Assembly: GCF_900104955.1 (NCBI RefSeq)
Contig: NZ_FNSI01000001.1
Span: forward strand, 2,700,001-2,764,000
Reading direction: 5' to 3'
Source: Beijerinckia sp. 28-YEA-48
Lineage (GTDB): Bacteria; Pseudomonadota; Alphaproteobacteria; Rhizobiales; Beijerinckiaceae
Length of the DNA stretch: 64,000 nucleotides
Position numbers and translations under genes: made by a program. Below are positions 1-64,000 of this stretch, piece after piece. Positions within the stretch are counted from its first letter, which is position 1. Each line of letters starts with the position of its first letter. The notes under the pieces were generated by a model. That model made no database searches, was not told the origin of the DNA, and saw only the letters and a list, made by a program, of their open reading frames with translations.

Positions 1-221
1 GTCGGCAAAGCGCCAATGGGGCTACCGCGAAACCGCACCATGTCCTGCTGACGCGGCAGCAGCCCCATGATGGCGCGAAACAATGTGGTCTTGCCGGCAC
101 CATTGGCGCCCACAAGGCCAAGCATCTCGCCCTGTTCCAGATCAAAACTCAGATCGAACAGGGCCTGGAAATCGCCATAGCCCGACGACAACCGATCGAG
201 AGACAGCAGCGGTTCAGCCAT
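1..221 (-). CDS. livF: Branched-chain amino acid-type ABC transporter ATPase (LivF), 3' part outside window
   Basis: This is the N-terminal third of an ATP-binding subunit of a Liv/HAAT-type ABC importer; the rest lies left of the window. The ATG at 221 gives MAEPLLSLDRLSSGYG, followed by a Walker A motif GANGAGKTT, typical of LivF. The start overlaps the stop of the upstream livG-like gene, which indicates translational coupling. With that gene it supplies the two cytoplasmic ATPases of an importer whose permeases are not in view. The binding protein at 2822 may be its partner. The substrate cannot be deduced. Confidence 0.85.
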   Translation of the reverse strand, partial: MAEPLLSLDRLSSGYGDFQALFDLSFDLEQGEMLGLVGANGAGKTTLFRAIMGLLPRQQDMVRFRGSPIGALP

Positions 222-960
222 GGGTGCTCTCCGCATCAAGGCCGAGATAGATCGACGAAACTTCCGGGCTTTTCATGATCGTCGCTGGATCGCCCTCGGC
301 GATCTTCTGGCCAAAGTCGAGCACGATCACCCGGTCGACGATCGAGAGCAGCGCATGCAAAACATGTTCGATCCAGATGATGGTGGTGCCTTCCGCATGG
401 ATCTTGCGGATGAGCGCCACCAGTTCATGACATTCGGATTCGGTGAGCCCACCAGCGATCTCATCGAGCAGAAGCAGGCGCGGCGCTGTCGCGATCGAGC
501 GCGCCAGTTCCAAGCGCTTGCGATCGAGCAGCGTGATCTCGCCAGCGCGCAAATGGGCCTTGGGCCACAGGCCGGTGCGCTGCAAAGCCTCGGCCGCCGG
601 CGCACGCGCCTCGCGCTGCGACAAGCCTTGGCCAAAGGCCGCTGCCACCAAAGCGTTCTCAAAGACGGTCATGCCGCCGAAGGGCTGCGGCACCTGAAAG
701 GAGCGGGTGATGCCCAAATGACAGCGGCTGCGCGCGCTCGCCGTGGTGATGTCCTTGCCGAAAAAGCTGATGCGCCCTGCATCGGCCCTGATGATGCCAG
801 TGAAAAGATTGAACAGTGTCGTCTTGCCGGCGCCGTTCGGCCCGATGATGCCAACGGCCTCGCCGGCGCGCACCGTCAGCGACACATCCTTTGTCACCGA
901 CAAAGCGCCATAGGCTTTGCTCAGCCCTGCGACCTCCAGCGCGACTTCGCCCGACGACAT
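214..960 (-). CDS. livG: Branched-chain amino acid-type ABC transporter ATPase (LivG)
   Basis: ATP-binding subunit of a Liv-type importer, 248 aa from the ATG at 960. I preferred that start over a longer reading from 1053 because GGGAGG lies just upstream and the family begins near this point. Visible motifs are Walker A GPNGAGKTT, Walker B LLLLDE followed by AGGLTE, and the H-loop WIEHVL. The signature region is degenerate (LLDRKRLELA), as is common in LivG. It overlaps livF by a few bases. It is transcribed away from the hydroxylase at 1141, with an AT-rich 180-base divergent region between them. Confidence 0.88.
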   Translation of the reverse strand: MSSGEVALEVAGLSKAYGALSVTKDVSLTVRAGEAVGIIGPNGAGKTTLFNLFTGIIRADAGRISFFGKDITTASARSRCHLGITRSFQVPQPFGGMTVFENALVAAAFGQGLSQREARAPAAEALQRTGLWPKAHLRAGEITLLDRKRLELARSIATAPRLLLLDEIAGGLTESECHELVALIRKIHAEGTTIIWIEHVLHALLSIVDRVIVLDFGQKIAEGDPATIMKSPEVSSIYLGLDAESTHG

Positions 961-1140
961 GCCCCCTCCCGGCCGATGTCCAAACGCAAGACCCGACGCT
1001 AGGCCGAGCACCTTCCCGGGCAAAGAGCTAGAATAAAGATACATTATAAGCAACAGAATATATTATTTATTGCCCACTCCATTTCCCTGTGCCATGGTCA
1101 ACTCAAGTGGGAGTGGGGCGATCACGGGAGGGTGCGCGCT

Positions 1141-2769
1141 GTGAACAAGTCCGCCAATCGATACGATTACGACGTGATCCAGATCGGCTATGGGCCGGTC
1201 AGCAAAGCTTCAGCACTCTTTCTGGACAGGGCCGGCTGGCGGGTCGGCATTTTCGAGCGCTTCAAGGAAGTTTATCCGCTGCCGCGCGCGGTCTGCATCG
1301 ACCATGAAATCTTCCGCATTCTTCATGCCGCGGGCTTAGGCGACATCGTCGACCGTGTGACGTCGCCGGCGCCGGTTTATCGCTGGTTCAACGCCGAGTG
1401 GAAGGAGTTGCTTGCGATCGATTGGACGGTTGGTTCGACCTCCGGCGGCACCGAGGTAAATTTCGTCCATCAGCCGAGCTTCGAATGGGCGATGGATCAA
1501 GAGGTCAAGGCACGGCCGGGGCTCGATCTGCATTTGCACCATGAAGCGGTGGAGATCGAACAGGACGCCGACAAGGTCACCGTCACCGTGCGCGACACCG
1601 AGACGGGCGAGATCCGCAAGGTCACGGCGCGCTATGCCATCGGCATCGACGGCGCCAACAGTTTCGTGCGCCAGAGCCTTGGCATCGGCCAGCAGGATCT
1701 CGGCTTCGAGGCCGACTGGTTGGTCATCGACTTCACCCTCAACAATGGCCTCACCGCGCGCGATCTCGGCATTCCCGAATGCGGCCAATTCTGCAATCCG
1801 GTGCGCCCCACCACCATCGTGCCCGGCGGCATCGAGAACGGCCGCGTCTGCCGGCGCTGGGAGTTCATGCGCCTGCCGCACGAGACCAAAGAAGAGATGG
1901 TCGAGGAGGCGAAGGTCTACAAACTGCTGGAGGATTGGATCAAACCGGATCAGGGCGAATTGGTGCGACATACGCTGTACTCGTTCCGCTCGCTCGTTGC
2001 CGATAAGTGGCGTGATGGCCGCATCCTGCTGGCCGGCGATGCCGCCCACGTCATGCCCCCCTTCATGGGCCAAGGCATGTGTTCGGGTATGCGCGATGTA
2101 TGGAACCTCACCTGGAAACTCGATCGCGTGATGCGCGGCGCGGCCTCCGACACACTGCTCGACACCTATCAGCCCGAACGCGCCCCGCATGTCACCGACG
2201 TGATCAAGACCTCGATCTTCCTCGGCTCCATCATCTGCATGCCGGACGAGAAACAGGCAGCCGAACGCGACGCCATGTTCCTGAGCGGCAATGCGCCAGA
2301 GCCAGCGCCCTTCCCCATTCTCACCGATGGCTTTCTCGAGCGTGACGCATCGGGCGCGGTGGTGGCGCCTGCCGGCCAGCTGTCGCCGCATGGCACGGTG
2401 CGCCACCAGGGCCGCACGGAACGGTTCGACCATTTCGTCGAGACGGGTTTTACCTTGATCCTGTCGAATGGGCTCGCCGCCACCGATCTCAGCGCCGGTG
2501 CCTGGGCCATTCTCGAAAAGCAGGGCGTTCAGGTCGTCACCGTCGCGGATCGTCGTAAGGCGAGCGATACGGAGATTGGCGATACGCAAGGCCAGTTCCA
2601 ACGCTTTATGGAAGCGCATGGCATCAAGGCTCTCCTGGTGCGGCCCGATTTCTATCTGTTTGGCGCCGCCGCCGATGCCCAACGCCTGGAAGCCATGATC
2701 TCAGCCTTCGGTGCGCAAGCGCAGGCCGTCAATCTGGCTTCGGTGGACCGCCAAGAAATCTCGGCTTGA
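1141..2769 (+). CDS. FAD-dependent aromatic hydroxylase, MhpA-like
   Basis: Flavoprotein monooxygenase of the 3-(3-hydroxyphenyl)propionate hydroxylase/PheA group, 542 aa, expected to hydroxylate an aromatic or related ring using NAD(P)H and O2. It has an N-terminal FAD-binding loop (GYGPVS, where the family usually has GxGPVG), a DG motif (GIDGANSFVR) and the second FAD motif GDAAHVMPP near residues 299-307. The GTG at 1141 lies nine bases after GGGAGG; a GTG at 1132 is too close to that site. It is followed 52 bases later by a transporter binding protein, so uptake and oxidation of one compound are probably co-expressed. The substrate is unknown. Confidence 0.85.
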   Translation: MNKSANRYDYDVIQIGYGPVSKASALFLDRAGWRVGIFERFKEVYPLPRAVCIDHEIFRILHAAGLGDIVDRVTSPAPVYRWFNAEWKELLAIDWTVGSTSGGTEVNFVHQPSFEWAMDQEVKARPGLDLHLHHEAVEIEQDADKVTVTVRDTETGEIRKVTARYAIGIDGANSFVRQSLGIGQQDLGFEADWLVIDFTLNNGLTARDLGIPECGQFCNPVRPTTIVPGGIENGRVCRRWEFMRLPHETKEEMVEEAKVYKLLEDWIKPDQGELVRHTLYSFRSLVADKWRDGRILLAGDAAHVMPPFMGQGMCSGMRDVWNLTWKLDRVMRGAASDTLLDTYQPERAPHVTDVIKTSIFLGSIICMPDEKQAAERDAMFLSGNAPEPAPFPILTDGFLERDASGAVVAPAGQLSPHGTVRHQGRTERFDHFVETGFTLILSNGLAATDLSAGAWAILEKQGVQVVTVADRRKASDTEIGDTQGQFQRFMEAHGIKALLVRPDFYLFGAAADAQRLEAMISAFGAQAQAVNLASVDRQEISA

Positions 2770-2821
2770 GCGGCGCGTCGCCGCGTTTAGACTTTCGCTT
2801 TCGTCTGACGGAGGGAACAGC

Positions 2822-4093
2822 ATGAGCAGACTGACACGAAGAGGCGTGCTGCGTAGCGGCACGATGGCAACAGCGACGCTCGCCATGCCGGCGGTTCTAC
2901 GTCCTGCCCTGGCGCAGGCCAAGCCGATCAAGCTCGGTTTCATCAGCCCGACGACCGGACCGATCGCCGCCTTCGGCGCGTCGGATGAGTATGTCTTGGC
3001 CGGCGTGCGCAAGGCCATTGCCAACGGCGTCACCATCGGTGGCAAGACCTATCCGGTGCAGATTATCGTCCGCGACAGCCAGTCGAATCCCAACCGCGCC
3101 GCCGAAGTCGCCTCGCAGCTGATCCTCGACGACAAGGTCGATCTGATGTTGGCCTCGAGCACGGCCGACACGACCAATCCGGTCGCCGATCAGTGCGAGC
3201 TGAACGAAGTGCCCTGCATCACCACCGACACACCATGGGACGGCTATTTCTTCGGCCGTGGCGGCAATCCGGCGAAGGGCTTCAACTGGACCTATCATTT
3301 CTTCTGGGGCGCGCAGCAGATCGTCGATTCCTACACCTCATTGTGGGATCAGCTCGCCACCAATAAAAAGGTTGGCGTGCTGTGGTCGAATGACAGCGAT
3401 GGCGTGCCGCTCTCCAACGCCAAGACCGGTCTGCCGCCACTGTTCGCCAAGCGCGGCTATGAACTGGTCGATGCCGGCTTTCACCAGCCGCTATCGGACG
3501 ACTTTTCGGCGCAGATCGGCAAGTTGAAAGATGCCGGCGTCGATATCGTCACCGGCATTTTCCTGCCGCCGGATTTCACCACGTTCTGGACCCAGGCGGC
3601 GCAGAAAGGCTTTCGTCCGAAAGCCGCAACCATCGCCAAGGCGCTGCTGTTCCCGACTTCGGTGGAATCGCTTGGCGCCAATGGCAATGGCGTGTCGAGC
3701 GAAGTCTGGTGGTCACCCAACCACCCGTATGTCTCCGGCCTCACCGGCGAAAGCTCGAAGGCATTGGCCGAGGGCTATACCGCCGCGACCGGCCGCCAAT
3801 GGGTGCAGCCGACCGGCTACAAGCACGCGCTGCTCGAAGTCGCGATCGACGTGTTGAAGCGCTGCGGCGATCCGACGAAACCGGCCGCGATCCGCGACGC
3901 CATCGTCGCCACCGACTATAAATCCGTCGTCGGGCCGGTCAGCTGGAAAAACGGGCCGGTCAAGAATGCCTGCGCGACGCCGCTGGTTGGCGGGCAGTGG
4001 CTCGCCAGAGGCGACGGCAAGTTCGATCTGATCGTCTGCGAGAACAAGACGGCGCCGGAGATCCCGGTTCAGGCGGCCTTCAAGGCGCTCTGA
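2822..4093 (+). CDS. Exported ABC transporter substrate-binding protein (Leu/Ile/Val-binding family)
   Basis: Periplasmic ligand-binding protein of type 1 fold, 423 aa, feeding a Liv-type importer. The N-terminus LTRRGVLRSG followed by a hydrophobic stretch and ALAQA resembles a Tat signal peptide. The mature part begins KPIKLGFISPTTGPIAAFG, the usual opening of this family. GGAGGGA upstream supports the ATG at 2822. It follows the MhpA-like hydroxylase in the same direction and ends before a hairpin terminator. The livG/livF pair at the left edge is a plausible partner. The ligand is unknown but is probably an aromatic or carboxylic acid given the neighbours. Confidence 0.88.
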   Translation: MSRLTRRGVLRSGTMATATLAMPAVLRPALAQAKPIKLGFISPTTGPIAAFGASDEYVLAGVRKAIANGVTIGGKTYPVQIIVRDSQSNPNRAAEVASQLILDDKVDLMLASSTADTTNPVADQCELNEVPCITTDTPWDGYFFGRGGNPAKGFNWTYHFFWGAQQIVDSYTSLWDQLATNKKVGVLWSNDSDGVPLSNAKTGLPPLFAKRGYELVDAGFHQPLSDDFSAQIGKLKDAGVDIVTGIFLPPDFTTFWTQAAQKGFRPKAATIAKALLFPTSVESLGANGNGVSSEVWWSPNHPYVSGLTGESSKALAEGYTAATGRQWVQPTGYKHALLEVAIDVLKRCGDPTKPAAIRDAIVATDYKSVVGPVSWKNGPVKNACATPLVGGQWLARGDGKFDLIVCENKTAPEIPVQAAFKAL

Positions 4094-4116
4094 TCGATTC
4101 CAACATTCAATTTAGC

Positions 4117-4150
4117 AAGGCCGCGGACCCACGTCTGCGGCCTTTCGTCA
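4117..4150 (+). terminator. Rho-independent terminator after the binding-protein gene
   Basis: A 12-bp stem (AAGGCCGCGGAC with GTCTGCGGCCTT, one G-T wobble) closes a CCAC loop and is followed by TTTCGTC and AT-rich sequence. It lies 24 bases after the stop codon of the substrate-binding protein and separates it from the hydrolase genes. Confidence 0.8.
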
Positions 4151-4246
4151 TATATATTTAGAACCCGCCCGGCCTTGCACCGCCACTGTCGATCTGGGAG
4201 CTTCCTCAACGACAGATTTGTCTCCCTCAGACGTCAGGATCGCCCC

Positions 4247-5167
4247 ATGGATCGTCGTCGTTTCAATCTTGTGCTCGGAGCCACCATCGCCATGTCCACT
4301 CAGGCTTCAGCGGCCGGCGTTTTCCTCAATTACAGCCAGCAGGAACTCGACGATGCCTATGATCAGGCCAAATGGGCGCCAAACTCCAAGGAGGTGATCG
4401 CTCGCTACGCCACCGACAGCGCCGCCGTGCGGCGGAAATATCCGCCGAAGACGGAGCGCTTTGGTCCGACCGACGTAGAGACACTCGACATTTTCGCGCC
4501 GCAGGGCGCGAAGGACCTGCCGGTGATGGTCTTCATCCATGGTGGCGCGTGGCGCGTGCTGACCAAGGACGACGCCTCGGCGCCGGCGCCGACCTTCGTC
4601 GACAACGGCTGCATCTATGTCGCCCTCAACTTCGCCGTCATTCCGGCGGTGCGCCTTCCCGATATGGCGCAGCAATGCCGCACGGCGATGCTGTGGGTGC
4701 AAAAGAACATTGCGCGTTTCGGTGGCGATCCCAACCGCATCTTCGTCTCAGGCCATTCGTCCGGCGGCCATCTCTGCGGCGTTGTCGCCACCACCGATTG
4801 GGCGAAACTCGGCGGGCCGGCCGATCTCCTGAAAGGCGCCGTGCCGATGAGCGGCATGTTTGACCTTTACCCGGTGATGCTGTCGCAACGCAGTTCCTAT
4901 GTGAAGATCTCTCCGGAAGAAGTGGTGGCGCTGAGCCCGATGCGCCATCTCGACCACGTGACCTTTCCCGTTATCGTCGTGCATGGCGACAAGGAGACGC
5001 CGGAATTCCAGCGCCATTCGCGCGAATTCGCCACTGCGATGGCCGGCATGGGCAAGCTCGCCGGCAACATCGTGCTACCCGGCCGCAACCATTTCGAAGT
5101 GCCGGAAGAGTTGAACAAAGCCGACACCGAAGTGTCGAAGGCGGTATTGAAGCTGATGAAGGGGTGA
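4247..5167 (+). CDS. Exported alpha/beta hydrolase, kynurenine formamidase/esterase-like (copy 1)
   Basis: Alpha/beta hydrolase, 306 aa, related to the formamidase/BD-FAE esterase group. The N-terminus MDRRRFNLVLGATIAM..ASAAG resembles a short Tat-type signal, so the enzyme is probably periplasmic. The oxyanion motif HGGAWR starts at residue 98 and the nucleophile motif GHSSGG puts the Ser near 171. An Asp in VVHGDKE and a His in GRNHFEVP complete the triad. The ATG at 4247 was chosen because the signal peptide starts there. A close paralogue follows at 5437, separated by a strong hairpin. The substrate is unknown; ester or amide cleavage before uptake is an inference. Confidence 0.85.
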   Translation: MDRRRFNLVLGATIAMSTQASAAGVFLNYSQQELDDAYDQAKWAPNSKEVIARYATDSAAVRRKYPPKTERFGPTDVETLDIFAPQGAKDLPVMVFIHGGAWRVLTKDDASAPAPTFVDNGCIYVALNFAVIPAVRLPDMAQQCRTAMLWVQKNIARFGGDPNRIFVSGHSSGGHLCGVVATTDWAKLGGPADLLKGAVPMSGMFDLYPVMLSQRSSYVKISPEEVVALSPMRHLDHVTFPVIVVHGDKETPEFQRHSREFATAMAGMGKLAGNIVLPGRNHFEVPEELNKADTEVSKAVLKLMKG

Positions 5168-5204
5168 TTAGCTCTACCAAGATCGAGCAAGGATGTCGTA
5201 TTGG

Positions 5205-5249
5205 CGCTGCATCGCATCCATAACAGGATGCAATGCAGCGTTTCTGTTT
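5205..5249 (+). terminator. Hairpin terminator between the two hydrolase paralogues
   Basis: A 15-bp inverted repeat (5205-5219 with 5226-5240, one mismatch, loop ATAACA) is followed by TTTCTGTTT. It lies 37 bases after the stop of hydrolase copy 1, so copy 2 probably has its own promoter. The remaining spacer to 5436 is AT-rich and contains an imperfect inverted repeat, AATTTGT with ACAAATT, at 5387-5416. Confidence 0.85.
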
Positions 5250-5436
5250 GGATCGAGCAGCCCACAATCGGCGCGGAGCTGAACCGTATGCGCAGAGCCC
5301 TGCACTATCGCGGCCAATTCGAACGCGTCTTCAGATGCTATCGATTATAAATCCATAGGCTGCCTGACTCTTGTGAGCACTCCCTCAATTTGTAAGCGTT
5401 GCTCGCTAAACAAATTTCAGATGGGAGGAATCATCT

Positions 5437-6360
5437 ATGGACCGTCGCCGTTTCAATCTGATGCTCGGAACTTCTTTGGCCATGTCGACCCGGGCTTGGG
5501 GCGCGGGAGAGGTATTTCTTGGCTACGATCAGAAAGCCGTTGACGATGCCTATGACCAAACAAAATGGGCGCCGAATGCCCGAGAGATGGTTGCTCGCTA
5601 TGCAACCGATAGCGCTGAAGTACGCAAGAAATATCCGCCGAAAACGGAACGTTATGGCGACAGCGAGGTAGAGAATCTCGACATCTTTGCACCGCAGGGC
5701 GCCCAAGACTTGCCTGTCATGGTCTTCATCCATGGCGGCGCCTGGCGCTCCCTCTCCAAGGACGACACGTCAGGTCCGGCACCAACTTTCGTCGACAATG
5801 GCTGTATTTTCATCGCGCTCAATTTCGGTGCTATCCCGGCCGTACGCCTTCCCGAAATAGCGCAGCAATGCCGCGCCGCCATGCTGTGGGTTTATAAGAA
5901 CATCGCTCGTTTCGGCGGCGACCCCAATCGCATCTTTGTCGCCGGCCGTTCGTCCGGTGGGCACTTATGTGCCGTTGTTGCCACCACTGATTGGACGAAA
6001 CGGGGCGGCCCAGCCAATTTGCTCAAAGGGGCCGTGGCTATGAGCGGCATGTACGAACTCTATCCAGTGATGCTGTCGCAACGCAGCTCTTATGTAAAAC
6101 TCTCGCCGGAGGAAGTCAGTGACCTCAGCCCGCTGCGTCACATGGATCAAATCACCTTCCCGGTCATGGTCGTCAACGGCGACAAGGAATCACCGGAATT
6201 TCAGCGCCAGGCCCATGTATTCGCGGACGTTCTGGCCGGCATGAACCGTCTCTCCAGCCATATGGTGGTGACCGGTAAAAACCACTTCGAAGTACCGCAA
6301 GATTTGAACAATGCCGGCACCGATCTGTCGAAGGCGGTTCTGAAACTGATGAAGGGCTAA
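5437..6360 (+). CDS. Exported alpha/beta hydrolase, kynurenine formamidase/esterase-like (copy 2)
   Basis: Paralogue of the gene at 4247, 307 aa and colinear with it over the whole length. It has the same MDRRRFNL signal start, the HGGAWR oxyanion motif, the nucleophile motif GRSSGG (His to Arg next to the Ser), VVNGDKE and GKNHFEVP. All catalytic residues are kept, so it is probably active. GGGAGGAATCATCT upstream gives a good ribosome site for the ATG at 5437. The two genes are not identical, so this is an old duplication. The altered residue beside the nucleophile suggests a shifted substrate range. It ends only three bases from the stop of the convergent gene at 6364. Confidence 0.85.
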   Translation: MDRRRFNLMLGTSLAMSTRAWGAGEVFLGYDQKAVDDAYDQTKWAPNAREMVARYATDSAEVRKKYPPKTERYGDSEVENLDIFAPQGAQDLPVMVFIHGGAWRSLSKDDTSGPAPTFVDNGCIFIALNFGAIPAVRLPEIAQQCRAAMLWVYKNIARFGGDPNRIFVAGRSSGGHLCAVVATTDWTKRGGPANLLKGAVAMSGMYELYPVMLSQRSSYVKLSPEEVSDLSPLRHMDQITFPVMVVNGDKESPEFQRQAHVFADVLAGMNRLSSHMVVTGKNHFEVPQDLNNAGTDLSKAVLKLMKG

Positions 6361-6363
6361 GCC

Positions 6364-7410
6364 TTATCCCAGCCGCGTCGCGTAAGGCGCCAGAACCGGC
6401 AGGCGGAAGAAACCGGGTGCGGCGTCGCAGACTTCGGGAATAGCGCGGATCATCAAGGCGGCTGTCGCATCCATCGTCGGACGCGACAGCGGCGCGGCGG
6501 GATCTGGATCGGTTAGCGCCAGCGACAGGCGCACATTGGGGCGGCCGTCGATTTCAATGCGCCAATGGGCCTCATCGGTCTCGCCATGCAGGGCCGGCGA
6601 CGAGGTCCACAGGATCGAATGGGTCATCTTCACACCGTTGGCGAAGGTCGCTTGCCAGCGCCAGGTGGTGGCCGCCACGGTGCCGCGCGGCAACACGCCG
6701 ACTTTGACGGGAATATCGTGCGGCGCCAAAGTCACTTCGTGGTCCGGCGTCATCGTCGCAAGGCTCGTACCAAGGGCTTCCGCCACATAGGTCAGCGTCT
6801 CAGCGAAATAGATATTATACAGTTTGGCGATCGGCCCCTTGGTGACATCCATCTTGGCCGGATCAGCGCCAAAGCCCATGACATCGAAGATCAGGCCGGG
6901 TGAGGGCGAAGGCGAGGCGTCGACCACTTCGAAACAACGAATAGCATCGAGCTTGGCGACCAAGCCCGTCACCATCACCGCCAATCGCTCAGCGATGAAA
7001 CCGGGGTTGAAGCCGATGCCCGCAAGCGTCGCTTGCCCTGAGAGCGCGGCGGCACGCAGCGGGCCGGCATAGGCCTCGCCCTGCACATCCGGCAGGAAGA
7101 AACCGTTCGGCGAAATGACATTCTTGCCGCTCGCCAGTAGTTTCGCGATCTTGTCGTTCTGCTTCTCGTAGGGGACGCTGATTAGCGAGGCGTCGATCAC
7201 CACGTCGGCATCGAGCGCCAATATCTCCTCGAAACTGTCGGTGGCGAGAATGCCGGTCTTCGGCCGCTTGGCGATGTCGCCGGCATCCAGGCCGACCTTC
7301 TTGGGATCATGCACCAAGAGCCCGACGAGCTGTAGATCGGGGTGGTCGATGATGCGCCGCAAAGCTGTTCTGCCAACCGAACCCGTGGCCCATTGCACGA
7401 CCTTGCGCAT
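6364..7410 (-). CDS. NAD(P)-dependent dehydrogenase with DapB-like Rossmann domain
   Basis: 348-aa oxidoreductase of the dihydrodipicolinate reductase-like group that includes 2,4-diaminopentanoate dehydrogenase. The N-terminus MRKVVQWATGSVGRTALR is a dinucleotide-binding loop, and DADVVIDASL is the end of the next strands. Proteins of this type are frequent in catabolic clusters, but few have known substrates. It is the last gene of module A, 20 bases after the thioesterase gene, and was probably recruited for a redox step of that pathway. Lysine biosynthesis is unlikely because the length and context differ from DapB. Confidence 0.7.
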   Translation of the reverse strand: MRKVVQWATGSVGRTALRRIIDHPDLQLVGLLVHDPKKVGLDAGDIAKRPKTGILATDSFEEILALDADVVIDASLISVPYEKQNDKIAKLLASGKNVISPNGFFLPDVQGEAYAGPLRAAALSGQATLAGIGFNPGFIAERLAVMVTGLVAKLDAIRCFEVVDASPSPSPGLIFDVMGFGADPAKMDVTKGPIAKLYNIYFAETLTYVAEALGTSLATMTPDHEVTLAPHDIPVKVGVLPRGTVAATTWRWQATFANGVKMTHSILWTSSPALHGETDEAHWRIEIDGRPNVRLSLALTDPDPAAPLSRPTMDATAALMIRAIPEVCDAAPGFFRLPVLAPYATRLG

Positions 7411-7430
7411 CGCGGTCTCCCTCTATTGCT

Positions 7431-7910
7431 TTAAGGTTTGGCCTTCGCGGCTGGGCGAAGCGCGATATGAGCGCCGCCCAGAACGATGAGATGTCCTTTG
7501 GGATCCGTAACCTTGACATCACAGATCGCCTTACGGCGATCGTGATAGCTCACGATGGCATGGGCGATCAGTTCCTCGACGTCGAGCGGCGCCGGATTGA
7601 GATAGCGCACCGAGAGATCGACGGTGAGAATGGTCTCGCCCGGCGCGATGAGGGTCATCGCGGCTGTACCAGCCGCCATGTCGACCAAGGCCGCTGCGAC
7701 ACCACCGTGAACCAAACCGACGAAATTGGAATGCCGGCTTTCGACAGCGCAGGTGAAACGTGCCGCGCCCCGCTCCGCCCAGACCGGCTTGACGCGCAGC
7801 GCGCCGCTGAAGCCGGACACATAGCCCTGCTCGATCCAGCTCTGCGCCACTTCAAGCCCGCTCTTGGTGCGATCGAAATGGAAGGCGGGCAGACGCGTAT
7901 GATCATCCAT
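7431..7910 (-). CDS. PaaI-type hotdog thioesterase
   Basis: 159-aa hotdog-fold acyl-CoA thioesterase of the PaaI/4HBT family. The core motif HGGVAAALVDMAAG on the long helix is the hallmark of the family, followed by TVDLSVRYLNPAP. The ATG at 7910 overlaps the stop of the upstream gene (TGATG), which indicates coupling; a GTG at 7913 is also possible. Its likely job in module A is to release CoA from dead-end or product thioesters and recycle it. Confidence 0.85.
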   Translation of the reverse strand: MDDHTRLPAFHFDRTKSGLEVAQSWIEQGYVSGFSGALRVKPVWAERGAARFTCAVESRHSNFVGLVHGGVAAALVDMAAGTAAMTLIAPGETILTVDLSVRYLNPAPLDVEELIAHAIVSYHDRRKAICDVKVTDPKGHLIVLGGAHIALRPAAKAKP

Positions 7911-8866
7911 CACGCCGGCTCGTAGGTGTGGGCACGGAAGCGATCGACGGCGGCGGCATATTCGGTATCGAGACGATCGACGATCTCCTCCACCGGCTCG
8001 ATGCCACGCACCTTGGCGATGCCCTGACCGGCGGCCCAGGTGTCGCGCCAGCGCTTGAGCGAGCTTTCGCCGGTTGTGTAGCTGCGCGGAGGCGCGCCCG
8101 CCGGTGCGCTCGGATCGATGCCGCAGGCCAAGAGGCTCGGCTTCAGCCAGGAGGCCGGCGTGCCGCTGACCGCCGACGTGATGACGAGATCATCCGGTCC
8201 GCAATCAACCACCATCTGCTTATAGGCATCGACCGCCATGCTCTCGCGCGCCGCCAGGAAGCGGGTGCCCAGATAAGCGAAATCGGCGCCCGCCGCGATC
8301 GCGCCCGCAAGGCCCGCGCCATCGGTGATGCCGCCGCCGACGACGACAAAGCCATCGAAAAATTCGCGCACCGCCGAAACAAAAGAGAAGGGCGAGAGGT
8401 GGCCGGTGTGGCCCCCTGCTCCAGCGCAGATGCACGCCAGCCCATCGACACCGGCCTGCACCGCTTTGCGCGCCAGGCGGATGTCGACCACATCGCCGAT
8501 GACGATGCCGCCGTAGCTTTTGACCACGTCCATCACCGGCAGCGGCGACCCAAGCGCGGTGATGACGATGGGCGGCTTGTGACGGGCGACGAGTTCAAGC
8601 TCGTCCTTCAAGCGCGCATTGGTGGAATGAGTGATCAGATTCAGCGCCCATGGCGCCACGGGGCGCGCGCCATTCGCCGCGCCCAATTGTTCCTTGATGC
8701 TGACGATCCATTGATCGAGCTGCTCCACCGTCCGACAGTTCGAGCTGGGAAACGAACCGATGACGCCAGCGCGGCAGGCGGCGACCACGAGATCGACGCC
8801 GGAGACCAGGAACATCGGCGCGGCGAAGACCGGCAGTCTGAGTTGGAAGGGAAAGGATTTGCTCAT
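7910..8866 (-). CDS. Nitronate monooxygenase/2-nitropropane dioxygenase-like flavoprotein (module A)
   Basis: 318-aa TIM-barrel FMN protein of the NMO/FabK-like family. Visible signs are VFAAPMFLVSGVDLV at the N-terminus, and GAGGHTGHLSPF, whose His corresponds to the catalytic His in nitronate monooxygenases. It also has a C-terminal phosphate-binding segment, FAYLGTRFLA. In acyl-CoA clusters such proteins often act on unsaturated or keto acyl substrates rather than nitroalkanes, so the real reaction is open. It overlaps genes on both sides (stop with thioesterase start, start with synthetase stop). Its counterpart in module B is at 30462. Confidence 0.8.
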   Translation of the reverse strand: MSKSFPFQLRLPVFAAPMFLVSGVDLVVAACRAGVIGSFPSSNCRTVEQLDQWIVSIKEQLGAANGARPVAPWALNLITHSTNARLKDELELVARHKPPIVITALGSPLPVMDVVKSYGGIVIGDVVDIRLARKAVQAGVDGLACICAGAGGHTGHLSPFSFVSAVREFFDGFVVVGGGITDGAGLAGAIAAGADFAYLGTRFLAARESMAVDAYKQMVVDCGPDDLVITSAVSGTPASWLKPSLLACGIDPSAPAGAPPRSYTTGESSLKRWRDTWAAGQGIAKVRGIEPVEEIVDRLDTEYAAAVDRFRAHTYEPA

Positions 8867-10575
8867 GAGGCTGTCTCGCTGGCGAGTTTGGCGCGCAATT
8901 CGCGCTTGAGGAGCTTGCCGACCGGATTGCGCGGCAGCGCCGGGAAGAGTTCGAGCCTTTCGATCTGCTTATAGATCGCGACCTGCTTGTCATTGAGCAG
9001 GAAACGGTTGACGTCTTCGAGCGTCAGCGTTTCGCCGGCACGCGGCGCGACACAGGCGCAAATGCGCTCGCCCAAGATCTGGTCTGGAATGCCGACGATC
9101 GCCACCTCGGCAACCTTCGGATGACCGGCGAGGTGGCCTTCCAGCTCCTCGGCGGAAATGTTCATGCCGCCGCGAATGATGATGTCCTTCAGCCGCCCCA
9201 TGAAGCGGAAGAACTGGCCGCGGTCGCCGGCAAGCTCAAAGAGATCGCCGGTGCGATACCAACCCTCAGCATCGAAGGCCCGGGCATTCTGCTCGGCCGA
9301 ACGCCAATAGCCCGAGAAGATCGGCGCACCCTTGACGCGCAATTCCCCGAGGCCGCCGATCTCCGTGATTTCCTCTTCCGTGACGGGATCGACCAGCCGC
9401 GTCGCGACGCGATCGGCATAGGCGAAATCCCATTTGAACTGCGGCGCGAAACGCGGAAAGAACACCGCCCGCTCAGCCGGATCGGGAATATCAGCCAGGG
9501 TGCCGGCGAAAGACGCGCCTTCGTTGGAGCCAAAATAATTGATGACCTCGACACCATAGCGCTCATGCCAGGTGCGCACCATCCATTCCGACAGCGGCGC
9601 GGAGCCTGAGCCGAGACGCGACAGAATGTTGAAATCGATGCCGGTGAGAAGCTGTTCGTTATGCAGCAGCCGATTGAGGATGGCTGGCGGCGCCACCGTA
9701 TATTCAATCTTCTCGTCGCGGATCTGCTGCAGGAAGACGTCGAGATCGAACGGCTGATGCTGAACCATGGTGGCGCCCAGCACCAACCAGGCCGAGAAGC
9801 CGGTGGAAATGCCGGCCATGTTGATCATCGGGAACGGATTCAGCAGCCGTGCGCCGGAGCGCAGGAAAGCGGCAGCGATGACCATTTCGCCAACCACGAA
9901 CCATTCGTTGTGGCTGCGCGGCACGCCCTTGGGCGCGGCCTCGGTGCCCGAGGTCCAGCAGATGGTGACGATGTCGTCGGCGCTGACCGCAGCCGTTTTG
10001 GCGGCCGCCAGAGCCCTTTGCCGGGCTCCCACATCCACCGAGGCCAGCAGCGCGCGCAGATCCCGCGTTCCTTCCGTGGCGCCGCCATAGGTGAAGATGG
10101 TCTGCATCTTCGGCAGTTTCGGCGCCAATCGCGCGAACATCTCTCCATGCGGATGTTTGCCGATGCGCGCCGCCGTGATCACCAGTTTGGCGTCTGTGAT
10201 TTGCGCCACATGGGTGAGTTCGTGTTCGCGATACTGGATCGCCACCGGTGTCGCCACAATGCCGAGTTTCATACAGGCGAGATAGACGACGAACAGTTCC
10301 ACCGTATTGGGCAATTGCACCAGAACGACATCGTCCCGCACAATGCCACTGTCGAGCAACACCGCCATCAGGCGCGTCACCTGATCGTCGAGCGTGGCCC
10401 AGGTCAGCCGCTGCGGCGTCTCGCCGGTGATAGAAGCGACATTGGGGGGATCTATACAGGCCTCGGCGTTTGGACGCACGCGCACATGCTCGTCGAACAA
10501 ATCAAACAGGCGGCGCTCATCCCACCAGCCCTTGGCTTTGAACTCTCTGGCCCGTTCCTGCGAAACCAAAATCAT
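8863..10575 (-). CDS. AMP-forming acyl-CoA synthetase (module A)
   Basis: 570-aa adenylate-forming ligase that activates a carboxylic acid to its CoA thioester. The ATP loop TICWTSGTEAAPKGVPRSH, the NYFGSNEG motif, YRTGDLFE and the C-terminal RLKDIIIRGGMNIS hinge are all present. The N-terminal pattern GWW...RP....DPPN is shared with the module B enzyme at 31472 and resembles cyclohexanecarboxylate/benzoate-type ligases more than long-chain ones. The ATG at 10575 overlaps the aldehyde dehydrogenase stop (ATGA). The chain length or ring nature of the substrate cannot be read from sequence. Confidence 0.85.
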   Translation of the reverse strand: MILVSQERAREFKAKGWWDERRLFDLFDEHVRVRPNAEACIDPPNVASITGETPQRLTWATLDDQVTRLMAVLLDSGIVRDDVVLVQLPNTVELFVVYLACMKLGIVATPVAIQYREHELTHVAQITDAKLVITAARIGKHPHGEMFARLAPKLPKMQTIFTYGGATEGTRDLRALLASVDVGARQRALAAAKTAAVSADDIVTICWTSGTEAAPKGVPRSHNEWFVVGEMVIAAAFLRSGARLLNPFPMINMAGISTGFSAWLVLGATMVQHQPFDLDVFLQQIRDEKIEYTVAPPAILNRLLHNEQLLTGIDFNILSRLGSGSAPLSEWMVRTWHERYGVEVINYFGSNEGASFAGTLADIPDPAERAVFFPRFAPQFKWDFAYADRVATRLVDPVTEEEITEIGGLGELRVKGAPIFSGYWRSAEQNARAFDAEGWYRTGDLFELAGDRGQFFRFMGRLKDIIIRGGMNISAEELEGHLAGHPKVAEVAIVGIPDQILGERICACVAPRAGETLTLEDVNRFLLNDKQVAIYKQIERLELFPALPRNPVGKLLKRELRAKLASETAS

Positions 10576-12335
10576 CTTGTGCCGTCCATCCCTGCAGCCG
10601 ATGCTGTTATAGGCCGCCGCCGTTGCACGATACGAAACCGCGCGGCGACGAAAGCCAGATCGGCCAGGCAGGCGTTGCCGGCCGGGTTCAATCCGGTGAC
10701 GTGATAGTCGCTGTAAGCAGCGGCGAAATTGATCCACATGGCGCCTTGCAGATTGATCGACAGATTGGCGCCCGCCCGCTCATAAGCGCCGACGGAGCGC
10801 GCGATAAAATCCTCGTCTGTCGCATAGAGATAGGAAGAGATCGCGCCGTGGGTGCGCGCCAGGTCCGTGGCTTCCGCCACCGCCGCGTCGCCATCCTCTG
10901 CCGCGATCAGAAACAGCACTGGGCCGAAATGTTCTTCCGCATAGAGCGCGCGATGAGACGCATCCACTGCCGCGACGAGCGGCGTCAGGGTGCGCGCCTT
11001 GGGGAAGTCCGCATGCGCATAGGGTTGCGGCGCGCGCAGGATGCGGGCGCCGGGCGTGTTGCGCAAACGCTGTTCAAGCGCCCTGACGAGATCGACGCTC
11101 GCCCGAGCCTGGATCGCGCCCATGATGCCGGCGGCCATTGTTGGATCAGCGGCAATCTCATCGATGGCGGCGACAAGGGCTTTCCTCACATCATCGAAAG
11201 ACGCATGGCCTTCGCCCACCGCAATACCGTTCTTGGGGACATAGACCGTCTGCGGACTGGTGCACATCTGGGCCGAGAACAGACAAGTGGCACGCGCGAT
11301 GGCGCGCGCCGTCTCGGCGAGACTATCAGTTGAATGAACGACCACCGAATTGACGCCGGCGGTTTCGGTGAACAGGAGTTTCCCTGTCACCGTGCGTTCA
11401 AGATGGCCGCCATAGCGCGGACTGCCGGTGAAATCGACGATCTGTATCGCCGGATGATCGATGAAGACCTGCGCCACCGGCGCTTCGAGCGTATCCGCCG
11501 CCAAAGTCACCAGATTGGGATCAAGGCCATAGTCGGCGAGGACCTTGCGGCAGGTGTCGACCACGATCGCCATTGGCAGAATGGCAATCGGATGCGGTTT
11601 GACGATGACCGCATTGCCCGTGGACAGGCTGGCGAACATCGCCGGATAAGCGTTCCACGTCGGAAACGAGGCGCAGCAGATGACGAGGCCGATGCCGCGC
11701 GGCATCAGCGTGTAGGTCTTTTCCAGCGCGACATCCTCGCGGCCGAAGGTGCGGCGCCAGACAGCGCTTTCAGGCACATCGGCCATGGCTTTCGCCGCAT
11801 AGGCCAAAGCCTCGATGCCACGATCGAGCGCATTCGGCCCGCTGCCGCTGAAGGCCTGGGTATAGCTCTGGCCGGTGACATGCATGACGCTATGCGCCAT
11901 TTCGAAATTGCGGTCGTAAAGCCGCTGGCTCATCTCGCAGCACAGGGCAATGCGCGCCTGCGGCGAGACTTCCCGCCAGTCCTCCATCGCCACTTGGGCG
12001 GCAGCGATCAGGGCTGCGGGGGTGCTTTGTGGGTAATCGATGCCAAGCGCCTCCCCCGTATAGGGCGAGACCTCGTGCCCGACGCGACCGGTGATGCCTG
12101 GTTGATCCAAGGCGAAGGAACGGCCGCGTTGCGCTTCAAAAGCCTTGCGGCCGGCCTCCGGCTTTTCCGCGCCGTGGATCTTCGAACTCGGCGAGTCCTT
12201 ATAAGGGCTCCAGCTGCGCCGCGTTTGAACAGCCGCGATCGCCGCCGCCATCGTCGGCGCGTGGCGTTCCATCACAGCCTCGAAAGCGGCCTTATGGGTC
12301 TGCACGTCCACGGTGGCGCCTTCCGTTGGCTTCAA
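10572..12335 (-). CDS. PaaN-type aldehyde dehydrogenase
   Basis: 587-aa aldehyde dehydrogenase-superfamily protein resembling phenylacetate degradation protein PaaN (the form without an enoyl-CoA hydratase domain). The catalytic Cys is in SAQMCTSPQ at about residue 358, with a general-base Glu in LFTETAGVNS at about 324. It should oxidise an aldehyde, for example one produced by the carotenoid oxygenase encoded two genes upstream. The start is uncertain: TTG at 12335 overlaps the thiolase stop (TTGA), but a GTG a few codons on is possible. It has no counterpart in module B. Confidence 0.8.
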   Translation of the reverse strand: MKPTEGATVDVQTHKAAFEAVMERHAPTMAAAIAAVQTRRSWSPYKDSPSSKIHGAEKPEAGRKAFEAQRGRSFALDQPGITGRVGHEVSPYTGEALGIDYPQSTPAALIAAAQVAMEDWREVSPQARIALCCEMSQRLYDRNFEMAHSVMHVTGQSYTQAFSGSGPNALDRGIEALAYAAKAMADVPESAVWRRTFGREDVALEKTYTLMPRGIGLVICCASFPTWNAYPAMFASLSTGNAVIVKPHPIAILPMAIVVDTCRKVLADYGLDPNLVTLAADTLEAPVAQVFIDHPAIQIVDFTGSPRYGGHLERTVTGKLLFTETAGVNSVVVHSTDSLAETARAIARATCLFSAQMCTSPQTVYVPKNGIAVGEGHASFDDVRKALVAAIDEIAADPTMAAGIMGAIQARASVDLVRALEQRLRNTPGARILRAPQPYAHADFPKARTLTPLVAAVDASHRALYAEEHFGPVLFLIAAEDGDAAVAEATDLARTHGAISSYLYATDEDFIARSVGAYERAGANLSINLQGAMWINFAAAYSDYHVTGLNPAGNACLADLAFVAARFRIVQRRRPITASAAGMDGTR

Positions 12336-13510
12336 GTCAGACGTTCGACAACCATGGCTGAACCGACACCCGAGGCGCCGGTGGTGACCACGAGGCCATA
12401 GCGTCCCTTCGCGGCGTCGAGATTATCGAGGAGCGAAGACAAAAGGATCGCCCCGCTCGCCCCGAGCGGATGGCCGCGCGACATATGCCCACCGGCGATA
12501 TTCACCTTGTCCGGATCGACATCGTAATCGCGCAAGAATTTGACGATGGTGACGCCGAAGGCTTCCATGAACTCAATGCGGTCCATGTCCTTGAGCGACA
12601 GTTTGGCCCGTGCCAGCGCTTTATCCATCGCCGCGAAACCCGCCAGCAGCGAAACATGGGGATCGCCGCCGGCATCGGCCCAGGCGACCACGCGCGCGCG
12701 CGGCGTCGCATCGAAGGCATCGCGACCCGCGACCAAGGCCAGCGCCGCCGCGTCACACATTGGCGGCGCATGAGCGATGGTATGGCGATGGTCGAGCACC
12801 TCGCCTTCCAGTGCCGCGCGATAGGCGTCCGCCACAGGGCCGAAGGCCGGCTGCATAGCCGCCAGGCTTTCCAGCGTCGTCTGCGGCCGCACGCATTCAT
12901 CGCGCGCCAGCACTGCCGCGCCTTGCGCATCCTTGACGACGATGCGTGACTTGATCAGCGCCGGATCGCCCTCCCCTGCCCCTGCCAGCTGATTGGAACG
13001 CAAGGCTGCGGCATCGAGGTCGGCGCGCGAAATGTTCTCCGCCGCCGCCAGCCGATCGGCGGCGAGCGCCACTGGCACATAGCGGGTGCGGGCTGGAAAA
13101 TTCATGTCGGTGTAATAGTCAGCCCTGTCGGCCATGAAGGTGACGCGCGACATGCACTCGACGCCGCCCGCCATCGCCACCGGCGTTGCGCCGGCCGCGA
13201 CGAAAGCCGCCGCCTGGCCGATCGCACTCAGGCCCGAGACGCAATAGTTATTGATCACCTGGGCGCTGGCGCCATCGGGCAAGCCCGCATGCAATTTGGA
13301 GATCAAAGCGATATTGCCGCCCTGCGCGCCGATCTGGCCGACGCAGCCGAGCAGCAAAGCCTCGGTGCTCTGCCGCGCACCGGGAACACGCACTTCAAGG
13401 CCATCAACCAATTGCTTGACGAGTTCATGCGGCGCAATGGCAGCAAGCCCGCCGTCGGGCCGCGCCTTGCCGCGCGGCGTGCGCAGCGCGTCATAGATAA
13501 AGGCGTCCAT
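12332..13510 (-). CDS. Thiolase-family protein with altered active site (module A)
   Basis: 392-aa acetyl-CoA acetyltransferase-like protein. The nucleophile Cys90 (NNYCVSG) and the His of RGHPLGASG are present. The usual NEAF Asn is replaced (EFMEAFG), and the usual C-terminal Cys of CxGGG is missing (TTGASGVG). It may therefore do thiolysis with a different acid/base or a related acyl transfer rather than classic Claisen chemistry; this is an inference. The ATG at 13510 was chosen. The gene lies 7 bases after the carotenoid oxygenase in module A. The module B relative at 27746 shows parallel losses. Confidence 0.8.
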   Translation of the reverse strand: MDAFIYDALRTPRGKARPDGGLAAIAPHELVKQLVDGLEVRVPGARQSTEALLLGCVGQIGAQGGNIALISKLHAGLPDGASAQVINNYCVSGLSAIGQAAAFVAAGATPVAMAGGVECMSRVTFMADRADYYTDMNFPARTRYVPVALAADRLAAAENISRADLDAAALRSNQLAGAGEGDPALIKSRIVVKDAQGAAVLARDECVRPQTTLESLAAMQPAFGPVADAYRAALEGEVLDHRHTIAHAPPMCDAAALALVAGRDAFDATPRARVVAWADAGGDPHVSLLAGFAAMDKALARAKLSLKDMDRIEFMEAFGVTIVKFLRDYDVDPDKVNIAGGHMSRGHPLGASGAILLSSLLDNLDAAKGRYGLVVTTGASGVGSAMVVERLT

Positions 13511-13517
13511 CAAGCCC

Positions 13518-14945
13518 TCACGCTGTCATCTGGTCGCCACGCGCCCAGGTCGCATGGAAGCCCGAGGGCACGCGAACCGGGAGGACCACGCGGGCGATTG
13601 GCCCATCCTCGAAATTCTTGGCGTCGATGATCTGCACTTCCGAATGGCTGCGATCAGCCGCCTGGACGAAGGTGACGACATAGCCGTCGTCCTCATCCTT
13701 GGCGCCGATGCGTGGCGCAAAAGCGGCTTCCGACCCGGTCCAGCCCGCTTCGAACTTGTAGCTCTGCCGCGCACCGGTCTCGAGATTGTATTTGTGTAGA
13801 CCGTCGAACAGCAGCAGTTCGCTCGGCGCCATCGACACGTGATAGGACCACTTCGACTTGCGGCCGGAATAATCCTGGTTGATCGCCGGGAATTCGCCAA
13901 AGGCATCATCAAGCTGGCGGAACTTGACCGCGCCGGTGCGCATGTTCATGCGCCATTCGACCGGAACCGCATGCAGCTTCAGCACCGCCACCATGGCCGC
14001 ATAGTCGCCATAGGCGGCGTTCGGGCCATAGCCATGCGGCACCATTTTGCAGGCCTGCATGACGACATCGTCGCCATCTTCCCAGCTGTTGATGACATGG
14101 TAGATGTAACAGGGGTCGGTCTCGAACCAGCGAATATCGCCACCACGGCCATTGCGCGGCACCACGCCGAAGCGGGCGGGCTGGTTACGCTGCTGAATGC
14201 GCCACAGATTCTGTCGCAACCCCTGTTCGGTGAAGACGATCGGCAGATCATGCAGGATGATGTAGTTTTCGGTCAGCCCCATGTCGTGGGGCAGACGCGG
14301 GCCTGGCAGTTCGACACGATCGAAATTGGTCAGCACATTGTCTTTGCTGACAACGCCGAAACTCATCCAGGGCTCGTAGAGCGAATAGTCGAAAAATGCG
14401 AATTCGCCGGTGACATTATCGACCTTGGAATGGGCCGAGACATGACGCGGCAGCTTGCCACCAAAGTTCTCGTCACCAATGGTTTCGAGCGTGCGCGGAT
14501 CGACGCGCACCGGCGTGCCGGAGATGTACCACAGGCCCATCAACTGACCGTTGTGGATGACCACATCGGTATTGGCCGTATCCTTGTAAACTTTCTCGCC
14601 ACGCTCGCGATGGGCCGGCAGCAAAACGCCGCTTGCGCCGCAGCTGCCATTCAGATCAGCCACGTGATCCTTGGAACGGATATAGCGATTGCGATATTCG
14701 GCCTTGCCGCTCTCGAAATAGACGGCGTGCAACATGCCGTCACCATCGAACCAATGGTGCAGATCGGTTGGCATATGCGTCGGGTTCGGCCCGTTGCGCA
14801 CATAGGCGCCGTGTAGATCGCGGGGGATTTCGCCGATGACTTTCGGCGACAGCACCGTCACCTCATCACTGACCGGCGCAAAGAAGCCCTGAATGTAAGG
14901 ATTGCGTGCGTTGACGTTGTCCGAGTTGTGACCCAGTTCCGCCAT
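13518..14945 (-). CDS. Carotenoid oxygenase family dioxygenase (module A)
   Basis: 475-aa Fe(II)-dependent double-bond-cleaving dioxygenase of the carotenoid/lignostilbene family. The four expected iron-binding histidines are visible at about residues 172 (SAHSKVD), 220 (LPHDMGLTENY), 283 (YHVINSWEDG) and 464 (SGFHATWA). GGAGGAGGA upstream of the ATG at 14945 is a strong ribosome site. It is the first gene of module A, so cleavage of an alkene to aldehydes is probably the entry reaction. The downstream dehydrogenase and CoA ligase would process the products. Apocarotenoid, stilbene and isoprenoid substrates are all possible. Confidence 0.88.
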   Translation of the reverse strand: MAELGHNSDNVNARNPYIQGFFAPVSDEVTVLSPKVIGEIPRDLHGAYVRNGPNPTHMPTDLHHWFDGDGMLHAVYFESGKAEYRNRYIRSKDHVADLNGSCGASGVLLPAHRERGEKVYKDTANTDVVIHNGQLMGLWYISGTPVRVDPRTLETIGDENFGGKLPRHVSAHSKVDNVTGEFAFFDYSLYEPWMSFGVVSKDNVLTNFDRVELPGPRLPHDMGLTENYIILHDLPIVFTEQGLRQNLWRIQQRNQPARFGVVPRNGRGGDIRWFETDPCYIYHVINSWEDGDDVVMQACKMVPHGYGPNAAYGDYAAMVAVLKLHAVPVEWRMNMRTGAVKFRQLDDAFGEFPAINQDYSGRKSKWSYHVSMAPSELLLFDGLHKYNLETGARQSYKFEAGWTGSEAAFAPRIGAKDEDDGYVVTFVQAADRSHSEVQIIDAKNFEDGPIARVVLPVRVPSGFHATWARGDQMTA

Positions 14946-15004
14946 CTCATTCCTCCTCCGTCATCCAGGCCCCATCCCTGGCTCGTTATCTCAGGTAAGC
15001 ACGC

Positions 15005-15025
15005 TTGGTCTGTTAACGCAAGCTA
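15005..15025 (-). promoter_or_regulatory. Shared regulatory motif upstream of module A
   Basis: On the minus strand this reads TAGCTTGCGTTAAC followed by AGACCAA. The same 21-base element occurs upstream of the DUF1295 gene (16092-16112) with only three transitions. It lies 60-80 bases before the carotenoid oxygenase start, a normal distance for an operator or activator site. The binding protein is not proven; the tandem-HxlR regulator at 16166-17113 is the nearest candidate. Confidence 0.55.
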
Positions 15026-15061
15026 CTAAATAGCCCGTCCGCACGAGCTATTTCGCGAGAG

Positions 15062-16009
15062 CTATTTGGCCGGCCGAGGCCAGGGAAAGAACCGTGGAGT
15101 GCGGGCGACATATTTCGCCCAGGTTTCCGGCCGGGTGCGACTCATATGCATTTCCTTGAACCGCCCAGCCGAGCCATAGCCCATGAACCAGGTGACATAG
15201 ATCGGGCAGACGATGGCCATCAGGCCATAGGGATGGGCGAGAGCAAAAATAAAATAGCCCCACCACATGACGGATTCGCCGAAGTAATTCGGCTGCCGCA
15301 TTACGTTCCACACGCCTGTCTCAAGCAGGCCGCCGCGATTGGCAGGATTGTTCTTGAAGCGACGCAGCTGAAGATCGGCAAGAGATTGAAACAGAAATCC
15401 TGTCAGCCAAACGAGAAAACCGACAACAGCAATCCAGGAAGGCTGCGGGCTCGGCGCGCCGAAGGCAAAGGCGAAGGGCGCGCACCAAATCCAGATCAGA
15501 ACGCCTTGCAGCAGATGGATCTGGAAAAAGCTCCACCACAGCCAAGCACTACCGTTCCGCTTACGCCAGGTGGCATAGGGCTCGCGCTCCGCACCGATAT
15601 TGTCGTGAAACGTCTGGAAGGCGAGACGCAGCGACCACGCAGCGGCCATCGCCACCAGCAACGCCGACCACCAGGTGAAATTGGCGCGAAACAGATAGGC
15701 CATGAAACAGGCGGCGGCGAAGGGCAGCAGCGGATAGGCCACATCCATGATGCCGTGATTGCGCAGAGCGGTGCCGATCGCCCAAGTCACGATCAAGCCG
15801 AGTAGAATGACAATGCCGGCGGTCAACCAGACGCTGAACACACCGCGCAATGGCCCTTCACCGAGACTGAGCGTGATTAGGAGGATGACCAGCGGCACTG
15901 CGGCATGGACATAGTGCCAAGCTTTGCCGCGCGTCTCCTTCGGCATGACCAAAAGCCAGATAGCGGCGATGACGCACCAGCCAATCAGCATCTGTGCAAT
16001 CAAGCTCAC
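15062..16009 (-). CDS. DUF1295/isoprenylcysteine methyltransferase-like membrane protein
   Basis: 315-aa polytopic membrane protein with about seven to eight hydrophobic segments and the C-terminal pattern RQPNYFGESVMWWGYF..ALAHP, typical of the DUF1295/steroid 5-alpha-reductase C-terminal family. Members are predicted to reduce or methylate hydrophobic molecules in the membrane, but function is rarely known. The GTG at 16009 is preceded by GGGAGG with six-base spacing, which favours it over a GTG at 16024. It stands alone between the module A promoter and the regulator gene and carries its own copy of the shared motif. It may modify the terpenoid- or steroid-like substrate of the island. Confidence 0.72.
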   Translation of the reverse strand: MSLIAQMLIGWCVIAAIWLLVMPKETRGKAWHYVHAAVPLVILLITLSLGEGPLRGVFSVWLTAGIVILLGLIVTWAIGTALRNHGIMDVAYPLLPFAAACFMAYLFRANFTWWSALLVAMAAAWSLRLAFQTFHDNIGAEREPYATWRKRNGSAWLWWSFFQIHLLQGVLIWIWCAPFAFAFGAPSPQPSWIAVVGFLVWLTGFLFQSLADLQLRRFKNNPANRGGLLETGVWNVMRQPNYFGESVMWWGYFIFALAHPYGLMAIVCPIYVTWFMGYGSAGRFKEMHMSRTRPETWAKYVARTPRFFPWPRPAK

Positions 16010-16091
16010 GGCAATCCTCCCCACTCGGATCAGCGTTATCCTGCCGCGTCACTCCACCGTCAGCAGAACCGTGCGCGGGAGACTTGCAAAA

Positions 16092-16112
16092 TTAGTCCGT
16101 TAATGCAAGCTA
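16092..16112 (-). promoter_or_regulatory. Shared regulatory motif upstream of the DUF1295 gene
   Basis: On the minus strand this reads TAGCTTGCATTAAC followed by GGACTAA, matching 18 of 21 bases of the site at 15005-15025. It lies about 85 bases upstream of the GTG at 16009. The flanking CTTGCA (16083-16088) and TGCAAG (16104-16109) form an additional inverted pair. Recurrence before two genes of the same strand supports co-regulation. Confidence 0.55.
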
Positions 16113-16165
16113 TCGCATGCGAGCCCCTGGGAGGGATGGTTTTGCGCAGGTTTGAATACGATCCG

Positions 16166-17113
16166 TCAGCGGCGCGCCGCGATGCGCGTCTCTTCGCGTT
16201 GCCAGCGAATGCGCTTGGCGTCGACCGGCAGGCCTGTGGCGACATCGCAGACGATCGGCGTAATGCGCTCACCGGTTTCGCGATCAAGCAGCTTCATCGG
16301 CGGGTTGTTGAAGTCACACAGCCAGCGCTCGCTCCAGCCGAAGAGCGCCAGAATAATTGGATAAAGACCAAGGCCCGCGGGCGTCAGCCGATATTCGAAA
16401 CGGATCGGCCCGTCTTGATACGGATGTTTCTCGAAAATGCCGTTGGCGACAAACCTGTTCAGACGCTCGGTGAGAATGTTCGAAGAAATATTCAACACCT
16501 GCGTGAACTGGTCGAAGCGGCGCAGGCGAAAGAAAGCCGCCGACAGAATCGCCGCGCTCCAATAATCGCCGATGATCTCGACCGAACGCTCAATCGGCGC
16601 TTCGCCACGGCCGGTTTCCAATCGCCGCCGCCGCGAGCTGACGGGCAGACGCCGCTCCTCAATGCCAGGACCACGTTCATAGGTGATGCGGCGCGGATCG
16701 ACCGGCTTGCCATGGGCGCGATCAAGCACATCGAAGTGGACGCGCTTGCCGGTCTCTCGATCAAAGAATGCCAGCGCATAGCGGTTGCGCAACGGCTCGG
16801 GCGCATAAAGTCGATCCCACTGCCCTTGCATCACCGAGATGCCGAACAGATCGAGCCCCATGGCGGTGAGACCATATTCGGTGCGCACGCCGCCTTCCCG
16901 GGTGCGCAGTTCCAGCAGGCCGGCGGAGACAAGCCGCGTCAGGCGATCGGACAGAACACTGCGCGGCAGGCCGAGATTGTCGCGCCAATCAGAGAAACGA
17001 TGCACACCGAAGAAGGCATCGCGCAGGATCAGTTGCGTCCAGGTATCGCCCATGATGGCGAAGGCGCGCGCGACGGGATTGCCCAAAATCGCATCTATCA
17101 AATTCTGATCCAC
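16166..17113 (-). CDS. Tandem HxlR-type winged-helix transcriptional regulator (1)
   Basis: 315-aa DNA-binding protein made of two consecutive HxlR-type winged-helix units. The first is seen as ARAFAIMGDTWTQLILRDAFFGVHRFSDW, the second as EIIGDYWSAAILSAAFF..RRFDQF. Each unit is followed by a similar FFDRETGKRV / LLDRETGERI segment, consistent with internal duplication. Ordinary HxlR proteins have one domain and bind as dimers, so this chain may bind as a pseudo-dimer. The GTG at 17113 gives the same N-terminal length as the relative at 26691; a GTG at 17218 is possible but lacks a ribosome site. It is divergent from the SDR-livHMGF operon and upstream of module A. Confidence 0.82.
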   Translation of the reverse strand: MDQNLIDAILGNPVARAFAIMGDTWTQLILRDAFFGVHRFSDWRDNLGLPRSVLSDRLTRLVSAGLLELRTREGGVRTEYGLTAMGLDLFGISVMQGQWDRLYAPEPLRNRYALAFFDRETGKRVHFDVLDRAHGKPVDPRRITYERGPGIEERRLPVSSRRRRLETGRGEAPIERSVEIIGDYWSAAILSAAFFRLRRFDQFTQVLNISSNILTERLNRFVANGIFEKHPYQDGPIRFEYRLTPAGLGLYPIILALFGWSERWLCDFNNPPMKLLDRETGERITPIVCDVATGLPVDAKRIRWQREETRIAARR

Positions 17114-17296
17114 GATTTCGGTTCCGCTCCGTGGGTTCAAGACAAGCGACTGGGCAAGCGACGCGATGATGGCCAAAGGCGCCGCTCCTGTCGCGGCCGC
17201 CACGCAAATCAAATGCACATAATCAGCGGGAACAACAAGAGGGTTTTCTTGCAGGTGGCGACAGCGCTTGAGGCCAGCGCCTGCCGCGTCGCATGA

Positions 17297-17325
17297 TTGA
17301 CAGTGAATTGGGGCAACAGTACATT
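17297..17325 (+). promoter_or_regulatory. Sigma70-type promoter of the SDR-livHMGF operon
   Basis: TTGACA at 17297-17302 and TACATT at 17320-17325 are separated by exactly 17 bases and lie 38 bases before the SDR start codon. The -10 hexamer is overlapped by the palindromic operator at 17324-17344, so a bound regulator should block RNA polymerase. Confidence 0.7.
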
Positions 17326-17344
17326 ACTTCAATAATTGAAGTAA
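17324..17344. promoter_or_regulatory. ACTTCA..TGAAGT palindromic operator (site 1)
   Basis: A perfect palindrome with 10-base arms TTACTTCAAT and ATTGAAGTAA around one central A, placed over the -10 region of the SDR-livHMGF promoter. The same core recurs at 26543 and 27704 next to two other genes of the island. This suggests a common repressor, most simply one of the two tandem HxlR proteins. Confidence 0.75.
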
Positions 17345-17363
17345 TAACGGAGGGGACGACACG

Positions 17364-18272
17364 ATGACGGACCTCGCAGGCCGCGTCGCGATTGTGACCG
17401 GCGCCGGCAAGAGCCTGGGGCGCGCCTATGCGCTTGGCCTCGCCGCGCAGGGCGCCGCCGTTGTCGTCAACAATCGCCGCCATCCTGGTGAACGCACAGA
17501 AGACACATCCGCCGCGCAAGTGGTTGCCGCCATCCGCGCCCAGGGTGGACGTGCCGTGGCCAATTATGATGAGGTGGAACAAGCCACTGCCGGCGACGCG
17601 ATGGTCAAAGCCGCCCTCGACAGCTTCGGACGTCTCGACATCGTCATCGCCAATGCGGCGGTGCCGCAGGCGGCGGCCTTTCACAAGACGTCGGCTGAGG
17701 AATTCCGTACCATTTTCGACGTTGGCTTCTATGGCACGCTGCATCTGTTGCAGGCGGCCTGGCCGATCATGCGCGAGAACGGCTATGGCCGCATCGTCAC
17801 CACCACATCAAGCGCCGGGCGCTTCGGCAATCATGGCCTCACCGCCTATGGCGCCGCCAAGGGCGCCATCGAAAGCCTGACGCGCAGTCTCGCCGCCGAG
17901 GGCGCGTCACGCGGCATCAAGGCCAATGCGATTTCGCCCTATGCCCTGTCGCAGATGACGTCCGGCTATCTCTCGGGCGACATGGCCGAACGGTTCAGCC
18001 CCGAACAGGTGGTGCCCATGGTGCTGTGGCTGGCGAGCGAGGCCTGCACCGCCAATGGCGAGGTGATCATCGCCGGCGGCGGCCATTTCCGGCGCGGCTT
18101 TCCCGTGGAAACCACGAGCGCTCCGGGCACAGGCAAGACCATGGCGGATGTCTTTGACGAGATCCGCGACAGGGAGGGGGTCGCCTACACCTCATCCAAC
18201 GCCGCCTTCGACGGACTGCTCAAGGACATGAACTTGAGCGCTGCCGACGCCCGTAAGAAATCGGCCACATAA
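17364..18272 (+). CDS. Short-chain dehydrogenase, MFE-2/hydroxyacyl-CoA dehydrogenase-like
   Basis: 302-aa SDR with the cofactor motif TGAGKSLGRAYA, NAA in the fourth strand, and active-site YGAAK. The TGxxxSLGRAYA pattern and C-terminal extension resemble the (3R)-hydroxyacyl-CoA dehydrogenase unit of peroxisomal multifunctional enzyme 2. Oxidation of a hydroxyacyl-CoA is therefore a reasonable guess. GGAGGGG lies before the ATG at 17364. It is first in an operon with livHMGF, an acyl-CoA synthetase and a binding protein, under the operator at 17324. Confidence 0.82.
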   Translation: MTDLAGRVAIVTGAGKSLGRAYALGLAAQGAAVVVNNRRHPGERTEDTSAAQVVAAIRAQGGRAVANYDEVEQATAGDAMVKAALDSFGRLDIVIANAAVPQAAAFHKTSAEEFRTIFDVGFYGTLHLLQAAWPIMRENGYGRIVTTTSSAGRFGNHGLTAYGAAKGAIESLTRSLAAEGASRGIKANAISPYALSQMTSGYLSGDMAERFSPEQVVPMVLWLASEACTANGEVIIAGGGHFRRGFPVETTSAPGTGKTMADVFDEIRDREGVAYTSSNAAFDGLLKDMNLSAADARKKSAT

Positions 18273-18283
18273 GAGAGACGCGG

Positions 18284-19168
18284 ATGGACGCCCAGGTCGT
18301 GCAGATTCTTCAGCTGACCCTCAACGGGATCTCCATCGGCTCGATCTATGCCCTGGTCGCGCTCGGCATCGTGCTGACCTACAAGGCAACCGAGGTGCTG
18401 AACTTCGCCTATGGCGACATTCTGATGATGTCGGCCTTCATCGGCTGGGGCCTGATCGTCGTGGTGGGCATCCCGTTCTGGCCCGCCGCCCTGCTGACCA
18501 TCCTCATCGCCGCCGTGCTCGGCTTTTTCCTCGACCGTTATGTGATGCGCACGATCGTCGGGCAGCCGCAATTTGCTGGCGTCATGCTCACCATCGCACT
18601 GGCCTTCATGCTGCGCGGCCTTGTCAGCATGGGCTTTGGTCCAAGCTCGCGCAGTTACCCGACACCCTGGACCGGCCATATCACCCATATCGGACCGATC
18701 GTGGTGACCGATCTCAACCTCGTCATCCTCGCCGCCGCCTTGATCGTCACGGCGCTGCTGTTCCTGTTCCTGCGCTACACCCAGCTTGGCGTCGCCATTC
18801 AGGCGTCGTCGCAGAACCAACTCGCCGCTTATCTCTGCGGCATCCGCGTGAAGCGACTGAACTCGCTGGTCTGGGGCCTCACCGCCGCCATGGCCGCCGT
18901 CGCCGGCCTGCTGCTGGCCCCCATCGCGCTGGTCGATATCAGCCTCTGGTTCGTCGTCCTCAAGGGCCTCGCGGCGCTGGTGCTCGGCGGCTTTGGCAGC
19001 ATTCCGGGCGCCATCATCGGCGGCCTGCTCATCGGACTGATCGAACAATTCGCCGGGGTCTATCTGCCCGATGGCGCCAAGGAAATGTCGGCGCAGCTGG
19101 TGCTGATCGTCGTCTTGATCTGTTGGCCCCGCGGCCTGTTAGGCGAAGCGCACGGAAGACGAGTTTAA
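18284..19168 (+). CDS. livH: Branched-chain amino acid-type ABC transporter permease (LivH)
   Basis: 294-aa inner-membrane permease with about eight hydrophobic segments and the LivH signature LNGISIGSIYALVALGIVLTYKATEVLNFAYGD. It forms the translocation pore with LivM encoded two bases downstream. Its start lies 11 bases after the SDR stop, so it belongs to the same transcript. The family imports amino acids but in catabolic islands often serves aromatic or aliphatic acids. Confidence 0.9.
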   Translation: MDAQVVQILQLTLNGISIGSIYALVALGIVLTYKATEVLNFAYGDILMMSAFIGWGLIVVVGIPFWPAALLTILIAAVLGFFLDRYVMRTIVGQPQFAGVMLTIALAFMLRGLVSMGFGPSSRSYPTPWTGHITHIGPIVVTDLNLVILAAALIVTALLFLFLRYTQLGVAIQASSQNQLAAYLCGIRVKRLNSLVWGLTAAMAAVAGLLLAPIALVDISLWFVVLKGLAALVLGGFGSIPGAIIGGLLIGLIEQFAGVYLPDGAKEMSAQLVLIVVLICWPRGLLGEAHGRRV

Positions 19169-19169
19169 C

Positions 19170-20246
19170 ATGCGGTTTGCATACGACACCTCCTACAGCG
19201 ATGCGCAACGGCTGCTGCGCTACCGTTCGCAATGGCTCTGCTATGGCGCGCTGGTCATCGCCCTCATCGTCGCGCCCTGGGTCATCCCGGCCTATTACGT
19301 CGGTGAGCTGAGCTATCTCTTCATCATCGCCATCGCCAGCCTGGCGCTGATGGTGCTGACCGGCTTCACCGGCCAGGTCTCGCTCGGCCACGCCGCCTTC
19401 ATGGCCATCGGCGCTTATACCCATGCGCTACTGCTCGACCAGGGCATCGGCTTCATCCCCTCCATCCTGGGGGCTGCGACACTGACGGGCGTGGTTGGTC
19501 TGGCCGTCGGCCTGCCGGCGATCCGCGTTTCGGGGCTTTATCTGGCGATGGTGACGCTCGCCTGCGCCATGCTGACCGAACAGGTCATCGGCCGCTGGAA
19601 GGATTTGACCGGTGGCTTCACCGGCATTCCCGTCTCGCCACCCATCATCTTCGGCTATGACTTCAGCTCGCTGAAGGCCTTCTATTTCCTGTGCCTGGTC
19701 ATCCTGGCCATGGTTCTGCTCGGCCTGATCAATCTGATACGCGGCCGTACCGGACGCGCCTTCATCGGCGTGCGCGATTCAGAAGCCGCCGCCTATACGC
19801 TCGGCATCTGGGTTGGCGGCTATAAAGTGCTGGCCTTCGCGATCTCCGCCTTCGTCACTGGCATCGCCGGCGCGCTGCTGGCCCATCACCTGCAATTCCT
19901 GACACCGGACGGGTTCAGCGTCATGCTGTCGATGGAGCTGGTGCTGATGGTGGTGATCGGCGGGCTCGGCTCGCTGCGTGGTGCCATCTTCGGCGCAGTA
20001 CTGATCGGCATGCTGCCGACGCTGATCTCGAAGATCAAGCCGCTGCTGCCGACCAGCATTTCCTCGCAGTTCGGCCTTGAGACGTTCGTTTTCGGCTTGA
20101 TCCTGGCTCTGTTCGTGATGTTCGAGCCCAATGGGCTCAACGGCCGCTGGCTCAAACTGAAAGTGCTATTCCAGAACTTCCCGCTTTATCGGCGCAACAC
20201 GTTCCGACGCGGCAAGACCTATATGCATTCGGAGCGCTATCGATGA
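19170..20246 (+). CDS. livM: Branched-chain amino acid-type ABC transporter permease (LivM)
   Basis: 358-aa membrane permease of the LivM family, recognised by MVLTGFTGQVSLGHAAFMAIGAY and VIGGLGSLRGAIFGAVLIG. The C-terminal tail after the last membrane segment is long and basic. Its stop overlaps the start of livG (ATGA), which is typical for co-translated transporter subunits. Confidence 0.9.
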   Translation: MRFAYDTSYSDAQRLLRYRSQWLCYGALVIALIVAPWVIPAYYVGELSYLFIIAIASLALMVLTGFTGQVSLGHAAFMAIGAYTHALLLDQGIGFIPSILGAATLTGVVGLAVGLPAIRVSGLYLAMVTLACAMLTEQVIGRWKDLTGGFTGIPVSPPIIFGYDFSSLKAFYFLCLVILAMVLLGLINLIRGRTGRAFIGVRDSEAAAYTLGIWVGGYKVLAFAISAFVTGIAGALLAHHLQFLTPDGFSVMLSMELVLMVVIGGLGSLRGAIFGAVLIGMLPTLISKIKPLLPTSISSQFGLETFVFGLILALFVMFEPNGLNGRWLKLKVLFQNFPLYRRNTFRRGKTYMHSERYR

Positions 20247-21001
20247 GCTATTTCTCCGTCGACAGCGTCTCTCTGTCCTTTGGTGGCGTGCGCGCCATTC
20301 GGGATCTCAGCTTCGATGTGGCGAAGGGCGAGGTCTTCGCCATCATTGGCCCCAATGGCGCCGGCAAGACGTCTGTCTTCAACGTCATCACGCGGGTATT
20401 CACCGCCAGCTCCGGTCGCATCACCTTCGATGGCCAGGATATCACCCATGTTCCGCGCCACAAAGTCGTCGACTATGGCATCGCCCGCACTTTCCAGAAC
20501 ATCGAACTGTTTGAAGGCGCGGCGGTGATCGACAATCTCCTGCTTGGCCGTCATCGCTTCTCCTACGGCAATCTGCTCTCGGAAATCTGCTGGCTGCCGG
20601 GCATTCAGCGGGCGGAAGCGGAATCGCGCGCCCGCGTCGAAGACATTATCGATTTCCTCGAACTCGCCCCCTATCGCAACAGTCTGGTTTCCTCCCTGCC
20701 CTATGGCGTGCGCAAAGTGGTCGAACTGGCGCGCGCCCTCGCCACCCAGCCGAAACTGTTGCTGCTCGACGAGCCCGCCTCCGGCCTCAACCCGGAAGAG
20801 GCGCGTGACCTTGCCTTCTGGATCGACGACATCCGCAGCGATCTTGGCGTCACCGTGGTGATGATCGAGCACGACATGTCGCTCGTCTCCCAAGCCGCAG
20901 ATCGGGTGTTGTGCATGAATGCCGGCCAAGTGCTCGCCATCGGCGCGGTGGACGAGGTGCAAGCCAACCCCACCGTCATCTCCGCTTATCTCGGGACATA
21001 G
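20243..21001 (+). CDS. livG: Branched-chain amino acid-type ABC transporter ATPase (LivG)
   Basis: 252-aa ATPase with Walker A GPNGAGKTS, a degenerate signature LPYGVRKVVELARAL, Walker B LLLLDEPASGLNPEE and the switch His in MIEHDM. The ARTFQNIELF segment is characteristic of LivG. It overlaps livM by four bases and precedes livF by four bases. It energises the importer encoded by 18284-24861. Confidence 0.9.
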   Translation: MSYFSVDSVSLSFGGVRAIRDLSFDVAKGEVFAIIGPNGAGKTSVFNVITRVFTASSGRITFDGQDITHVPRHKVVDYGIARTFQNIELFEGAAVIDNLLLGRHRFSYGNLLSEICWLPGIQRAEAESRARVEDIIDFLELAPYRNSLVSSLPYGVRKVVELARALATQPKLLLLDEPASGLNPEEARDLAFWIDDIRSDLGVTVVMIEHDMSLVSQAADRVLCMNAGQVLAIGAVDEVQANPTVISAYLGT

Positions 21002-21005
21002 CGAC

Positions 21006-21785
21006 ATGAGCGAACCCTTGATGAGCATCCGCAATATCGAGACTTGGTACGGTCCGATCAACGCCATTCGCGGTGTCAGCCTTGATGTGCACGAAGGCCG
21101 CATCGTCGCGGTTCTCGGTGCCAATGGCGCCGGAAAATCGACCCTGCTGCGCACCATCGCCGGCGTGATCGACCCGTTCAAAGGCGCGGTGACATTCGAC
21201 GGCCAGATGATCCACGGGCTCGATCCCGATGAAATTGCCCGTCGAGGCGTCGTTCTGGTGCCGGAGGGACGGCAGGTGTTTCCGTTCCTGAGTGTGCGCG
21301 AAAACCTGATGATGGGCGCCGTGGCGCGGCGCGACAAAGCTGGGCTCGCCGACGATTTGGAACAGATTTTCAACTGGTTCCCGCGTCTGCGCGAACGCAC
21401 CAACCAATATGGCGGCCTGCTCTCGGGTGGCGAACAGCAGATGCTCGCCATCGGCCGGGCGCTGATGTCACGGCCCCGCATGCTCCTGCTCGACGAGCCT
21501 TCCCTTGGTCTCTCGCCCTTGATCACCAAGGACATTTTTTCCATCATCGGGCGCGTCAATGCCGAGACCAAGACGACCATCCTGGTGGTCGAGCAGAATG
21601 CGGCGATCGCGCTGAAGAATGCGCAGGACGCCTACATCATGGAACTGGGGAGGATCGTCGCCGCCGGCTTGAGTGAAGAGCTCATGCAGAAGCAGGACGT
21701 GAAGGAGTTCTACCTCGGCACCGGCGCGACAACAGGAGCGGATGGACGCATGCAACGCTGGAAGAGGCGCAAGACATGGCGGTAG
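21006..21785 (+). CDS. livF: Branched-chain amino acid-type ABC transporter ATPase (LivF), extended C-terminus
   Basis: 259-aa ATPase with Walker A GANGAGKST, signature LSGGEQQMLAIGRAL, Walker B LLLDEPSLGLSP and VVEQNA. LivF proteins are usually about 235-240 aa. This one has a basic C-terminal extension of roughly 20 residues ending RWKRRKTWR, and the extension overlaps the start of the acyl-CoA synthetase at 21776. The overlap suggests coupling between uptake and CoA activation. Confidence 0.88.
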   Translation: MSEPLMSIRNIETWYGPINAIRGVSLDVHEGRIVAVLGANGAGKSTLLRTIAGVIDPFKGAVTFDGQMIHGLDPDEIARRGVVLVPEGRQVFPFLSVRENLMMGAVARRDKAGLADDLEQIFNWFPRLRERTNQYGGLLSGGEQQMLAIGRALMSRPRMLLLDEPSLGLSPLITKDIFSIIGRVNAETKTTILVVEQNAAIALKNAQDAYIMELGRIVAAGLSEELMQKQDVKEFYLGTGATTGADGRMQRWKRRKTWR

Positions 21786-23650
21786 CAGGCATGGCAGCTC
21801 TGCGCATCGACACGGCGCCGCCGCCGTGGAGCCCCATCTCGGTTGCGGGCCAGGACACGCCGACCCGACTGTTTCGGGCGCGCTGCCAGGCGTGGAAAGA
21901 GCGGCCGGCGTTGCGCCAGAAACGCAAAGGCATCTGGCATTCGCACAGCTGGGGCGACTATTATTTCAACGCCCGCGCCATCGGCCTGGCGCTCCTCGAT
22001 GTCGGCTGCAAGCGTGGCGATGTCATTGCCGTTCTGGCCGAGAACCGGCCCGAATGGCTCTTCGCCGATATGGGTGCGCAATGTGTTGGCGTCATCGGCA
22101 CAGGCATTTACCCGACCTCCCCGCCCGAACAGATCGAATATATCCTGATCAATTCAGGCGCCCGCGTCATCTTCGTCGAGAACGACGAGCAACTCGACAA
22201 GACGCTCGAGATCCGCAAGAACTGCCCGGGCCTGACACGCATCGTGGTGATGGACTGGGACGGGTTACGCGATTTCTCCGATCCGCAGGTGGTGCCGTTC
22301 TCCGCCTTCCTGGCACGTGGCCAGGAACAGGCGACGGCGCAGGCGGAGGTTTTCGAACAAGCGATCGATACGACCGATCAGGCCGATACGGCTTTTCTCG
22401 TCTATACATCAGGCACAACCGGCGCGCCGAAAGGCGCGATGATCTCCAATCGCAACGTGATGTTCCAGCTCGAGGCGATTGCCCGGCATCTGCCGGTGGC
22501 CGAGCTCGATCATTCCATCTCCTTCCTGCCGCTCTGTCATATCGCCGAGCGCATGGGCACGGTGTTCAACCAGCTCCGGCTCGGCGTCATCGTGCATTTT
22601 CCTGAAAACGCCGGCACCGTCTTCAATGATATCCGCGAAGTCGCGCCGCATATGCTGTTTGCGCCGCCGCGCTTCTGGGAGAAGATGCATTCCCAGATCG
22701 AATTGTTCCTGCGCGACGCCATGCCGTTGGCGCGCAAGGTCTACGCCAAGGCGGTCGCCGACGGTGCGGCCATTGCGGAGGCGACCATGGCGGGGCGCCA
22801 GGTCTCGGGACTACGGCGCTGGCGCTTCGCGGCGCTGCAGCTCGTCGCGCTGATGAATGTGCGCAAATTCCTCGGCTTGCAGAACATCAAAGTGGCCACC
22901 ACCGGTGCCGCGCCCGTGCCGCCGGATCTGATCAAATGGTACATGGCCATGGGCATCAATCTGCTCGAAGCCTATGGCATGACGGAGACGACCGGCTATG
23001 CCACGGCGATGCCGGCGAACGGCATCCGGGTCGGCACGGCCGGCATCGGCGTCGATAAAACCGAACTCAAGATCGGCGCCGAGGAGGAAATCCTCGTGCG
23101 CGGGCCGCATGTCTTCCAAGGCTATTGGCACATGCCGCAGAAGACCGCTGAGGCGATCGACCACGACGGCTGGCTGCGCACGGGCGATTGTGGCGAGATC
23201 GATGCCGATGGCTATCTGCGGGTCAAGGACCGGTTGAAGGACATCATCATCACCTCCGGCGGCAAGAACATCACCCCGAGCCAGATCGAGAACGATCTCA
23301 AATTCAGCCCCTATATCGTCGATGCGATGCTGGTCGGCGATGGGCGAAAATATCTTACCTGCCTCGTCATGATCGATCAGGACAATGTCGCCAAATTCGC
23401 TCAGGACAAACAGGTTCCCTACACCGATTTCAGGAGCCTGACGCAGACCAGCGAAGTGCAGACCCTGGTGCGCACGGAGATCGAGACCATCAACGGCAAG
23501 CTGGCGCGAGTGGAGCAGATCAAGGATTTCCGCCTCATCGAAGACCTGTTGACGGCCGAGGACGAGGAACTGACGCCGACCATGAAACTCAAGCGGCGTG
23601 CCGTCGCTAAGAAATACGCGGCGCTGATCGAGACCATGTACCAAAACTGA
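21776..23650 (+). CDS. Long-chain-type AMP-forming acyl-CoA synthetase
   Basis: 624-aa ligase of the FAA/long-chain fatty acyl-CoA synthetase type. Motifs seen are the ATP loop FLVYTSGTTGAPKGAMISN, EAYGMTETTG, LRTGDCGEID and KDRLKDIIITSGGKNITPSQIE. It differs from the two shorter synthetases of modules A and B in length and in the linker before the EAYGMTE motif. It sits inside the transporter operon between livF and the binding protein, so the imported ligand is probably a carboxylic acid that is trapped as a CoA ester. The ATG at 21776 follows GAGG; a second ATG lies at 21791. Confidence 0.87.
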   Translation: MAVAGMAALRIDTAPPPWSPISVAGQDTPTRLFRARCQAWKERPALRQKRKGIWHSHSWGDYYFNARAIGLALLDVGCKRGDVIAVLAENRPEWLFADMGAQCVGVIGTGIYPTSPPEQIEYILINSGARVIFVENDEQLDKTLEIRKNCPGLTRIVVMDWDGLRDFSDPQVVPFSAFLARGQEQATAQAEVFEQAIDTTDQADTAFLVYTSGTTGAPKGAMISNRNVMFQLEAIARHLPVAELDHSISFLPLCHIAERMGTVFNQLRLGVIVHFPENAGTVFNDIREVAPHMLFAPPRFWEKMHSQIELFLRDAMPLARKVYAKAVADGAAIAEATMAGRQVSGLRRWRFAALQLVALMNVRKFLGLQNIKVATTGAAPVPPDLIKWYMAMGINLLEAYGMTETTGYATAMPANGIRVGTAGIGVDKTELKIGAEEEILVRGPHVFQGYWHMPQKTAEAIDHDGWLRTGDCGEIDADGYLRVKDRLKDIIITSGGKNITPSQIENDLKFSPYIVDAMLVGDGRKYLTCLVMIDQDNVAKFAQDKQVPYTDFRSLTQTSEVQTLVRTEIETINGKLARVEQIKDFRLIEDLLTAEDEELTPTMKLKRRAVAKKYAALIETMYQN

Positions 23651-23676
23651 GGGTTGAACTCGCAACGGAGGGGATG

Positions 23677-24861
23677 ATGCGTTTAAAGACAGCATTAATG
23701 GCGGGTGCCTTAGCTGGCGCCGTGCTGACCGGACTATCCGGCTTGGCCCGCGCAGCGGGCATTACGGACAGCGAAATCGTTCTGGGCACCCATCTGGACC
23801 TTTCAGGTCCCGTGGCTGCCGCCATGCCGCAATTGCGCAACGGCATGCAGATGCGGTTCGACGAAGCCAATGAAGCGGGCGGCATCAACGGCCGCAAGAT
23901 CCGCCTCATCGTCGAGGATAACGGCAGCCAACCGCAGCTTGCCGTGCGCGCCACCGACAAGCTGATCCGCAGCGACGGTGTCTTCGCCATCGTCAATGCC
24001 TTCGGCTCGGGCACCAATGCCGCCGTGGTCAAGCGCGCCGTCGATGCCGGCGTGATTTACTTCTCGCCCTGGGGCGCGGCAGCCGTGTTGCAAAAGATTT
24101 CCGGCCGCAGCCCGCTGCTGTTCACGACGACCGCCGACTACGACACCACAGCAAATGCCGGTCTTGGCTGGCTGATCGATGAGAACAAGGCCAAGAAAGT
24201 CGGCTTCATCTTCCAGGAAGGTCCGCTCGGCGAATTGACCAAGACTGGCGTTGTCGCAGCCCTTGAATCCCGGGGCATGAAGCTTGCGGCCGAAGCCTCG
24301 TATAAGGTCGGCGACATCGATTTCTCCTCCCAAGTGGCTCGTATGAAGGCCGCTGATGTCGACATTATTTTCGCCGCGACCCTGACGCGCGAGACCGTCG
24401 GCGTCATGTCGGAAGTGAAGAAACTCGGCTGGGACAGCGTCAAGGTGCTGACGACCATTCCGGGGCGGACGATTGTTGTTGCTGAAATCGGCAAGGGCGC
24501 CGTGGAAAGCCTGTCCGGTATTGGCACCTGGTATATCTGGCCTCCGGGCGCAGAGCCGGCTGACGTCAAGGTCTGGCAGGAGAAGTATCGCAAGCTCTTC
24601 AAGATCGAGCCGGACGAAAATGCTTTCCTGGCCTATGCCTATTCCGACTGGTTCGTGAAATACGGCCTGCAAGCGGCCGGGCGCGATATCACCGCCGAAA
24701 AGGTCGTCAAAGGCCTGCAGAGCTCCACCTATACCGACAGCCCGATCTTCTATGGGCCGAAGCGTTTCAAGAACAATCATATCGATCCGGAAACCGTGCA
24801 GATCAGCCAGGTCAAAAAGGGCGTCTGGATGCCGATCAGCGGTATGATCGATCCGAAGTAA
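23677..24861 (+). CDS. Exported ABC transporter substrate-binding protein
   Basis: 394-aa periplasmic binding protein of the Leu/Ile/Val type. It has a Sec signal peptide (RLKTALMAGALAGAVLTG..ARA) and a mature start GITDSEIVLGTHLDLSGPVAAA. The ATG at 23677 has a better spacing from GGAGGGG than the one at 23674. It closes the operon that starts at 17364 and is followed by a strong terminator. The LGTHLDLSGP opening is common in binding proteins associated with aromatic or fatty-acid-like ligands, but the ligand is unproven. Confidence 0.88.
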   Translation: MRLKTALMAGALAGAVLTGLSGLARAAGITDSEIVLGTHLDLSGPVAAAMPQLRNGMQMRFDEANEAGGINGRKIRLIVEDNGSQPQLAVRATDKLIRSDGVFAIVNAFGSGTNAAVVKRAVDAGVIYFSPWGAAAVLQKISGRSPLLFTTTADYDTTANAGLGWLIDENKAKKVGFIFQEGPLGELTKTGVVAALESRGMKLAAEASYKVGDIDFSSQVARMKAADVDIIFAATLTRETVGVMSEVKKLGWDSVKVLTTIPGRTIVVAEIGKGAVESLSGIGTWYIWPPGAEPADVKVWQEKYRKLFKIEPDENAFLAYAYSDWFVKYGLQAAGRDITAEKVVKGLQSSTYTDSPIFYGPKRFKNNHIDPETVQISQVKKGVWMPISGMIDPK

Positions 24862-24874
24862 GGCAGGCCAAACG

Positions 24875-24911
24875 AACGGCGCCGCGTTCGCGCGCGGCGC
24901 CGTTTGCTTTT
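24875..24911 (+). terminator. Rho-independent terminator of the SDR-liv operon
   Basis: A perfect 12-bp stem (AACGGCGCCGCG with CGCGGCGCCGTT) around a TTCGCG loop is followed by TGCTTTT. It lies 13 bases after the stop of the binding-protein gene and only 22 bases before the next start codon. Confidence 0.88.
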
Positions 24912-24933
24912 CAACCGTTGGAGCACTGAAGGC

Positions 24934-25716
24934 ATGAGTGAACAGCCCGCGATCGATTTCTCCCGTCTCGGCCCTGCGGCCGGCGCGCGCATCGCCATCG
25001 TCGGCGGCTGCGGCGGCATGGGGCGCGCGCTCGTGCGCGCCTTGCTGGACACGGGCGTGCAAGTGGCTGTGCTCGATCTGCCGACATCGATCGAACAACA
25101 TAAGCCGCCGGCCGGTGCCATCGCGATTGCGATCGACGGCAGCCAGGAAGAGAGTGTGACTCAGGCTTTCGCTGATCTAAGCCGGCAATGGGATCGTATC
25201 GACGGCTTCGTCAATCTCGCCGGCTTCATGAAGGGGTTTCATCCGATCGCCGAATTGCCGGCGGCGATTTTCGACGAAGTCATGACAGGCAATCTGCGCA
25301 CCCAGTTCCTGTGCGCCCGTGCCGCGCTGCCTTTGCTGCACAAGAGCAGCCAGGCGGCCATGGTCAATGTCACCTCCACTCTCGGCATCGATGTCCACGG
25401 CGGTTACGTCCATTACTCGGCCGCGAAAGCCGGCATTATCGCGCTGACCAAGGGGCTGGCGCGCGAGAATGCGCCGCGCGTGCGCGTCAATGCTCTGGCG
25501 CCTGGCCTGACCAACACCGCTTTCCTCGTCGGTGGCACGGGCCGAGAGAAAGTGTTCGACGATATGGACCCGCAGCTCTATGGCAAACGCGTGCCGCTGA
25601 AGCGGGTCGCCGTCGCCGACGACATGGTCGGCCCGATCCTGTTCATGCTGGGCGCGGCCTCGCGCTATATGACCGGCGAAACCATGATCGTCGACGGCGG
25701 CACCTATGTGCAGTGA
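24934..25716 (+). CDS. Short-chain dehydrogenase/reductase
   Basis: 260-aa SDR with an atypical cofactor loop VGGCGGMGRALV, a catalytic YSAAK and C-terminal MTGETMIVDGGTYV, which is standard for the family. NLAG is present in place of NNAG. The ATG at 24934 was chosen because upstream codons run into the terminator. It could oxidise or reduce a hydroxy or keto intermediate. It lies just beyond the terminator and converges on the hydrolase at 25729. Confidence 0.82.
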   Translation: MSEQPAIDFSRLGPAAGARIAIVGGCGGMGRALVRALLDTGVQVAVLDLPTSIEQHKPPAGAIAIAIDGSQEESVTQAFADLSRQWDRIDGFVNLAGFMKGFHPIAELPAAIFDEVMTGNLRTQFLCARAALPLLHKSSQAAMVNVTSTLGIDVHGGYVHYSAAKAGIIALTKGLARENAPRVRVNALAPGLTNTAFLVGGTGREKVFDDMDPQLYGKRVPLKRVAVADDMVGPILFMLGAASRYMTGETMIVDGGTYVQ

Positions 25717-25728
25717 TCAGAGGCGCAA

Positions 25729-26511
25729 TCACAATTTCCTGTGCAGGAAATCGAGGACAATGCGGTTGAATGCGTCGGGCTGTTCAGCCCAGCCGAAGTG
25801 ACCGACACTTGGCATGCAAACGAATTCGGCCCCAGCAATTTTCGTCGCCATTTTCTCCATGACGGCGACGGGCGCCGTGCGATCGCCTTCGCCAGCGATG
25901 CACAGGGTCGGCACATTGATCTTCGGCAGCACGTCGCGGCCATCGTAATGCACGATGGCGCTGATGGCGGCGCGGAAAGTTTCCTCGCGCATGGTGCCGA
26001 CGGTGCCGATCACCAGATCAACCGCAGGACCATTGGCGCCCGACACCATCATCTGGCGCAGCATGCCCGGCGTATATTGCGCAATGCTCTGCCCGGCATC
26101 GAGCGGCGCGACGCGATCACGCACGAATTGCTGCTGCCATTCGCCATCGGGCTTGCCGAAGGCAGCGCTTGTCGCCGACAGGATGAGACCGGCAACCTTG
26201 TCGGGGAACAGGCCGAACGCCCGCTGCGCGATCATGCCGCCCATCGAATGACCGACCAGCACATTGCGCGCGCCGCCGGCAACATCAAGAAGTCGCCCAA
26301 GCGCTTCCGCCGCGACCTCGACCGAGAAGGGCTGCGGCAACGGGCTCAGGCCATAACCTGGCGCATCCCAGGCCAGCACCCGATAGCCAGCCGCAACCAG
26401 GGCTGCGATCTGCGCCCGCCAATAGTCCTTGGCGCCAAAAGCGCCGTGCAGCAGCACGATGGTGACATCGCCTGCACCCGTGACGCTGTAGTCGGGAATT
26501 CGCTTGGTCAT
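25729..26511 (-). CDS. Alpha/beta hydrolase
   Basis: 260-aa hydrolase with LLHGAFGAKDYW (oxyanion region), the nucleophile motif GHSMGG, an Asp in GEGDRTAP and a His in SVGHFGWAEQP. This is a complete cytoplasmic catalytic set resembling esterases and C-C hydrolases of aromatic catabolism. I start it at the ATG at 26511 because GGAGAG lies just upstream. The ATG at 26523 is directly preceded by 12 cytosines and has no ribosome site. Its promoter carries the ACTTCA operator and is almost identical to that of module B. Confidence 0.82.
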   Translation of the reverse strand: MTKRIPDYSVTGAGDVTIVLLHGAFGAKDYWRAQIAALVAAGYRVLAWDAPGYGLSPLPQPFSVEVAAEALGRLLDVAGGARNVLVGHSMGGMIAQRAFGLFPDKVAGLILSATSAAFGKPDGEWQQQFVRDRVAPLDAGQSIAQYTPGMLRQMMVSGANGPAVDLVIGTVGTMREETFRAAISAIVHYDGRDVLPKINVPTLCIAGEGDRTAPVAVMEKMATKIAGAEFVCMPSVGHFGWAEQPDAFNRIVLDFLHRKL

Positions 26512-26523
26512 CCAGCTCTCCAT

Positions 26524-26535
26524 GGGGGGGGGGGG
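26524..26535. repeat. 12-base G/C homopolymer in the hydrolase leader
   Basis: Twelve consecutive G on the plus strand (C on the coding strand of the hydrolase) lie between the -10 hexamer and the ribosome site. The expected transcription start falls inside the tract. Such tracts change length by slippage, so expression could vary; a sequencing artefact is also possible. Confidence 0.8.
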
Positions 26536-26536
26536 C

Positions 26537-26559
26537 ACTATAACTTCATTTAATGAAGT
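26537..26559 (-). promoter_or_regulatory. Hydrolase promoter with ACTTCA..TGAAGT operator (site 2)
   Basis: On the minus strand the palindrome ACTTCATTAAATGAAGT (26543-26559) is followed directly by TATAGT (26537-26542), a good -10 hexamer. The stretch from one base before the palindrome through TATAGT matches the module B promoter in 23 of 24 bases. No clear -35 hexamer is visible. The site lies between the hydrolase and the divergent tandem-HxlR regulator and could control both. Confidence 0.75.
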
Positions 26560-26690
26560 ATTATTTGCAAGTCCTTTGCGTAGAAAGGGAGGAGCAGAAT
26601 GACTGACAATGCCTGGAAGCTCCCAATTGTGAGCAAAAACCAACGACTTCTATCCCCGGCGGGACTCAGCTAAGAGCTAGGATCAAGGTT

Positions 26691-27656
26691 TTGGATCCCA
26701 TCGTGGTCAGCAAGGACAAGCCCGAACAGCTGATGACCCCGGCGCGCCTCGCCCAGGCGGTCACCGGCGACGCGTGGACATTGCACATCCTGCGGCACGC
26801 CTTCCGCGGGACACGGCGTTATAGCCAGTGGCGCGAGCTTTTCGCTGGCGAGGGCATGCCCATCCCCGAACCTGTGTTGAGTGATCGCCTAGGACGGCTG
26901 GTGTCTTATCAAGTCCTCGAGCGACAGCCCACCACGCCGCAGGGCGCGCATCTTGAATACCGGTTGACCGATCGCGGCCTTGAACTGTGGACGCTGTTGA
27001 TCTCGATCCGGGATTGGGAAGAGCGTTATGCTGGCGGGCGACGCGGCAAAAATACGGCGATGATCGTGCATACGAGTTGTGGCCACCCGACGCATCCGAC
27101 CCTGATCTGCTCCCATTGCAGCAAAACCGTCACGGCGCGCGACACCAGGCTCGACATGATCGTCGCCAAGTCCGGCACGTCCGCTGCAAAATTATTGAAA
27201 GTGCCCAATACACGCCGCTCGAACGCCGCCGAGCGTGGTGCGCGCGGCAAATTCCTGCGCACTCAGACCTTGCAGATCATCGGCGACCGTTGGAGCAATA
27301 TGCTGCTAGGCGCCCTCTTCCTCGGCAAGCACGGCTTCGACGAATTGCGAGGCTTCCTGGCGATTCCACCGGCCGTTCTTTCCAATCGCCTGGCGAAATT
27401 CGTGTCGCTGGGCGTGTTGCAGAAAGAGAACCACGCCGAAACCCCACGCCGCAAATTCTACCGGCTGACCGACAAAGGCCTGGCGCTGTTTCCGCTCGTC
27501 ATTTTCACGGTCGACTGGGGCAATCGCTGGCTGACCGCTCATCCGGAACATTTCCGCATCGTCCACACCACGTGCGGCGCCACGCTGCGCCCGACGCTGG
27601 CCTGCAGCCATTGCCACGAGCATCTGCAACGCCAGACGGTGCAACTGGTCCCCTGA
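26691..27656 (+). CDS. Tandem HxlR-type regulator with two cysteine-containing modules (2)
   Basis: 321-aa regulator with two HxlR winged-helix units. The first contains AVTGDAWTLHILRHAFRGTRRYSQW, the second IIGDRWSNMLLGALFLGKHGFDEL. Each unit is followed by a Cys-rich segment, IVHTSCGHPTHPTLICSHC and IVHTTCGATLRPTLACSHC, a C-x10-C-x2-C pattern that could bind zinc or sense redox or electrophiles. The regulator at 16166 has the same layout but no such cysteines. The start is uncertain: TTG at 26691 follows AAGG, with GTG at 26703 or ATG at 26733 possible. It is flanked by two ACTTCA operators. Confidence 0.83.
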   Translation: MDPIVVSKDKPEQLMTPARLAQAVTGDAWTLHILRHAFRGTRRYSQWRELFAGEGMPIPEPVLSDRLGRLVSYQVLERQPTTPQGAHLEYRLTDRGLELWTLLISIRDWEERYAGGRRGKNTAMIVHTSCGHPTHPTLICSHCSKTVTARDTRLDMIVAKSGTSAAKLLKVPNTRRSNAAERGARGKFLRTQTLQIIGDRWSNMLLGALFLGKHGFDELRGFLAIPPAVLSNRLAKFVSLGVLQKENHAETPRRKFYRLTDKGLALFPLVIFTVDWGNRWLTAHPEHFRIVHTTCGATLRPTLACSHCHEHLQRQTVQLVP

Positions 27657-27697
27657 CATGAGCGCAAGGCCCGTTTTCAACGACGTTACCGCCTGAC

Positions 27698-27726
27698 TTG
27701 TTTACTTCAATAAATGAAGTTATAGT
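27698..27726 (+). promoter_or_regulatory. Module B promoter with ACTTCA..TGAAGT operator (site 3)
   Basis: TTGTTT (27698-27703) and TATAGT (27721-27726) are separated by 17 bases, and those 17 bases are exactly the imperfect palindrome ACTTCAATAAATGAAGT. A protein bound there would occupy the spacer, as in repressors of the TetR/MerR-type promoters. GGGAGG and the thiolase ATG follow downstream. Confidence 0.75.
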
Positions 27727-27745
27727 CCTGACGGGAGGACAAGCC

Positions 27746-28945
27746 ATGGATGCCTATATCGTCGATGCGGTTCGCAGCCCTCGCGGCGTCGCCAAACCCA
27801 CCGGAGCCCTGGCCAGCGTAAAACCCGTTCACCTCTTGGCGCAGATGCTCACCGCCGTACAGGACCGGGCTGGCTTCGATCCCGAACAGATTGACGATCT
27901 CATTGTCGGCTGCGTCACCCAGAGCGGCGACCAGGGCGCCAATATCGGCAAGACAGCGGCGCTCTATGCGGGCTGGAGCCCCAATGTCTCGGGCATGACC
28001 CTCAATCGCTTCTGTGCTTCGGGCCTTACAGCGGTGAACCTTGCTGCCGCGCAGGCCGCCGCCAATGAAGGGGCCGTGGTGGCCGGCGGCGTCGAAATGA
28101 TGTCGCGCGTGCCGATGTTCGGCGACAATGGCGCTTTGTTCACCGACAAGGAAGTCGCCAAGCGCACCAATTTCGTTCACATCGGCCTCAGCGCCGATCT
28201 CGTCGCCACCCAGCATGGTTTCAGCCGCGCGCAATGCGACGACTATGCCTTTCTCTCCCATAGCCGCGCCGCCGCCGCCAAAGCCGAGGGCCGGTTCAGC
28301 CGCTCGCTGGCGCCGGTGAAATCCGCCGAAGGCGCTATCGTGTTGGAAGCCGACGAGACAGTGCGCGCCGATGTGACGCGCGAGAAACTAGCGGCGCGAG
28401 ACGCGGCCTTCCTGGAGGCCGGCGCCAAGGGCGGCGATGATCGTCTGCGCGCCCTGTTTCCCGATCTCAGCGAAATCCGTCACGTCCATCACGTCGGCAA
28501 TTCGCCGCAGATGGCCGATGGCGCGGCCGCCGTTCTGGTCGCGTCAGAGAAGGCGCTGAAAGATCTCGGCCTCAAACCACGCGCCCGCATTCTTGGCTGG
28601 AGCGAAGCCTGCACCGCCATCACCCAGACGGGCGCGGTGGAGGCGACACGCAAATGCCTCGCTCGCACCGGTATGAAGATCGAGGATATCGATCTGTTCG
28701 AGGTGCGTGATTCCTTCGCCGCTGTGACCCTGCATTACATTCATGCGCTCGGCATTCCGTTGGAGCGCTTCAACGTCAACGGCTCGTCCATCGCGCTCGG
28801 CCATCCCATGGGCGCCACCGGCGCGATGTTGGTCAGCACCTTGCTCGACGAACTCGAGCGCCGCAACGCGCGCTACGGCCTCATCGGCATCGCTGGCGCC
28901 GCCGGCGTCGCCACCGTTACGCTCGTCGAAAATCTCGCCGCCTGA
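27746..28945 (+). CDS. Thiolase-family protein with altered active site (module B)
   Basis: 399-aa thiolase-like protein, first gene of module B, with the ATG at 27746 after GGGAGGACAAGCC. The nucleophile Cys90 (NRFCASG) and the His of LGHPMGATG are intact. The NEAF motif reads VRDSFA, and the C-terminal CxGGG Cys is missing (IAGAAGVAT). The module A enzyme lost the same two positions, so the change is probably functional rather than decay. A role in acyl-CoA chain shortening is assumed from context. Confidence 0.82.
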
Positions 28946-28968
28946 CGGTTGGCGCCAGGAGCATCGTC

Positions 28969-30441
28969 ATGAAAACCTCGCACACGATCCCCAGCACCAT
29001 CGTTTTCCCCAACGAAAATCCCTATCTCAACGAAGCCTGGAAGCCCTGCGACACCGAATGGACGGTGACGGCGCCGGATCTCGAAGTCATCGGCGAGATT
29101 CCACGCGATCTGAACGGCGTCTATCTGCGCAACGGCCACAACCAGGTGCATGAACCGATCGGCCGGTTTCATCCTTTCGATGGCGACAGCATGGTGCACG
29201 CCGTCCATCTGGAAAATGGCAAGGCGGCCTATCGCAATCGCTATACTCGCACCATCGGCTTTCTCGCCGAACAGGCGGCGGGCAAATCGCTCTGGCCCGG
29301 CATTATCGAGCCGCGCAAAGGCTCACGCCGGGGCTGGGGCAGCATCGGCAAGATGAAGGACAATGCCGGCACCGACATTCTCGTCCATGGCGGCAAGGTC
29401 ATCGTCGCCATGTCCCAGTGCAGCGAACCCTATCGGCTTGACCCGATCACCTTGGAGACCTTCGGCCCCGACGAGAATTGGGCTCTGGACGTGCAGCCCC
29501 ATGGCATCTGCTCGCATTTCAAACATGACCTGGCGTCCGGCCATATGATGTTCTTCAACTATGGCGAACGCCATCCCTATATGAATTACGGGGTCGTCGA
29601 CCGTCACAACAAACTCGTCCACTACGTGCCGATCGAACTGCCCGGCCCGCGCTGGCCGCATGATCTCGGCTTCACCAGCAACTATTCGATCTTGCACGAT
29701 CTGCCGATGTTCTTCGACCAGGCGCTTTTGGCCAAGGGCGCGCATCGCCTCGCTTTCCATCGCGATGTGCCGGCGCGTTTCGGCATCATTCCGCGTTTCG
29801 GCGCCAACAGCGACGTCAAATGGTTCGAGGCCAAGCCCTGCTACATCCTGCATCTGGCCAATTGTTATGAAGACGGCGACGACGTGGTCATGGAAGGCTG
29901 CATCCAGACCAACCCACTGCCCGACCTCTCGCAATTCCCGAAAGAGGGCTATGCCCGCATGATGGCCATGCTCGACATGCATCTGCAGGAAACCCACATG
30001 CATCGCTGGCGCTTCAACATGAAGACCGGCCAGACGAAGGAAGAATATCTCGACGATCAGGTCACCGAATTTCCGATGACCAATGCGGATCTTGGCGGAC
30101 GGCCCTATCGCTACAGCTACAATGCGCTGCCAGCCAAAGGCTTCTGGCTCCTCGAAGGCCTGAAGAAATACGATTTCCAAACCGGCCAGACGCAAACCTA
30201 TATGATGCCGAAGGGTTGCTATATCAGCGAAGCCCCTTTCGCGCCGCGCCCGCACGGCCAGGGTGAGGACGATGGCTATCTCCTCACCTTCGTCACCAAT
30301 CTCAACAGCGGCCGCGGCGAATGCGCCATCTTCGACGCGCAGGACATCACCAAAGGACCGATCGCGCGCATTCTCCTACCGCATCAGGTGCCAAGCGGCG
30401 CGCACGCCTTCTGGGCGCCGTCCGATCTCCTCGTCGCATAA
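28969..30441 (+). CDS. Carotenoid oxygenase family dioxygenase (module B)
   Basis: 490-aa relative of the module A dioxygenase, predicted to cleave a C=C bond with O2 at a four-His iron centre. The ligands are at about residues 183 (ICSHFK), 231 (WPHDLGFTSNY), 295 (ILHLANCYEDG) and 479 (SGAHAFWA). The N-terminal EVIGEIPRDLNGVYLRNGHN matches the KVIGEIPRDLHGAYVRNGPN segment of module A. AGGAG lies before the ATG. It sits between thiolase and the nitronate monooxygenase-like gene, an order that differs from module A. Confidence 0.88.
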   Translation: MKTSHTIPSTIVFPNENPYLNEAWKPCDTEWTVTAPDLEVIGEIPRDLNGVYLRNGHNQVHEPIGRFHPFDGDSMVHAVHLENGKAAYRNRYTRTIGFLAEQAAGKSLWPGIIEPRKGSRRGWGSIGKMKDNAGTDILVHGGKVIVAMSQCSEPYRLDPITLETFGPDENWALDVQPHGICSHFKHDLASGHMMFFNYGERHPYMNYGVVDRHNKLVHYVPIELPGPRWPHDLGFTSNYSILHDLPMFFDQALLAKGAHRLAFHRDVPARFGIIPRFGANSDVKWFEAKPCYILHLANCYEDGDDVVMEGCIQTNPLPDLSQFPKEGYARMMAMLDMHLQETHMHRWRFNMKTGQTKEEYLDDQVTEFPMTNADLGGRPYRYSYNALPAKGFWLLEGLKKYDFQTGQTQTYMMPKGCYISEAPFAPRPHGQGEDDGYLLTFVTNLNSGRGECAIFDAQDITKGPIARILLPHQVPSGAHAFWAPSDLLVA

Positions 30442-30461
30442 CCGATATCGCGAGAAGCCCC

Positions 30462-31475
30462 ATGACGAACCGGCAACTCCCCGCCTCCCTGACCGATGGA
30501 CTGGAACTGCCACTGATCGTGGCGCCGATGTTCCTGGTCTCCGGCGTCGATCTTGTCGCCGCCGCTTGCCGCAACGGTACGATCGGCGCATTGCCGTCGC
30601 TCAATGCGCGCTCACCAGAGATTCTGGACGCCTGGCTGAAGGATCTGACGACACGCCTTGAGGATGATCGCCAGTCCGGCAATGCGCCAGCGCCCTGGGC
30701 GGTCAATCTCGTCGTCCACTCCACCAACAAACGATTGGCGCCAGACCTCCATCTTTGCGTCAAATATCGCGCGCCGCTGATCATCACCGCGCTCGGTGGC
30801 CCAAGGGCGGTGGTCGATACGGTGCATAGTTATGGCGGCCTGGTCTTCGCCGACGTCAACACGCCGGCCTATGCACGCAAGGCGGCCGACACCGGCGTCG
30901 ATGGGCTGGTGCTTGTCTGTTCGGGTGCCGGTGGCCACACCGGGCCGATGACGGCGCCGGCCTTCGTCGCCAGCGTGCGCTCCTTCTTCGATGGCATCAT
31001 CGTCGTCGCCGGCGGCCTGACCTCCGGGCAGCATCTGCGCGCCGTCCAGGCGATGGGGGCTGATCTCGGCTATATGGGCACCAATTTCATCGCCACCGAA
31101 GAGAGCCTGGCACAACCGGGCTACAAACAGATGGTGGTCGACAGCCAGTTCTCCGACATTATCTGCACCAATGCGATCACCGGCGCCTATGCCAACAAGC
31201 TGCGGCCGAGCCTGGTCGCCGCCGGCCTCGACCCCGACAATCTCAAGCCACGCGGCAAATTCGAAATGGCGAGCGCGGGAGAGGACCAGAAAGCCTGGCG
31301 CGATCTGTGGTCCGCCGGCCATAGCGTCGAGCAGGTGAAAGCGATCCGTACCACCGCGGAGGCCATCACCGAGATCGGGCGCGGTTATGATGAAGCCCTG
31401 GCCGCCGAGCTGAACGATCCCTGGCGGCGGATGCGGCAGACCACCATGCAAGCGACGAAGAAAGTCACGGCATGA
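30462..31475 (+). CDS. Nitronate monooxygenase/2-nitropropane dioxygenase-like flavoprotein (module B)
   Basis: 337-aa FMN TIM-barrel protein, paralogue of the module A protein at 7910. Both share APMFLVSGVDLV near the N-terminus and AGGHTG with the predicted catalytic His. The ATG at 30462 was chosen because it matches the N-terminus of the paralogue. Its stop overlaps the start of the acyl-CoA synthetase (ATGA), the same gene adjacency as in module A. Whether it acts on nitronates or on an acyl intermediate is unknown. Confidence 0.8.
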   Translation: MTNRQLPASLTDGLELPLIVAPMFLVSGVDLVAAACRNGTIGALPSLNARSPEILDAWLKDLTTRLEDDRQSGNAPAPWAVNLVVHSTNKRLAPDLHLCVKYRAPLIITALGGPRAVVDTVHSYGGLVFADVNTPAYARKAADTGVDGLVLVCSGAGGHTGPMTAPAFVASVRSFFDGIIVVAGGLTSGQHLRAVQAMGADLGYMGTNFIATEESLAQPGYKQMVVDSQFSDIICTNAITGAYANKLRPSLVAAGLDPDNLKPRGKFEMASAGEDQKAWRDLWSAGHSVEQVKAIRTTAEAITEIGRGYDEALAAELNDPWRRMRQTTMQATKKVTA

Positions 31476-33172
31476 GGATTTGCGATGCCGTGACCGCTCA
31501 GCGCTTCCGCGAGGCTGGATGGTGGCCGGACACGACTCTCGACGATCAGCTTTTCCGCCATATGCGCGAACGGCCGCAACAGGAAGCCATTGTCGACCCG
31601 CCTAATCGCGCCGAGATCGACGGGCAACCGCCAGCGCGGCTGACCTGGGCTGATTTCGGCGACGCCGTCTCCCGCCTTACCGCTGCCTTGGCGCGCAACG
31701 GCATCGGCGCCGACGATGTTCTGGTGGCCCAGATGGCCAATACCTGGGAGATCATCGCGCTTTATTTCGCGGCGGCGCGGCTCGGCGCCATCGTCTCGCC
31801 AGTGCCGACGCAATATCGCGAGCGCGATGTCGGCTATGTGGTCGAGCACGTGCGGGCCCGGGCATTGATCGTCACGCCGCGCATCGGCCGACACGATTTC
31901 ACCGCGATGGCGTCTGCCATCGCCAAGGCTGCATCGATTAGGCTTTTTACGATCGGCGACAGCAGCGAATCTGGCATCGATCTCACAGCGGAGATGGAGA
32001 AAGACGTAGGAGAGTATACCGCAGTATCGCCGGCCCATGCCGACGATATCGTCTGCCTGTGCTGGACCTCGGGCAGCGAGGGCCGACCGAAGGGCGTGGC
32101 GCGCAGTCATTCGCAATGGCTCGCCATCGCGCCGATGATCGTGGAATCGGCCAATCTTCAGCCCGGCTGTCGCATTCTCAATGGACGACCGGTCGTTACC
32201 ATTGGCGCGATGACGGCAACTTTGTCGCCCTGGCTGCAGCTCGGCGGCACGCTGGTCAATCATCATCCGTTTTCGCTGGATGTCTTCATCGACCAGATTT
32301 TCAACGAAGCCATCGACTTCACCGGCTGCGCGCCGGCCATGCTGGTCAAAATGGCGGAACATCCTGCGATGCAGAGCCGACGCGATCTCGGCCGACTGCG
32401 CACCATCAGCTCGGGCTCGGCACAATTGCCGGCGCATCTGATCCGGCTCTATCGCGATCGCTTCGGTGTCGATCTCCTCAATGTTTTCGGTTCGACCGAA
32501 GGGACGATGCTGGCCAGTACGCCCCAAGACATGCCCAACCCCGAGGATCGTGCCGCCTATTTCCCGCGCTATGGCGCGGATCGCTGCTGGCAGCTGTCTC
32601 TGGCGCAGGGGATTGAGAGTCTGCTGAAAGATCCAGAGACGGGGAAGCTGATCGAGGTGCCGGGGAAACCCGGCGAATTGCACCACCGTGGCCCTTTCAC
32701 CTTCTTGGGCTATTTCAACGCCCCGGAACTCTCCGAAGCGGCCTTTGACACGGAAGGTTTTGCCCGCACGGGCGATCTGTTCGAGATCGCTGGCGATCGG
32801 CAGCAATATTACCGTTTCGTCGGCCGCCTGAAGGATATCATCGTGCGCGGCGGCATGAACATTTCCACGGCGGAGGTGGAGGCGCTGGTGGTATCGCATC
32901 CGGCAGTTCTGGAAGTGGCCGCGGTCGGCGTGCCCGATGCGGCGTTGGGCGAAAAGGTCGCGATCGCCGTGGTCTTCCGCGACGGCGCCACCGCCTCGCT
33001 GGCGGAGATCAACACGTTTCTGCGCGAAGCCTGCGGCATTGCCCTCTTTAAACAGCCCGAGCATCTGATCGGCCTTGAGGCGCTGCCGCGCACGGCCGTC
33101 GGTAAAGTGGACAAGATCGCGTTGCGCAAAATGGTCGCTGACGGAGTTTACGCCACAGGACCACGGGCATGA
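31472..33172 (+). CDS. AMP-forming acyl-CoA synthetase (module B)
   Basis: 566-aa carboxylate-CoA ligase with the ATP loop IVCLCWTSGSEGRPKGVARSH, NVFGSTEG, FARTGDLFEIAGDRQQYYRFVGRLKDIIVRGGMNIS, and a C-terminal TAVGKVDK Lys. It is colinear with the module A synthetase at 8863, and both have the GWW...RP....DPPN N-terminus. It overlaps both neighbours by four bases. It should activate the acid derived from dioxygenase cleavage or imported from outside. Confidence 0.86.
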   Translation: MRICDAVTAQRFREAGWWPDTTLDDQLFRHMRERPQQEAIVDPPNRAEIDGQPPARLTWADFGDAVSRLTAALARNGIGADDVLVAQMANTWEIIALYFAAARLGAIVSPVPTQYRERDVGYVVEHVRARALIVTPRIGRHDFTAMASAIAKAASIRLFTIGDSSESGIDLTAEMEKDVGEYTAVSPAHADDIVCLCWTSGSEGRPKGVARSHSQWLAIAPMIVESANLQPGCRILNGRPVVTIGAMTATLSPWLQLGGTLVNHHPFSLDVFIDQIFNEAIDFTGCAPAMLVKMAEHPAMQSRRDLGRLRTISSGSAQLPAHLIRLYRDRFGVDLLNVFGSTEGTMLASTPQDMPNPEDRAAYFPRYGADRCWQLSLAQGIESLLKDPETGKLIEVPGKPGELHHRGPFTFLGYFNAPELSEAAFDTEGFARTGDLFEIAGDRQQYYRFVGRLKDIIVRGGMNISTAEVEALVVSHPAVLEVAAVGVPDAALGEKVAIAVVFRDGATASLAEINTFLREACGIALFKQPEHLIGLEALPRTAVGKVDKIALRKMVADGVYATGPRA

Positions 33173-33900
33173 GCCGACAGACCCTCGTTCTCATCCCTGG
33201 CATGCTCAACAATGCGACGGTGTGGAGCGAGGTCGCGCCCGCCCTCACCGACGTGGCGGATGTACATATCCCGATATTCAGCGATGAAAACACAATCGAA
33301 GCCATGGCCGAGACAGTGCTGGCCTCAGCCCCGCCAGGGCCGCTAGCCATCGCCGGCTTTTCCATGGGCGGTTGGGTGGCGCAGGCGGTATTTCGCCAGG
33401 CGAAAGATCGCACCACGCGCCTCGCCTTCATCAGTTCAGGCGCAAGCCCGGCTGATCAGAAAGAACTGGACACGTTCACGCGCACCGGCAACAGCGTGCC
33501 GAGTAATTTCGAAGCCCTGCTGGCGCGCATGTTCCCGGCAACAGTCCATCCCTCGCGGCTTGAGGACACGGCGCTTGCCGCGACAGCCATTCAGATGTGG
33601 CGCGAGGTCGGCCCGATCACTTTCGTGCAGCAGCGCCAGGCTGTCGTCGACCGGCCGGATCTGCGCCCGCATCTGCGCGCTCTCGACATTCCCGTGCTCA
33701 TCGCCTGCGGGCGTGAGGATCCGGTGTGTCCACCGGCTTTTTCGCAGGAACTCGGCGCTTTGATGCCGTCAGCGCATATTGTCTTCGTCGAGCAATGCGG
33801 GCATCTTTTGCCCTTCGAACGTCCAGACGAACTTGCCGGCCTCATGCGGCAGTGGCTCGCGGCCAAGCAAGGTATCACGCAGGGAGAGAGACATGGCTGA
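33169..33900 (+). CDS. Alpha/beta hydrolase (module B)
   Basis: 243-aa small alpha/beta hydrolase with LIPGMLNNATVW, the nucleophile motif GFSMGG, an Asp in CGREDPVCPP and a His in QCGHLLPFERP. It resembles esterases and enol-lactone or C-C hydrolases (MhpC/PcaD-like fold) found in catabolic operons. Start and stop both overlap neighbouring genes, so it is firmly part of module B. The specific reaction cannot be assigned. Confidence 0.82.
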   Translation: MSRQTLVLIPGMLNNATVWSEVAPALTDVADVHIPIFSDENTIEAMAETVLASAPPGPLAIAGFSMGGWVAQAVFRQAKDRTTRLAFISSGASPADQKELDTFTRTGNSVPSNFEALLARMFPATVHPSRLEDTALAATAIQMWREVGPITFVQQRQAVVDRPDLRPHLRALDIPVLIACGREDPVCPPAFSQELGALMPSAHIVFVEQCGHLLPFERPDELAGLMRQWLAAKQGITQGERHG

Positions 33901-35128
33901 GCCGATCTATATCCTCGGCGGACATCAGACCGATTTCGCCAAGGCATGGTCGCGCGAAGGCCAGGACATTGCCGACATGGTGCGCGTGGCGACCGAGAGC
34001 GCGCTCGCTGACGCCGCGCTTGACGCATCCGCCATCGAGACCATCCATGTCGGCAATGCATTTGGCGAAGCGCAGCGGCGGCAAGGGCATCTGGGCGCCA
34101 TGGTGGCGCAGGTCGTTCCTGAATTATGGGGCGTGCCGGCCATGCGCCATGAGGGCGCTTGCGCGTCCAGCTCGCTCGCCACGCTCGCCGCCATGGCGGA
34201 GATCGAGGCTGGGCGCTACGGCTGCGCGCTGGTGCTCGGCGTCGAGGAATTGAAGAACCTGCCCGGCGATGTCTCGTCGCAGAACCAAAACGCCGCCGCC
34301 TGGCAGGGACACGAGGGCATCGACTGCCGCTTCATGTGGCCTGCCGTCTTCGGCCGCCTGGCTGGCGAGTATGACCGGCGCTACGGGCTCGACCGGCGCC
34401 ATCTCAACCGGATCGCCGAACTCAATTATGGCAATGCCAAGCGCAATCCAAATGCACAGACGCGCACGTGGCAGTTCAACGAACTGAGTTTCACCGATGA
34501 CGACAATGCCAATCCGATGATCGAGCCCGGCACCCGGCGGCAGGATTGCGGCCAGATCACCGATGGCGCCACGGCGGTGATCCTGGCCTCCGAGCGCGTT
34601 GCGAAGGACTATGCGGATCGGCGTGGCATCCGGCTCGAAAGCCTACCGCGCATTCTCGGCTGGGGCCATCGCAATGCCGGCTTGAAATTTCTCGACAAGA
34701 TCGAACGCAGCCGCGACAGCGAATATATCTTCCCTCATGTGCGCCAGACGATCACCGACGCCTGGCAGCGCGCCGGCATCACCGGCGTCGACGATCTCGA
34801 TGGCATCGAAACCCATGATTGCTTCACCACGACGGAATATATGGCGATCGACCATTTCGGCATTACGCCGCCCGGCCAAAGCTGGCGCGCGGTGGAGAAT
34901 GGCGACATCGACATGGGCGGTCGCATTCCGATCAATGCGTCGGGCGGTTTGATCGGCGGCGGCCATCCGGTCGGCGCGACAGGCGCACGCATGCTTCTCG
35001 ACACGGCGCGGCAAGTGACCGGCAAAGCCGGCGACACCCAGATCGACAATGCCAAGACACTCGCCACGTTGAACATCGGCGGCTCCTGCGCGACGGTGGT
35101 GAGCTTCGTGGTCGGCGTCCGCGACTGA
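33893..35128 (+). CDS. SCP2-type thiolase/acetyl-CoA acetyltransferase-like protein
   Basis: 411-aa thiolase-superfamily protein of the SCP2-thiolase (lipid-transfer) branch. It has the nucleophile Cys in EGACASSS, the HDCF motif (ETHDCFTTTEY) that replaces NEAF in this branch, and GGGHPVGATG. SCP2 thiolases act on branched or steroid-like 3-ketoacyl-CoAs, which fits a terpenoid- or apocarotenoid-like substrate; the fit is inferred. It is the last gene of module B, and its start overlaps the hydrolase stop. No clear terminator follows before 35266. Confidence 0.83.
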   Translation: MAEPIYILGGHQTDFAKAWSREGQDIADMVRVATESALADAALDASAIETIHVGNAFGEAQRRQGHLGAMVAQVVPELWGVPAMRHEGACASSSLATLAAMAEIEAGRYGCALVLGVEELKNLPGDVSSQNQNAAAWQGHEGIDCRFMWPAVFGRLAGEYDRRYGLDRRHLNRIAELNYGNAKRNPNAQTRTWQFNELSFTDDDNANPMIEPGTRRQDCGQITDGATAVILASERVAKDYADRRGIRLESLPRILGWGHRNAGLKFLDKIERSRDSEYIFPHVRQTITDAWQRAGITGVDDLDGIETHDCFTTTEYMAIDHFGITPPGQSWRAVENGDIDMGGRIPINASGGLIGGGHPVGATGARMLLDTARQVTGKAGDTQIDNAKTLATLNIGGSCATVVSFVVGVRD

Positions 35129-35265
35129 GCTTGGTCGGTCGAACCGGGAAGCAAGACGACATTTCGACGACATTTGCGCCAAGGATGTCCATCCACAACC
35201 TTGGCCGCGCCCGCTTTACCTCGTGCGAACATCTGGCCTAGATTGGATCGGCGGATGGCGAGAGG

Positions 35266-36399
35266 ATGAACCGGGTGCGAAGCTGGCCAAGGCCGACAGG
35301 CCGAAGAAACAAGCTGGGACCTCGACGCGTCTCGTTTTTTTTGGCGGCCGTCGCGGCATTGGCGCTGACGGGTTGCCAAGAAAAGGCGGCGACCAGCCAA
35401 AAGCAACTGCTGCGCGTGCGCGCCGTCGATGCGACGCTAACCGATTATACGCCCACGATCTCCCTGACAGGCGTCATCGCCGCGCGAATCGAAAACCCGA
35501 TTTCCTTTCGCACCAGCGGCCGCATGGCCGAACGTTTTGTCGAAGTCGGCGATCACGTGACCCCCGGCATGCTGCTCGCCCGTATCGATCCGCAAGAGCA
35601 GGAATCGGATATTCGCTCCGCCCAGGCTGCTGTCGACTCGGCCCAGGCGCAGGTGACGCAGACGACCACCACCTACCAGCGTCAGCAAACCCTGCTCAAC
35701 CAGGGCTTCACCACGCGAAAAGACTATGATCAGGCAGAACAAGCGATGCGCGTCGCGCAAAGCGCTCTGCAATCGGCGCAGACCCAACTGCAAAACGCGA
35801 AGGACGCCCTAGGCTATACGGAGTTGCGCGCCGAGAAGGCGGGGATCATCACCGCACGCAGCGTCGAGACCGGACAAGTGGTACAAGCCGCGCAGACCAT
35901 TTTTACCCTTGCGGAAGACGGGGACCGCGATGCGGTCTTCAATGTCGATGAAGCTCTAGTCGCCTCGTCGATTCCCGATCCGCAGGTCATGGTGACCCTG
36001 CTGAGCGACCCACGTATCAAGGCGCTCGGCACCGTGCGCGAGGTGGCGCCGGTGATCGATTCAACGTCGGGCACGATCCGCGTCAAGGTCACCATTCCCA
36101 ATACGCCCCCGGACATGGCGCTCGGTGCGGCCGTCGCCGGCTCGACCACTTTGCGCGGCGCCCAGGCCGTGCTGCTGCCGTGGGAGGCTTTGTTCTCGGA
36201 CAGGGGCGCGCCGGCGGTCTGGACCATCGACAGGGCGACGCGCGCCGTGACGCTGACGCCTGTTACCGTGCTCACCTATAACTCCGGCAATGTCGCCATC
36301 AGCAAGGGGTTGGCCAACGGACAGGGCGTGGTGGCGGCCGGCACGCAACTGCTGCGGCCAGGCCAGATCGTCGAGATCGCACAAGGAAGCGCGCCATGA
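35266..36399 (+). CDS. RND efflux periplasmic adaptor lipoprotein (1)
   Basis: 377-aa membrane fusion protein of a resistance-nodulation-division pump. An N-terminal signal ends in the lipobox LTGC at about residues 34-37, so it is anchored in the inner membrane. The middle contains the lipoyl-like halves around a coiled-coil hairpin rich in Gln and Ala (SAQAAVDSAQAQVTQ..LQSAQTQLQNAKDAL), then beta-barrel domains. The ATG at 35266 is close to AGAGG; a GTG at 35275 is an alternative. It overlaps the second adaptor gene by four bases. Confidence 0.87.
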   Translation: MNRVRSWPRPTGRRNKLGPRRVSFFLAAVAALALTGCQEKAATSQKQLLRVRAVDATLTDYTPTISLTGVIAARIENPISFRTSGRMAERFVEVGDHVTPGMLLARIDPQEQESDIRSAQAAVDSAQAQVTQTTTTYQRQQTLLNQGFTTRKDYDQAEQAMRVAQSALQSAQTQLQNAKDALGYTELRAEKAGIITARSVETGQVVQAAQTIFTLAEDGDRDAVFNVDEALVASSIPDPQVMVTLLSDPRIKALGTVREVAPVIDSTSGTIRVKVTIPNTPPDMALGAAVAGSTTLRGAQAVLLPWEALFSDRGAPAVWTIDRATRAVTLTPVTVLTYNSGNVAISKGLANGQGVVAAGTQLLRPGQIVEIAQGSAP

Positions 36400-37478
36400 A
36401 GAGGAAGCTCCTTCCCCTGCTGGCGTTGACGCTGGCCCTGCCGCTGGCCGCCTGCAACGACAAGAAGAAGGACCAACCTGAGATCATCCGGCCGGTTCTG
36501 TCCGTTGTCATTCAGCCGCGCACCCAAAGCGAACAGGGGTTCGTCGGATCGATCGAGCCACGCATCAGCGCCCCCTTATCATTCCGCCTGCTCGGCCGCC
36601 TCATCGCGCGTAACGTCAATATCGGCAACGTGGTGACCAAGGGCGCGACGATCGCCTCGATCGATCCGACGACCTTGCAGCTCCAAGTGCAGGCCGCGCG
36701 GGCTGACCTGTCCAGTGCCGAGGCGCAGTTCTCCAACGCCTCAGGCAATGAGGAGCGGCAGCGAATTTTGCTCCAAGCCAAGAATGCTTCGCAAGCCACC
36801 TATGACTCCGCCTTGCAGGTGCGCGATTCCGCCAAGGCCGGTGTCGAACAGGCGCAAGCAGCCTTGGCCAAAGCCGAAGAACAACTGACCTATTCGCAGC
36901 TCTATTCCGACTTCGACGGCGTTGTCACCGCTGTCGGCGCCGAGGTCGGCCAAGTCGTCTCGGCGGGCCAGATGGTGGTGACGGTGGCGCGCTCCGACCA
37001 GCGGATCGCCGTGGTCGATATTCCCGATCAGTTGATGAGCGATCTAGCGATTGGCGCGGAGTTCAATGTGGTTTTGCAGTCCGCGTCGACGGTCAAGGCA
37101 ATCGGCACTGTCTATGAAATCGCGCCGCAAGCCGATGCCATCACGCGAACACGCCGCGTGAAACTCAATCTGACGGACCCGCCAGCGGGATTTCGTCTCG
37201 GATCGACAGTCAATGTGACGCGCGATGTCGCCATTAAGCCGTCGATCCTCGTGCCGCTATCGGCATTGGTGGAGCAGGACGGCAAAACATCGGTATGGAC
37301 CGTCGATCCCGCCACGTCGACGGTTGCCCTGCAGCCGATCGATGTGGCGAACAAGGATGGCGACACGGTCACGGTCGGCAGCGGGATCGCGCCGGGAACG
37401 CGTGTGGTGATTGCCGGCGTGCATAGTTTGAAACCAGGCCAAAAAGTGAAGATCGCCAACGTAGGGGAACAGCCGTGA
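36396..37478 (+). CDS. RND efflux periplasmic adaptor lipoprotein (2)
   Basis: 360-aa second membrane fusion protein, with lipobox PLAAC at about residues 16-20 and the same hairpin/lipoyl/beta-barrel layout as the gene before it. Tandem adaptors with one RND permease are known in some pumps, where the two form a mixed hexamer. It starts inside the stop of adaptor 1 and its own stop overlaps the GTG of the permease, so the three are translated as a unit. No outer-membrane channel gene is adjacent. Confidence 0.87.
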   Translation: MKRKLLPLLALTLALPLAACNDKKKDQPEIIRPVLSVVIQPRTQSEQGFVGSIEPRISAPLSFRLLGRLIARNVNIGNVVTKGATIASIDPTTLQLQVQAARADLSSAEAQFSNASGNEERQRILLQAKNASQATYDSALQVRDSAKAGVEQAQAALAKAEEQLTYSQLYSDFDGVVTAVGAEVGQVVSAGQMVVTVARSDQRIAVVDIPDQLMSDLAIGAEFNVVLQSASTVKAIGTVYEIAPQADAITRTRRVKLNLTDPPAGFRLGSTVNVTRDVAIKPSILVPLSALVEQDGKTSVWTVDPATSTVALQPIDVANKDGDTVTVGSGIAPGTRVVIAGVHSLKPGQKVKIANVGEQP

Positions 37479-40400
37479 AAGGGTTTAACCTCTCCGAATG
37501 GGCGCTCGATCACCGTTCGATGATCTGGTATTTCATGCTGGTCTTCACGCTGGCCGGCGTCTTCTCTTATCTCAACCTCGGCCGCGAGGAAGATCCAGCC
37601 TTCACCATCAAGACAATGCTCATCCAGGCGAACTGGCCTGGCGCTTCAATCAACGATCAGGTCACGCAGGTGACCGATCGCATCGAAAAGAAGCTCGAAG
37701 AGCTCGACACGCTCGACTACTCCCGCTCCATCACCACGCCGGGCCAGTCGGTTATCTTCGTCAATCTGAAAGCGGATACCCCGGCCGCCAAGGTGCGGCC
37801 GACCTGGGTCGAAGTCCGCAATATGATCAACGACATTCGGGCCAATTTCCCGCAAGGGGTGCAAGGTCCGTTCTTCAACGACCGGTTCGGCGACGTCTAT
37901 GGCAATATCTACGCCTTCACCTCGGACGGGGTGACGCCCCGGCAATTGCGCGACTATGTCGAGATCGCGCGCTCGCGCATTCTGACGGTTCCCAATGCCG
38001 GCAAGGTCGACCTGATCGGCGCGCAGGACGAAGCGATCTATCTGGAATTCTCAACGCGCCAGACCGCCGCGCTTGGCCTCAACCAGCAGCAGGTGATCCA
38101 GAGCCTGCAGGCGCAGAACGCGATCACCCCATCGGGCGTCATTCAATCTGGCCCTGAGCGCATCATCGTGCGGGTTTCCGGCCAGTTCACGTCGGAAGAC
38201 AGCCTCAAGGACATCAATCTGCGGGTCAACAACCGCTTTTTCCGCCTGACCGATGTGGCAACGGTACGGCGCGGCTATATCGATCCGCCGACGGCGATCT
38301 TTCGATTCAACGGCCAGGATGCGATCGGCCTCGCCATCGGCATGAAGCCCGGCGCCAATCTGCTGAAATTCGGCGAGGCGTTATCGGCAGAGATGAAACT
38401 GATCACCGCCGAGCTGCCGATCGGCGTTGGCGTGCATCTGGTGGCCGATCAGCCGCAGGTGGTGGAAGAAGCGGTGTCGGGCTTTACACGCGCCCTCTTC
38501 GAAGCCGTGATCATCGTGCTGGCCGTCAGTTTTATCAGCCTGGGCGTGCGCGCCGGCATGGTGGTGGCGCTGTCGATCCCGCTGGTGCTCGCCATCACCT
38601 TCGTGGTGATGGAATATATGGGCATTTCGCTGCAGCGCATTTCGCTCGGCGCGCTGATCATCGCGCTTGGTCTCCTCGTCGACGATGCGATGATCGCCGT
38701 GGAGATGATGGTCACCCGGCTGGAGCTGGGGGATTCACTGCGTAAAGCTGCGACGTTCGTCTATACGTCCACGGCCTTTCCGATGCTCACCGGCACGCTG
38801 GTCACCGTCGCCGGCTTCATTCCGATCGGGCTCAATTCGAGCAGCGCCGGCGAATATACCTTTACTCTGTTCGTTGTGCTGGCCGTTTCCCTGCTCGTCT
38901 CTTGGGTTGTCGCGGTGATTTTCTCGCCTCTGATCGGCATCACCCTGCTGCCGGAGACGATGAAGAAGCACTCTCACGAACCCGGCCGGTTCCATAAACT
39001 GTTTTCCAGGGCGTTGATCTGGTCCGTGCGCAACCATTGGATCACGATCGCCGCCACGATCTTGCTCTTTCTAGCGTCGCTCGTCGGCATGCGGCTGGTG
39101 CAGCAACAGTTCTTCCCCTCCTCCGACCGCCCGGAACTGATCGTCGACTGGAATTTACTGCAGAGCAGCTCCATCGCCGAAACGCGCGCCCAGATGGAAC
39201 GCTTCGAGGCGATAGCCTTGAAGGGCGATCCCGATATCGATCACTGGAGCACCTATATCGGCCAAGGCGCCGGACGCTTCGTGCTGTCCTTCGACGTCCA
39301 GCAGCCAAACCCCTATTTCGGCCAGATCGTCATCGTCGCCAAGAGCTATGAGGCGCGCCGCCAGTTGCAGCCGCGGCTGGAAAAAATCGCGCGGGAGCAA
39401 TTCGTCGGCACCGACGTGCTGGTCAAAACGCTGGAGCTGGGGCCGCCCGTCGGCCGGCCGATTCAATATCGCATCAGCGGTCCCGACATCGAGACAGTGC
39501 GCTCGCTCGCCATGAGCTTCGCTGGCGCTATCGATGGCAATAGGAACCTGAGCCTTCTGACCTACGATTGGATCGAGCCGGCGCGGGTCGTGCGCGTCGA
39601 TGTCATGCAGGACAAGGCGCGCCAGCTCGGCATTTCCTCGCAGGATATCGCCCAGTCGCTCAACAGCATCGTCGGCGGCGTGACGATCACCCAGGTGCTC
39701 GACCACACTTATCTCATCAATGTGATCGGCCGCTCGCAAGCGAGCGAACGCGGTTCACTGGAGACCCTGCAAAATCTGCAGATTCCAGCCGGCAACGGCG
39801 AGTCGATCCCGCTCGCGGCGATCGCGCGGCTGCAATACAGCCTGGAGCAGCCCACCATCATGCGGCGCGGCCGGTTGCCGACGATCACAGTCAAGGCCGG
39901 CGTCGTTGGCGCGGTGCAGCCCGATACGGTGGTGAAGGAACTCGAGCCAATCGTGCGGGCTTTCCGCGAGAAACTGGCGCCCGGATATGCGGTAGACATC
40001 GCCGGCACCGCCGAGGAGAGCGCCAAGAGCCAGGGGCCAATCGCCGCCGTCGTACCGCTCATGCTGTTCGTCATGGCGACGATCCTGATGATCCAGCTGC
40101 AGAGCTTCCAGCGCCTGTTCCTGGTGGTCGCCGTGGCGCCGCTCGGGTTGATCGGTGTTGTCGCAGCCCTGGTGCCTTCCGGCGCCCCTCTGGGTTTCGT
40201 GGCCATTCTGGGCGTGCTGGCTTTGATCGGCATCCTGATCCGCAATTCGGTGATCCTGCTCATGCAGATCGAGGAATTGGTCGCGGAGGGCATCGATAAA
40301 TGGACCGCCGTCATCGAGGCGTCGGAACATAGAATGCGCCCAATCGCTCTGACGGCGGCGGCAGCCAGCCTGGCGCTTATTCCCATCGCGCGCGAAGTGT

Positions 40401-40585
40401 TCTGGGGACCAATGGCCTATGCCATGATGGGCGGCATTATCGCCGGCACCGTGATCACACTCTTGTTCCTGCCGGCTCTCTATGTCGCCTGGTTCCGCAT
40501 CAAGGAGCCGCCGCGGCCGGCGGAGGCCGAGACGAACCCGCCGCCCCTGCCGGAAGGGAGCGTCAGCCACGCCCAAGCGTTGTAA
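37475..40585 (+). CDS. RND family efflux permease
   Basis: 1036-aa inner-membrane proton-driven exporter of the AcrB/HAE1-like family. It has the first transmembrane segment near residues 14-33, a periplasmic loop with NWPGAS and VQGPFFNDRFGDVYG, and the LLVDDAMIAVEMM motif in TM4 with the proton-relay acidic residues. The second half repeats the layout (TM block near GVVAALVPSGAPLGFVAILG). It starts with GTG at 37475, coupled to adaptor 2. The substrate is unknown; export of toxic hydrophobic intermediates of the adjacent catabolic island is possible. Confidence 0.9.
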   Translation: MKGFNLSEWALDHRSMIWYFMLVFTLAGVFSYLNLGREEDPAFTIKTMLIQANWPGASINDQVTQVTDRIEKKLEELDTLDYSRSITTPGQSVIFVNLKADTPAAKVRPTWVEVRNMINDIRANFPQGVQGPFFNDRFGDVYGNIYAFTSDGVTPRQLRDYVEIARSRILTVPNAGKVDLIGAQDEAIYLEFSTRQTAALGLNQQQVIQSLQAQNAITPSGVIQSGPERIIVRVSGQFTSEDSLKDINLRVNNRFFRLTDVATVRRGYIDPPTAIFRFNGQDAIGLAIGMKPGANLLKFGEALSAEMKLITAELPIGVGVHLVADQPQVVEEAVSGFTRALFEAVIIVLAVSFISLGVRAGMVVALSIPLVLAITFVVMEYMGISLQRISLGALIIALGLLVDDAMIAVEMMVTRLELGDSLRKAATFVYTSTAFPMLTGTLVTVAGFIPIGLNSSSAGEYTFTLFVVLAVSLLVSWVVAVIFSPLIGITLLPETMKKHSHEPGRFHKLFSRALIWSVRNHWITIAATILLFLASLVGMRLVQQQFFPSSDRPELIVDWNLLQSSSIAETRAQMERFEAIALKGDPDIDHWSTYIGQGAGRFVLSFDVQQPNPYFGQIVIVAKSYEARRQLQPRLEKIAREQFVGTDVLVKTLELGPPVGRPIQYRISGPDIETVRSLAMSFAGAIDGNRNLSLLTYDWIEPARVVRVDVMQDKARQLGISSQDIAQSLNSIVGGVTITQVLDHTYLINVIGRSQASERGSLETLQNLQIPAGNGESIPLAAIARLQYSLEQPTIMRRGRLPTITVKAGVVGAVQPDTVVKELEPIVRAFREKLAPGYAVDIAGTAEESAKSQGPIAAVVPLMLFVMATILMIQLQSFQRLFLVVAVAPLGLIGVVAALVPSGAPLGFVAILGVLALIGILIRNSVILLMQIEELVAEGIDKWTAVIEASEHRMRPIALTAAAASLALIPIAREVFWGPMAYAMMGGIIAGTVITLLFLPALYVAWFRIKEPPRPAEAETNPPPLPEGSVSHAQAL

Positions 40586-40647
40586 GCCGTCAAGCCTGAT
40601 AGGGGCATGATGTGATCAGGCCCGGGATGTTGGCCTCAACAGGGTCG

Positions 40648-40689
40648 CAAAACGAAACGGGCGAGAGTGATCTCGCCCGTTTCGTTTTG
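40648..40689. terminator. Strong hairpin terminator after the RND operon
   Basis: A perfect 19-bp stem (40648-40666 with 40671-40689) around GTGA, with A-rich and T-rich ends, lies 62 bases after the permease stop. The base composition allows it to serve the convergent gene at 40706 as well. Confidence 0.88.
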
Positions 40690-40705
40690 TCGGTGAGGCG
40701 ATGCC

Positions 40706-41038
40706 TCAGTAGTGGGTGCAATCCCTGCCGGCGTCACGTTCCTCGCGGCGCCATATCGCCTCGCCTTCATCGTCAAGAGCAGACTCGACGATCAATTTCA
40801 GGCCAGTCAGCACCGGCATAGGCGACCGCTTCATGACCCGTTTCAGGCCGCGACGATCGCAGTCGTCAAAAGTTTCCCCAAAGTTCCGCACCATAGAGGC
40901 TACGAATTCACCGTCCGACATACCCGCCGCCGCAGCCAGCAGGTTCATACGTTTGCTGAAGTCGCCGCCGATCGAGCGAACAGCCGCGGATGCGACCGGG
41001 GGAAGCGAGCATGTTGCGACGATCTCTTCGATCTCCAT
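40706..41038 (-). CDS. Small protein of unknown function
   Basis: 110-aa soluble protein that I do not recognise. It begins MEIEEIVATCSLPPV and contains a helical, Ala- and Met-containing middle (SKRMNLLAAAAGMSDGEFVASMVRNFGETF), ending CTHY. The ATG at 41038 has GGAGAGG six bases upstream; an ATG at 41050 is less well placed. No signal peptide or membrane segment is evident. It is monocistronic and converges on the RND operon terminator. Good ribosome site and typical GC-rich codons support it as a real gene. Confidence 0.6.
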   Translation of the reverse strand: MEIEEIVATCSLPPVASAAVRSIGGDFSKRMNLLAAAAGMSDGEFVASMVRNFGETFDDCDRRGLKRVMKRSPMPVLTGLKLIVESALDDEGEAIWRREERDAGRDCTHY

Positions 41039-41082
41039 GTGCCTCTCCATTTCTAGATCTCGTTCGGCCCCCACAGCCCCCG

Positions 41083-41110
41083 CCGGATCCGATTAACAAA
41101 ACCGGATCCG
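41083..41110. repeat. Pair of CCGGATCCG elements upstream of the small gene
   Basis: CCGGATCCG occurs at 41083-41091 and 41102-41110, and its CGGATCCG core is itself palindromic. The two copies are 19 bases apart start to start and can also pair as a hairpin. They lie 45-72 bases before the start of the minus-strand gene at 41038, so they may be an operator pair or part of its leader. Confidence 0.4.
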
Positions 41111-41241
41111 TTGGTCTTGAGCCTGTGTCTTAAAGACGAATGCTGACGGTAACATGACGCAAAACGCAGGGAATAAGGTCTTTTCTGGGCTATTGCGGTG
41201 CACCAGAGCAAATCTGTGTTTCGATAGAAACGCGATTTTGC

Positions 41242-41673
41242 TTAGCCGCCGTCGGCGACAAGACCTGCTGCGGCGATGCCGGTTGAAGCGGCCAGCTCGT
41301 CGTTGTCAGACGTGTCACCGGAAACGCCGACGGCGCCGAGAATACGATTGTCCTTGTCGCGGATCAGCACGCCACCGCCGACCGGCAGGATGCCGCCGTC
41401 GGCCAGATGAGCGACGCCGTTAAAAAATTGCGGGCGATCGGCCGCCAGCTTCTCGATACGCTTGCTGCCGGCGCCCCAGGCGACCGCGCCGTAAGCTTTG
41501 CCGAAGGCGACCTTCCAACGCATCAGGCTGGTGCCATCCTCGGCCGCGCTGGCCTTGAGCGCGCCGCGCGCGTCAAGCACGACAATGGCGAGGGCATTGA
41601 ACTTACCCTGGCGGGCATGGGCGAGCGCGTCGTGGACTATGGTCTGGGCTTGAGCGAGCGTAAGGTCTGACAT
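41242..41673 (-). CDS. GlcG/HbpS-family protein
   Basis: 143-aa member of the GlcG/HbpS (DUF336) family, some of which bind haem or act in corrinoid and glycolate loci. Typical features are SDLTLAQAQTIVHDALAHA at the start and the conserved LADGGILPVGGGVLIRDKDNRILGAVGVSGDTSDNDE segment. The ATG at 41673 follows AGGGGA. It stands alone, with divergent spacing to the Tyr/Arg-rich gene. Ligand and role are unknown. Confidence 0.82.
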   Translation of the reverse strand: MSDLTLAQAQTIVHDALAHARQGKFNALAIVVLDARGALKASAAEDGTSLMRWKVAFGKAYGAVAWGAGSKRIEKLAADRPQFFNGVAHLADGGILPVGGGVLIRDKDNRILGAVGVSGDTSDNDELAASTGIAAAGLVADGG

Positions 41674-41833
41674 CTGGTTCCCCTGTTGAATGGACCTGAA
41701 GACTTTTTGGCACAATCGAGCCAGGGCGTCGATCCTCGGGCCACGATCATTCGGCGTAGCAATTACGCGCCCTGTGATCGGCGGTACGGATAGCCTGCTT
41801 TGAACGGTTTGATGGACGCAAGATCGGCCTGCC

Positions 41834-41851
41834 ATGTGCGCTGACGCACAT
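41834..41851. promoter_or_regulatory. Small inverted repeat in the divergent region
   Basis: ATGTGCG and CGCACAT are 7-bp arms around CTGA, about 100 bases before the Tyr/Arg-rich gene. It could be an operator or a weak hairpin. The rest of the 275-base spacer 41674-41948 shows nothing I can assign. Confidence 0.3.
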
Positions 41852-41948
41852 CTTTGACAAAATTCATTGCCATCCTGGCCGCACTGGAGGAACATTTGCT
41901 GGCGGCGAAGCATATGTATGGGCGGGAAACCGCGAAAAGGAGATAGGT

Positions 41949-42251
41949 ATGGATCGCAGATATTTTCTCAGAGCGCTTTTCGCCGCTGGCGGCGCCGCCG
42001 TTCTGGTGCCCATGCTCGGTGCTGGCGATGAAGCATCGGCCGCGCCACGCCCAGCCGTGAAGCCGGAACAAGCCCCCGAAGTTGCCGCCGATGCCGACGT
42101 GCCGGCCGAAGGCGCACAAGACTCACAATATTATTATTATCGCCGCCCGCGCGCTTATTACTACCGCCGGCCGCGCTATTATTATCGCCCCCGCTACTAT
42201 TATCGGCCCCGTTACTATCGGCCGCGCTACTACCGTCGGCGCTACTGGTAA
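41949..42251 (+). CDS. Exported Tyr/Arg/Pro-rich repeat protein
   Basis: 100-aa protein with a twin-arginine-like signal (MDRRYFLRALFAAGGAAVLVPML..ASA), a short acidic Pro/Ala linker, and a C-terminal third made of YYYRRPR-type repeats ending RRRYW. AGGAGATAGGT precedes the ATG at 41949 and a good terminator follows, which supports a real, separately expressed gene. The tail would be very basic and aromatic and should bind anionic surfaces such as DNA, LPS or polysaccharide; this is only an inference. The function is unknown. Confidence 0.78.
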   Translation: MDRRYFLRALFAAGGAAVLVPMLGAGDEASAAPRPAVKPEQAPEVAADADVPAEGAQDSQYYYYRRPRAYYYRRPRYYYRPRYYYRPRYYRPRYYRRRYW

Positions 42252-42273
42252 ATTGTAAGCGCTCCAAAAAATT

Positions 42274-42309
42274 GCCCCTCGCGAAACCATCGCGAGGGGC
42301 TTTTGTTTT
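42274..42309 (+). terminator. Rho-independent terminator
   Basis: An 11-bp perfect stem GCCCCTCGCGA / TCGCGAGGGGC around AACCA is followed by TTTTGTTTT. It ends the Tyr/Arg-rich gene. Confidence 0.9.
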
Positions 42310-42325
42310 CAGTTGATCCGTTTGG

Positions 42326-42766
42326 CTACCAGACGCCGGTATTGGGCATCGAAGTCCACGGCTCGGCCGGCGGCAATTCGGCGCCGCTCTGCAAGAGTTC
42401 AATGGAAATATTGTCGGGCGAGCGGATGAAAGCCATCCGGCCATCGCGCGGCGGACGATTAATCGTGACGCCAGCCTTCATCAATTTGTCACAGACCGCA
42501 TAGATATCATCGACCTGATAGGCGAGATGACCGAAATTGCGGCCGCCCGCATAGGCTTCCGGGTCCCAATTGTAGGTCAGTTCGACCAGCGGCGCCTGAT
42601 TAACCTTGGCCGCCTCGGCATCCTGCGGAGCCGCCAGGAAGATCAGGGTGAAACGTCCGCGCTCGCTCTCGATCCGGCGCACTTCCACCAGCCCCAGCTT
42701 GTTGCAGTAGAAATCGAGCGAGGTGTCGATGTCGGCGACGCGAACCATCGTGTGCAAATAGCGCAT
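42326..42766 (-). CDS. gloA: Glyoxalase I/VOC superfamily protein
   Basis: 146-aa vicinal oxygen chelate protein closely resembling lactoylglutathione lyase, which isomerises the methylglyoxal-glutathione hemithioacetal. Four metal-ligand candidates are visible: His in RYLHTMVRV, Glu in LVELTYNWD, His in FGHLAYQV and Glu in SIELLQ. The length fits bacterial GloA. It is monocistronic and converges with the Tyr/Arg-rich gene. Confidence 0.87.
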
Positions 42767-42861
42767 GCAAGACTCCAGAACGACCGCCGGCGGATTTCCG
42801 GCCGGCGCAAAGTTGCGTATGAGAGGGACCAGTATGGAAGAATTAGGGTGCTGACGCCAGT

Positions 42862-44262
42862 ATGACCGCCACCGACGCCTCCCACGATGCCGCGGCCCGC
42901 AAACAGCGCGCAGCAGCGGCTTCCGTTGCCGCCAGCGCCTTGCTGACCATCGGCAAACTCGTCGCCGGGCTTCTGTCGGGATCGCTGGCGCTGCTCTCGG
43001 AAGCCCTGCACAGCCTCATCGACACGGGCGCCACGATCCTGACCTGGTTCGCCGTGCGCGCCGCCGACCGCCCCGCAGATGCCGAACACCACTACGGCCA
43101 CGGCAAGGTGGAAGCGGTGGCGGCCCTGGCCGAAACCGGCCTGCTGATCGTGCTGGCCTGCGGCGTGCTCTACGAAGCCATTCAGCGGCTGAGCGGCCAT
43201 GCGGCCGCCCCCGTCGAGGTGAGCTGGATCGTTTTCGCTGTCCTCGGCGCCTCGATCGTGGTGGATGCGGTGCGCTGGCGCTCGCTCGCCAAAATCGCGC
43301 GCGAAACCAAAAGCGATGCGCTGGCCGCCGACGCCATGCATTTTTCCAGCGATCTCGTCGCTTCCGTCTGCGTCAGCCTCGGGCTGATCGCAGTAAGCTA
43401 TGGTTTCCAGCGGGGCGATAGTTACGCGGCCATCGGCGTCGCTGTCTTCATCTTCATCGCCGGCTACAGGCTCGGCCGGCGCACCATCGACACCCTGATG
43501 GACAAGGCGCCCGACGGGCTCACCGAGCAGGTGCGCGAAATCGTCGGGCACGTGCCTGGCGTCGCCAATGTCGAGGATATCCGCCTGCGCCAGTCGGGCG
43601 CCGCGCTGATCGGCGAAGTAGCGGTAGCCGTTGCGCGCACCCTGCCGGTCGAACGCATCATGTCGATCAAGGACGAAATCACCGCGCGCATCACCGCCGC
43701 TTTGCCCGAAGCCGCCCTGGTAGTGATCGCCAATTCGCGCGCCCTCGACGATGAAACCGTGCTGGAACGGGTGCTGGTCACCGCCGCGCGCAAGCGCCTG
43801 ATGGTGCATCACGTCACCTTGCAGACGGTCGATGGCATCCGCTCGATCGGCTTCGACCTGGAAGTCGACGGCCGCATGACGCTTGGCGCCGCCCATGATG
43901 TCGCCTCGCAGCTTGAAGCGGCGATCCGCGACGAACTCGGACCGGAGATTGAGGTCGACAGCCATATCGAGCCGCTGGAAGCCCGCGAACTGCACGGCGA
44001 GAACGCCCCGGCTGCGCGCACCGCCAGCATCGCCGCCACTTTGCAAGAGGCGGCGCAAGCCTCGAAAATCATCTCGGACGTGCATGACGTCCGCGCCCGC
44101 CAGACGCCGGCCGGGCTCATTATCAGCTACCATTGCCGCGCCATGGCGGAGGCCAGCGTCGAAGATGTGCACCAGGCGGTCGACCTTCTCGACCGCAGGG
44201 TCAAAACCCAGTTCGCCGATGTCGCCCGCATTGTCGGCCACGCCGAGCCCTACGGCGCCTGA
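42862..44262 (+). CDS. Cation diffusion facilitator family metal transporter
   Basis: 466-aa inner-membrane metal/H+ antiporter of the CDF family. It has a six-segment membrane part with the first metal site in [12 protein letters not shown] and the second in [14 protein letters not shown], and HHYGHGKVE in the loop. The canonical first Asp is Glu here, which may alter metal choice. The C-terminal cytoplasmic part is much longer than the usual one domain and appears to contain two or three dimerisation-domain-like repeats. No ribosome site is clear before 42862. The metal is not identifiable. Confidence 0.85.
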
Positions 44263-44357
44263 GCGCCTGTCTTCGCCGTTTCACAGCTGCTCTTGATACT
44301 GGTTCTTGGATACTGGCCCTTGCGGCCGCCCCCTTATTGACAGTCGCCGCAAAATAT

Positions 44358-44377
44358 GTGAGTGAATATTCACTTAC
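44358..44377. promoter_or_regulatory. Palindromic TetR-type operator upstream of the LplT-Aas gene
   Basis: GTGAGTGAATATTCACTTAC is a 20-base palindrome with one mismatched pair, centred about 52 bases before the start codon. TGAATATTCA-type sites with flanking GTGAG/CTTAC are typical of TetR repressors of lipid genes. A TetR gene directly follows the target gene. A TTGACA lies at 44337, but no -10 is correctly spaced. Confidence 0.72.
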
Positions 44378-44419
44378 TTTTCGGAAAGCCACAGGCTGCC
44401 GAAATCCAGGGAGACAGGC

Positions 44420-47400
44420 ATGTTCGGGGAGCTTTTGACGTCGCGCCGGTTCTGGCCGCTGTTCTGGTGTCAGTTCTTCTCCGCCTTCAACGACAATTTC
44501 GTCCGCAACATGCTGGCGATGCTGATCCTCTTCAAACTGGGCGCCGAAGAGACCGGCGCGCTTGTGACCCTGGCGGTCGGCATTTTCGTCCTGCCCTCGA
44601 TTTTCCTCTCGGCGCTCGGCGGCGAGATCGCCGATTCCCACAACAAGGCTTTGATCGCGCGGCGGCTGAAGTTCGCGGAAATCTTTGTCCAGATGGTCGC
44701 CGCCGCCGGCTTCTGGTTCGCTTCCCTGCCACTGCTTTATGCGGCGCTCTTCGGCCTTGGCGTGATCGCCGCGCTGTTCGGGCCGATCAAATACGGCATC
44801 CTGCCCGACCATCTGAAGACCCACGAGCTGCCGGCCGGCAATGCGCTGATCGAGGGCGCTACCTTCGTCGCCATTCTGCTTGGCATCATCGTCGGCGGCT
44901 ATGCTGCCTCCCACGGTCGCGACCCGTCCGGCGTCGTCGTGCAATTGATGATCGTGGCGCTGGCCTGCTGGCTGTCGAGCCGCGCCATTCCGCCGACCGC
45001 GGCGGCAGCGCCAGAGTTACGGGCAGACCGCAACATCCTGCGCTCGACGTGGCGGCTCGCCAGCGAATTGCGCGATGATCGCCGCATCTGGATCGGTGGC
45101 CTGGCGGTCAGCTGGTTCTGGATGACCGGCGCCGTGTGCTTGTCGCTCGTCCCCGTCCTCATCAAGCATCGCATCGGCGGGGGCATCGATGTAGAGACGG
45201 TGATCAACGCGCTCTTTGCTGTCGGCATCGCCGTTGGCTCCATTGGCGCGGCGATCGTCGCCCATGGCCGCATCGTGCTACTGCCGGTGCCGCTGGCCGC
45301 GCTCGCCATGGCCGCCTTCCTTATTGATCTCGGCTGGACCACCCTGTCGCTGCCCCATGCGGCGAGCGAGATCGACATCGGCACGTTCCTCGCCAGCGCC
45401 ACGGGCCTGCGCATCGCCATCGATGTGGCGGGTATTGCCGTCGCCGGCGGTTTCTTCGTCGTGCCGGCTTTCGCCGCCGTGCAATCCTGGGCCGGTGTCG
45501 ATCGACGCGCCCGCGTCGTTGCCGCTGTCAATATCGTCACCTCCCTGTTCATGGTCGGCGGCGCGCTGATCACCGCCATCCTACAAATGAGCCTGTTTGG
45601 CGTCAGTGAGCCGGCGCTGCTGATCTTGCTCGGCGTGCTCAATGTCGCCGCCGCCGTTTATCTGTTCGCGCGCCTGCCGGGCTCTTTCGCGGCCGACGCC
45701 TTGCGGCCGTTGTTCAAGCTGATTTTCCGTATCGAAGTGCGCGGCCTCGAAAATGTCGCCAAGGCGGGCGACCGCTGCGTCATCGCCGTCAACCATCTGT
45801 CCTTCCTCGATGCGCCGGTGATCCTGTCGCTGCTCGACGACAAGCCCGTCTTCGCCATCGACTGGCAGATCGCCAAGGCTTGGTGGGTGAAGCCGTTCCT
45901 TGGCATCGCGCGCACCTATCCGATGGATCCGACCAAGCCGCTGTCGACGCGCGGCCTGATCAATGAGGTCAAAGCCGGCCATCGCCTCGTCATCTTCCCG
46001 GAAGGGCGCATCACCGTCACCGGCGCCTTGATGAAAATCTACGACGGCGCGGCGATGATCGCCGACAAGGCGAACGCCATGGTGGTGCCGGTGCGCCTGG
46101 AAGGCCTGGAACGCACACCCTTCACCCGCCTGCCGCGCGGCTTCGTGCGCCGCACCCTGTTCCCGAAAGTGCGTGTCACCTTCCTTGAGCCGCGCAGACT
46201 GACGCTGCCGGAAGACCTGCGTGGCCGCAAGCGCCGCCAGGCAGCGGGCGCAGCACTCTATGACGTGATGTCGGATCTGATCTTCCGCACCACCGATATC
46301 GACAAGACGCTGATGAAAGGCCTCGTCGATGCCATCCACGAGAGCGGCAAATCGAAGATCGTTCTGGAAGACCCGCTCTCGGGCAAGCTCAACGGTCGCA
46401 ATGTCCTGATCCGCACCGACATCCTGGGCCGCAAGTTGATGCCGCTGACCCAGGCGGGCGAATGCGTCGGCGTGATGCTGCCCAACGCCAATGCGGTCGC
46501 CATCACCTTCTTCGCCTTGCAGTCGGCCGGGCGCGTCGCCGCCATGCTCAACTACACGGCCGGTGTCGCCAATCTACAATCGGCCTGTAAAGCCGCGGGG
46601 GTGCGCACTATCCTCACCTCGCGCGCCTTTCTCGATAAGGCCAATCTCGGCGCGGTCGCCGCTGAACTGGCAAAGACGACGAAAGTCATCCACCTCGAGG
46701 ATATCGCCGCCACGGTTGGCACCGGCGACAAGCTGCGTTCGCTGTTTACCGCTGGCCACTCGCTTGAACAGCGTTCGCCCGATGATCCGGCCGTCGTGCT
46801 TTTCACCTCCGGCTCGGAAGGCGCGCCGAAGGGTGTCGTGCTGTCGCATCGCAATTTCATGGCCAACATCGCCCAGATCGACGCGCGCTTCGACATCACG
46901 CCAGCCGACATCATCTTCAACGTGCTGCCGGTGTTCCATTCCTTCGGCCTGCTCGGCGGCATGCTGTTGCCGATGCTGTCGGGCATGAAGTGCTATCTCT
47001 ATCCCTCGCCCCTGCACTACCGGCAGATTCCCGAACTGGTCTATGGCAGCAATGCCACCGTGCTGTTCGGTACAGACACTTTCTTCAACGGCTATGCCCG
47101 CACCGCCAACCCTTATGACTTCCGCTCGCTGCGCTATCTCGTCGGCGGCGCCGAGCCGGTGAAGGAGACGACGCGCAAGGTCTATATGGAGAAATTCGGC
47201 CTGCGCATTCTCGAAGGCTATGGCATCACCGAAACAGCCCCCGTGCTGGCGGTGAACTCCGCCATGTTCAACCGCAATGGCACTGTCGGCCGGCTGCTGC
47301 CTGGCATCGACTATCGCCTCGAAGAGGTGCCTGGCATCACCGAGGGCGGCCGGCTGCATGTCAAAGGCCCGAATGTGATGATGGGCTATTATCGCGCCGA

Positions 47401-47830
47401 TAAGCCGGGCGTGCTGGAACCGCCACTGGGCGGCTGGCACGATACCGGCGATATCGTCACCATCGATCCGATGACCTTCGTGACGATCAAGGGCCGCGCC
47501 AAGCGTTTCGCCAAGATCGCCGGTGAAATGGTTTCACTCGCCGGTATCGAACAGATGTGCACGCCGATGTGGCCGGAGAATCCGCCCTGCGTCGTCGCCG
47601 TGCCCGATGCGCGCAAGGGTGAACGTCTCGTCATGGTGACGACCAAGACCGACGCCACGCGCGCCGAGGTGCAGACCTTCATGAAAGCGCACGGCGCCAA
47701 CGAACTGATGTTCCCGTCCGAACTTCTGATCGTGCCGGCTCTGCCGCTGCTTGGCTCCGGCAAGACCGACTATGTCGAGCTTGATCGGATGGTGAAAGCG
47801 AAGGTCACGGCCAGCGCGGGAGCGGTCTGA
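44420..47830 (+). CDS. aas: LplT-Aas fusion: lysophospholipid transporter, acyltransferase and acyl-ACP synthetase
   Basis: 1136-aa three-part protein. Residues about 1-425 are an MFS-type transporter resembling lysophospholipid flippase LplT (FWCQFFSAFNDNFVRNML). Residues about 430-630 are a PlsC-type acyltransferase with NHLSFLD (His459) and FPEGRITVTG. The rest is an AMP-forming acyl-ACP synthetase with LFTSGSEGAPKG near 794-806 and EGYGITETAP. Together they import lysophosphatidylethanolamine and re-acylate it. The single-chain fusion occurs in several proteobacteria, whereas E. coli uses two genes. The upstream palindrome and downstream tetR suggest local control. Confidence 0.9.
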   Translation: MFGELLTSRRFWPLFWCQFFSAFNDNFVRNMLAMLILFKLGAEETGALVTLAVGIFVLPSIFLSALGGEIADSHNKALIARRLKFAEIFVQMVAAAGFWFASLPLLYAALFGLGVIAALFGPIKYGILPDHLKTHELPAGNALIEGATFVAILLGIIVGGYAASHGRDPSGVVVQLMIVALACWLSSRAIPPTAAAAPELRADRNILRSTWRLASELRDDRRIWIGGLAVSWFWMTGAVCLSLVPVLIKHRIGGGIDVETVINALFAVGIAVGSIGAAIVAHGRIVLLPVPLAALAMAAFLIDLGWTTLSLPHAASEIDIGTFLASATGLRIAIDVAGIAVAGGFFVVPAFAAVQSWAGVDRRARVVAAVNIVTSLFMVGGALITAILQMSLFGVSEPALLILLGVLNVAAAVYLFARLPGSFAADALRPLFKLIFRIEVRGLENVAKAGDRCVIAVNHLSFLDAPVILSLLDDKPVFAIDWQIAKAWWVKPFLGIARTYPMDPTKPLSTRGLINEVKAGHRLVIFPEGRITVTGALMKIYDGAAMIADKANAMVVPVRLEGLERTPFTRLPRGFVRRTLFPKVRVTFLEPRRLTLPEDLRGRKRRQAAGAALYDVMSDLIFRTTDIDKTLMKGLVDAIHESGKSKIVLEDPLSGKLNGRNVLIRTDILGRKLMPLTQAGECVGVMLPNANAVAITFFALQSAGRVAAMLNYTAGVANLQSACKAAGVRTILTSRAFLDKANLGAVAAELAKTTKVIHLEDIAATVGTGDKLRSLFTAGHSLEQRSPDDPAVVLFTSGSEGAPKGVVLSHRNFMANIAQIDARFDITPADIIFNVLPVFHSFGLLGGMLLPMLSGMKCYLYPSPLHYRQIPELVYGSNATVLFGTDTFFNGYARTANPYDFRSLRYLVGGAEPVKETTRKVYMEKFGLRILEGYGITETAPVLAVNSAMFNRNGTVGRLLPGIDYRLEEVPGITEGGRLHVKGPNVMMGYYRADKPGVLEPPLGGWHDTGDIVTIDPMTFVTIKGRAKRFAKIAGEMVSLAGIEQMCTPMWPENPPCVVAVPDARKGERLVMVTTKTDATRAEVQTFMKAHGANELMFPSELLIVPALPLLGSGKTDYVELDRMVKAKVTASAGAV

Positions 47831-47831
47831 C

Positions 47832-48425
47832 ATGACAGCCGCCTCCCTCCCCATCCCGCTACGCAAAGGCGCGGCAACACGCAACCGCATCCTCGCCGAG
47901 GCCCTGCGCCTGTTCGCCGACAAAGGCGTCGAAGGTACATCGATCCGCGACATTGCGCTCGCTGTGGGCATAGTCGATGCCGCGCTCTACCGGCATTTCC
48001 GCAGCAAGGATGAAATCGCCAGCGAGGTCTTCCTGCTGCACTACGGCGCGCTGGCCGAGGCCATCGCTGAAATTGGCGAACACAAGCAGTCTTTCCGGCA
48101 GACTGTGCGCCAGCTTGTCGACCATTTCTGCACATTATTCGATGAACAACCGGCGGTCTTCGCCTTCATTCTGCTCCAACAGCACGATCATCTGGCCGGG
48201 ATCGGCGACGAGGCCAATGTGGTCGAGACATTGCGCCAGATTATGCAACGGGCGCATAAATCCGGCGATATCATTGTCGGCGACGCCAATGTCGCCGCCG
48301 CCATGGCCTTGGGAACCGTCATCCAACCGGCGGTTTTCAAGCTCTATGGGCGTCTCGACAAGCCGATGAAGAGCTATGGGGGGCAATTGACCGAGGCGGT
48401 CTGCCGAGCTCTCGGCGTGCCCTGA
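47832..48425 (+). CDS. TetR family transcriptional regulator
   Basis: 197-aa TetR-type repressor with the N-terminal helix-turn-helix TRNRILAEALRLFADKGVEGTSIRDIALAVGIVDAALYRHFRSKDEI and a helical ligand-binding C-terminus. It starts one base after the LplT-Aas stop, so it is in the same transcript. The palindrome at 44358 is its likely operator, giving feedback control by a lipid or acyl ligand. Confidence 0.88.
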   Translation: MTAASLPIPLRKGAATRNRILAEALRLFADKGVEGTSIRDIALAVGIVDAALYRHFRSKDEIASEVFLLHYGALAEAIAEIGEHKQSFRQTVRQLVDHFCTLFDEQPAVFAFILLQQHDHLAGIGDEANVVETLRQIMQRAHKSGDIIVGDANVAAAMALGTVIQPAVFKLYGRLDKPMKSYGGQLTEAVCRALGVP

Positions 48426-48492
48426 AGCTGCCCAACTTGCATTCTGCGGTTCAGACCCCATAAATGTTTGAACCATTACAGAGCGAGTCCTC

Positions 48493-51159
48493 ATGCGTAC
48501 CGACACCGCCCGCCCCGTTCGCCTTGCCGACTATCGTGTGCCTGACTATCTGATCGACAAGGTCGATCTCGTCGTCCGCCTCGACAGACATGCGACACTG
48601 GTCCGGGCGCGGCTGAGCCTGCGCCCCAATCCCAAGGGAAAAAACGGTGCGCCCTTGCTACTCGATGGCGATGGGCTTGTCGGCCAGCTGGTGGCGATCG
48701 ATGGTGAAGCGCCGTCCCCGGAGGCCTTCCGCATCGGGCCGGACCAGCTCGAACTGTTTGCACCACCGCGCCAGCCCTTCACGCTTGATATAGAAACCAC
48801 AGTCGACCCCACCGCCAATACGCAGCTCATGGGCCTCTATCGCTCGGGCTCCGCCTATTGCACCCAATGCGAGGCGGAAGGCTTCCGCCGCATCACCTAT
48901 TTCCTCGACCGTCCCGATGTCCTGTCTGTCTATTCGACGCGGATCGAAGCGCAGCGCAGCGACGCGCCGGTGCTGCTCGGCAATGGCAATCTCGTCGAAC
49001 AGGGCGATCTCAGCGACGGCTGGCACTACGCGGTGTGGAACGATCCGTTCCCGAAACCTTGCTATCTCTTCGCCCTGGTCGGCGGCGATCTCGATGTGCT
49101 GAAAGACAGCTTCACCACGATGTCTGGGCGCAACGTCGCGCTCGGCATCTATGTGGAACATGGTAAGCGCGATCGCGCCGCCTATGCGATGGACAGCCTG
49201 AAACGCTCGATGCGCTGGGACGAAGAGCAGTTCGGGCGGGAATATGATCTCGACGTGTTCAACATCGTCGCCGTGTCGGACTTCAACATGGGCGCGATGG
49301 AGAACAAGGGCCTCAACGTCTTCAACGACAAATATATCCTGGCCTCGCCCGACACAGCGACCGACACCGACTATGCCGGCATCGAAACCGTTGTCGCGCA
49401 CGAATATTTCCACAACTGGACCGGCAACCGCATCACCTGTCGCGACTGGTTCCAGCTCTGCCTGAAGGAAGGCCTCACCGTCTTCCGCGATCACGAGTTC
49501 AGCGCCGACCAACGCTCAAGGCCGGTGCAGCGCATCGGCGCGGTGCGGAACCTGCGCGCCACGCAATTTCCGGAAGATGCCGGCCCGCTGGCGCACAATG
49601 TGCGGCCGGAGCTCTATCATGAGATCAACAATTTCTACACGCCGACCGTCTACGAGAAGGGCGCCGAGGTTATCCGAACGCTGAAAGAGTTCATCGGCGC
49701 TGATGCTTTCCGGCGCGGCATGGATCTCTATTTCGAGCGCTATGACGGCACGGCGGCGATCGTCGAAGAATTCATCGCTTGTTTCGCCGAGGCGAGCGGC
49801 CGCGACCTGACGCAATTCATGCGCTGGTATAGCCAGGCCGGCACGCCGGTTCTAACCGTGCGCGAAAAATATGACGAAGCCGCCCGCAGCTATACGCTGG
49901 AATTCGAACAATCCTGCCCGGCCACACCTGGCCAGCAGCTCAAACTGCCGCAGATCATTCCCATGGCCATCGGCCTCGTTGCCACCCATGGCGAAGCGCC
50001 CACGCTCGACCTGCCAGCGGCCAACGAAGCCGGCGGCGCCAGCGCTGAGGAAGTCGCGCGCGGCGTTTTCGAGCTGTCGACCCGCTCGCGCCGGCTCGTC
50101 TTCCGCAATCTTGCCAGCAAGCCCGTTCCCTCGATCCTGCGCGGCTTCTCGGCGCCGGTGCGCGTCGAATTCGACTGGAGCGAAGAGGCGCTGCTGACCC
50201 TGCTCGCCCATGACAGCGACAATTTCAATCGCTGGCAGGCGGCCCAGACCTCGGCGACCCGGCTGATGCAGACCTCGGTAGCAGCGATCCGCAGCGGCGG
50301 CAAACCGGCCGACCCGGCGCGGTTCTGCACGGCGCTGGGCCACATCATCACCAGTTGGAAGGCCGATCCGGCTTTTGCCGCGCTCGCCGTCAACCTGCCG
50401 AGCGAGCTGGATCTGGCGCGTGAGATCGCCGTCGATGTCGATCCCGATGCGATCCGCTCTGCCCGCCAGCACATGCGCACCACGCTCGGACGCATGAACC
50501 TGCCGGCGCTCGCGGCCATCCATGACGAACTGTCGGTTCCCGCCGCGTTCAAGCCGGACGCCGCCGGCTCAGCCAACCGCAGCATGCGGCTGATGGCACT
50601 CGACCTGATCGCCGCCGGCGATCCGACCGAGGGCGCCCGCCGCGCACGACGCCAGTTCGAGACCGCCGACAATATGACCGACATGTTCGGCAGCCTCAGC
50701 ATTCTGGCCTTGAATGCCCCGGCCGAGCGCGAGGCGGCGCTGGCGGCTTTCTATCAGCGCTTCGCCGACGACCCTCTGGTCATCGACAAATGGTTCGCGC
50801 TGCAGGCGATGATCCCCGACAGCGAGGCGCTGGCCCGCGTGCGCGGGCTGATGGCGCACCCGGCCTTCTCGATGAGCAATCCGAACCGGTTGCGCTCGGT
50901 AGTCGGCACTTTCGCCATGGGCAATCCGACCCAGTTCAATGCCAGCAACGGCTCCGGCCACGACTTCCTCGCCGACGTGGTGTTGGATGTCGATCGCCGC
51001 AATGCCCAAGTGGCGGCGCGACTGCTGGTCGCCTTCCGCTCGTGGAAGGGATTGGAAACCACACGCCGCGCCGCTGCGGAAGCGGCACTCAAGCGGATCG
51101 CGGCCCACAACGACCTCTCGGCTGATGTGCGCGACATCGTCACGCGCTCGCTGGCTTAG
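48493..51159 (+). CDS. pepN: Aminopeptidase N
   Basis: 888-aa M1 family zinc aminopeptidase that trims N-terminal residues from peptides in the cytoplasm. It has the GAMENKG exopeptidase motif and the zinc site HEYFHNW (His303, Glu304, His307) with the third ligand Glu326 in LKEG. The length matches Gram-negative PepN. It is monocistronic after the TetR gene, with a 67-base gap. Confidence 0.93.
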   Translation: MRTDTARPVRLADYRVPDYLIDKVDLVVRLDRHATLVRARLSLRPNPKGKNGAPLLLDGDGLVGQLVAIDGEAPSPEAFRIGPDQLELFAPPRQPFTLDIETTVDPTANTQLMGLYRSGSAYCTQCEAEGFRRITYFLDRPDVLSVYSTRIEAQRSDAPVLLGNGNLVEQGDLSDGWHYAVWNDPFPKPCYLFALVGGDLDVLKDSFTTMSGRNVALGIYVEHGKRDRAAYAMDSLKRSMRWDEEQFGREYDLDVFNIVAVSDFNMGAMENKGLNVFNDKYILASPDTATDTDYAGIETVVAHEYFHNWTGNRITCRDWFQLCLKEGLTVFRDHEFSADQRSRPVQRIGAVRNLRATQFPEDAGPLAHNVRPELYHEINNFYTPTVYEKGAEVIRTLKEFIGADAFRRGMDLYFERYDGTAAIVEEFIACFAEASGRDLTQFMRWYSQAGTPVLTVREKYDEAARSYTLEFEQSCPATPGQQLKLPQIIPMAIGLVATHGEAPTLDLPAANEAGGASAEEVARGVFELSTRSRRLVFRNLASKPVPSILRGFSAPVRVEFDWSEEALLTLLAHDSDNFNRWQAAQTSATRLMQTSVAAIRSGGKPADPARFCTALGHIITSWKADPAFAALAVNLPSELDLAREIAVDVDPDAIRSARQHMRTTLGRMNLPALAAIHDELSVPAAFKPDAAGSANRSMRLMALDLIAAGDPTEGARRARRQFETADNMTDMFGSLSILALNAPAEREAALAAFYQRFADDPLVIDKWFALQAMIPDSEALARVRGLMAHPAFSMSNPNRLRSVVGTFAMGNPTQFNASNGSGHDFLADVVLDVDRRNAQVAARLLVAFRSWKGLETTRRAAAEAALKRIAAHNDLSADVRDIVTRSLA

Positions 51160-51166
51160 AATCAAT

Positions 51167-51200
51167 CGCGCTTCGATCAAGTATTTTCGAGCGAAGCGCG
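51167..51200. repeat. Inverted repeat just after pepN
   Basis: CGCGCTTCG and CGAAGCGCG are perfect 9-bp arms with a 16-base loop, eight bases after the pepN stop. It may stabilise or end the pepN transcript. Confidence 0.5.
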
Positions 51201-51251
51201 GTGGTTGTGAGCCGCACTTCGCGTGAAGGAAATGCATCAGACGGAAAATGA

Positions 51252-51275
51252 GAGCTCGGTTCAATTTCCGAGCTC
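51252..51275. repeat. Inverted repeat GAGCTCGG/CCGAGCTC
   Basis: Perfect 8-bp arms around an 8-base loop, with no T-tract, in the middle of the spacer. The function is unknown. Confidence 0.45.
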
Positions 51276-51316
51276 CAGAAACGCGATTTTGCCTTCCATC
51301 TTGTTTTGACTCGTCT

Positions 51317-51350
51317 TTGTGGCGTTTGACGATTCCGTCAGACGCCACAA
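51317..51350. terminator. Long hairpin without T-tract
   Basis: A 15-bp stem (TTGTGGCGTTTGACG with CGTCAGACGCCACAA, one G-T pair) around ATTC. It has the stability of a terminator but is followed by CGCTATGCG rather than a T run. It could equally be a structured RNA or a protein-binding site. Confidence 0.5.
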
Positions 51351-51488
51351 CGCTATGCGCGCAACAAAAAATTCGTAAATGATTGGTTAAGGGACTGGAC
51401 AAATCACCCCGTCAGGATTCAACTGGCCTCGATTCGACGCGATGCGGCACATGGCGACGAACAAGTTTCAAGTACGAGGGGGCCATTC

Positions 51489-53825
51489 ATGGCACGTGCA
51501 AACGTGCTGGAGGAATCCGTTTATTCGGATTCATCCAGAACGGCAGCGCATGCGATTCCAAAAGCGAGTGTTCGACCAAGCCGAAGCGGTTTGGAAAACA
51601 CATTCCGCCTGATCGCCCCTGCAGCAGCCGCCCTTTTTTGTTTGATCCTTTTATCGGCCAGCCTTCTTTCCCTTATCAATATTCGCGGACACGCCTTTCA
51701 AGCCACAACCTCCGACATCGAACTGACCGCCGCCGTCGTGGCACTCACCCTCGACCGGGCCGACAAAAATCCTGACGCAGCGGACATTCTTGAAGGGGCG
51801 CTCCGCACCCACACGCCGCAGCGTGGCACGATCGTCCTCCTCAGCGACGCATCGGGCCAGATCGTCGCCGCCTCGCCCGCCGCTTCGGCGCGCGGCACGG
51901 CGACCGATCTGTTGGGCGATGCACAGCCGTTGCTGATCCTCGGCGAGCGCGCCGGCATCGTGCGGACCCATCTTGCCGATGGACGCGAGGTCTTCGCGGG
52001 CTCCTTCAGTTTGAAAAGCCCTCTCGGCCAGGTCTTCGTTATCCGCCCGATGGCGGAAGTGGTGCGCGACTGGCGCAGCGCCGGTCTCTTGCCTGGCGTG
52101 CTCGGCGCCCTGTCGACGATCGTTATCGGGGCGCTCGCCTTCGCCTATTTCTGGCAGGCGAACCGGGCGCGGCGCGCCTCGGCCCAATGCGAACAACTGG
52201 GCCGCAAGTTCGACATGGCGCTCAACCATGGTCATTGCGGCCTGTGGGACTGGGATTTGTCGCGCGGCCGCATCATGTGGTCGGACTCGATGTACGACCT
52301 GGTCGGCCTGCAGCCCGATGGCGGGTTCCTGTCGGTTGGCGACGTGACCAGCCTGGTGCATCCCGCCGATCTCAACCTCAGCCTCGTGGCCAAAGTGCTG
52401 CTGACGTCGCGCCCGCGCACCGTCGACCGGACATTCCGCGTTCGCCACAGCGATGGCCGTTGGCTTTGGATGCGGGTGCGCGCCGAAGTCGTTCGCCACT
52501 CGCCGGGCGACGCGCCGCATCTGATCGGCGTCGCGCTCGACATGAGCGAACATCGCAGCCTCGCCGAAAAATCGCGCACCGCCGGCGCGCGACTGCAAGA
52601 CGCGATTGAATCGATCTCGGAATCCTTCGTGCTGTGGGACATGGACGACCGCCTTGTCGCCTGCAATGCGCGCTTCATGAAGCTCTACGGCCTGCCGCCC
52701 GAATGCGCCCGCGAAGGTACCGCCGTCGAGGACATTCTGGCGCAAGCCGAAATTCCCATCGTCTCGGCACAATCGCAACCAGACGCGCCTCCCGGCGCAC
52801 GTTCCTATGAAGCGCAACTCGCCGACGGCCGCTGGCTGCAAGTCAACGAGCGGGCGACGAAGGACGGCGGCTATGTCTCCGTCGGTTCCGACATTACGGT
52901 GCACAAGCTGCACGAAGAGAAACTGCTCGATTCCGAACGTCGCCTGATGGCGACGGTCGCCGACTTGCGCAAGTCGCGGCAGACCCTGGAAGTGCAGGCC
53001 CGACAGCTTGCCGACATGGCCGAGCGCTATCTCGAACAAAAGGCCGAGGCCGAGCTCGCCAGCCGCGTCAAATCCGAATTCCTCGCCAATATGAGCCACG
53101 AACTGCGCACGCCACTCAACGCCATCATCGGCTTTTCGGAGGTGATGGAACACGAGACGTTCGGATCGCTCGGCTCATCGAAATATCTCGATTATGCCTG
53201 CCATATCCGCGAGAGCGGCCAGCATCTTCTCGGCATCATCTCCGACGTGCTTGAAATGTCGGCGCTCGAAGCCGGCCACGTCGAACTGAGAAAGACCGAG
53301 TTCGAAATCGCTCTTGCCATCACGTCGGCGACCGAGAGCGTTATGGATATCGCGCAGCGCAAGAATGTGACGCTGACGAGCGAAACTTGTCCCGGCGTTC
53401 ACGTCAGCGCCGACCGCAACGCCATTGAGCGGGTTCTCGGCAAGCTGGTGCGCAACGCGATCCGCTTCACTCCCTCGGGCGGGCGCGTCGGCGTCCGCTG
53501 TCGGATGATCGACGGCGCGATCAACATCTATGTCGAAGACACCGGCTGCGGCATTTCCTCGGAGGCGCTGGCACGGATCGGTCGGCCCTTCGAGCAGATC
53601 AACGCGCCGCTGGAAAACGGTTTTAAAGGCTCAGGGCTTGGCCTGGCGATCGCTCGCTCCCTGGCGGAGCTGCACGGCGGCTCCATGCGCATCCGCTCCG
53701 TCGAAAATGTCGGCACCCTGGTGCGCGTCCGTCTGCCTTTGCCGCCGAGCGCCCTGAAGGCAATGGCGCGCAACACCGAGAGCCCGGCGGCGCCGGCCAC
53801 CCAGTCACAGTCGCAAAGCGCCTGA
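51489..53825 (+). CDS. Membrane-anchored PAS-domain sensor histidine kinase
   Basis: 778-aa sensor kinase. Two hydrophobic segments (about residues 40-62 and 195-218) enclose a periplasmic or extracytoplasmic domain. A PAS domain (GLWDWDLSRGRIMWSDSMYDLVGL, PAC DGRWLWMRVRAEV), a second PAS-like unit (ESFVLWDMDDRLVACNARFM) and a coiled coil follow. The HisKA box NMSHELRTPL places the phospho-acceptor at His537, and ATPase boxes are VEDTGCGIS and GSGLGLAIAR. No receiver domain or adjacent response regulator is present, so the partner is encoded elsewhere. The signal is unknown. Confidence 0.87.
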   Translation: MARANVLEESVYSDSSRTAAHAIPKASVRPSRSGLENTFRLIAPAAAALFCLILLSASLLSLINIRGHAFQATTSDIELTAAVVALTLDRADKNPDAADILEGALRTHTPQRGTIVLLSDASGQIVAASPAASARGTATDLLGDAQPLLILGERAGIVRTHLADGREVFAGSFSLKSPLGQVFVIRPMAEVVRDWRSAGLLPGVLGALSTIVIGALAFAYFWQANRARRASAQCEQLGRKFDMALNHGHCGLWDWDLSRGRIMWSDSMYDLVGLQPDGGFLSVGDVTSLVHPADLNLSLVAKVLLTSRPRTVDRTFRVRHSDGRWLWMRVRAEVVRHSPGDAPHLIGVALDMSEHRSLAEKSRTAGARLQDAIESISESFVLWDMDDRLVACNARFMKLYGLPPECAREGTAVEDILAQAEIPIVSAQSQPDAPPGARSYEAQLADGRWLQVNERATKDGGYVSVGSDITVHKLHEEKLLDSERRLMATVADLRKSRQTLEVQARQLADMAERYLEQKAEAELASRVKSEFLANMSHELRTPLNAIIGFSEVMEHETFGSLGSSKYLDYACHIRESGQHLLGIISDVLEMSALEAGHVELRKTEFEIALAITSATESVMDIAQRKNVTLTSETCPGVHVSADRNAIERVLGKLVRNAIRFTPSGGRVGVRCRMIDGAINIYVEDTGCGISSEALARIGRPFEQINAPLENGFKGSGLGLAIARSLAELHGGSMRIRSVENVGTLVRVRLPLPPSALKAMARNTESPAAPATQSQSQSA

Positions 53826-53851
53826 TCCATTTCTTGCGTAAAGCGCCTGAT

Positions 53852-56800
53852 CTACTTCTTGCTGGACGAGGCTTTACCAGACGCGCTCTTGCCGGGCGCC
53901 CCAATCAGCCGCGTGAAGATTTTCCGCACGTCGGCGCGTGTTTCCGTCAGCATCAATTCGACACGGCCGAAGTCCGGCAGATTGACGCTGGAAGCAATGC
54001 GGCGCAGCACGCTGGAGGCGACCTTGGTCGGATCGAACGGCCCTTCGATCGTTAGCCGCATCATCTGCGTGACAGCCTGATAAAACGCGCATGCCGTGAT
54101 CAACTGCTCGCCATCGCCTGGCGACAGAAGATGCACAGCAGCGGCCTTGCGCAACACGCCGAGCGTCGAGACCTCGGCGATCTCGGGATGCTTTCCCGCA
54201 TGGGCGAGCGCTAGGAACTGGGCGATGAATTCAATGTCGATGATACCGCCGGCCGCCAGTTTCAAATCCCACGGGTCGGCATCGCCCTTCTCCCGCGCGA
54301 TGAGCCCGCGCATGGCGGCGATATCTTTCTGCAGTTTCTTTTCATCACTCTGCCGGCAGATGATAGCGGCTCGTGCTGCCTCGATCTGCTCGCCGAGCGT
54401 TGCATCGCCCGCGATGACCCGAGCGCGCACCAGCGCCATATGCTCCCAGGTCTCGGCTTCGTGCTGCTGATAATCGACGAAGCTGGTGAAGCGCGTGGCC
54501 ACCGGCCCCTGCCCGCCTGACGGGCGCAACCTGAGATCGACATCATAGAGCTTGCCGCGCCGCGTCGCCGAGGTCAGCACCGCCACCAGCCGCTTGGTCA
54601 GACGGGCATAATATTGCGCCGCATGGAGAGGACGCGCCCCATCGGACTCCGGTGTCTCGTCGTCGTAATCATAGATCAGGATCAGATCGAGATCGGACGC
54701 AGCGGTCATCTCGCGCGAGCCGAGCTTGCCCATGCCGATAATGGCGCAACGCGCGCCCGGCACCGTGCCGTGATCAACAGCGAAGGCGCTCTCCACGTGC
54801 TGGAGCGACACGCGCAGCAGCGCATCCGCCAAGGCACTGTAGGAAAGGCCGACCTCCTCCGCCGATATGGTGCCGGCTAGAAAGCGGATGCCGATGACGA
54901 ACATTTCCTCTTGCGCCAGATCGCGACAGTCGTCCATGAACTGTTCACTGTCGTGCGCCGTCTCGAGAATGCGCAGGGCGCGGGCCTCGAAACGGCTTTC
55001 GCCCGAGCGTGCCGCGCTGTGGGTCGGATCGATAGCGGCATCGAGCACATGCGGGCGCAACGAGACCATCTGCGCCAGGCGCGGCGCGCCGCCGAGAATA
55101 TCGGCGAACAGTTCACGCACCTTGTCGTTCGACTTGAGGATCGAAAACAATTCGACGGCCGCCGGCATGCGCATCAACGCATGGTCGAAGGCAAGCAGCG
55201 CCGCATCGGCATCGCCGCTGCCGCCAAAGGCCTCAAGCAGCGCCGGGACGAGCGCCGTCACAACCTCTCTCGCACGCGCGCTCTGCATCGCCGGGCGACG
55301 GCCAAAATGCCAGCCGCGCACGGTCTCGGCCGCAAGGGCTGGATTGGCGAAGCCGAGTTTCGACAGGGTTTCGAGGGTTTCGGGATCATCCGTGACGCCG
55401 GTGAACACCAGATTGCCGACGCTCGACGACAGCTCCGGTTCGGCCTCGAACAAGCGCGCATAGTGGCGCTCGACGCAGGCGAGCTGTTCGAGCAAGGCGT
55501 CGCCGAAAGCCGCGCCATCGCGATAGCCGCAGAATTGCGCGAAACCTTCGAGCACTTCAGCGTCGGCTGGCAAGCGCTGGGTCTGTTCATCGGCCACCAT
55601 CTGCAATCGATGTTCGATCTCGCGCAGAAAGCGATAGGCGGTCGAGAGTTCGCTCACCGCGTCGGGCGTGATCCAGCCGTCGGCTGCCAATTCGCTCAGC
55701 ATGTCGAGGGTACGCGGGCCCCGCAACTGCGGGCGACGGCCGCCGAAGATCAATTGCTGGGTCTGGACGAAGAATTCGACCTCGCGGATACCGCCGCGCC
55801 CGACCTTGATATTGTGGCCAGCGACAGCGATCTCGGCGAAGCCGCGCACCGCATGAATCTGCCGCTTCATCGCATGGATATCGGCGATGGCGGCATAGTC
55901 GAAATAGCGCCGCCACATGAACGGCGTCAGGTCTTTCAGGAAAGTCTCACCCAGCGCGATTTCGCCGGCCACAGGGCGGGCCTTGATGAAGGCGGCACGC
56001 TCCCAGTTCTGGCCGAGCAATTCGTAATAGGAGAAGGCCGCTGGCAGCGAGACGGCGACAGGCGTCGAGCCTGGATCAGGGCGCAGCCTGAGATCGACGC
56101 GGAAGGCATAACCATCGCCTGTGTGTTCCTGCAGCAGTTTGGCGATGTGCTGGGTGACGCGCACATAGATGCGCGTGCCTTCCGAGGGATCGTCGATCGC
56201 TTCGGTCTGCGGGTCGAAGAAAGCGACAAGGTCGATGTCGCTTGAATAGTTCAACTCGCCGGCACCATGTTTGCCAAGCGCCAGCAGGACGAGGCCGCAG
56301 GCGCGCTCGGGCTCGGCCGGATCGGCCAGCTTCAAACGCCCGGCATGATGCGCGGCGCGCAGGGCATAGGCCGTGGCGGCGCGTGTCGCCACATCGGCGA
56401 GGTGCGACACCGCCGTCATCACCGCATCGACCTGCCAGACGCCGCCTAGGTCGCACAGCGCGATCAGCAAATGGCCTTCCTGCTTGCCTTTGCGCAGGGC
56501 GTGCAGAACAGCGTCATCGTCGTTGGCGAGCGTGCAGGCGACCCGCATCCGCTCCAGGCAATCGTCAAACCGATCCTCCGGGCTGGAGGTCAGCAGATCG
56601 CGCAGGCGATCGGTGTCGGCGCTGCTGAGCCCCCAGAGATAGGGCGAATGTTCGGCGACGCCCTGCAACAAAGCCTGGATCTTGCCGGCGGTTTCCGCGT
56701 CGGCGCCAAAACCCAGATCAATCTCCAGATCGGTCAGTTTGTGCGCCGCTTTGCCGCCCACCAACGGCGCGGTGAGGATCCGCCGGGCCAGCGCGCGATT

Positions 56801-56881
56801 GTCCAAGGGAATTGCGTTCTGCGACGAACCGGTGCTGCGGCTATTTCGCGGTTTCGCTGGGGATTTTTTCGCTGCGCTCAT
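53852..56881 (-). CDS. glnE: Bifunctional glutamine synthetase adenylyltransferase/adenylyl-removing enzyme
   Basis: 1009-aa GlnE, which adenylylates and de-adenylylates glutamine synthetase in response to PII and glutamine. Two nucleotidyltransferase domains are visible: the N-terminal removing domain with GELNYSSDIDLVAFFD near 207-222, and the C-terminal transferase domain with GKLGSREMTAASDLDLILIYD near 718-738. The start at 56881 lies inside the 3' end of the upstream kinase gene (41-base overlap). Length and layout match alphaproteobacterial GlnE. Confidence 0.95.
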   Translation of the reverse strand: MSAAKKSPAKPRNSRSTGSSQNAIPLDNRALARRILTAPLVGGKAAHKLTDLEIDLGFGADAETAGKIQALLQGVAEHSPYLWGLSSADTDRLRDLLTSSPEDRFDDCLERMRVACTLANDDDAVLHALRKGKQEGHLLIALCDLGGVWQVDAVMTAVSHLADVATRAATAYALRAAHHAGRLKLADPAEPERACGLVLLALGKHGAGELNYSSDIDLVAFFDPQTEAIDDPSEGTRIYVRVTQHIAKLLQEHTGDGYAFRVDLRLRPDPGSTPVAVSLPAAFSYYELLGQNWERAAFIKARPVAGEIALGETFLKDLTPFMWRRYFDYAAIADIHAMKRQIHAVRGFAEIAVAGHNIKVGRGGIREVEFFVQTQQLIFGGRRPQLRGPRTLDMLSELAADGWITPDAVSELSTAYRFLREIEHRLQMVADEQTQRLPADAEVLEGFAQFCGYRDGAAFGDALLEQLACVERHYARLFEAEPELSSSVGNLVFTGVTDDPETLETLSKLGFANPALAAETVRGWHFGRRPAMQSARAREVVTALVPALLEAFGGSGDADAALLAFDHALMRMPAAVELFSILKSNDKVRELFADILGGAPRLAQMVSLRPHVLDAAIDPTHSAARSGESRFEARALRILETAHDSEQFMDDCRDLAQEEMFVIGIRFLAGTISAEEVGLSYSALADALLRVSLQHVESAFAVDHGTVPGARCAIIGMGKLGSREMTAASDLDLILIYDYDDETPESDGARPLHAAQYYARLTKRLVAVLTSATRRGKLYDVDLRLRPSGGQGPVATRFTSFVDYQQHEAETWEHMALVRARVIAGDATLGEQIEAARAAIICRQSDEKKLQKDIAAMRGLIAREKGDADPWDLKLAAGGIIDIEFIAQFLALAHAGKHPEIAEVSTLGVLRKAAAVHLLSPGDGEQLITACAFYQAVTQMMRLTIEGPFDPTKVASSVLRRIASSVNLPDFGRVELMLTETRADVRKIFTRLIGAPGKSASGKASSSKK

Positions 56882-58292
56882 GTGTCTTGTCCGGTTGGAC
56901 AGGCAGGGCGGCAGCCGCTGGTATGACGAGCGTCACAAGCAATCCCGGCGCGTTGTCCTCGATTCTGATTTCGCCATTGTGCAGGCGCGCGACCGCCGCC
57001 GCAAGCGATAGTCCAAGGCCCGATCCCGGCCGGGAACGAGAACCTTCGAGCCGGACAAAGCGCCCCAGAACATGCTCGCGCTCGGAAGCCGCGATGCCGG
57101 GGCCGCGATCGCCAACCCGCAGGAACACCTGGCCGCCCTCGGTGCTGGCGCTGATGCGAACGACCGAAGGATGATCGGCGCTGGGCGAAACGCCGTATTT
57201 CAGCGCATTATCGATGAGATTGGCAAGCGCTTGGCCGATGAGTTCGCGGCTGCCATAGACCGTGAGGCCGGGCGCGATATCGGTTTCGATGCGTATCTGC
57301 GCCTCTTCGGCGGCCGGCTCGTAAAGTTCGACGAGATCGCGCGCCACATCGCCGGCGTCGAAGTCGGTCTTGCCCTCGATCTCGCTGCCGGCCTCCATCC
57401 GCGCGATCATCAAGAGCGCGTTGAAAATGCGGATCAGCGTGTCGGATTCCTCGATGGTTTTATCCAGCGCGCCACGGAATTCATCCGGTGTCTGCGCCGT
57501 GCGCAAAGCTTCCTCGGCGCGGTTGCGCAGGCGCGTCAGCGGTGTCTTGAGATCGTGGGCGATATTGTCGGAGACCTCGCGCAGGCCCTTCATCAATTCG
57601 ACGATACGATCGAGCATCGAATTGAGATTGACGGCAAGGCGCTCAAGTTCGTCATTGGCGCTGCTCAGCGGGAGGCGGCGTGAGAGATCGCCGGTCATGA
57701 TCGTGCGCACGCTATCGTTCATGCCATCGACGCGCCGCAAAACGCGACGGGCGACGAGGAGGCCGCCGAGCGTGCCAATCACGATCAACCAGAACAGCGA
57801 TGTCAGCATGGCACGCGAGAACACGCGCCGCAGCGCCTCGCGATCTTCCAGATCGCGGCCTACGAGCAGACGGAAACCACCAGGCAAGAGGAAAATGCGG
57901 GCCAGCGCGCGGCGCTCGACGCCGGGCTCGCCCTGGCGCTCATAGGTGGTTTCGCGCACGCCCGGCTGTTCGAGGACGCCGGCCGGCAGTTGCGCGATGT
58001 TGCCGGCAATGGCTTGGCCGGCGAAATTGGTGACGAGATAGAGCGAAGCGCCGGGCTGGCGCGTGCGCCGCTCGATGACATCGACAATGACGCGAATGCC
58101 GCCACGGGCATATTGCTCGGACAGGCCGTTGATCTCGGCCTCGACGGTGGCGGCGATCTGCTCATCGAGCAGGCGACGCACGTTCCAGCCGACCCAGCCG
58201 ATGATGACGCCCGCGCCGATCGAGAAAATCACCAGATAGGCGAGCGACAGCTTGAACGCCGTCGTGCGGAAGAGATTAGCGAGCGCCGTCAC
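56841..58292 (-). CDS. Sensor histidine kinase (EnvZ/CpxA-type)
   Basis: 483-aa kinase with a transmembrane segment at about residues 12-35, a periplasmic region, a second one near 165-185 (LFWLIVIGTLGGLLVA), a HAMP linker, HisKA DNIAHDLKTPLTRL (His246), and HATPase boxes (NLIDNALKYG, VGDRGPGI, GSGLGLSLAAAVARLH). It starts with GTG at 58292, overlapping the response regulator stop, and forms a two-component pair with it. Its 3' end overlaps glnE. The signal is unknown. Confidence 0.9.
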   Translation of the reverse strand: MTALANLFRTTAFKLSLAYLVIFSIGAGVIIGWVGWNVRRLLDEQIAATVEAEINGLSEQYARGGIRVIVDVIERRTRQPGASLYLVTNFAGQAIAGNIAQLPAGVLEQPGVRETTYERQGEPGVERRALARIFLLPGGFRLLVGRDLEDREALRRVFSRAMLTSLFWLIVIGTLGGLLVARRVLRRVDGMNDSVRTIMTGDLSRRLPLSSANDELERLAVNLNSMLDRIVELMKGLREVSDNIAHDLKTPLTRLRNRAEEALRTAQTPDEFRGALDKTIEESDTLIRIFNALLMIARMEAGSEIEGKTDFDAGDVARDLVELYEPAAEEAQIRIETDIAPGLTVYGSRELIGQALANLIDNALKYGVSPSADHPSVVRISASTEGGQVFLRVGDRGPGIAASEREHVLGRFVRLEGSRSRPGSGLGLSLAAAVARLHNGEIRIEDNAPGLLVTLVIPAAAALPVQPDKTHERSEKIPSETAK

Positions 58293-58959
58293 GGATCATA
58301 TATCCGGCGCCGCGAATGGTGTGCAGAAGCGGCGGGTCAAAGCCCTTGTCGATCTTGCTGCGCAGGCGCGAAATGTGCACGTCGATCACATTGGTCTGCG
58401 GATCGAAATGATAGTCCCAGACGTTCTCGAGCAACATGGTGCGGGTCACCACCTGGCCTGCGTGGCGCATCAGATATTCGAGCAGCCGGTATTCGCGCGG
58501 CTGCAACGGAATGTCCTTGCCGTCGCGGGTGAGCGTATGGGCGAGCCGGTCGAGTTCTAGGCCGCCGACACGCAATTGGGTGGTCTCGCCAGCAGCGCCT
58601 GCCCGGCGACGGGCCAGCACTTCGACGCGGGCGAGCAGTTCGGAAAAGGCATAGGGTTTGGCCAGATAATCGTCGCCGCCGGCGCGCAGGCCCTTCACCC
58701 GGTCATCGACCTGGCCGAGCGCCGAGAGAATCAGCACCGGCGTTTCGACCTTCTGCTCGCGCAGGCCGCCGATCAGCGACAGGCCGTCGAGCTTGGGCAA
58801 CATGCGGTCGACGACCAGCACTTCATAGGCGCCTTCGCGCGCCATGGCATAGCCTTCGAGCCCATCCGCCGCATGGTCGGCCAGGTGGCCGGCCTCCCGG
58901 AAAGATTTCACCAGATAGCCCGCAGCTTCGCGGTCGTCCTCGATCACCAGAATGCGCAT
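58276..58959 (-). CDS. OmpR/PhoB-type response regulator
   Basis: 227-aa regulator with a receiver domain (acidic pocket EDD, phospho-acceptor Asp51 in VVDRMLP, Lys in YLAKPYAFSEL) and a winged-helix DNA-binding domain ending TIRGAGYMI. The ATG at 58959 was chosen because MRILVIEDD is the standard opening; an ATG three codons upstream at 58968 is possible and neither has a strong ribosome site. It is transcribed before its kinase. The targets are unknown; the DegP-like gene upstream could be one. Confidence 0.88.
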   Translation of the reverse strand: MRILVIEDDREAAGYLVKSFREAGHLADHAADGLEGYAMAREGAYEVLVVDRMLPKLDGLSLIGGLREQKVETPVLILSALGQVDDRVKGLRAGGDDYLAKPYAFSELLARVEVLARRRAGAAGETTQLRVGGLELDRLAHTLTRDGKDIPLQPREYRLLEYLMRHAGQVVTRTMLLENVWDYHFDPQTNVIDVHISRLRSKIDKGFDPPLLHTIRGAGYMIRDGAR

Positions 58960-58980
58960 GAGGGACATATAGCGGACTTT

Positions 58981-59013
58981 CAAAACAAACGGCAGGCCAT
59001 TTGGCCTGCCGTT
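58981..59013 (-). terminator. Rho-independent terminator of the DegP-like gene
   Basis: On the minus strand an 11-bp perfect stem (AACGGCAGGCC with GGCCTGCCGTT, loop of four) is followed by TGTTTTG-type sequence. It lies 18 bases after the protease stop and separates it from the two-component genes. Confidence 0.85.
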
Positions 59014-59030
59014 GTTACGTTCCTGAAGTC

Positions 59031-60602
59031 TTACGAGGCCGGATTGGTGACCAGCGCCACGAAACGGGTGCTGTCGCCCGATTTGACGCGCAGGAGCACC
59101 GCCTTACGGCCGGCCTTCTTCGCATCTGCGAGAGCCGCCGACACTTGCGCCGGACGGGTGACGGGCTGGCCGGCCGCCTCAAGGATGATGTCGCCAGCGC
59201 GCAGGCCCAAGGTGGCACCCGCGCCATTCGGATCGACTTCAGCCACGACGACACCTTCGCGGCCGGCGCCCGGGATCTCGCTGGCGGGCGCCAGCGACAG
59301 GCCGAACTTCTGGTCGAGCCGTTCGGTATTGCCGCTGTCGCCCGAGCGACCCTGACGGGCATCAGCCCGCTGATCGGGCAGCGCCTCGAGAACGACGGCC
59401 GTGGTCATTTCCTTGCCGCCGCGCAGATAGGCCAGGTTGACCTTATGCTCGGGGCCGAGGCCGGCGATCCGGCGCGACAGTTCACGCGGGCTATCGATGC
59501 TTTCGCCATCGACCGAGATGATCACGTCGCCCGACTTGAGCCCGGCCTTGGCCGCCGGCGTGTTGTTCTGCGTATCCGCAACCAACGCGCCATGGGTGTC
59601 CTTGAGGCCGAGCGAGTCGGCGATCTCCGGGGTCACCGGCTGGATCTGCACGCCCATATAGCCACGGGCCACGACGCCCTTGTCACGCAGGGCCGCGATG
59701 ACGTCCTTCACCGTGCTCGACGGGATGGCGAAGCCGATGCCGACGCTGCCACCCGACGGCGAATAGATCGCCGTGTTGACGCCAACCACACGACCGCTGG
59801 TGTCGAAGGTCGGGCCACCGGAGTTGCCGCGATTCACCGGCGCGTCGATCTGCAGGAAGTCATCATAAGGACCAGCGCCGATGTCGCGGCCACGTGCCGA
59901 GACGATACCAGCCGTCACCGTGCCGCCGAGGCCGAACGGATTGCCGATAGCCACAACCCAGTCACCGACGCGCGGCGAGGTCGAGGAAAGTTCGACGGAC
60001 TGATAGGTGCCAGCCTCGTTGATCTTCAGCAGCGCAAGATCGGTCTTCTCGTCGGTGCCGATGACCTTGGCGGTAACGGTCTTGCCGCCATCGAGCGTCA
60101 GCGTGACGTCGCCACGAGCATTCTTGACCACGTGGTTATTGGTGACGACGTAGCCATCGGACGAGATGATGAAGCCCGAACCCTGAGCAATGCCGCGGCG
60201 CTGCTGCTGGCGCTGGTTCGGCATCTGGAACGGCGCGCCTTCCTCACCGAAGCGACGGAAGAAGCGTTCAAGCGGATCGCCGGGCTGCAAGCGCGGCATG
60301 CCTTGGCCCGCACCCGGACCGGCTTCCTCGTTCGCGGACTCGACGATGTTCACCTTGACCGAGACGACAGCGCCACGCACGCGCTGAATGGTGTCGGCGA
60401 AAGACGGCATGGCAGCATTGGCCAGCGGCGCTTCGGCATGGGCGCTGGTGGCGATTTGCGGGATATGGACGGCGCCAAGCGCGCCACCGAGAGCCAGAAC
60501 GGCGACGGCACCGAGAAGGGCTGCGCGCACGGTCTTGTTTGGCATCTGCTTATTCGGCGTCGGCTGGTTCGGCGTCTGCGGGTTGAGAAGGGACTCAGAC
60601 AT
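59031..60602 (-). CDS. DegP/HtrA-type periplasmic serine protease
   Basis: 523-aa trypsin-like protease with two C-terminal PDZ domains (GYMGVQIQPVTPEIADSLGL and a second near residue 420), acting in envelope quality control. The triad is His157 (VVTNNHVV), Asp in EKTDLALLK and Ser261 (NRGNSGGP). A membrane segment follows an unusual Asn/Pro/Gln-rich N-terminus (MSESLLNPQTPNQPTPNKQ), so it may stay anchored. GGAGATGAGTGA supports the ATG at 60602. It is adjacent to the ccm cluster, an order common in rhizobia. Confidence 0.92.
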   Translation of the reverse strand: MSESLLNPQTPNQPTPNKQMPNKTVRAALLGAVAVLALGGALGAVHIPQIATSAHAEAPLANAAMPSFADTIQRVRGAVVSVKVNIVESANEEAGPGAGQGMPRLQPGDPLERFFRRFGEEGAPFQMPNQRQQQRRGIAQGSGFIISSDGYVVTNNHVVKNARGDVTLTLDGGKTVTAKVIGTDEKTDLALLKINEAGTYQSVELSSTSPRVGDWVVAIGNPFGLGGTVTAGIVSARGRDIGAGPYDDFLQIDAPVNRGNSGGPTFDTSGRVVGVNTAIYSPSGGSVGIGFAIPSSTVKDVIAALRDKGVVARGYMGVQIQPVTPEIADSLGLKDTHGALVADTQNNTPAAKAGLKSGDVIISVDGESIDSPRELSRRIAGLGPEHKVNLAYLRGGKEMTTAVVLEALPDQRADARQGRSGDSGNTERLDQKFGLSLAPASEIPGAGREGVVVAEVDPNGAGATLGLRAGDIILEAAGQPVTRPAQVSAALADAKKAGRKAVLLRVKSGDSTRFVALVTNPAS

Positions 60603-60717
60603 TCACTCATCTCCTGAATGGGGTCGCCGGTTCACCCGGCGGTGATGGAGAAGATGGGCGCTGTCGGCTTTCACCGCCATTTCCGGCAGATGAATTCTTG
60701 GTAACGTGCGTAAGCGG

Positions 60718-61209
60718 CTAGTTTTCGCGCTTTTTCAGCACTTCAGCGAGTTTTTGAGCTTCTTCTGGGCTCAACTCATCAGCCAATTCGCGCACTGGCC
60801 GGCGACGTCGCAGAAAGACCACAATCAAAGCCGCCGCCAGAATGGCCGGTGTGGCGATCCAGAGCAGAATGGTTTCCGTGTTGAGTGGCGGCTTCAGCAA
60901 GATGAACTCGCCATAACGCGCGACGAGATATGTGCGCACCGCATCATCGCTGTCGCCAGCAACAAGCCGTTCGCGAACGATGACGCGCAAATCCTTGGCG
61001 AGCGGCGCGTTGGAATCATCGATCGACTGGTTCTGGCAGACCAGACAGCGCAGACCTGCCGAGATCGTCCGCGCGCGTGCTTCCAGTTTCTGATCGGCAA
61101 GAAGTTCAGACGGCTCGACCGCATGCGAGGCAGAAGCCGCGAGAAGACTTCCCGTCAAGAGAAGGCTTGCTGCGAACAGAAGATGACGAAGGAGCTCGGC
61201 GATACGCAT
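60718..61209 (-). CDS. ccmH: Cytochrome c maturation protein CcmH (CycL)
   Basis: 163-aa membrane-anchored thiol protein that handles apocytochrome c for haem attachment. It has a signal peptide, the redox motif RCLVCQNQS (Cys55 and Cys58), and a C-terminal membrane segment ([19 protein letters not shown]). The start lies three bases beyond the ccmF stop at 61213, so the genes are co-transcribed. Confidence 0.93.
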
Positions 61210-61212
61210 GGT

Positions 61213-63186
61213 CTATTCCGCCGGCTGCATCGCCGCATGGCGGGAGCGGCGGGCCACACCGACGCGCAGACGGCGATCCGCGAGCGAGATGGCGCCACCC
61301 AAAGCCATGATGATCGCACCAATCCAGATCAGCGCGACATAAGGCTTCCAGTAAAGGCGGACGTCGATCATGCCATTGCTGTTTTGCTCAGTGACCACCG
61401 CATAGATCTGGCCGAGCGAATAGGTGCGCAGGCCAGCATCCGTCGTCGTCATCTGCCGGGCGCGGTAGAATTTGCGCGATGGCTCGATCACGCCAACAAC
61501 CGTGCCGCCTGAGCGGATCGTCATGCGCGCGACGGTTTCGTCATAGTTGGGACCAGGACGCGGCTCGATCTTGTCGAGGGTCAGCTCATAGGGGCCGACC
61601 GCGACATGGTCGCCCGTGCGCATCGCCAGAATTTTTTCGACGCCCCAGCCGGTGGCGGCCAGGCCGAGCAGCGACACGCCGACGCCGGCATGAGCAAAGG
61701 CCGTGCCCCAGGCCGACCACGGCAGGCCGGTGGCACGCGCCAGCATCACCGATGGTGACAGACCGCCACCAGAGATGCGGCCCCAGATCTCGACGAAGGC
61801 GCCGACCATGACGAACAGAGCGAGCCCAGCGAAAACGGCGGATACGACCGGCTCGCCCTGCAGGGCGGCCAGGATCAACCCGCCGCAGATGGCTGCGATC
61901 AACGCCACCACGAGGCGCTGAGCGGCGCCAAGGAAATTACCGCGCTTCCACGCCAAAACTTGGCCAAGCGGCATGGCGAGGAACAGCGGCACGAAGAGCG
62001 GAATGAACGTGTAGTTGAAGAACGGCGGCCCGACCGAAATCTTGTCGCCGGTGAGTGCTTCGAGCGCCAGCGGATAGAGCGTGCCGACGAAGACCGTGGC
62101 GCAGCTCGTGGTCAACAGCAGGTTGTTGAACACCAGCGCGCCCTCACGCGAGATCGGCGCAAAAATGCCGCCCGCTTTCAACAACGGACCGCGCAGCGCG
62201 AACAGCGCCAGCGAACCACCGATGAAGAAAACGAGGATAGCGAGGATGAATACGCCGCGCTGTGGATCAGTGGCGAAGGCATGGACCGACGTCAGCACGC
62301 CGGAGCGCACGAGGAAGGTACCAAGCAGAGAGAGCGAGAAGGCGAGGATGGCGAGGAAGATCGTCCAGATTTTCAGCGCGTCGCGCTTCTCCATCACCGT
62401 CGCCGAATGCAAGAGCGCGGTGCCGGCGAGCCACGGCATGAGCGAAGCGTTCTCGACCGGATCCCAGAACCAGAAGCCGCCCCAGCCCAAGGTGTAATAG
62501 GCCCAGTAGGAGCCCATGGCGATGCCGAGCGTGAGGAAGATCCAGGCGGTCAAGGTCCACGGCCGCACATAGCGCGCCCATTGCGCGTCGATGCGGCCAT
62601 TGATGAGCGCGGCGGCGGCGAACGAGAAGGTGATCGAGAAGCCGACATAGCCGAGGTAGAGCATCGGCGGATGGATGGCGAGGCCGGGGTCTTGCAGGAT
62701 CGGATTGAGATCATTGCCCTCGGCCGGCGGCGGCAGCATGCGGGCGAAGGGATTGGACGTCAGCAGGATGAAGAGCAGGAAGGCGGCGCTGATCCAGCCT
62801 TGCACCGCCAGGGTCGTCGCCAACAGATCCTGTGGCGTGCGCCGTCCTCCAACAGCGACAAGCGCGCCAAAGAAGGCGAGGATCAGCACCCACAGCAGCA
62901 TCGAGCCTTCGTGATTGCCCCAGACCCCGGAGAATTTGTAAATCAGCGGCTTCTGCGAATGAGAATTCTGCACCACATTGGCGAGCGAAAAATCAGACGA
63001 CAGATAGGCCCATGTCAGCGCACCGAAGGCGATGGCGACAAGAACGAATTGGATGATCGCCGCTGACGGCGCCATGGCCATCAAAGCCGGATCATTCTTG
63101 CGGCTGCCCCAGAGCGGCAGAGTTCCCTGCACCAGCGCCAGCGCCAGCGCGAGAACGAGAGCGTAATGTCCGGTTTCGACGATCAT
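61213..63186 (-). CDS. ccmF: Cytochrome c haem lyase subunit CcmF (CycK)
   Basis: 657-aa polytopic membrane protein of the cytochrome c synthase complex. It contains the haem-handling WWD-type motif GWGGFWFWDPVENASLMPW and many hydrophobic segments, and it ends with a cytoplasmic, basic tail. It lies between ccmE and ccmH in the expected order. Confidence 0.95.
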   Translation of the reverse strand: MIVETGHYALVLALALALVQGTLPLWGSRKNDPALMAMAPSAAIIQFVLVAIAFGALTWAYLSSDFSLANVVQNSHSQKPLIYKFSGVWGNHEGSMLLWVLILAFFGALVAVGGRRTPQDLLATTLAVQGWISAAFLLFILLTSNPFARMLPPPAEGNDLNPILQDPGLAIHPPMLYLGYVGFSITFSFAAAALINGRIDAQWARYVRPWTLTAWIFLTLGIAMGSYWAYYTLGWGGFWFWDPVENASLMPWLAGTALLHSATVMEKRDALKIWTIFLAILAFSLSLLGTFLVRSGVLTSVHAFATDPQRGVFILAILVFFIGGSLALFALRGPLLKAGGIFAPISREGALVFNNLLLTTSCATVFVGTLYPLALEALTGDKISVGPPFFNYTFIPLFVPLFLAMPLGQVLAWKRGNFLGAAQRLVVALIAAICGGLILAALQGEPVVSAVFAGLALFVMVGAFVEIWGRISGGGLSPSVMLARATGLPWSAWGTAFAHAGVGVSLLGLAATGWGVEKILAMRTGDHVAVGPYELTLDKIEPRPGPNYDETVARMTIRSGGTVVGVIEPSRKFYRARQMTTTDAGLRTYSLGQIYAVVTEQNSNGMIDVRLYWKPYVALIWIGAIIMALGGAISLADRRLRVGVARRSRHAAMQPAE

Positions 63187-63196
63187 CGCGACGTGC

Positions 63197-63649
63197 TCAC
63201 TTCTTCGCCTCGGCGCCGTTCGCCTGCCAATGGCCTTGTTTCTTCAAAGCATCGGCGACTTCGCGCGGCATATAGTTCTCGTCATGCTTGGCCAGTACGG
63301 AATCGGCGCGAAAGCTCGTCGGGCTCACCAGCACGCCCTCGGCGACGACACCCTGCCCTTCGCGAAACAGATCCGGCAACATGCCAGTGTAAGTCACGCT
63401 GATCTCGCGCTCCACATCGGCGACGACAAAGGTGACGGTGCGATTTTCGCCCTTCATGATCGAGCCCGCCTTGATCAAACCACCCAAGCGCATGCGCGTG
63501 CCAGGCGCCGGCGCCTTGGCGGCGATCTCGGCCGGCGAATAGAAAAAAACGATATTGTCGCGCAGAGCGAACATGGTGAGTCCTGCGGCGACAAAGAGGA
63601 CGCTGAGCGCGCTGCCGATCAACACCAGCCGGCGTTGCTTGCGGGTCAT
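63197..63649 (-). CDS. ccmE: Cytochrome c maturation haem chaperone CcmE (CycJ)
   Basis: 150-aa membrane-anchored periplasmic haem chaperone. An N-terminal anchor ([22 protein letters not shown]) is followed by an OB-fold and the haem-binding motif KHDENYMP with His122 and its partner Tyr. It overlaps no neighbour but is 10 bases before ccmF and two bases after ccmI. Confidence 0.95.
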
Positions 63650-63651
63650 GA

Positions 63652-64000
63652 TCAGCCTCCAAGTCCCAGTTCGCTTGCCAGGGCGTCGACGCGAGCCCGC
63701 CCTTCGCCATCGTCGGCCAGCGCCTTGCGCGCCTCAGCCAGCGCCGCACGGGCATCATCAGGCTGCTTCAAAACCATATAAGCCCTGATCAGCATCGCCC
63801 ACCCATTGCCGTCGCGCCCGTCCTTCGCCAGTTTGGCGGCCAGATTACCGACCATGGCACGAATGGCGCTGTCGCGCTCAGCCTCGGGCAGCGCGGCGAT
63901 CGCCTGCCCGGCTTCGCTGGCGGGGCGTGCATCGGCGGATGCTTCGGGCAATCCCAGTTCACGGATCCGGTCGCGCACGACGCCGGCCCATTCAGCATCG
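63652..64000 (-). CDS. ccmI: Cytochrome c maturation protein CcmI (CycH), 5' part outside window
   Basis: C-terminal 115 residues of an open frame that runs through the right edge. The segment [48 protein letters not shown] contains a tetratricopeptide-like helix pair, as in CcmI/CycH, which presents apocytochrome c to the haem lyase. Position directly before ccmE supports the call. The N-terminus with its membrane segments is not in view. Confidence 0.85.

Follow-up and report, generated by a model that had tools for sequence, protein, structure and literature searches.

CouR of Rhodococcus jostii RHA1, a MarR-family regulator of p-hydroxycinnamate catabolism with a CoA-thioester ligand (PMC4737184), is by analogy the nearest working parallel to the regulon described here. 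Its operators, cATTGA-N5-TCAATg, have the same 6-bp arms and 5-bp centre and occur at four promoters within a single catabolic regulon (PMC4737184). CoA-thioester chemistry is a further likeness, as is one CouR operator that serves a divergent pair (PMC4737184). On the other hand, CouR forms a homodimer from single-domain MarR subunits, its operator has another sequence and lies over the -35, and its ligand is known (PMC4737184).

The second comparison is with the HxlR/DUF24 family (HxlR, YodB, HypR, QsrR; PF01638), which is matched by both halves of the two regulators of our locus, RegB and RegA. MarR/DUF24 proteins are described as dimeric DNA binders whose monomers have one domain each (PMC7835342). 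By contrast, a single chain of RegA or RegB carries two domains, and HxlR activates, whereas we infer repression here. An engineered parallel is the single-chain HxlR-cpYFP-HxlR sensor (PMC7835342). In the literature searched for tandem or fused HxlR proteins, we found no described case.

Finally, the MarR-family protein EstR of Agrobacterium tumefaciens adjoins an esterase gene and represses by steric block, as we propose here, with palindromes that cover one promoter at its -10 and a second at its -35 (PMC5201249). It differs in being a redox-sensing protein with the operator GTTATCGCGATAAC (PMC5201249).

The window, that is, the whole stretch of 64,000 nucleotides analysed here, contains a catabolic cluster with three copies of a palindrome and two regulator genes (Table 1). 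The transporter, ligase and binding-protein roles in module A were read from translations. Two further gene sets were observed. At 6364-14945 (-) there is a second pathway gene set without an operator copy, with identities to module B of 47% (flavoprotein), 42% (CoA ligase), 37% (thiolase) and 43% (carotenoid oxygenase). Directly downstream of module B, at 35266-40585 (+), lies an RND efflux system with two HlyD-type adaptors and an AcrB-type pump.

Table 1. Coordinates of the cluster features within the window.
Feature	Position	Strand	Remarks
RegA, second tandem HxlR regulator	16169-17113	-	divergent from module A; without Cys motifs
Module A promoter, TTGACA-17 nt-TACATT	17297-17325	+	directly upstream of operator A
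Operator A, ACTTCAATAATTGAAGT	17326-17342	none	exact third copy; heads transport/SDR module
Module A	17364-25716	+	SDR, branched-chain-type ABC transporter, acyl-CoA ligase, substrate-binding protein, SDR
Alpha/beta hydrolase	25729-26511	-	ATG at 26511 after GGAG, both kept in G023
TATAGT, proposed hydrolase -10	26537-26542	-	TTTAGG in G023; no -35 at 16-18 nt
Operator H, ACTTCATTTAATGAAGT	26543-26559	none	17-bp palindrome, sole imperfection the centre base; between hydrolase (-) and RegB (+)
AATAAT, alternative -10-like hexamer	26560-26565	-	directly upstream of operator H; without a good -35
TTGCAA	26565-26570	-	kept in G023; nearest TTG hexamer to hydrolase TATAGT
RegB, tandem HxlR regulator	26703-27656	+	two HxlR winged-helix domains; likely GTG start 26703, kept in G023
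TTGTTT, proposed module B -35	27698-27703	+	kept in G023
Operator B, ACTTCAATAAATGAAGT	27704-27720	none	module B promoter
TATAGT, proposed module B -10	27721-27726	+	TACATT in G023, A2 and T6 retained
Module B	27746-35128	+	thiolase, carotenoid oxygenase (RPE65 family), nitronate-monooxygenase-like flavoprotein, CoA ligase, alpha/beta hydrolase, SCP2-type thiolase

In our reading, ACTTCA-N5-TGAAGT is quite likely the common operator of a local catabolic regulon, bound by one or more tandem HxlR repressors, RegB being the best candidate, and released by a pathway metabolite.

Read directly from the sequence, 26560-26537 (-) is T ACTTCATTAAATGAAGT TATAGT and 27703-27726 (+) is T ACTTCAATAAATGAAGT TATAGT. 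This agrees with the original prediction that the two stretches match in 23 of 24 bases and that, in module B, the 17-bp palindrome exactly occupies the spacer between TTGTTT and TATAGT. These two cassettes are two of the three operator copies. The remaining one, operator A, is placed between the RegA gene and the SDR gene leading module A, and forms the core of a 23-bp palindrome, ATTACTTCAATAATTGAAGTAAT.

With up to three mismatches allowed, the pattern ACTTCAWTAAATGAAGTTATAGT occurs twice in the window and in none of 100 dinucleotide shuffles (window expectation 0.0 by shuffling). A pattern search for ACTTCAN5TGAAGT in the 6.43-Mb genome returned three exact copies, all (3/3) within one 10.4-kb stretch of the catabolic cluster. 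The same palindrome is thus present at several transcription units and rare elsewhere. Two sites with one mismatch were found in the rest of the genome, C1:411788 within a 241-aa reading frame and C2:372653 either immediately 5' of a 242-aa frame or at its start. A wider genomic regulon was rejected after a look at these two sites.

In the number of domains, both regulators depart from the usual HxlR architecture of one domain per chain acting as a homodimer. The PF01638 profile scores 105.7 bits for RegB and 108.5 bits for RegA (cut-off 20.8), with two stretches in each, and from these matches we regard them as proteins with HxlR domains in tandem and do not class them with the typical single-domain members. 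Their identity to each other is approximately 30-34%. In RegB, each domain is followed by a Cys-rich motif (SCGH...CSHC and TCGA...CSHC). Two winged-helix units are seen in the predicted structure of RegB, which is of moderate quality (pTM 0.60, pLDDT 66, three sequences) and too weak to fix the relative placement of the two domains. It matches PA1607 (2f2e, Z 13.1, 112 residues), HypR 4a5n, QsrR 4hqe and other HxlR/MarR chains, so that solved HxlR-family chains are among its structural matches.

The same-genus relative Rhizobiales bacterium 62-17 (MKVW01000001.1, here G023) has the whole arrangement. All three operators are syntenic there, two of them exact and one, operator A, with one mismatch. 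Operator H reads ACTTCATTTATTGAAGT, while operator B is identical and sits within an unchanged 33-bp block, CGCCTGACTTGTTTACTTCAATAAATGAAGTTA. The flanks of the operators have changed, while the operators keep their places. Among 51 genus genomes, the W-centred 17-mer is present only in the window's genome and in G023. Upstream of RegB, a block at 26655-26676 (around CCCCGGCGGGACTCAG) is also kept in G023.

More distant evidence comes from the Cupriavidus plasmids pENH92 and pRK1-2, where a tandem HxlR gene adjoins genes of the same pathway. Identity to the window's enzymes is 73% for the carotenoid oxygenase, 69% for the hydrolase, 69% for the flavoprotein and 64% for the thiolase, values by which we take the enzymes to be orthologous. 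At the starts of transcription units, each Cupriavidus cluster carries four sites that read RGTTCR-N5-TGAAGT or come near it. In the complete 427-kb plasmid, all exact RGTTCRN5TGAAGT sites (4/4) fall in the pathway cluster. The sites are related to the window's operators and also 17 bp long, but all eight are asymmetric and keep one orientation relative to the downstream gene, whereas the window's sites are symmetric. Further differences are the transport genes and the number of regulators, with a single tandem HxlR gene in the cluster stretch read, directly upstream of the thiolase. We found no description of this pENH92/pRK1-2 cluster in the literature searched.

The flavoprotein operon of Cupriavidus has two sites about 104-116 bp apart (5716-5732 and 5820-5836 in locus L054; 5775-5791 and 5891-5907 in locus L055), a distance at which binding might be cooperative or involve a loop.

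The hydrolase gene is divergent in the window and lies inside the flavoprotein operon in Cupriavidus, under an operator-type site in both orders. The original prediction had called the hydrolase and module B unrelated. This holds in the sense that the genes are non-homologous, but the Cupriavidus operon places them in one pathway.

The common 24 bases might also be a recent copy of a segment, made by duplication or gene conversion, without any shared regulation. The window match does run 7 bases past the palindrome. However, it ends abruptly at both sides, and what G023 keeps is the operator part alone, which is also the part found again at module A and in Cupriavidus. This origin is very improbable.

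The prediction that a common operator lies at the core promoter and that two of the sites flank a regulator gene is strengthened by the operator's uniqueness in the genome, its conservation in G023 and the related Cupriavidus sites. The prediction's assumption of a single regulator has to be given up, there being two paralogues. Close homologues of RegB among 200 relatives, and of RegA among 397 family genomes, were found only in the window's genome and in G023. RegA and RegB therefore always co-occur in these sets, and the binder is not separable by co-occurrence in the genus.

RegA might be the protein that binds the three operators, with RegB controlling something else. It adjoins operator A, and between the window's genome and G023 it has changed less than RegB has (93-94% identity, against 83-84%). 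We nevertheless think this unlikely, since the one tandem HxlR gene of the Cupriavidus cluster, where the sites are present, sits like RegB before the thiolase gene, and its product has 34% identity to RegB and slightly less, 31%, to RegA. On these grounds of position and identity, RegB appears the likelier binder. A point against this preferred model is that RegB and the Cupriavidus regulator are only 34% identical, against 64-73% for most enzymes of the two clusters.

As for the promoters, the original prediction considered those of the hydrolase and module B near-identical, with TATAGT as the -10 of both genes, the placement in the spacer as the mechanism (occlusion or distortion) and an equal response. 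The 23/24 identity and the exact fit of the palindrome in module B speak for this, together with the TTGTTT kept in G023 and the A2 and T6 retained in the G023 hexamer TACATT. The likeness of the two promoters breaks down at the hydrolase, where no correctly spaced -35 is present and the G023 hexamer, TTTAGG, has lost the key A2 and T6 with the operator intact. Changed in G023 at both genes, and without a -35 at one of them, TATAGT was rejected as a common -10. Module B itself has hexamers that score 8/12, and a promoter scan with a cut-off finds no promoter there. Taken as a whole, this reading is unlikely, all the more as the position in the spacer is not a shared design and the operator elsewhere lies downstream of the -10 or over it.

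The hydrolase position equivalent to the module B TTGTTT reads AATAAT, which means that the -35 half is missing there. No sigma-70-type hexamer pair was found upstream of the hydrolase. TTGCAA was rejected as the -35 of the hydrolase TATAGT, the two being 22 nt apart and not 17 nt. AATAAT is an equal candidate for the -10, and would give the same layout as at module A. Between TATAGT and the start codon of the hydrolase there is a run of 12 C (26524-26535; 12 G on the plus strand), one of three G/C runs of at least 10 in the genome, which is absent in G023. This run could vary in length by slippage, could cause stuttering initiation if the start site is inside it, or could be a sequencing artefact.

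In module B, the TATAGT reading would give a start near 27733, bordering on the ribosome-binding site, with a leader of about 13 nt, and this also counts against our preferred model. Such a leader is possible by analogy with the estR-estC pair of Agrobacterium, where a transcript starts 14 nt before the ATG and so has a similarly short leader (PMC5201249).

Stronger promoters are seen elsewhere in the regulon. The module A promoter corresponds to TTGACA-17-TACCCT in G023. The Cupriavidus flavoprotein operon has TTGACC-18-TATATT with the operator immediately after, and the Cupriavidus thiolase has TTTACA-17/18-TATATT with the -10 inside the operator. The hexamers are near consensus, with 10/12 matches, at module A and at two kinds of Cupriavidus promoter. 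An operator over the core promoter or start site is clear for module A, the Cupriavidus thiolase and the Cupriavidus flavoprotein, and plausible for module B, all with predicted starts.

Relative to the -10, the operator lies downstream, over or upstream depending on the promoter, so a specialised distortion of the 17-bp spacer need not be invoked. The geometry favours simple occlusion, and the exact fit in the 17-bp spacer appears to be one case among several, not the sign of a special mechanism. MerR-type regulators have a MerR-type domain and an operator in a lengthened spacer of 19-20 bp. A MerR-like distortion was rejected here, the module B spacer having the normal length of 17 bp and the regulator an HxlR domain.

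The tandem HxlR protein could instead activate these promoters, like B. subtilis HxlR on hxlAB, the sites being activator sites. Weak or missing -35 elements are often seen in activator-dependent promoters, and module B and the hydrolase have a weak -35 or none. Furthermore, B. subtilis HxlR answers formaldehyde with enhanced transcription (PMC7835342), and that HxlR itself is an activator is a point against our model. However, the predicted layouts have the operators over the start site, over the -10 or within the spacer, which is the geometry of a repressor, and at the 10/12 promoters the operator follows or overlaps the hexamers. Activation is in our view quite unlikely. Repression is the reading we prefer, the strong -35/-10 pairs having the operator just downstream of the -10 or over it, as a repressor would.

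We propose that the operator marks the promoters of module A (uptake and activation), of the divergent hydrolase and of module B (cleavage of the carotenoid-oxygenase type, CoA ligation and thiolysis). The palindrome would be bound by a tandem HxlR regulator, RegB being the most likely and RegA a possible one, and the two winged-helix domains of the chain would serve as a built-in pseudo-dimer. Once bound, the regulator would mask the -10 or the start site and block RNA polymerase. The pathway substrate or a CoA-thioester intermediate may then free the regulator from the operator and turn the pathway on.

Other tandem-HxlR loci were compared. No operator with up to two mismatches was found in four such loci of other pathways (Sinorhizobium, Agrobacterium, Bradyrhizobium), and no common palindrome was seen in approximately 14 further loci. 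Polaromonas and Sphingopyxis loci and a second C. necator plasmid, all with a related oxygenase, had no convincing site.

Tandem HxlR proteins may be natural single-chain pseudo-dimers whose domains are free to diverge from each other and to recognise half-sites that differ. The Cupriavidus sites being asymmetric and in the same orientation, their regulator would bind in a fixed direction. In the recognition-helix regions, assigned by alignment, the two RegB domains are alike (PVLSDRL and AVLSNRL), whereas those of the Cupriavidus regulator are unlike (AVLTKRL and YILGQRL). Coming from two related plasmids and from helices placed by alignment alone, these observations make such a reading by unlike domains a tentative and somewhat doubtful idea.

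The kind of control system described here is ordinary, while the two-in-one regulator is unusual. For this soil bacterium, the analysis defines a compact regulon of three operators and two candidate regulators, serving a pathway centred on an enzyme of the carotenoid-oxygenase type. For the tandem-HxlR regulators, it supplies a candidate operator sequence, and the asymmetric, directional Cupriavidus sites may offer a route to how a single-chain two-domain regulator reads DNA.
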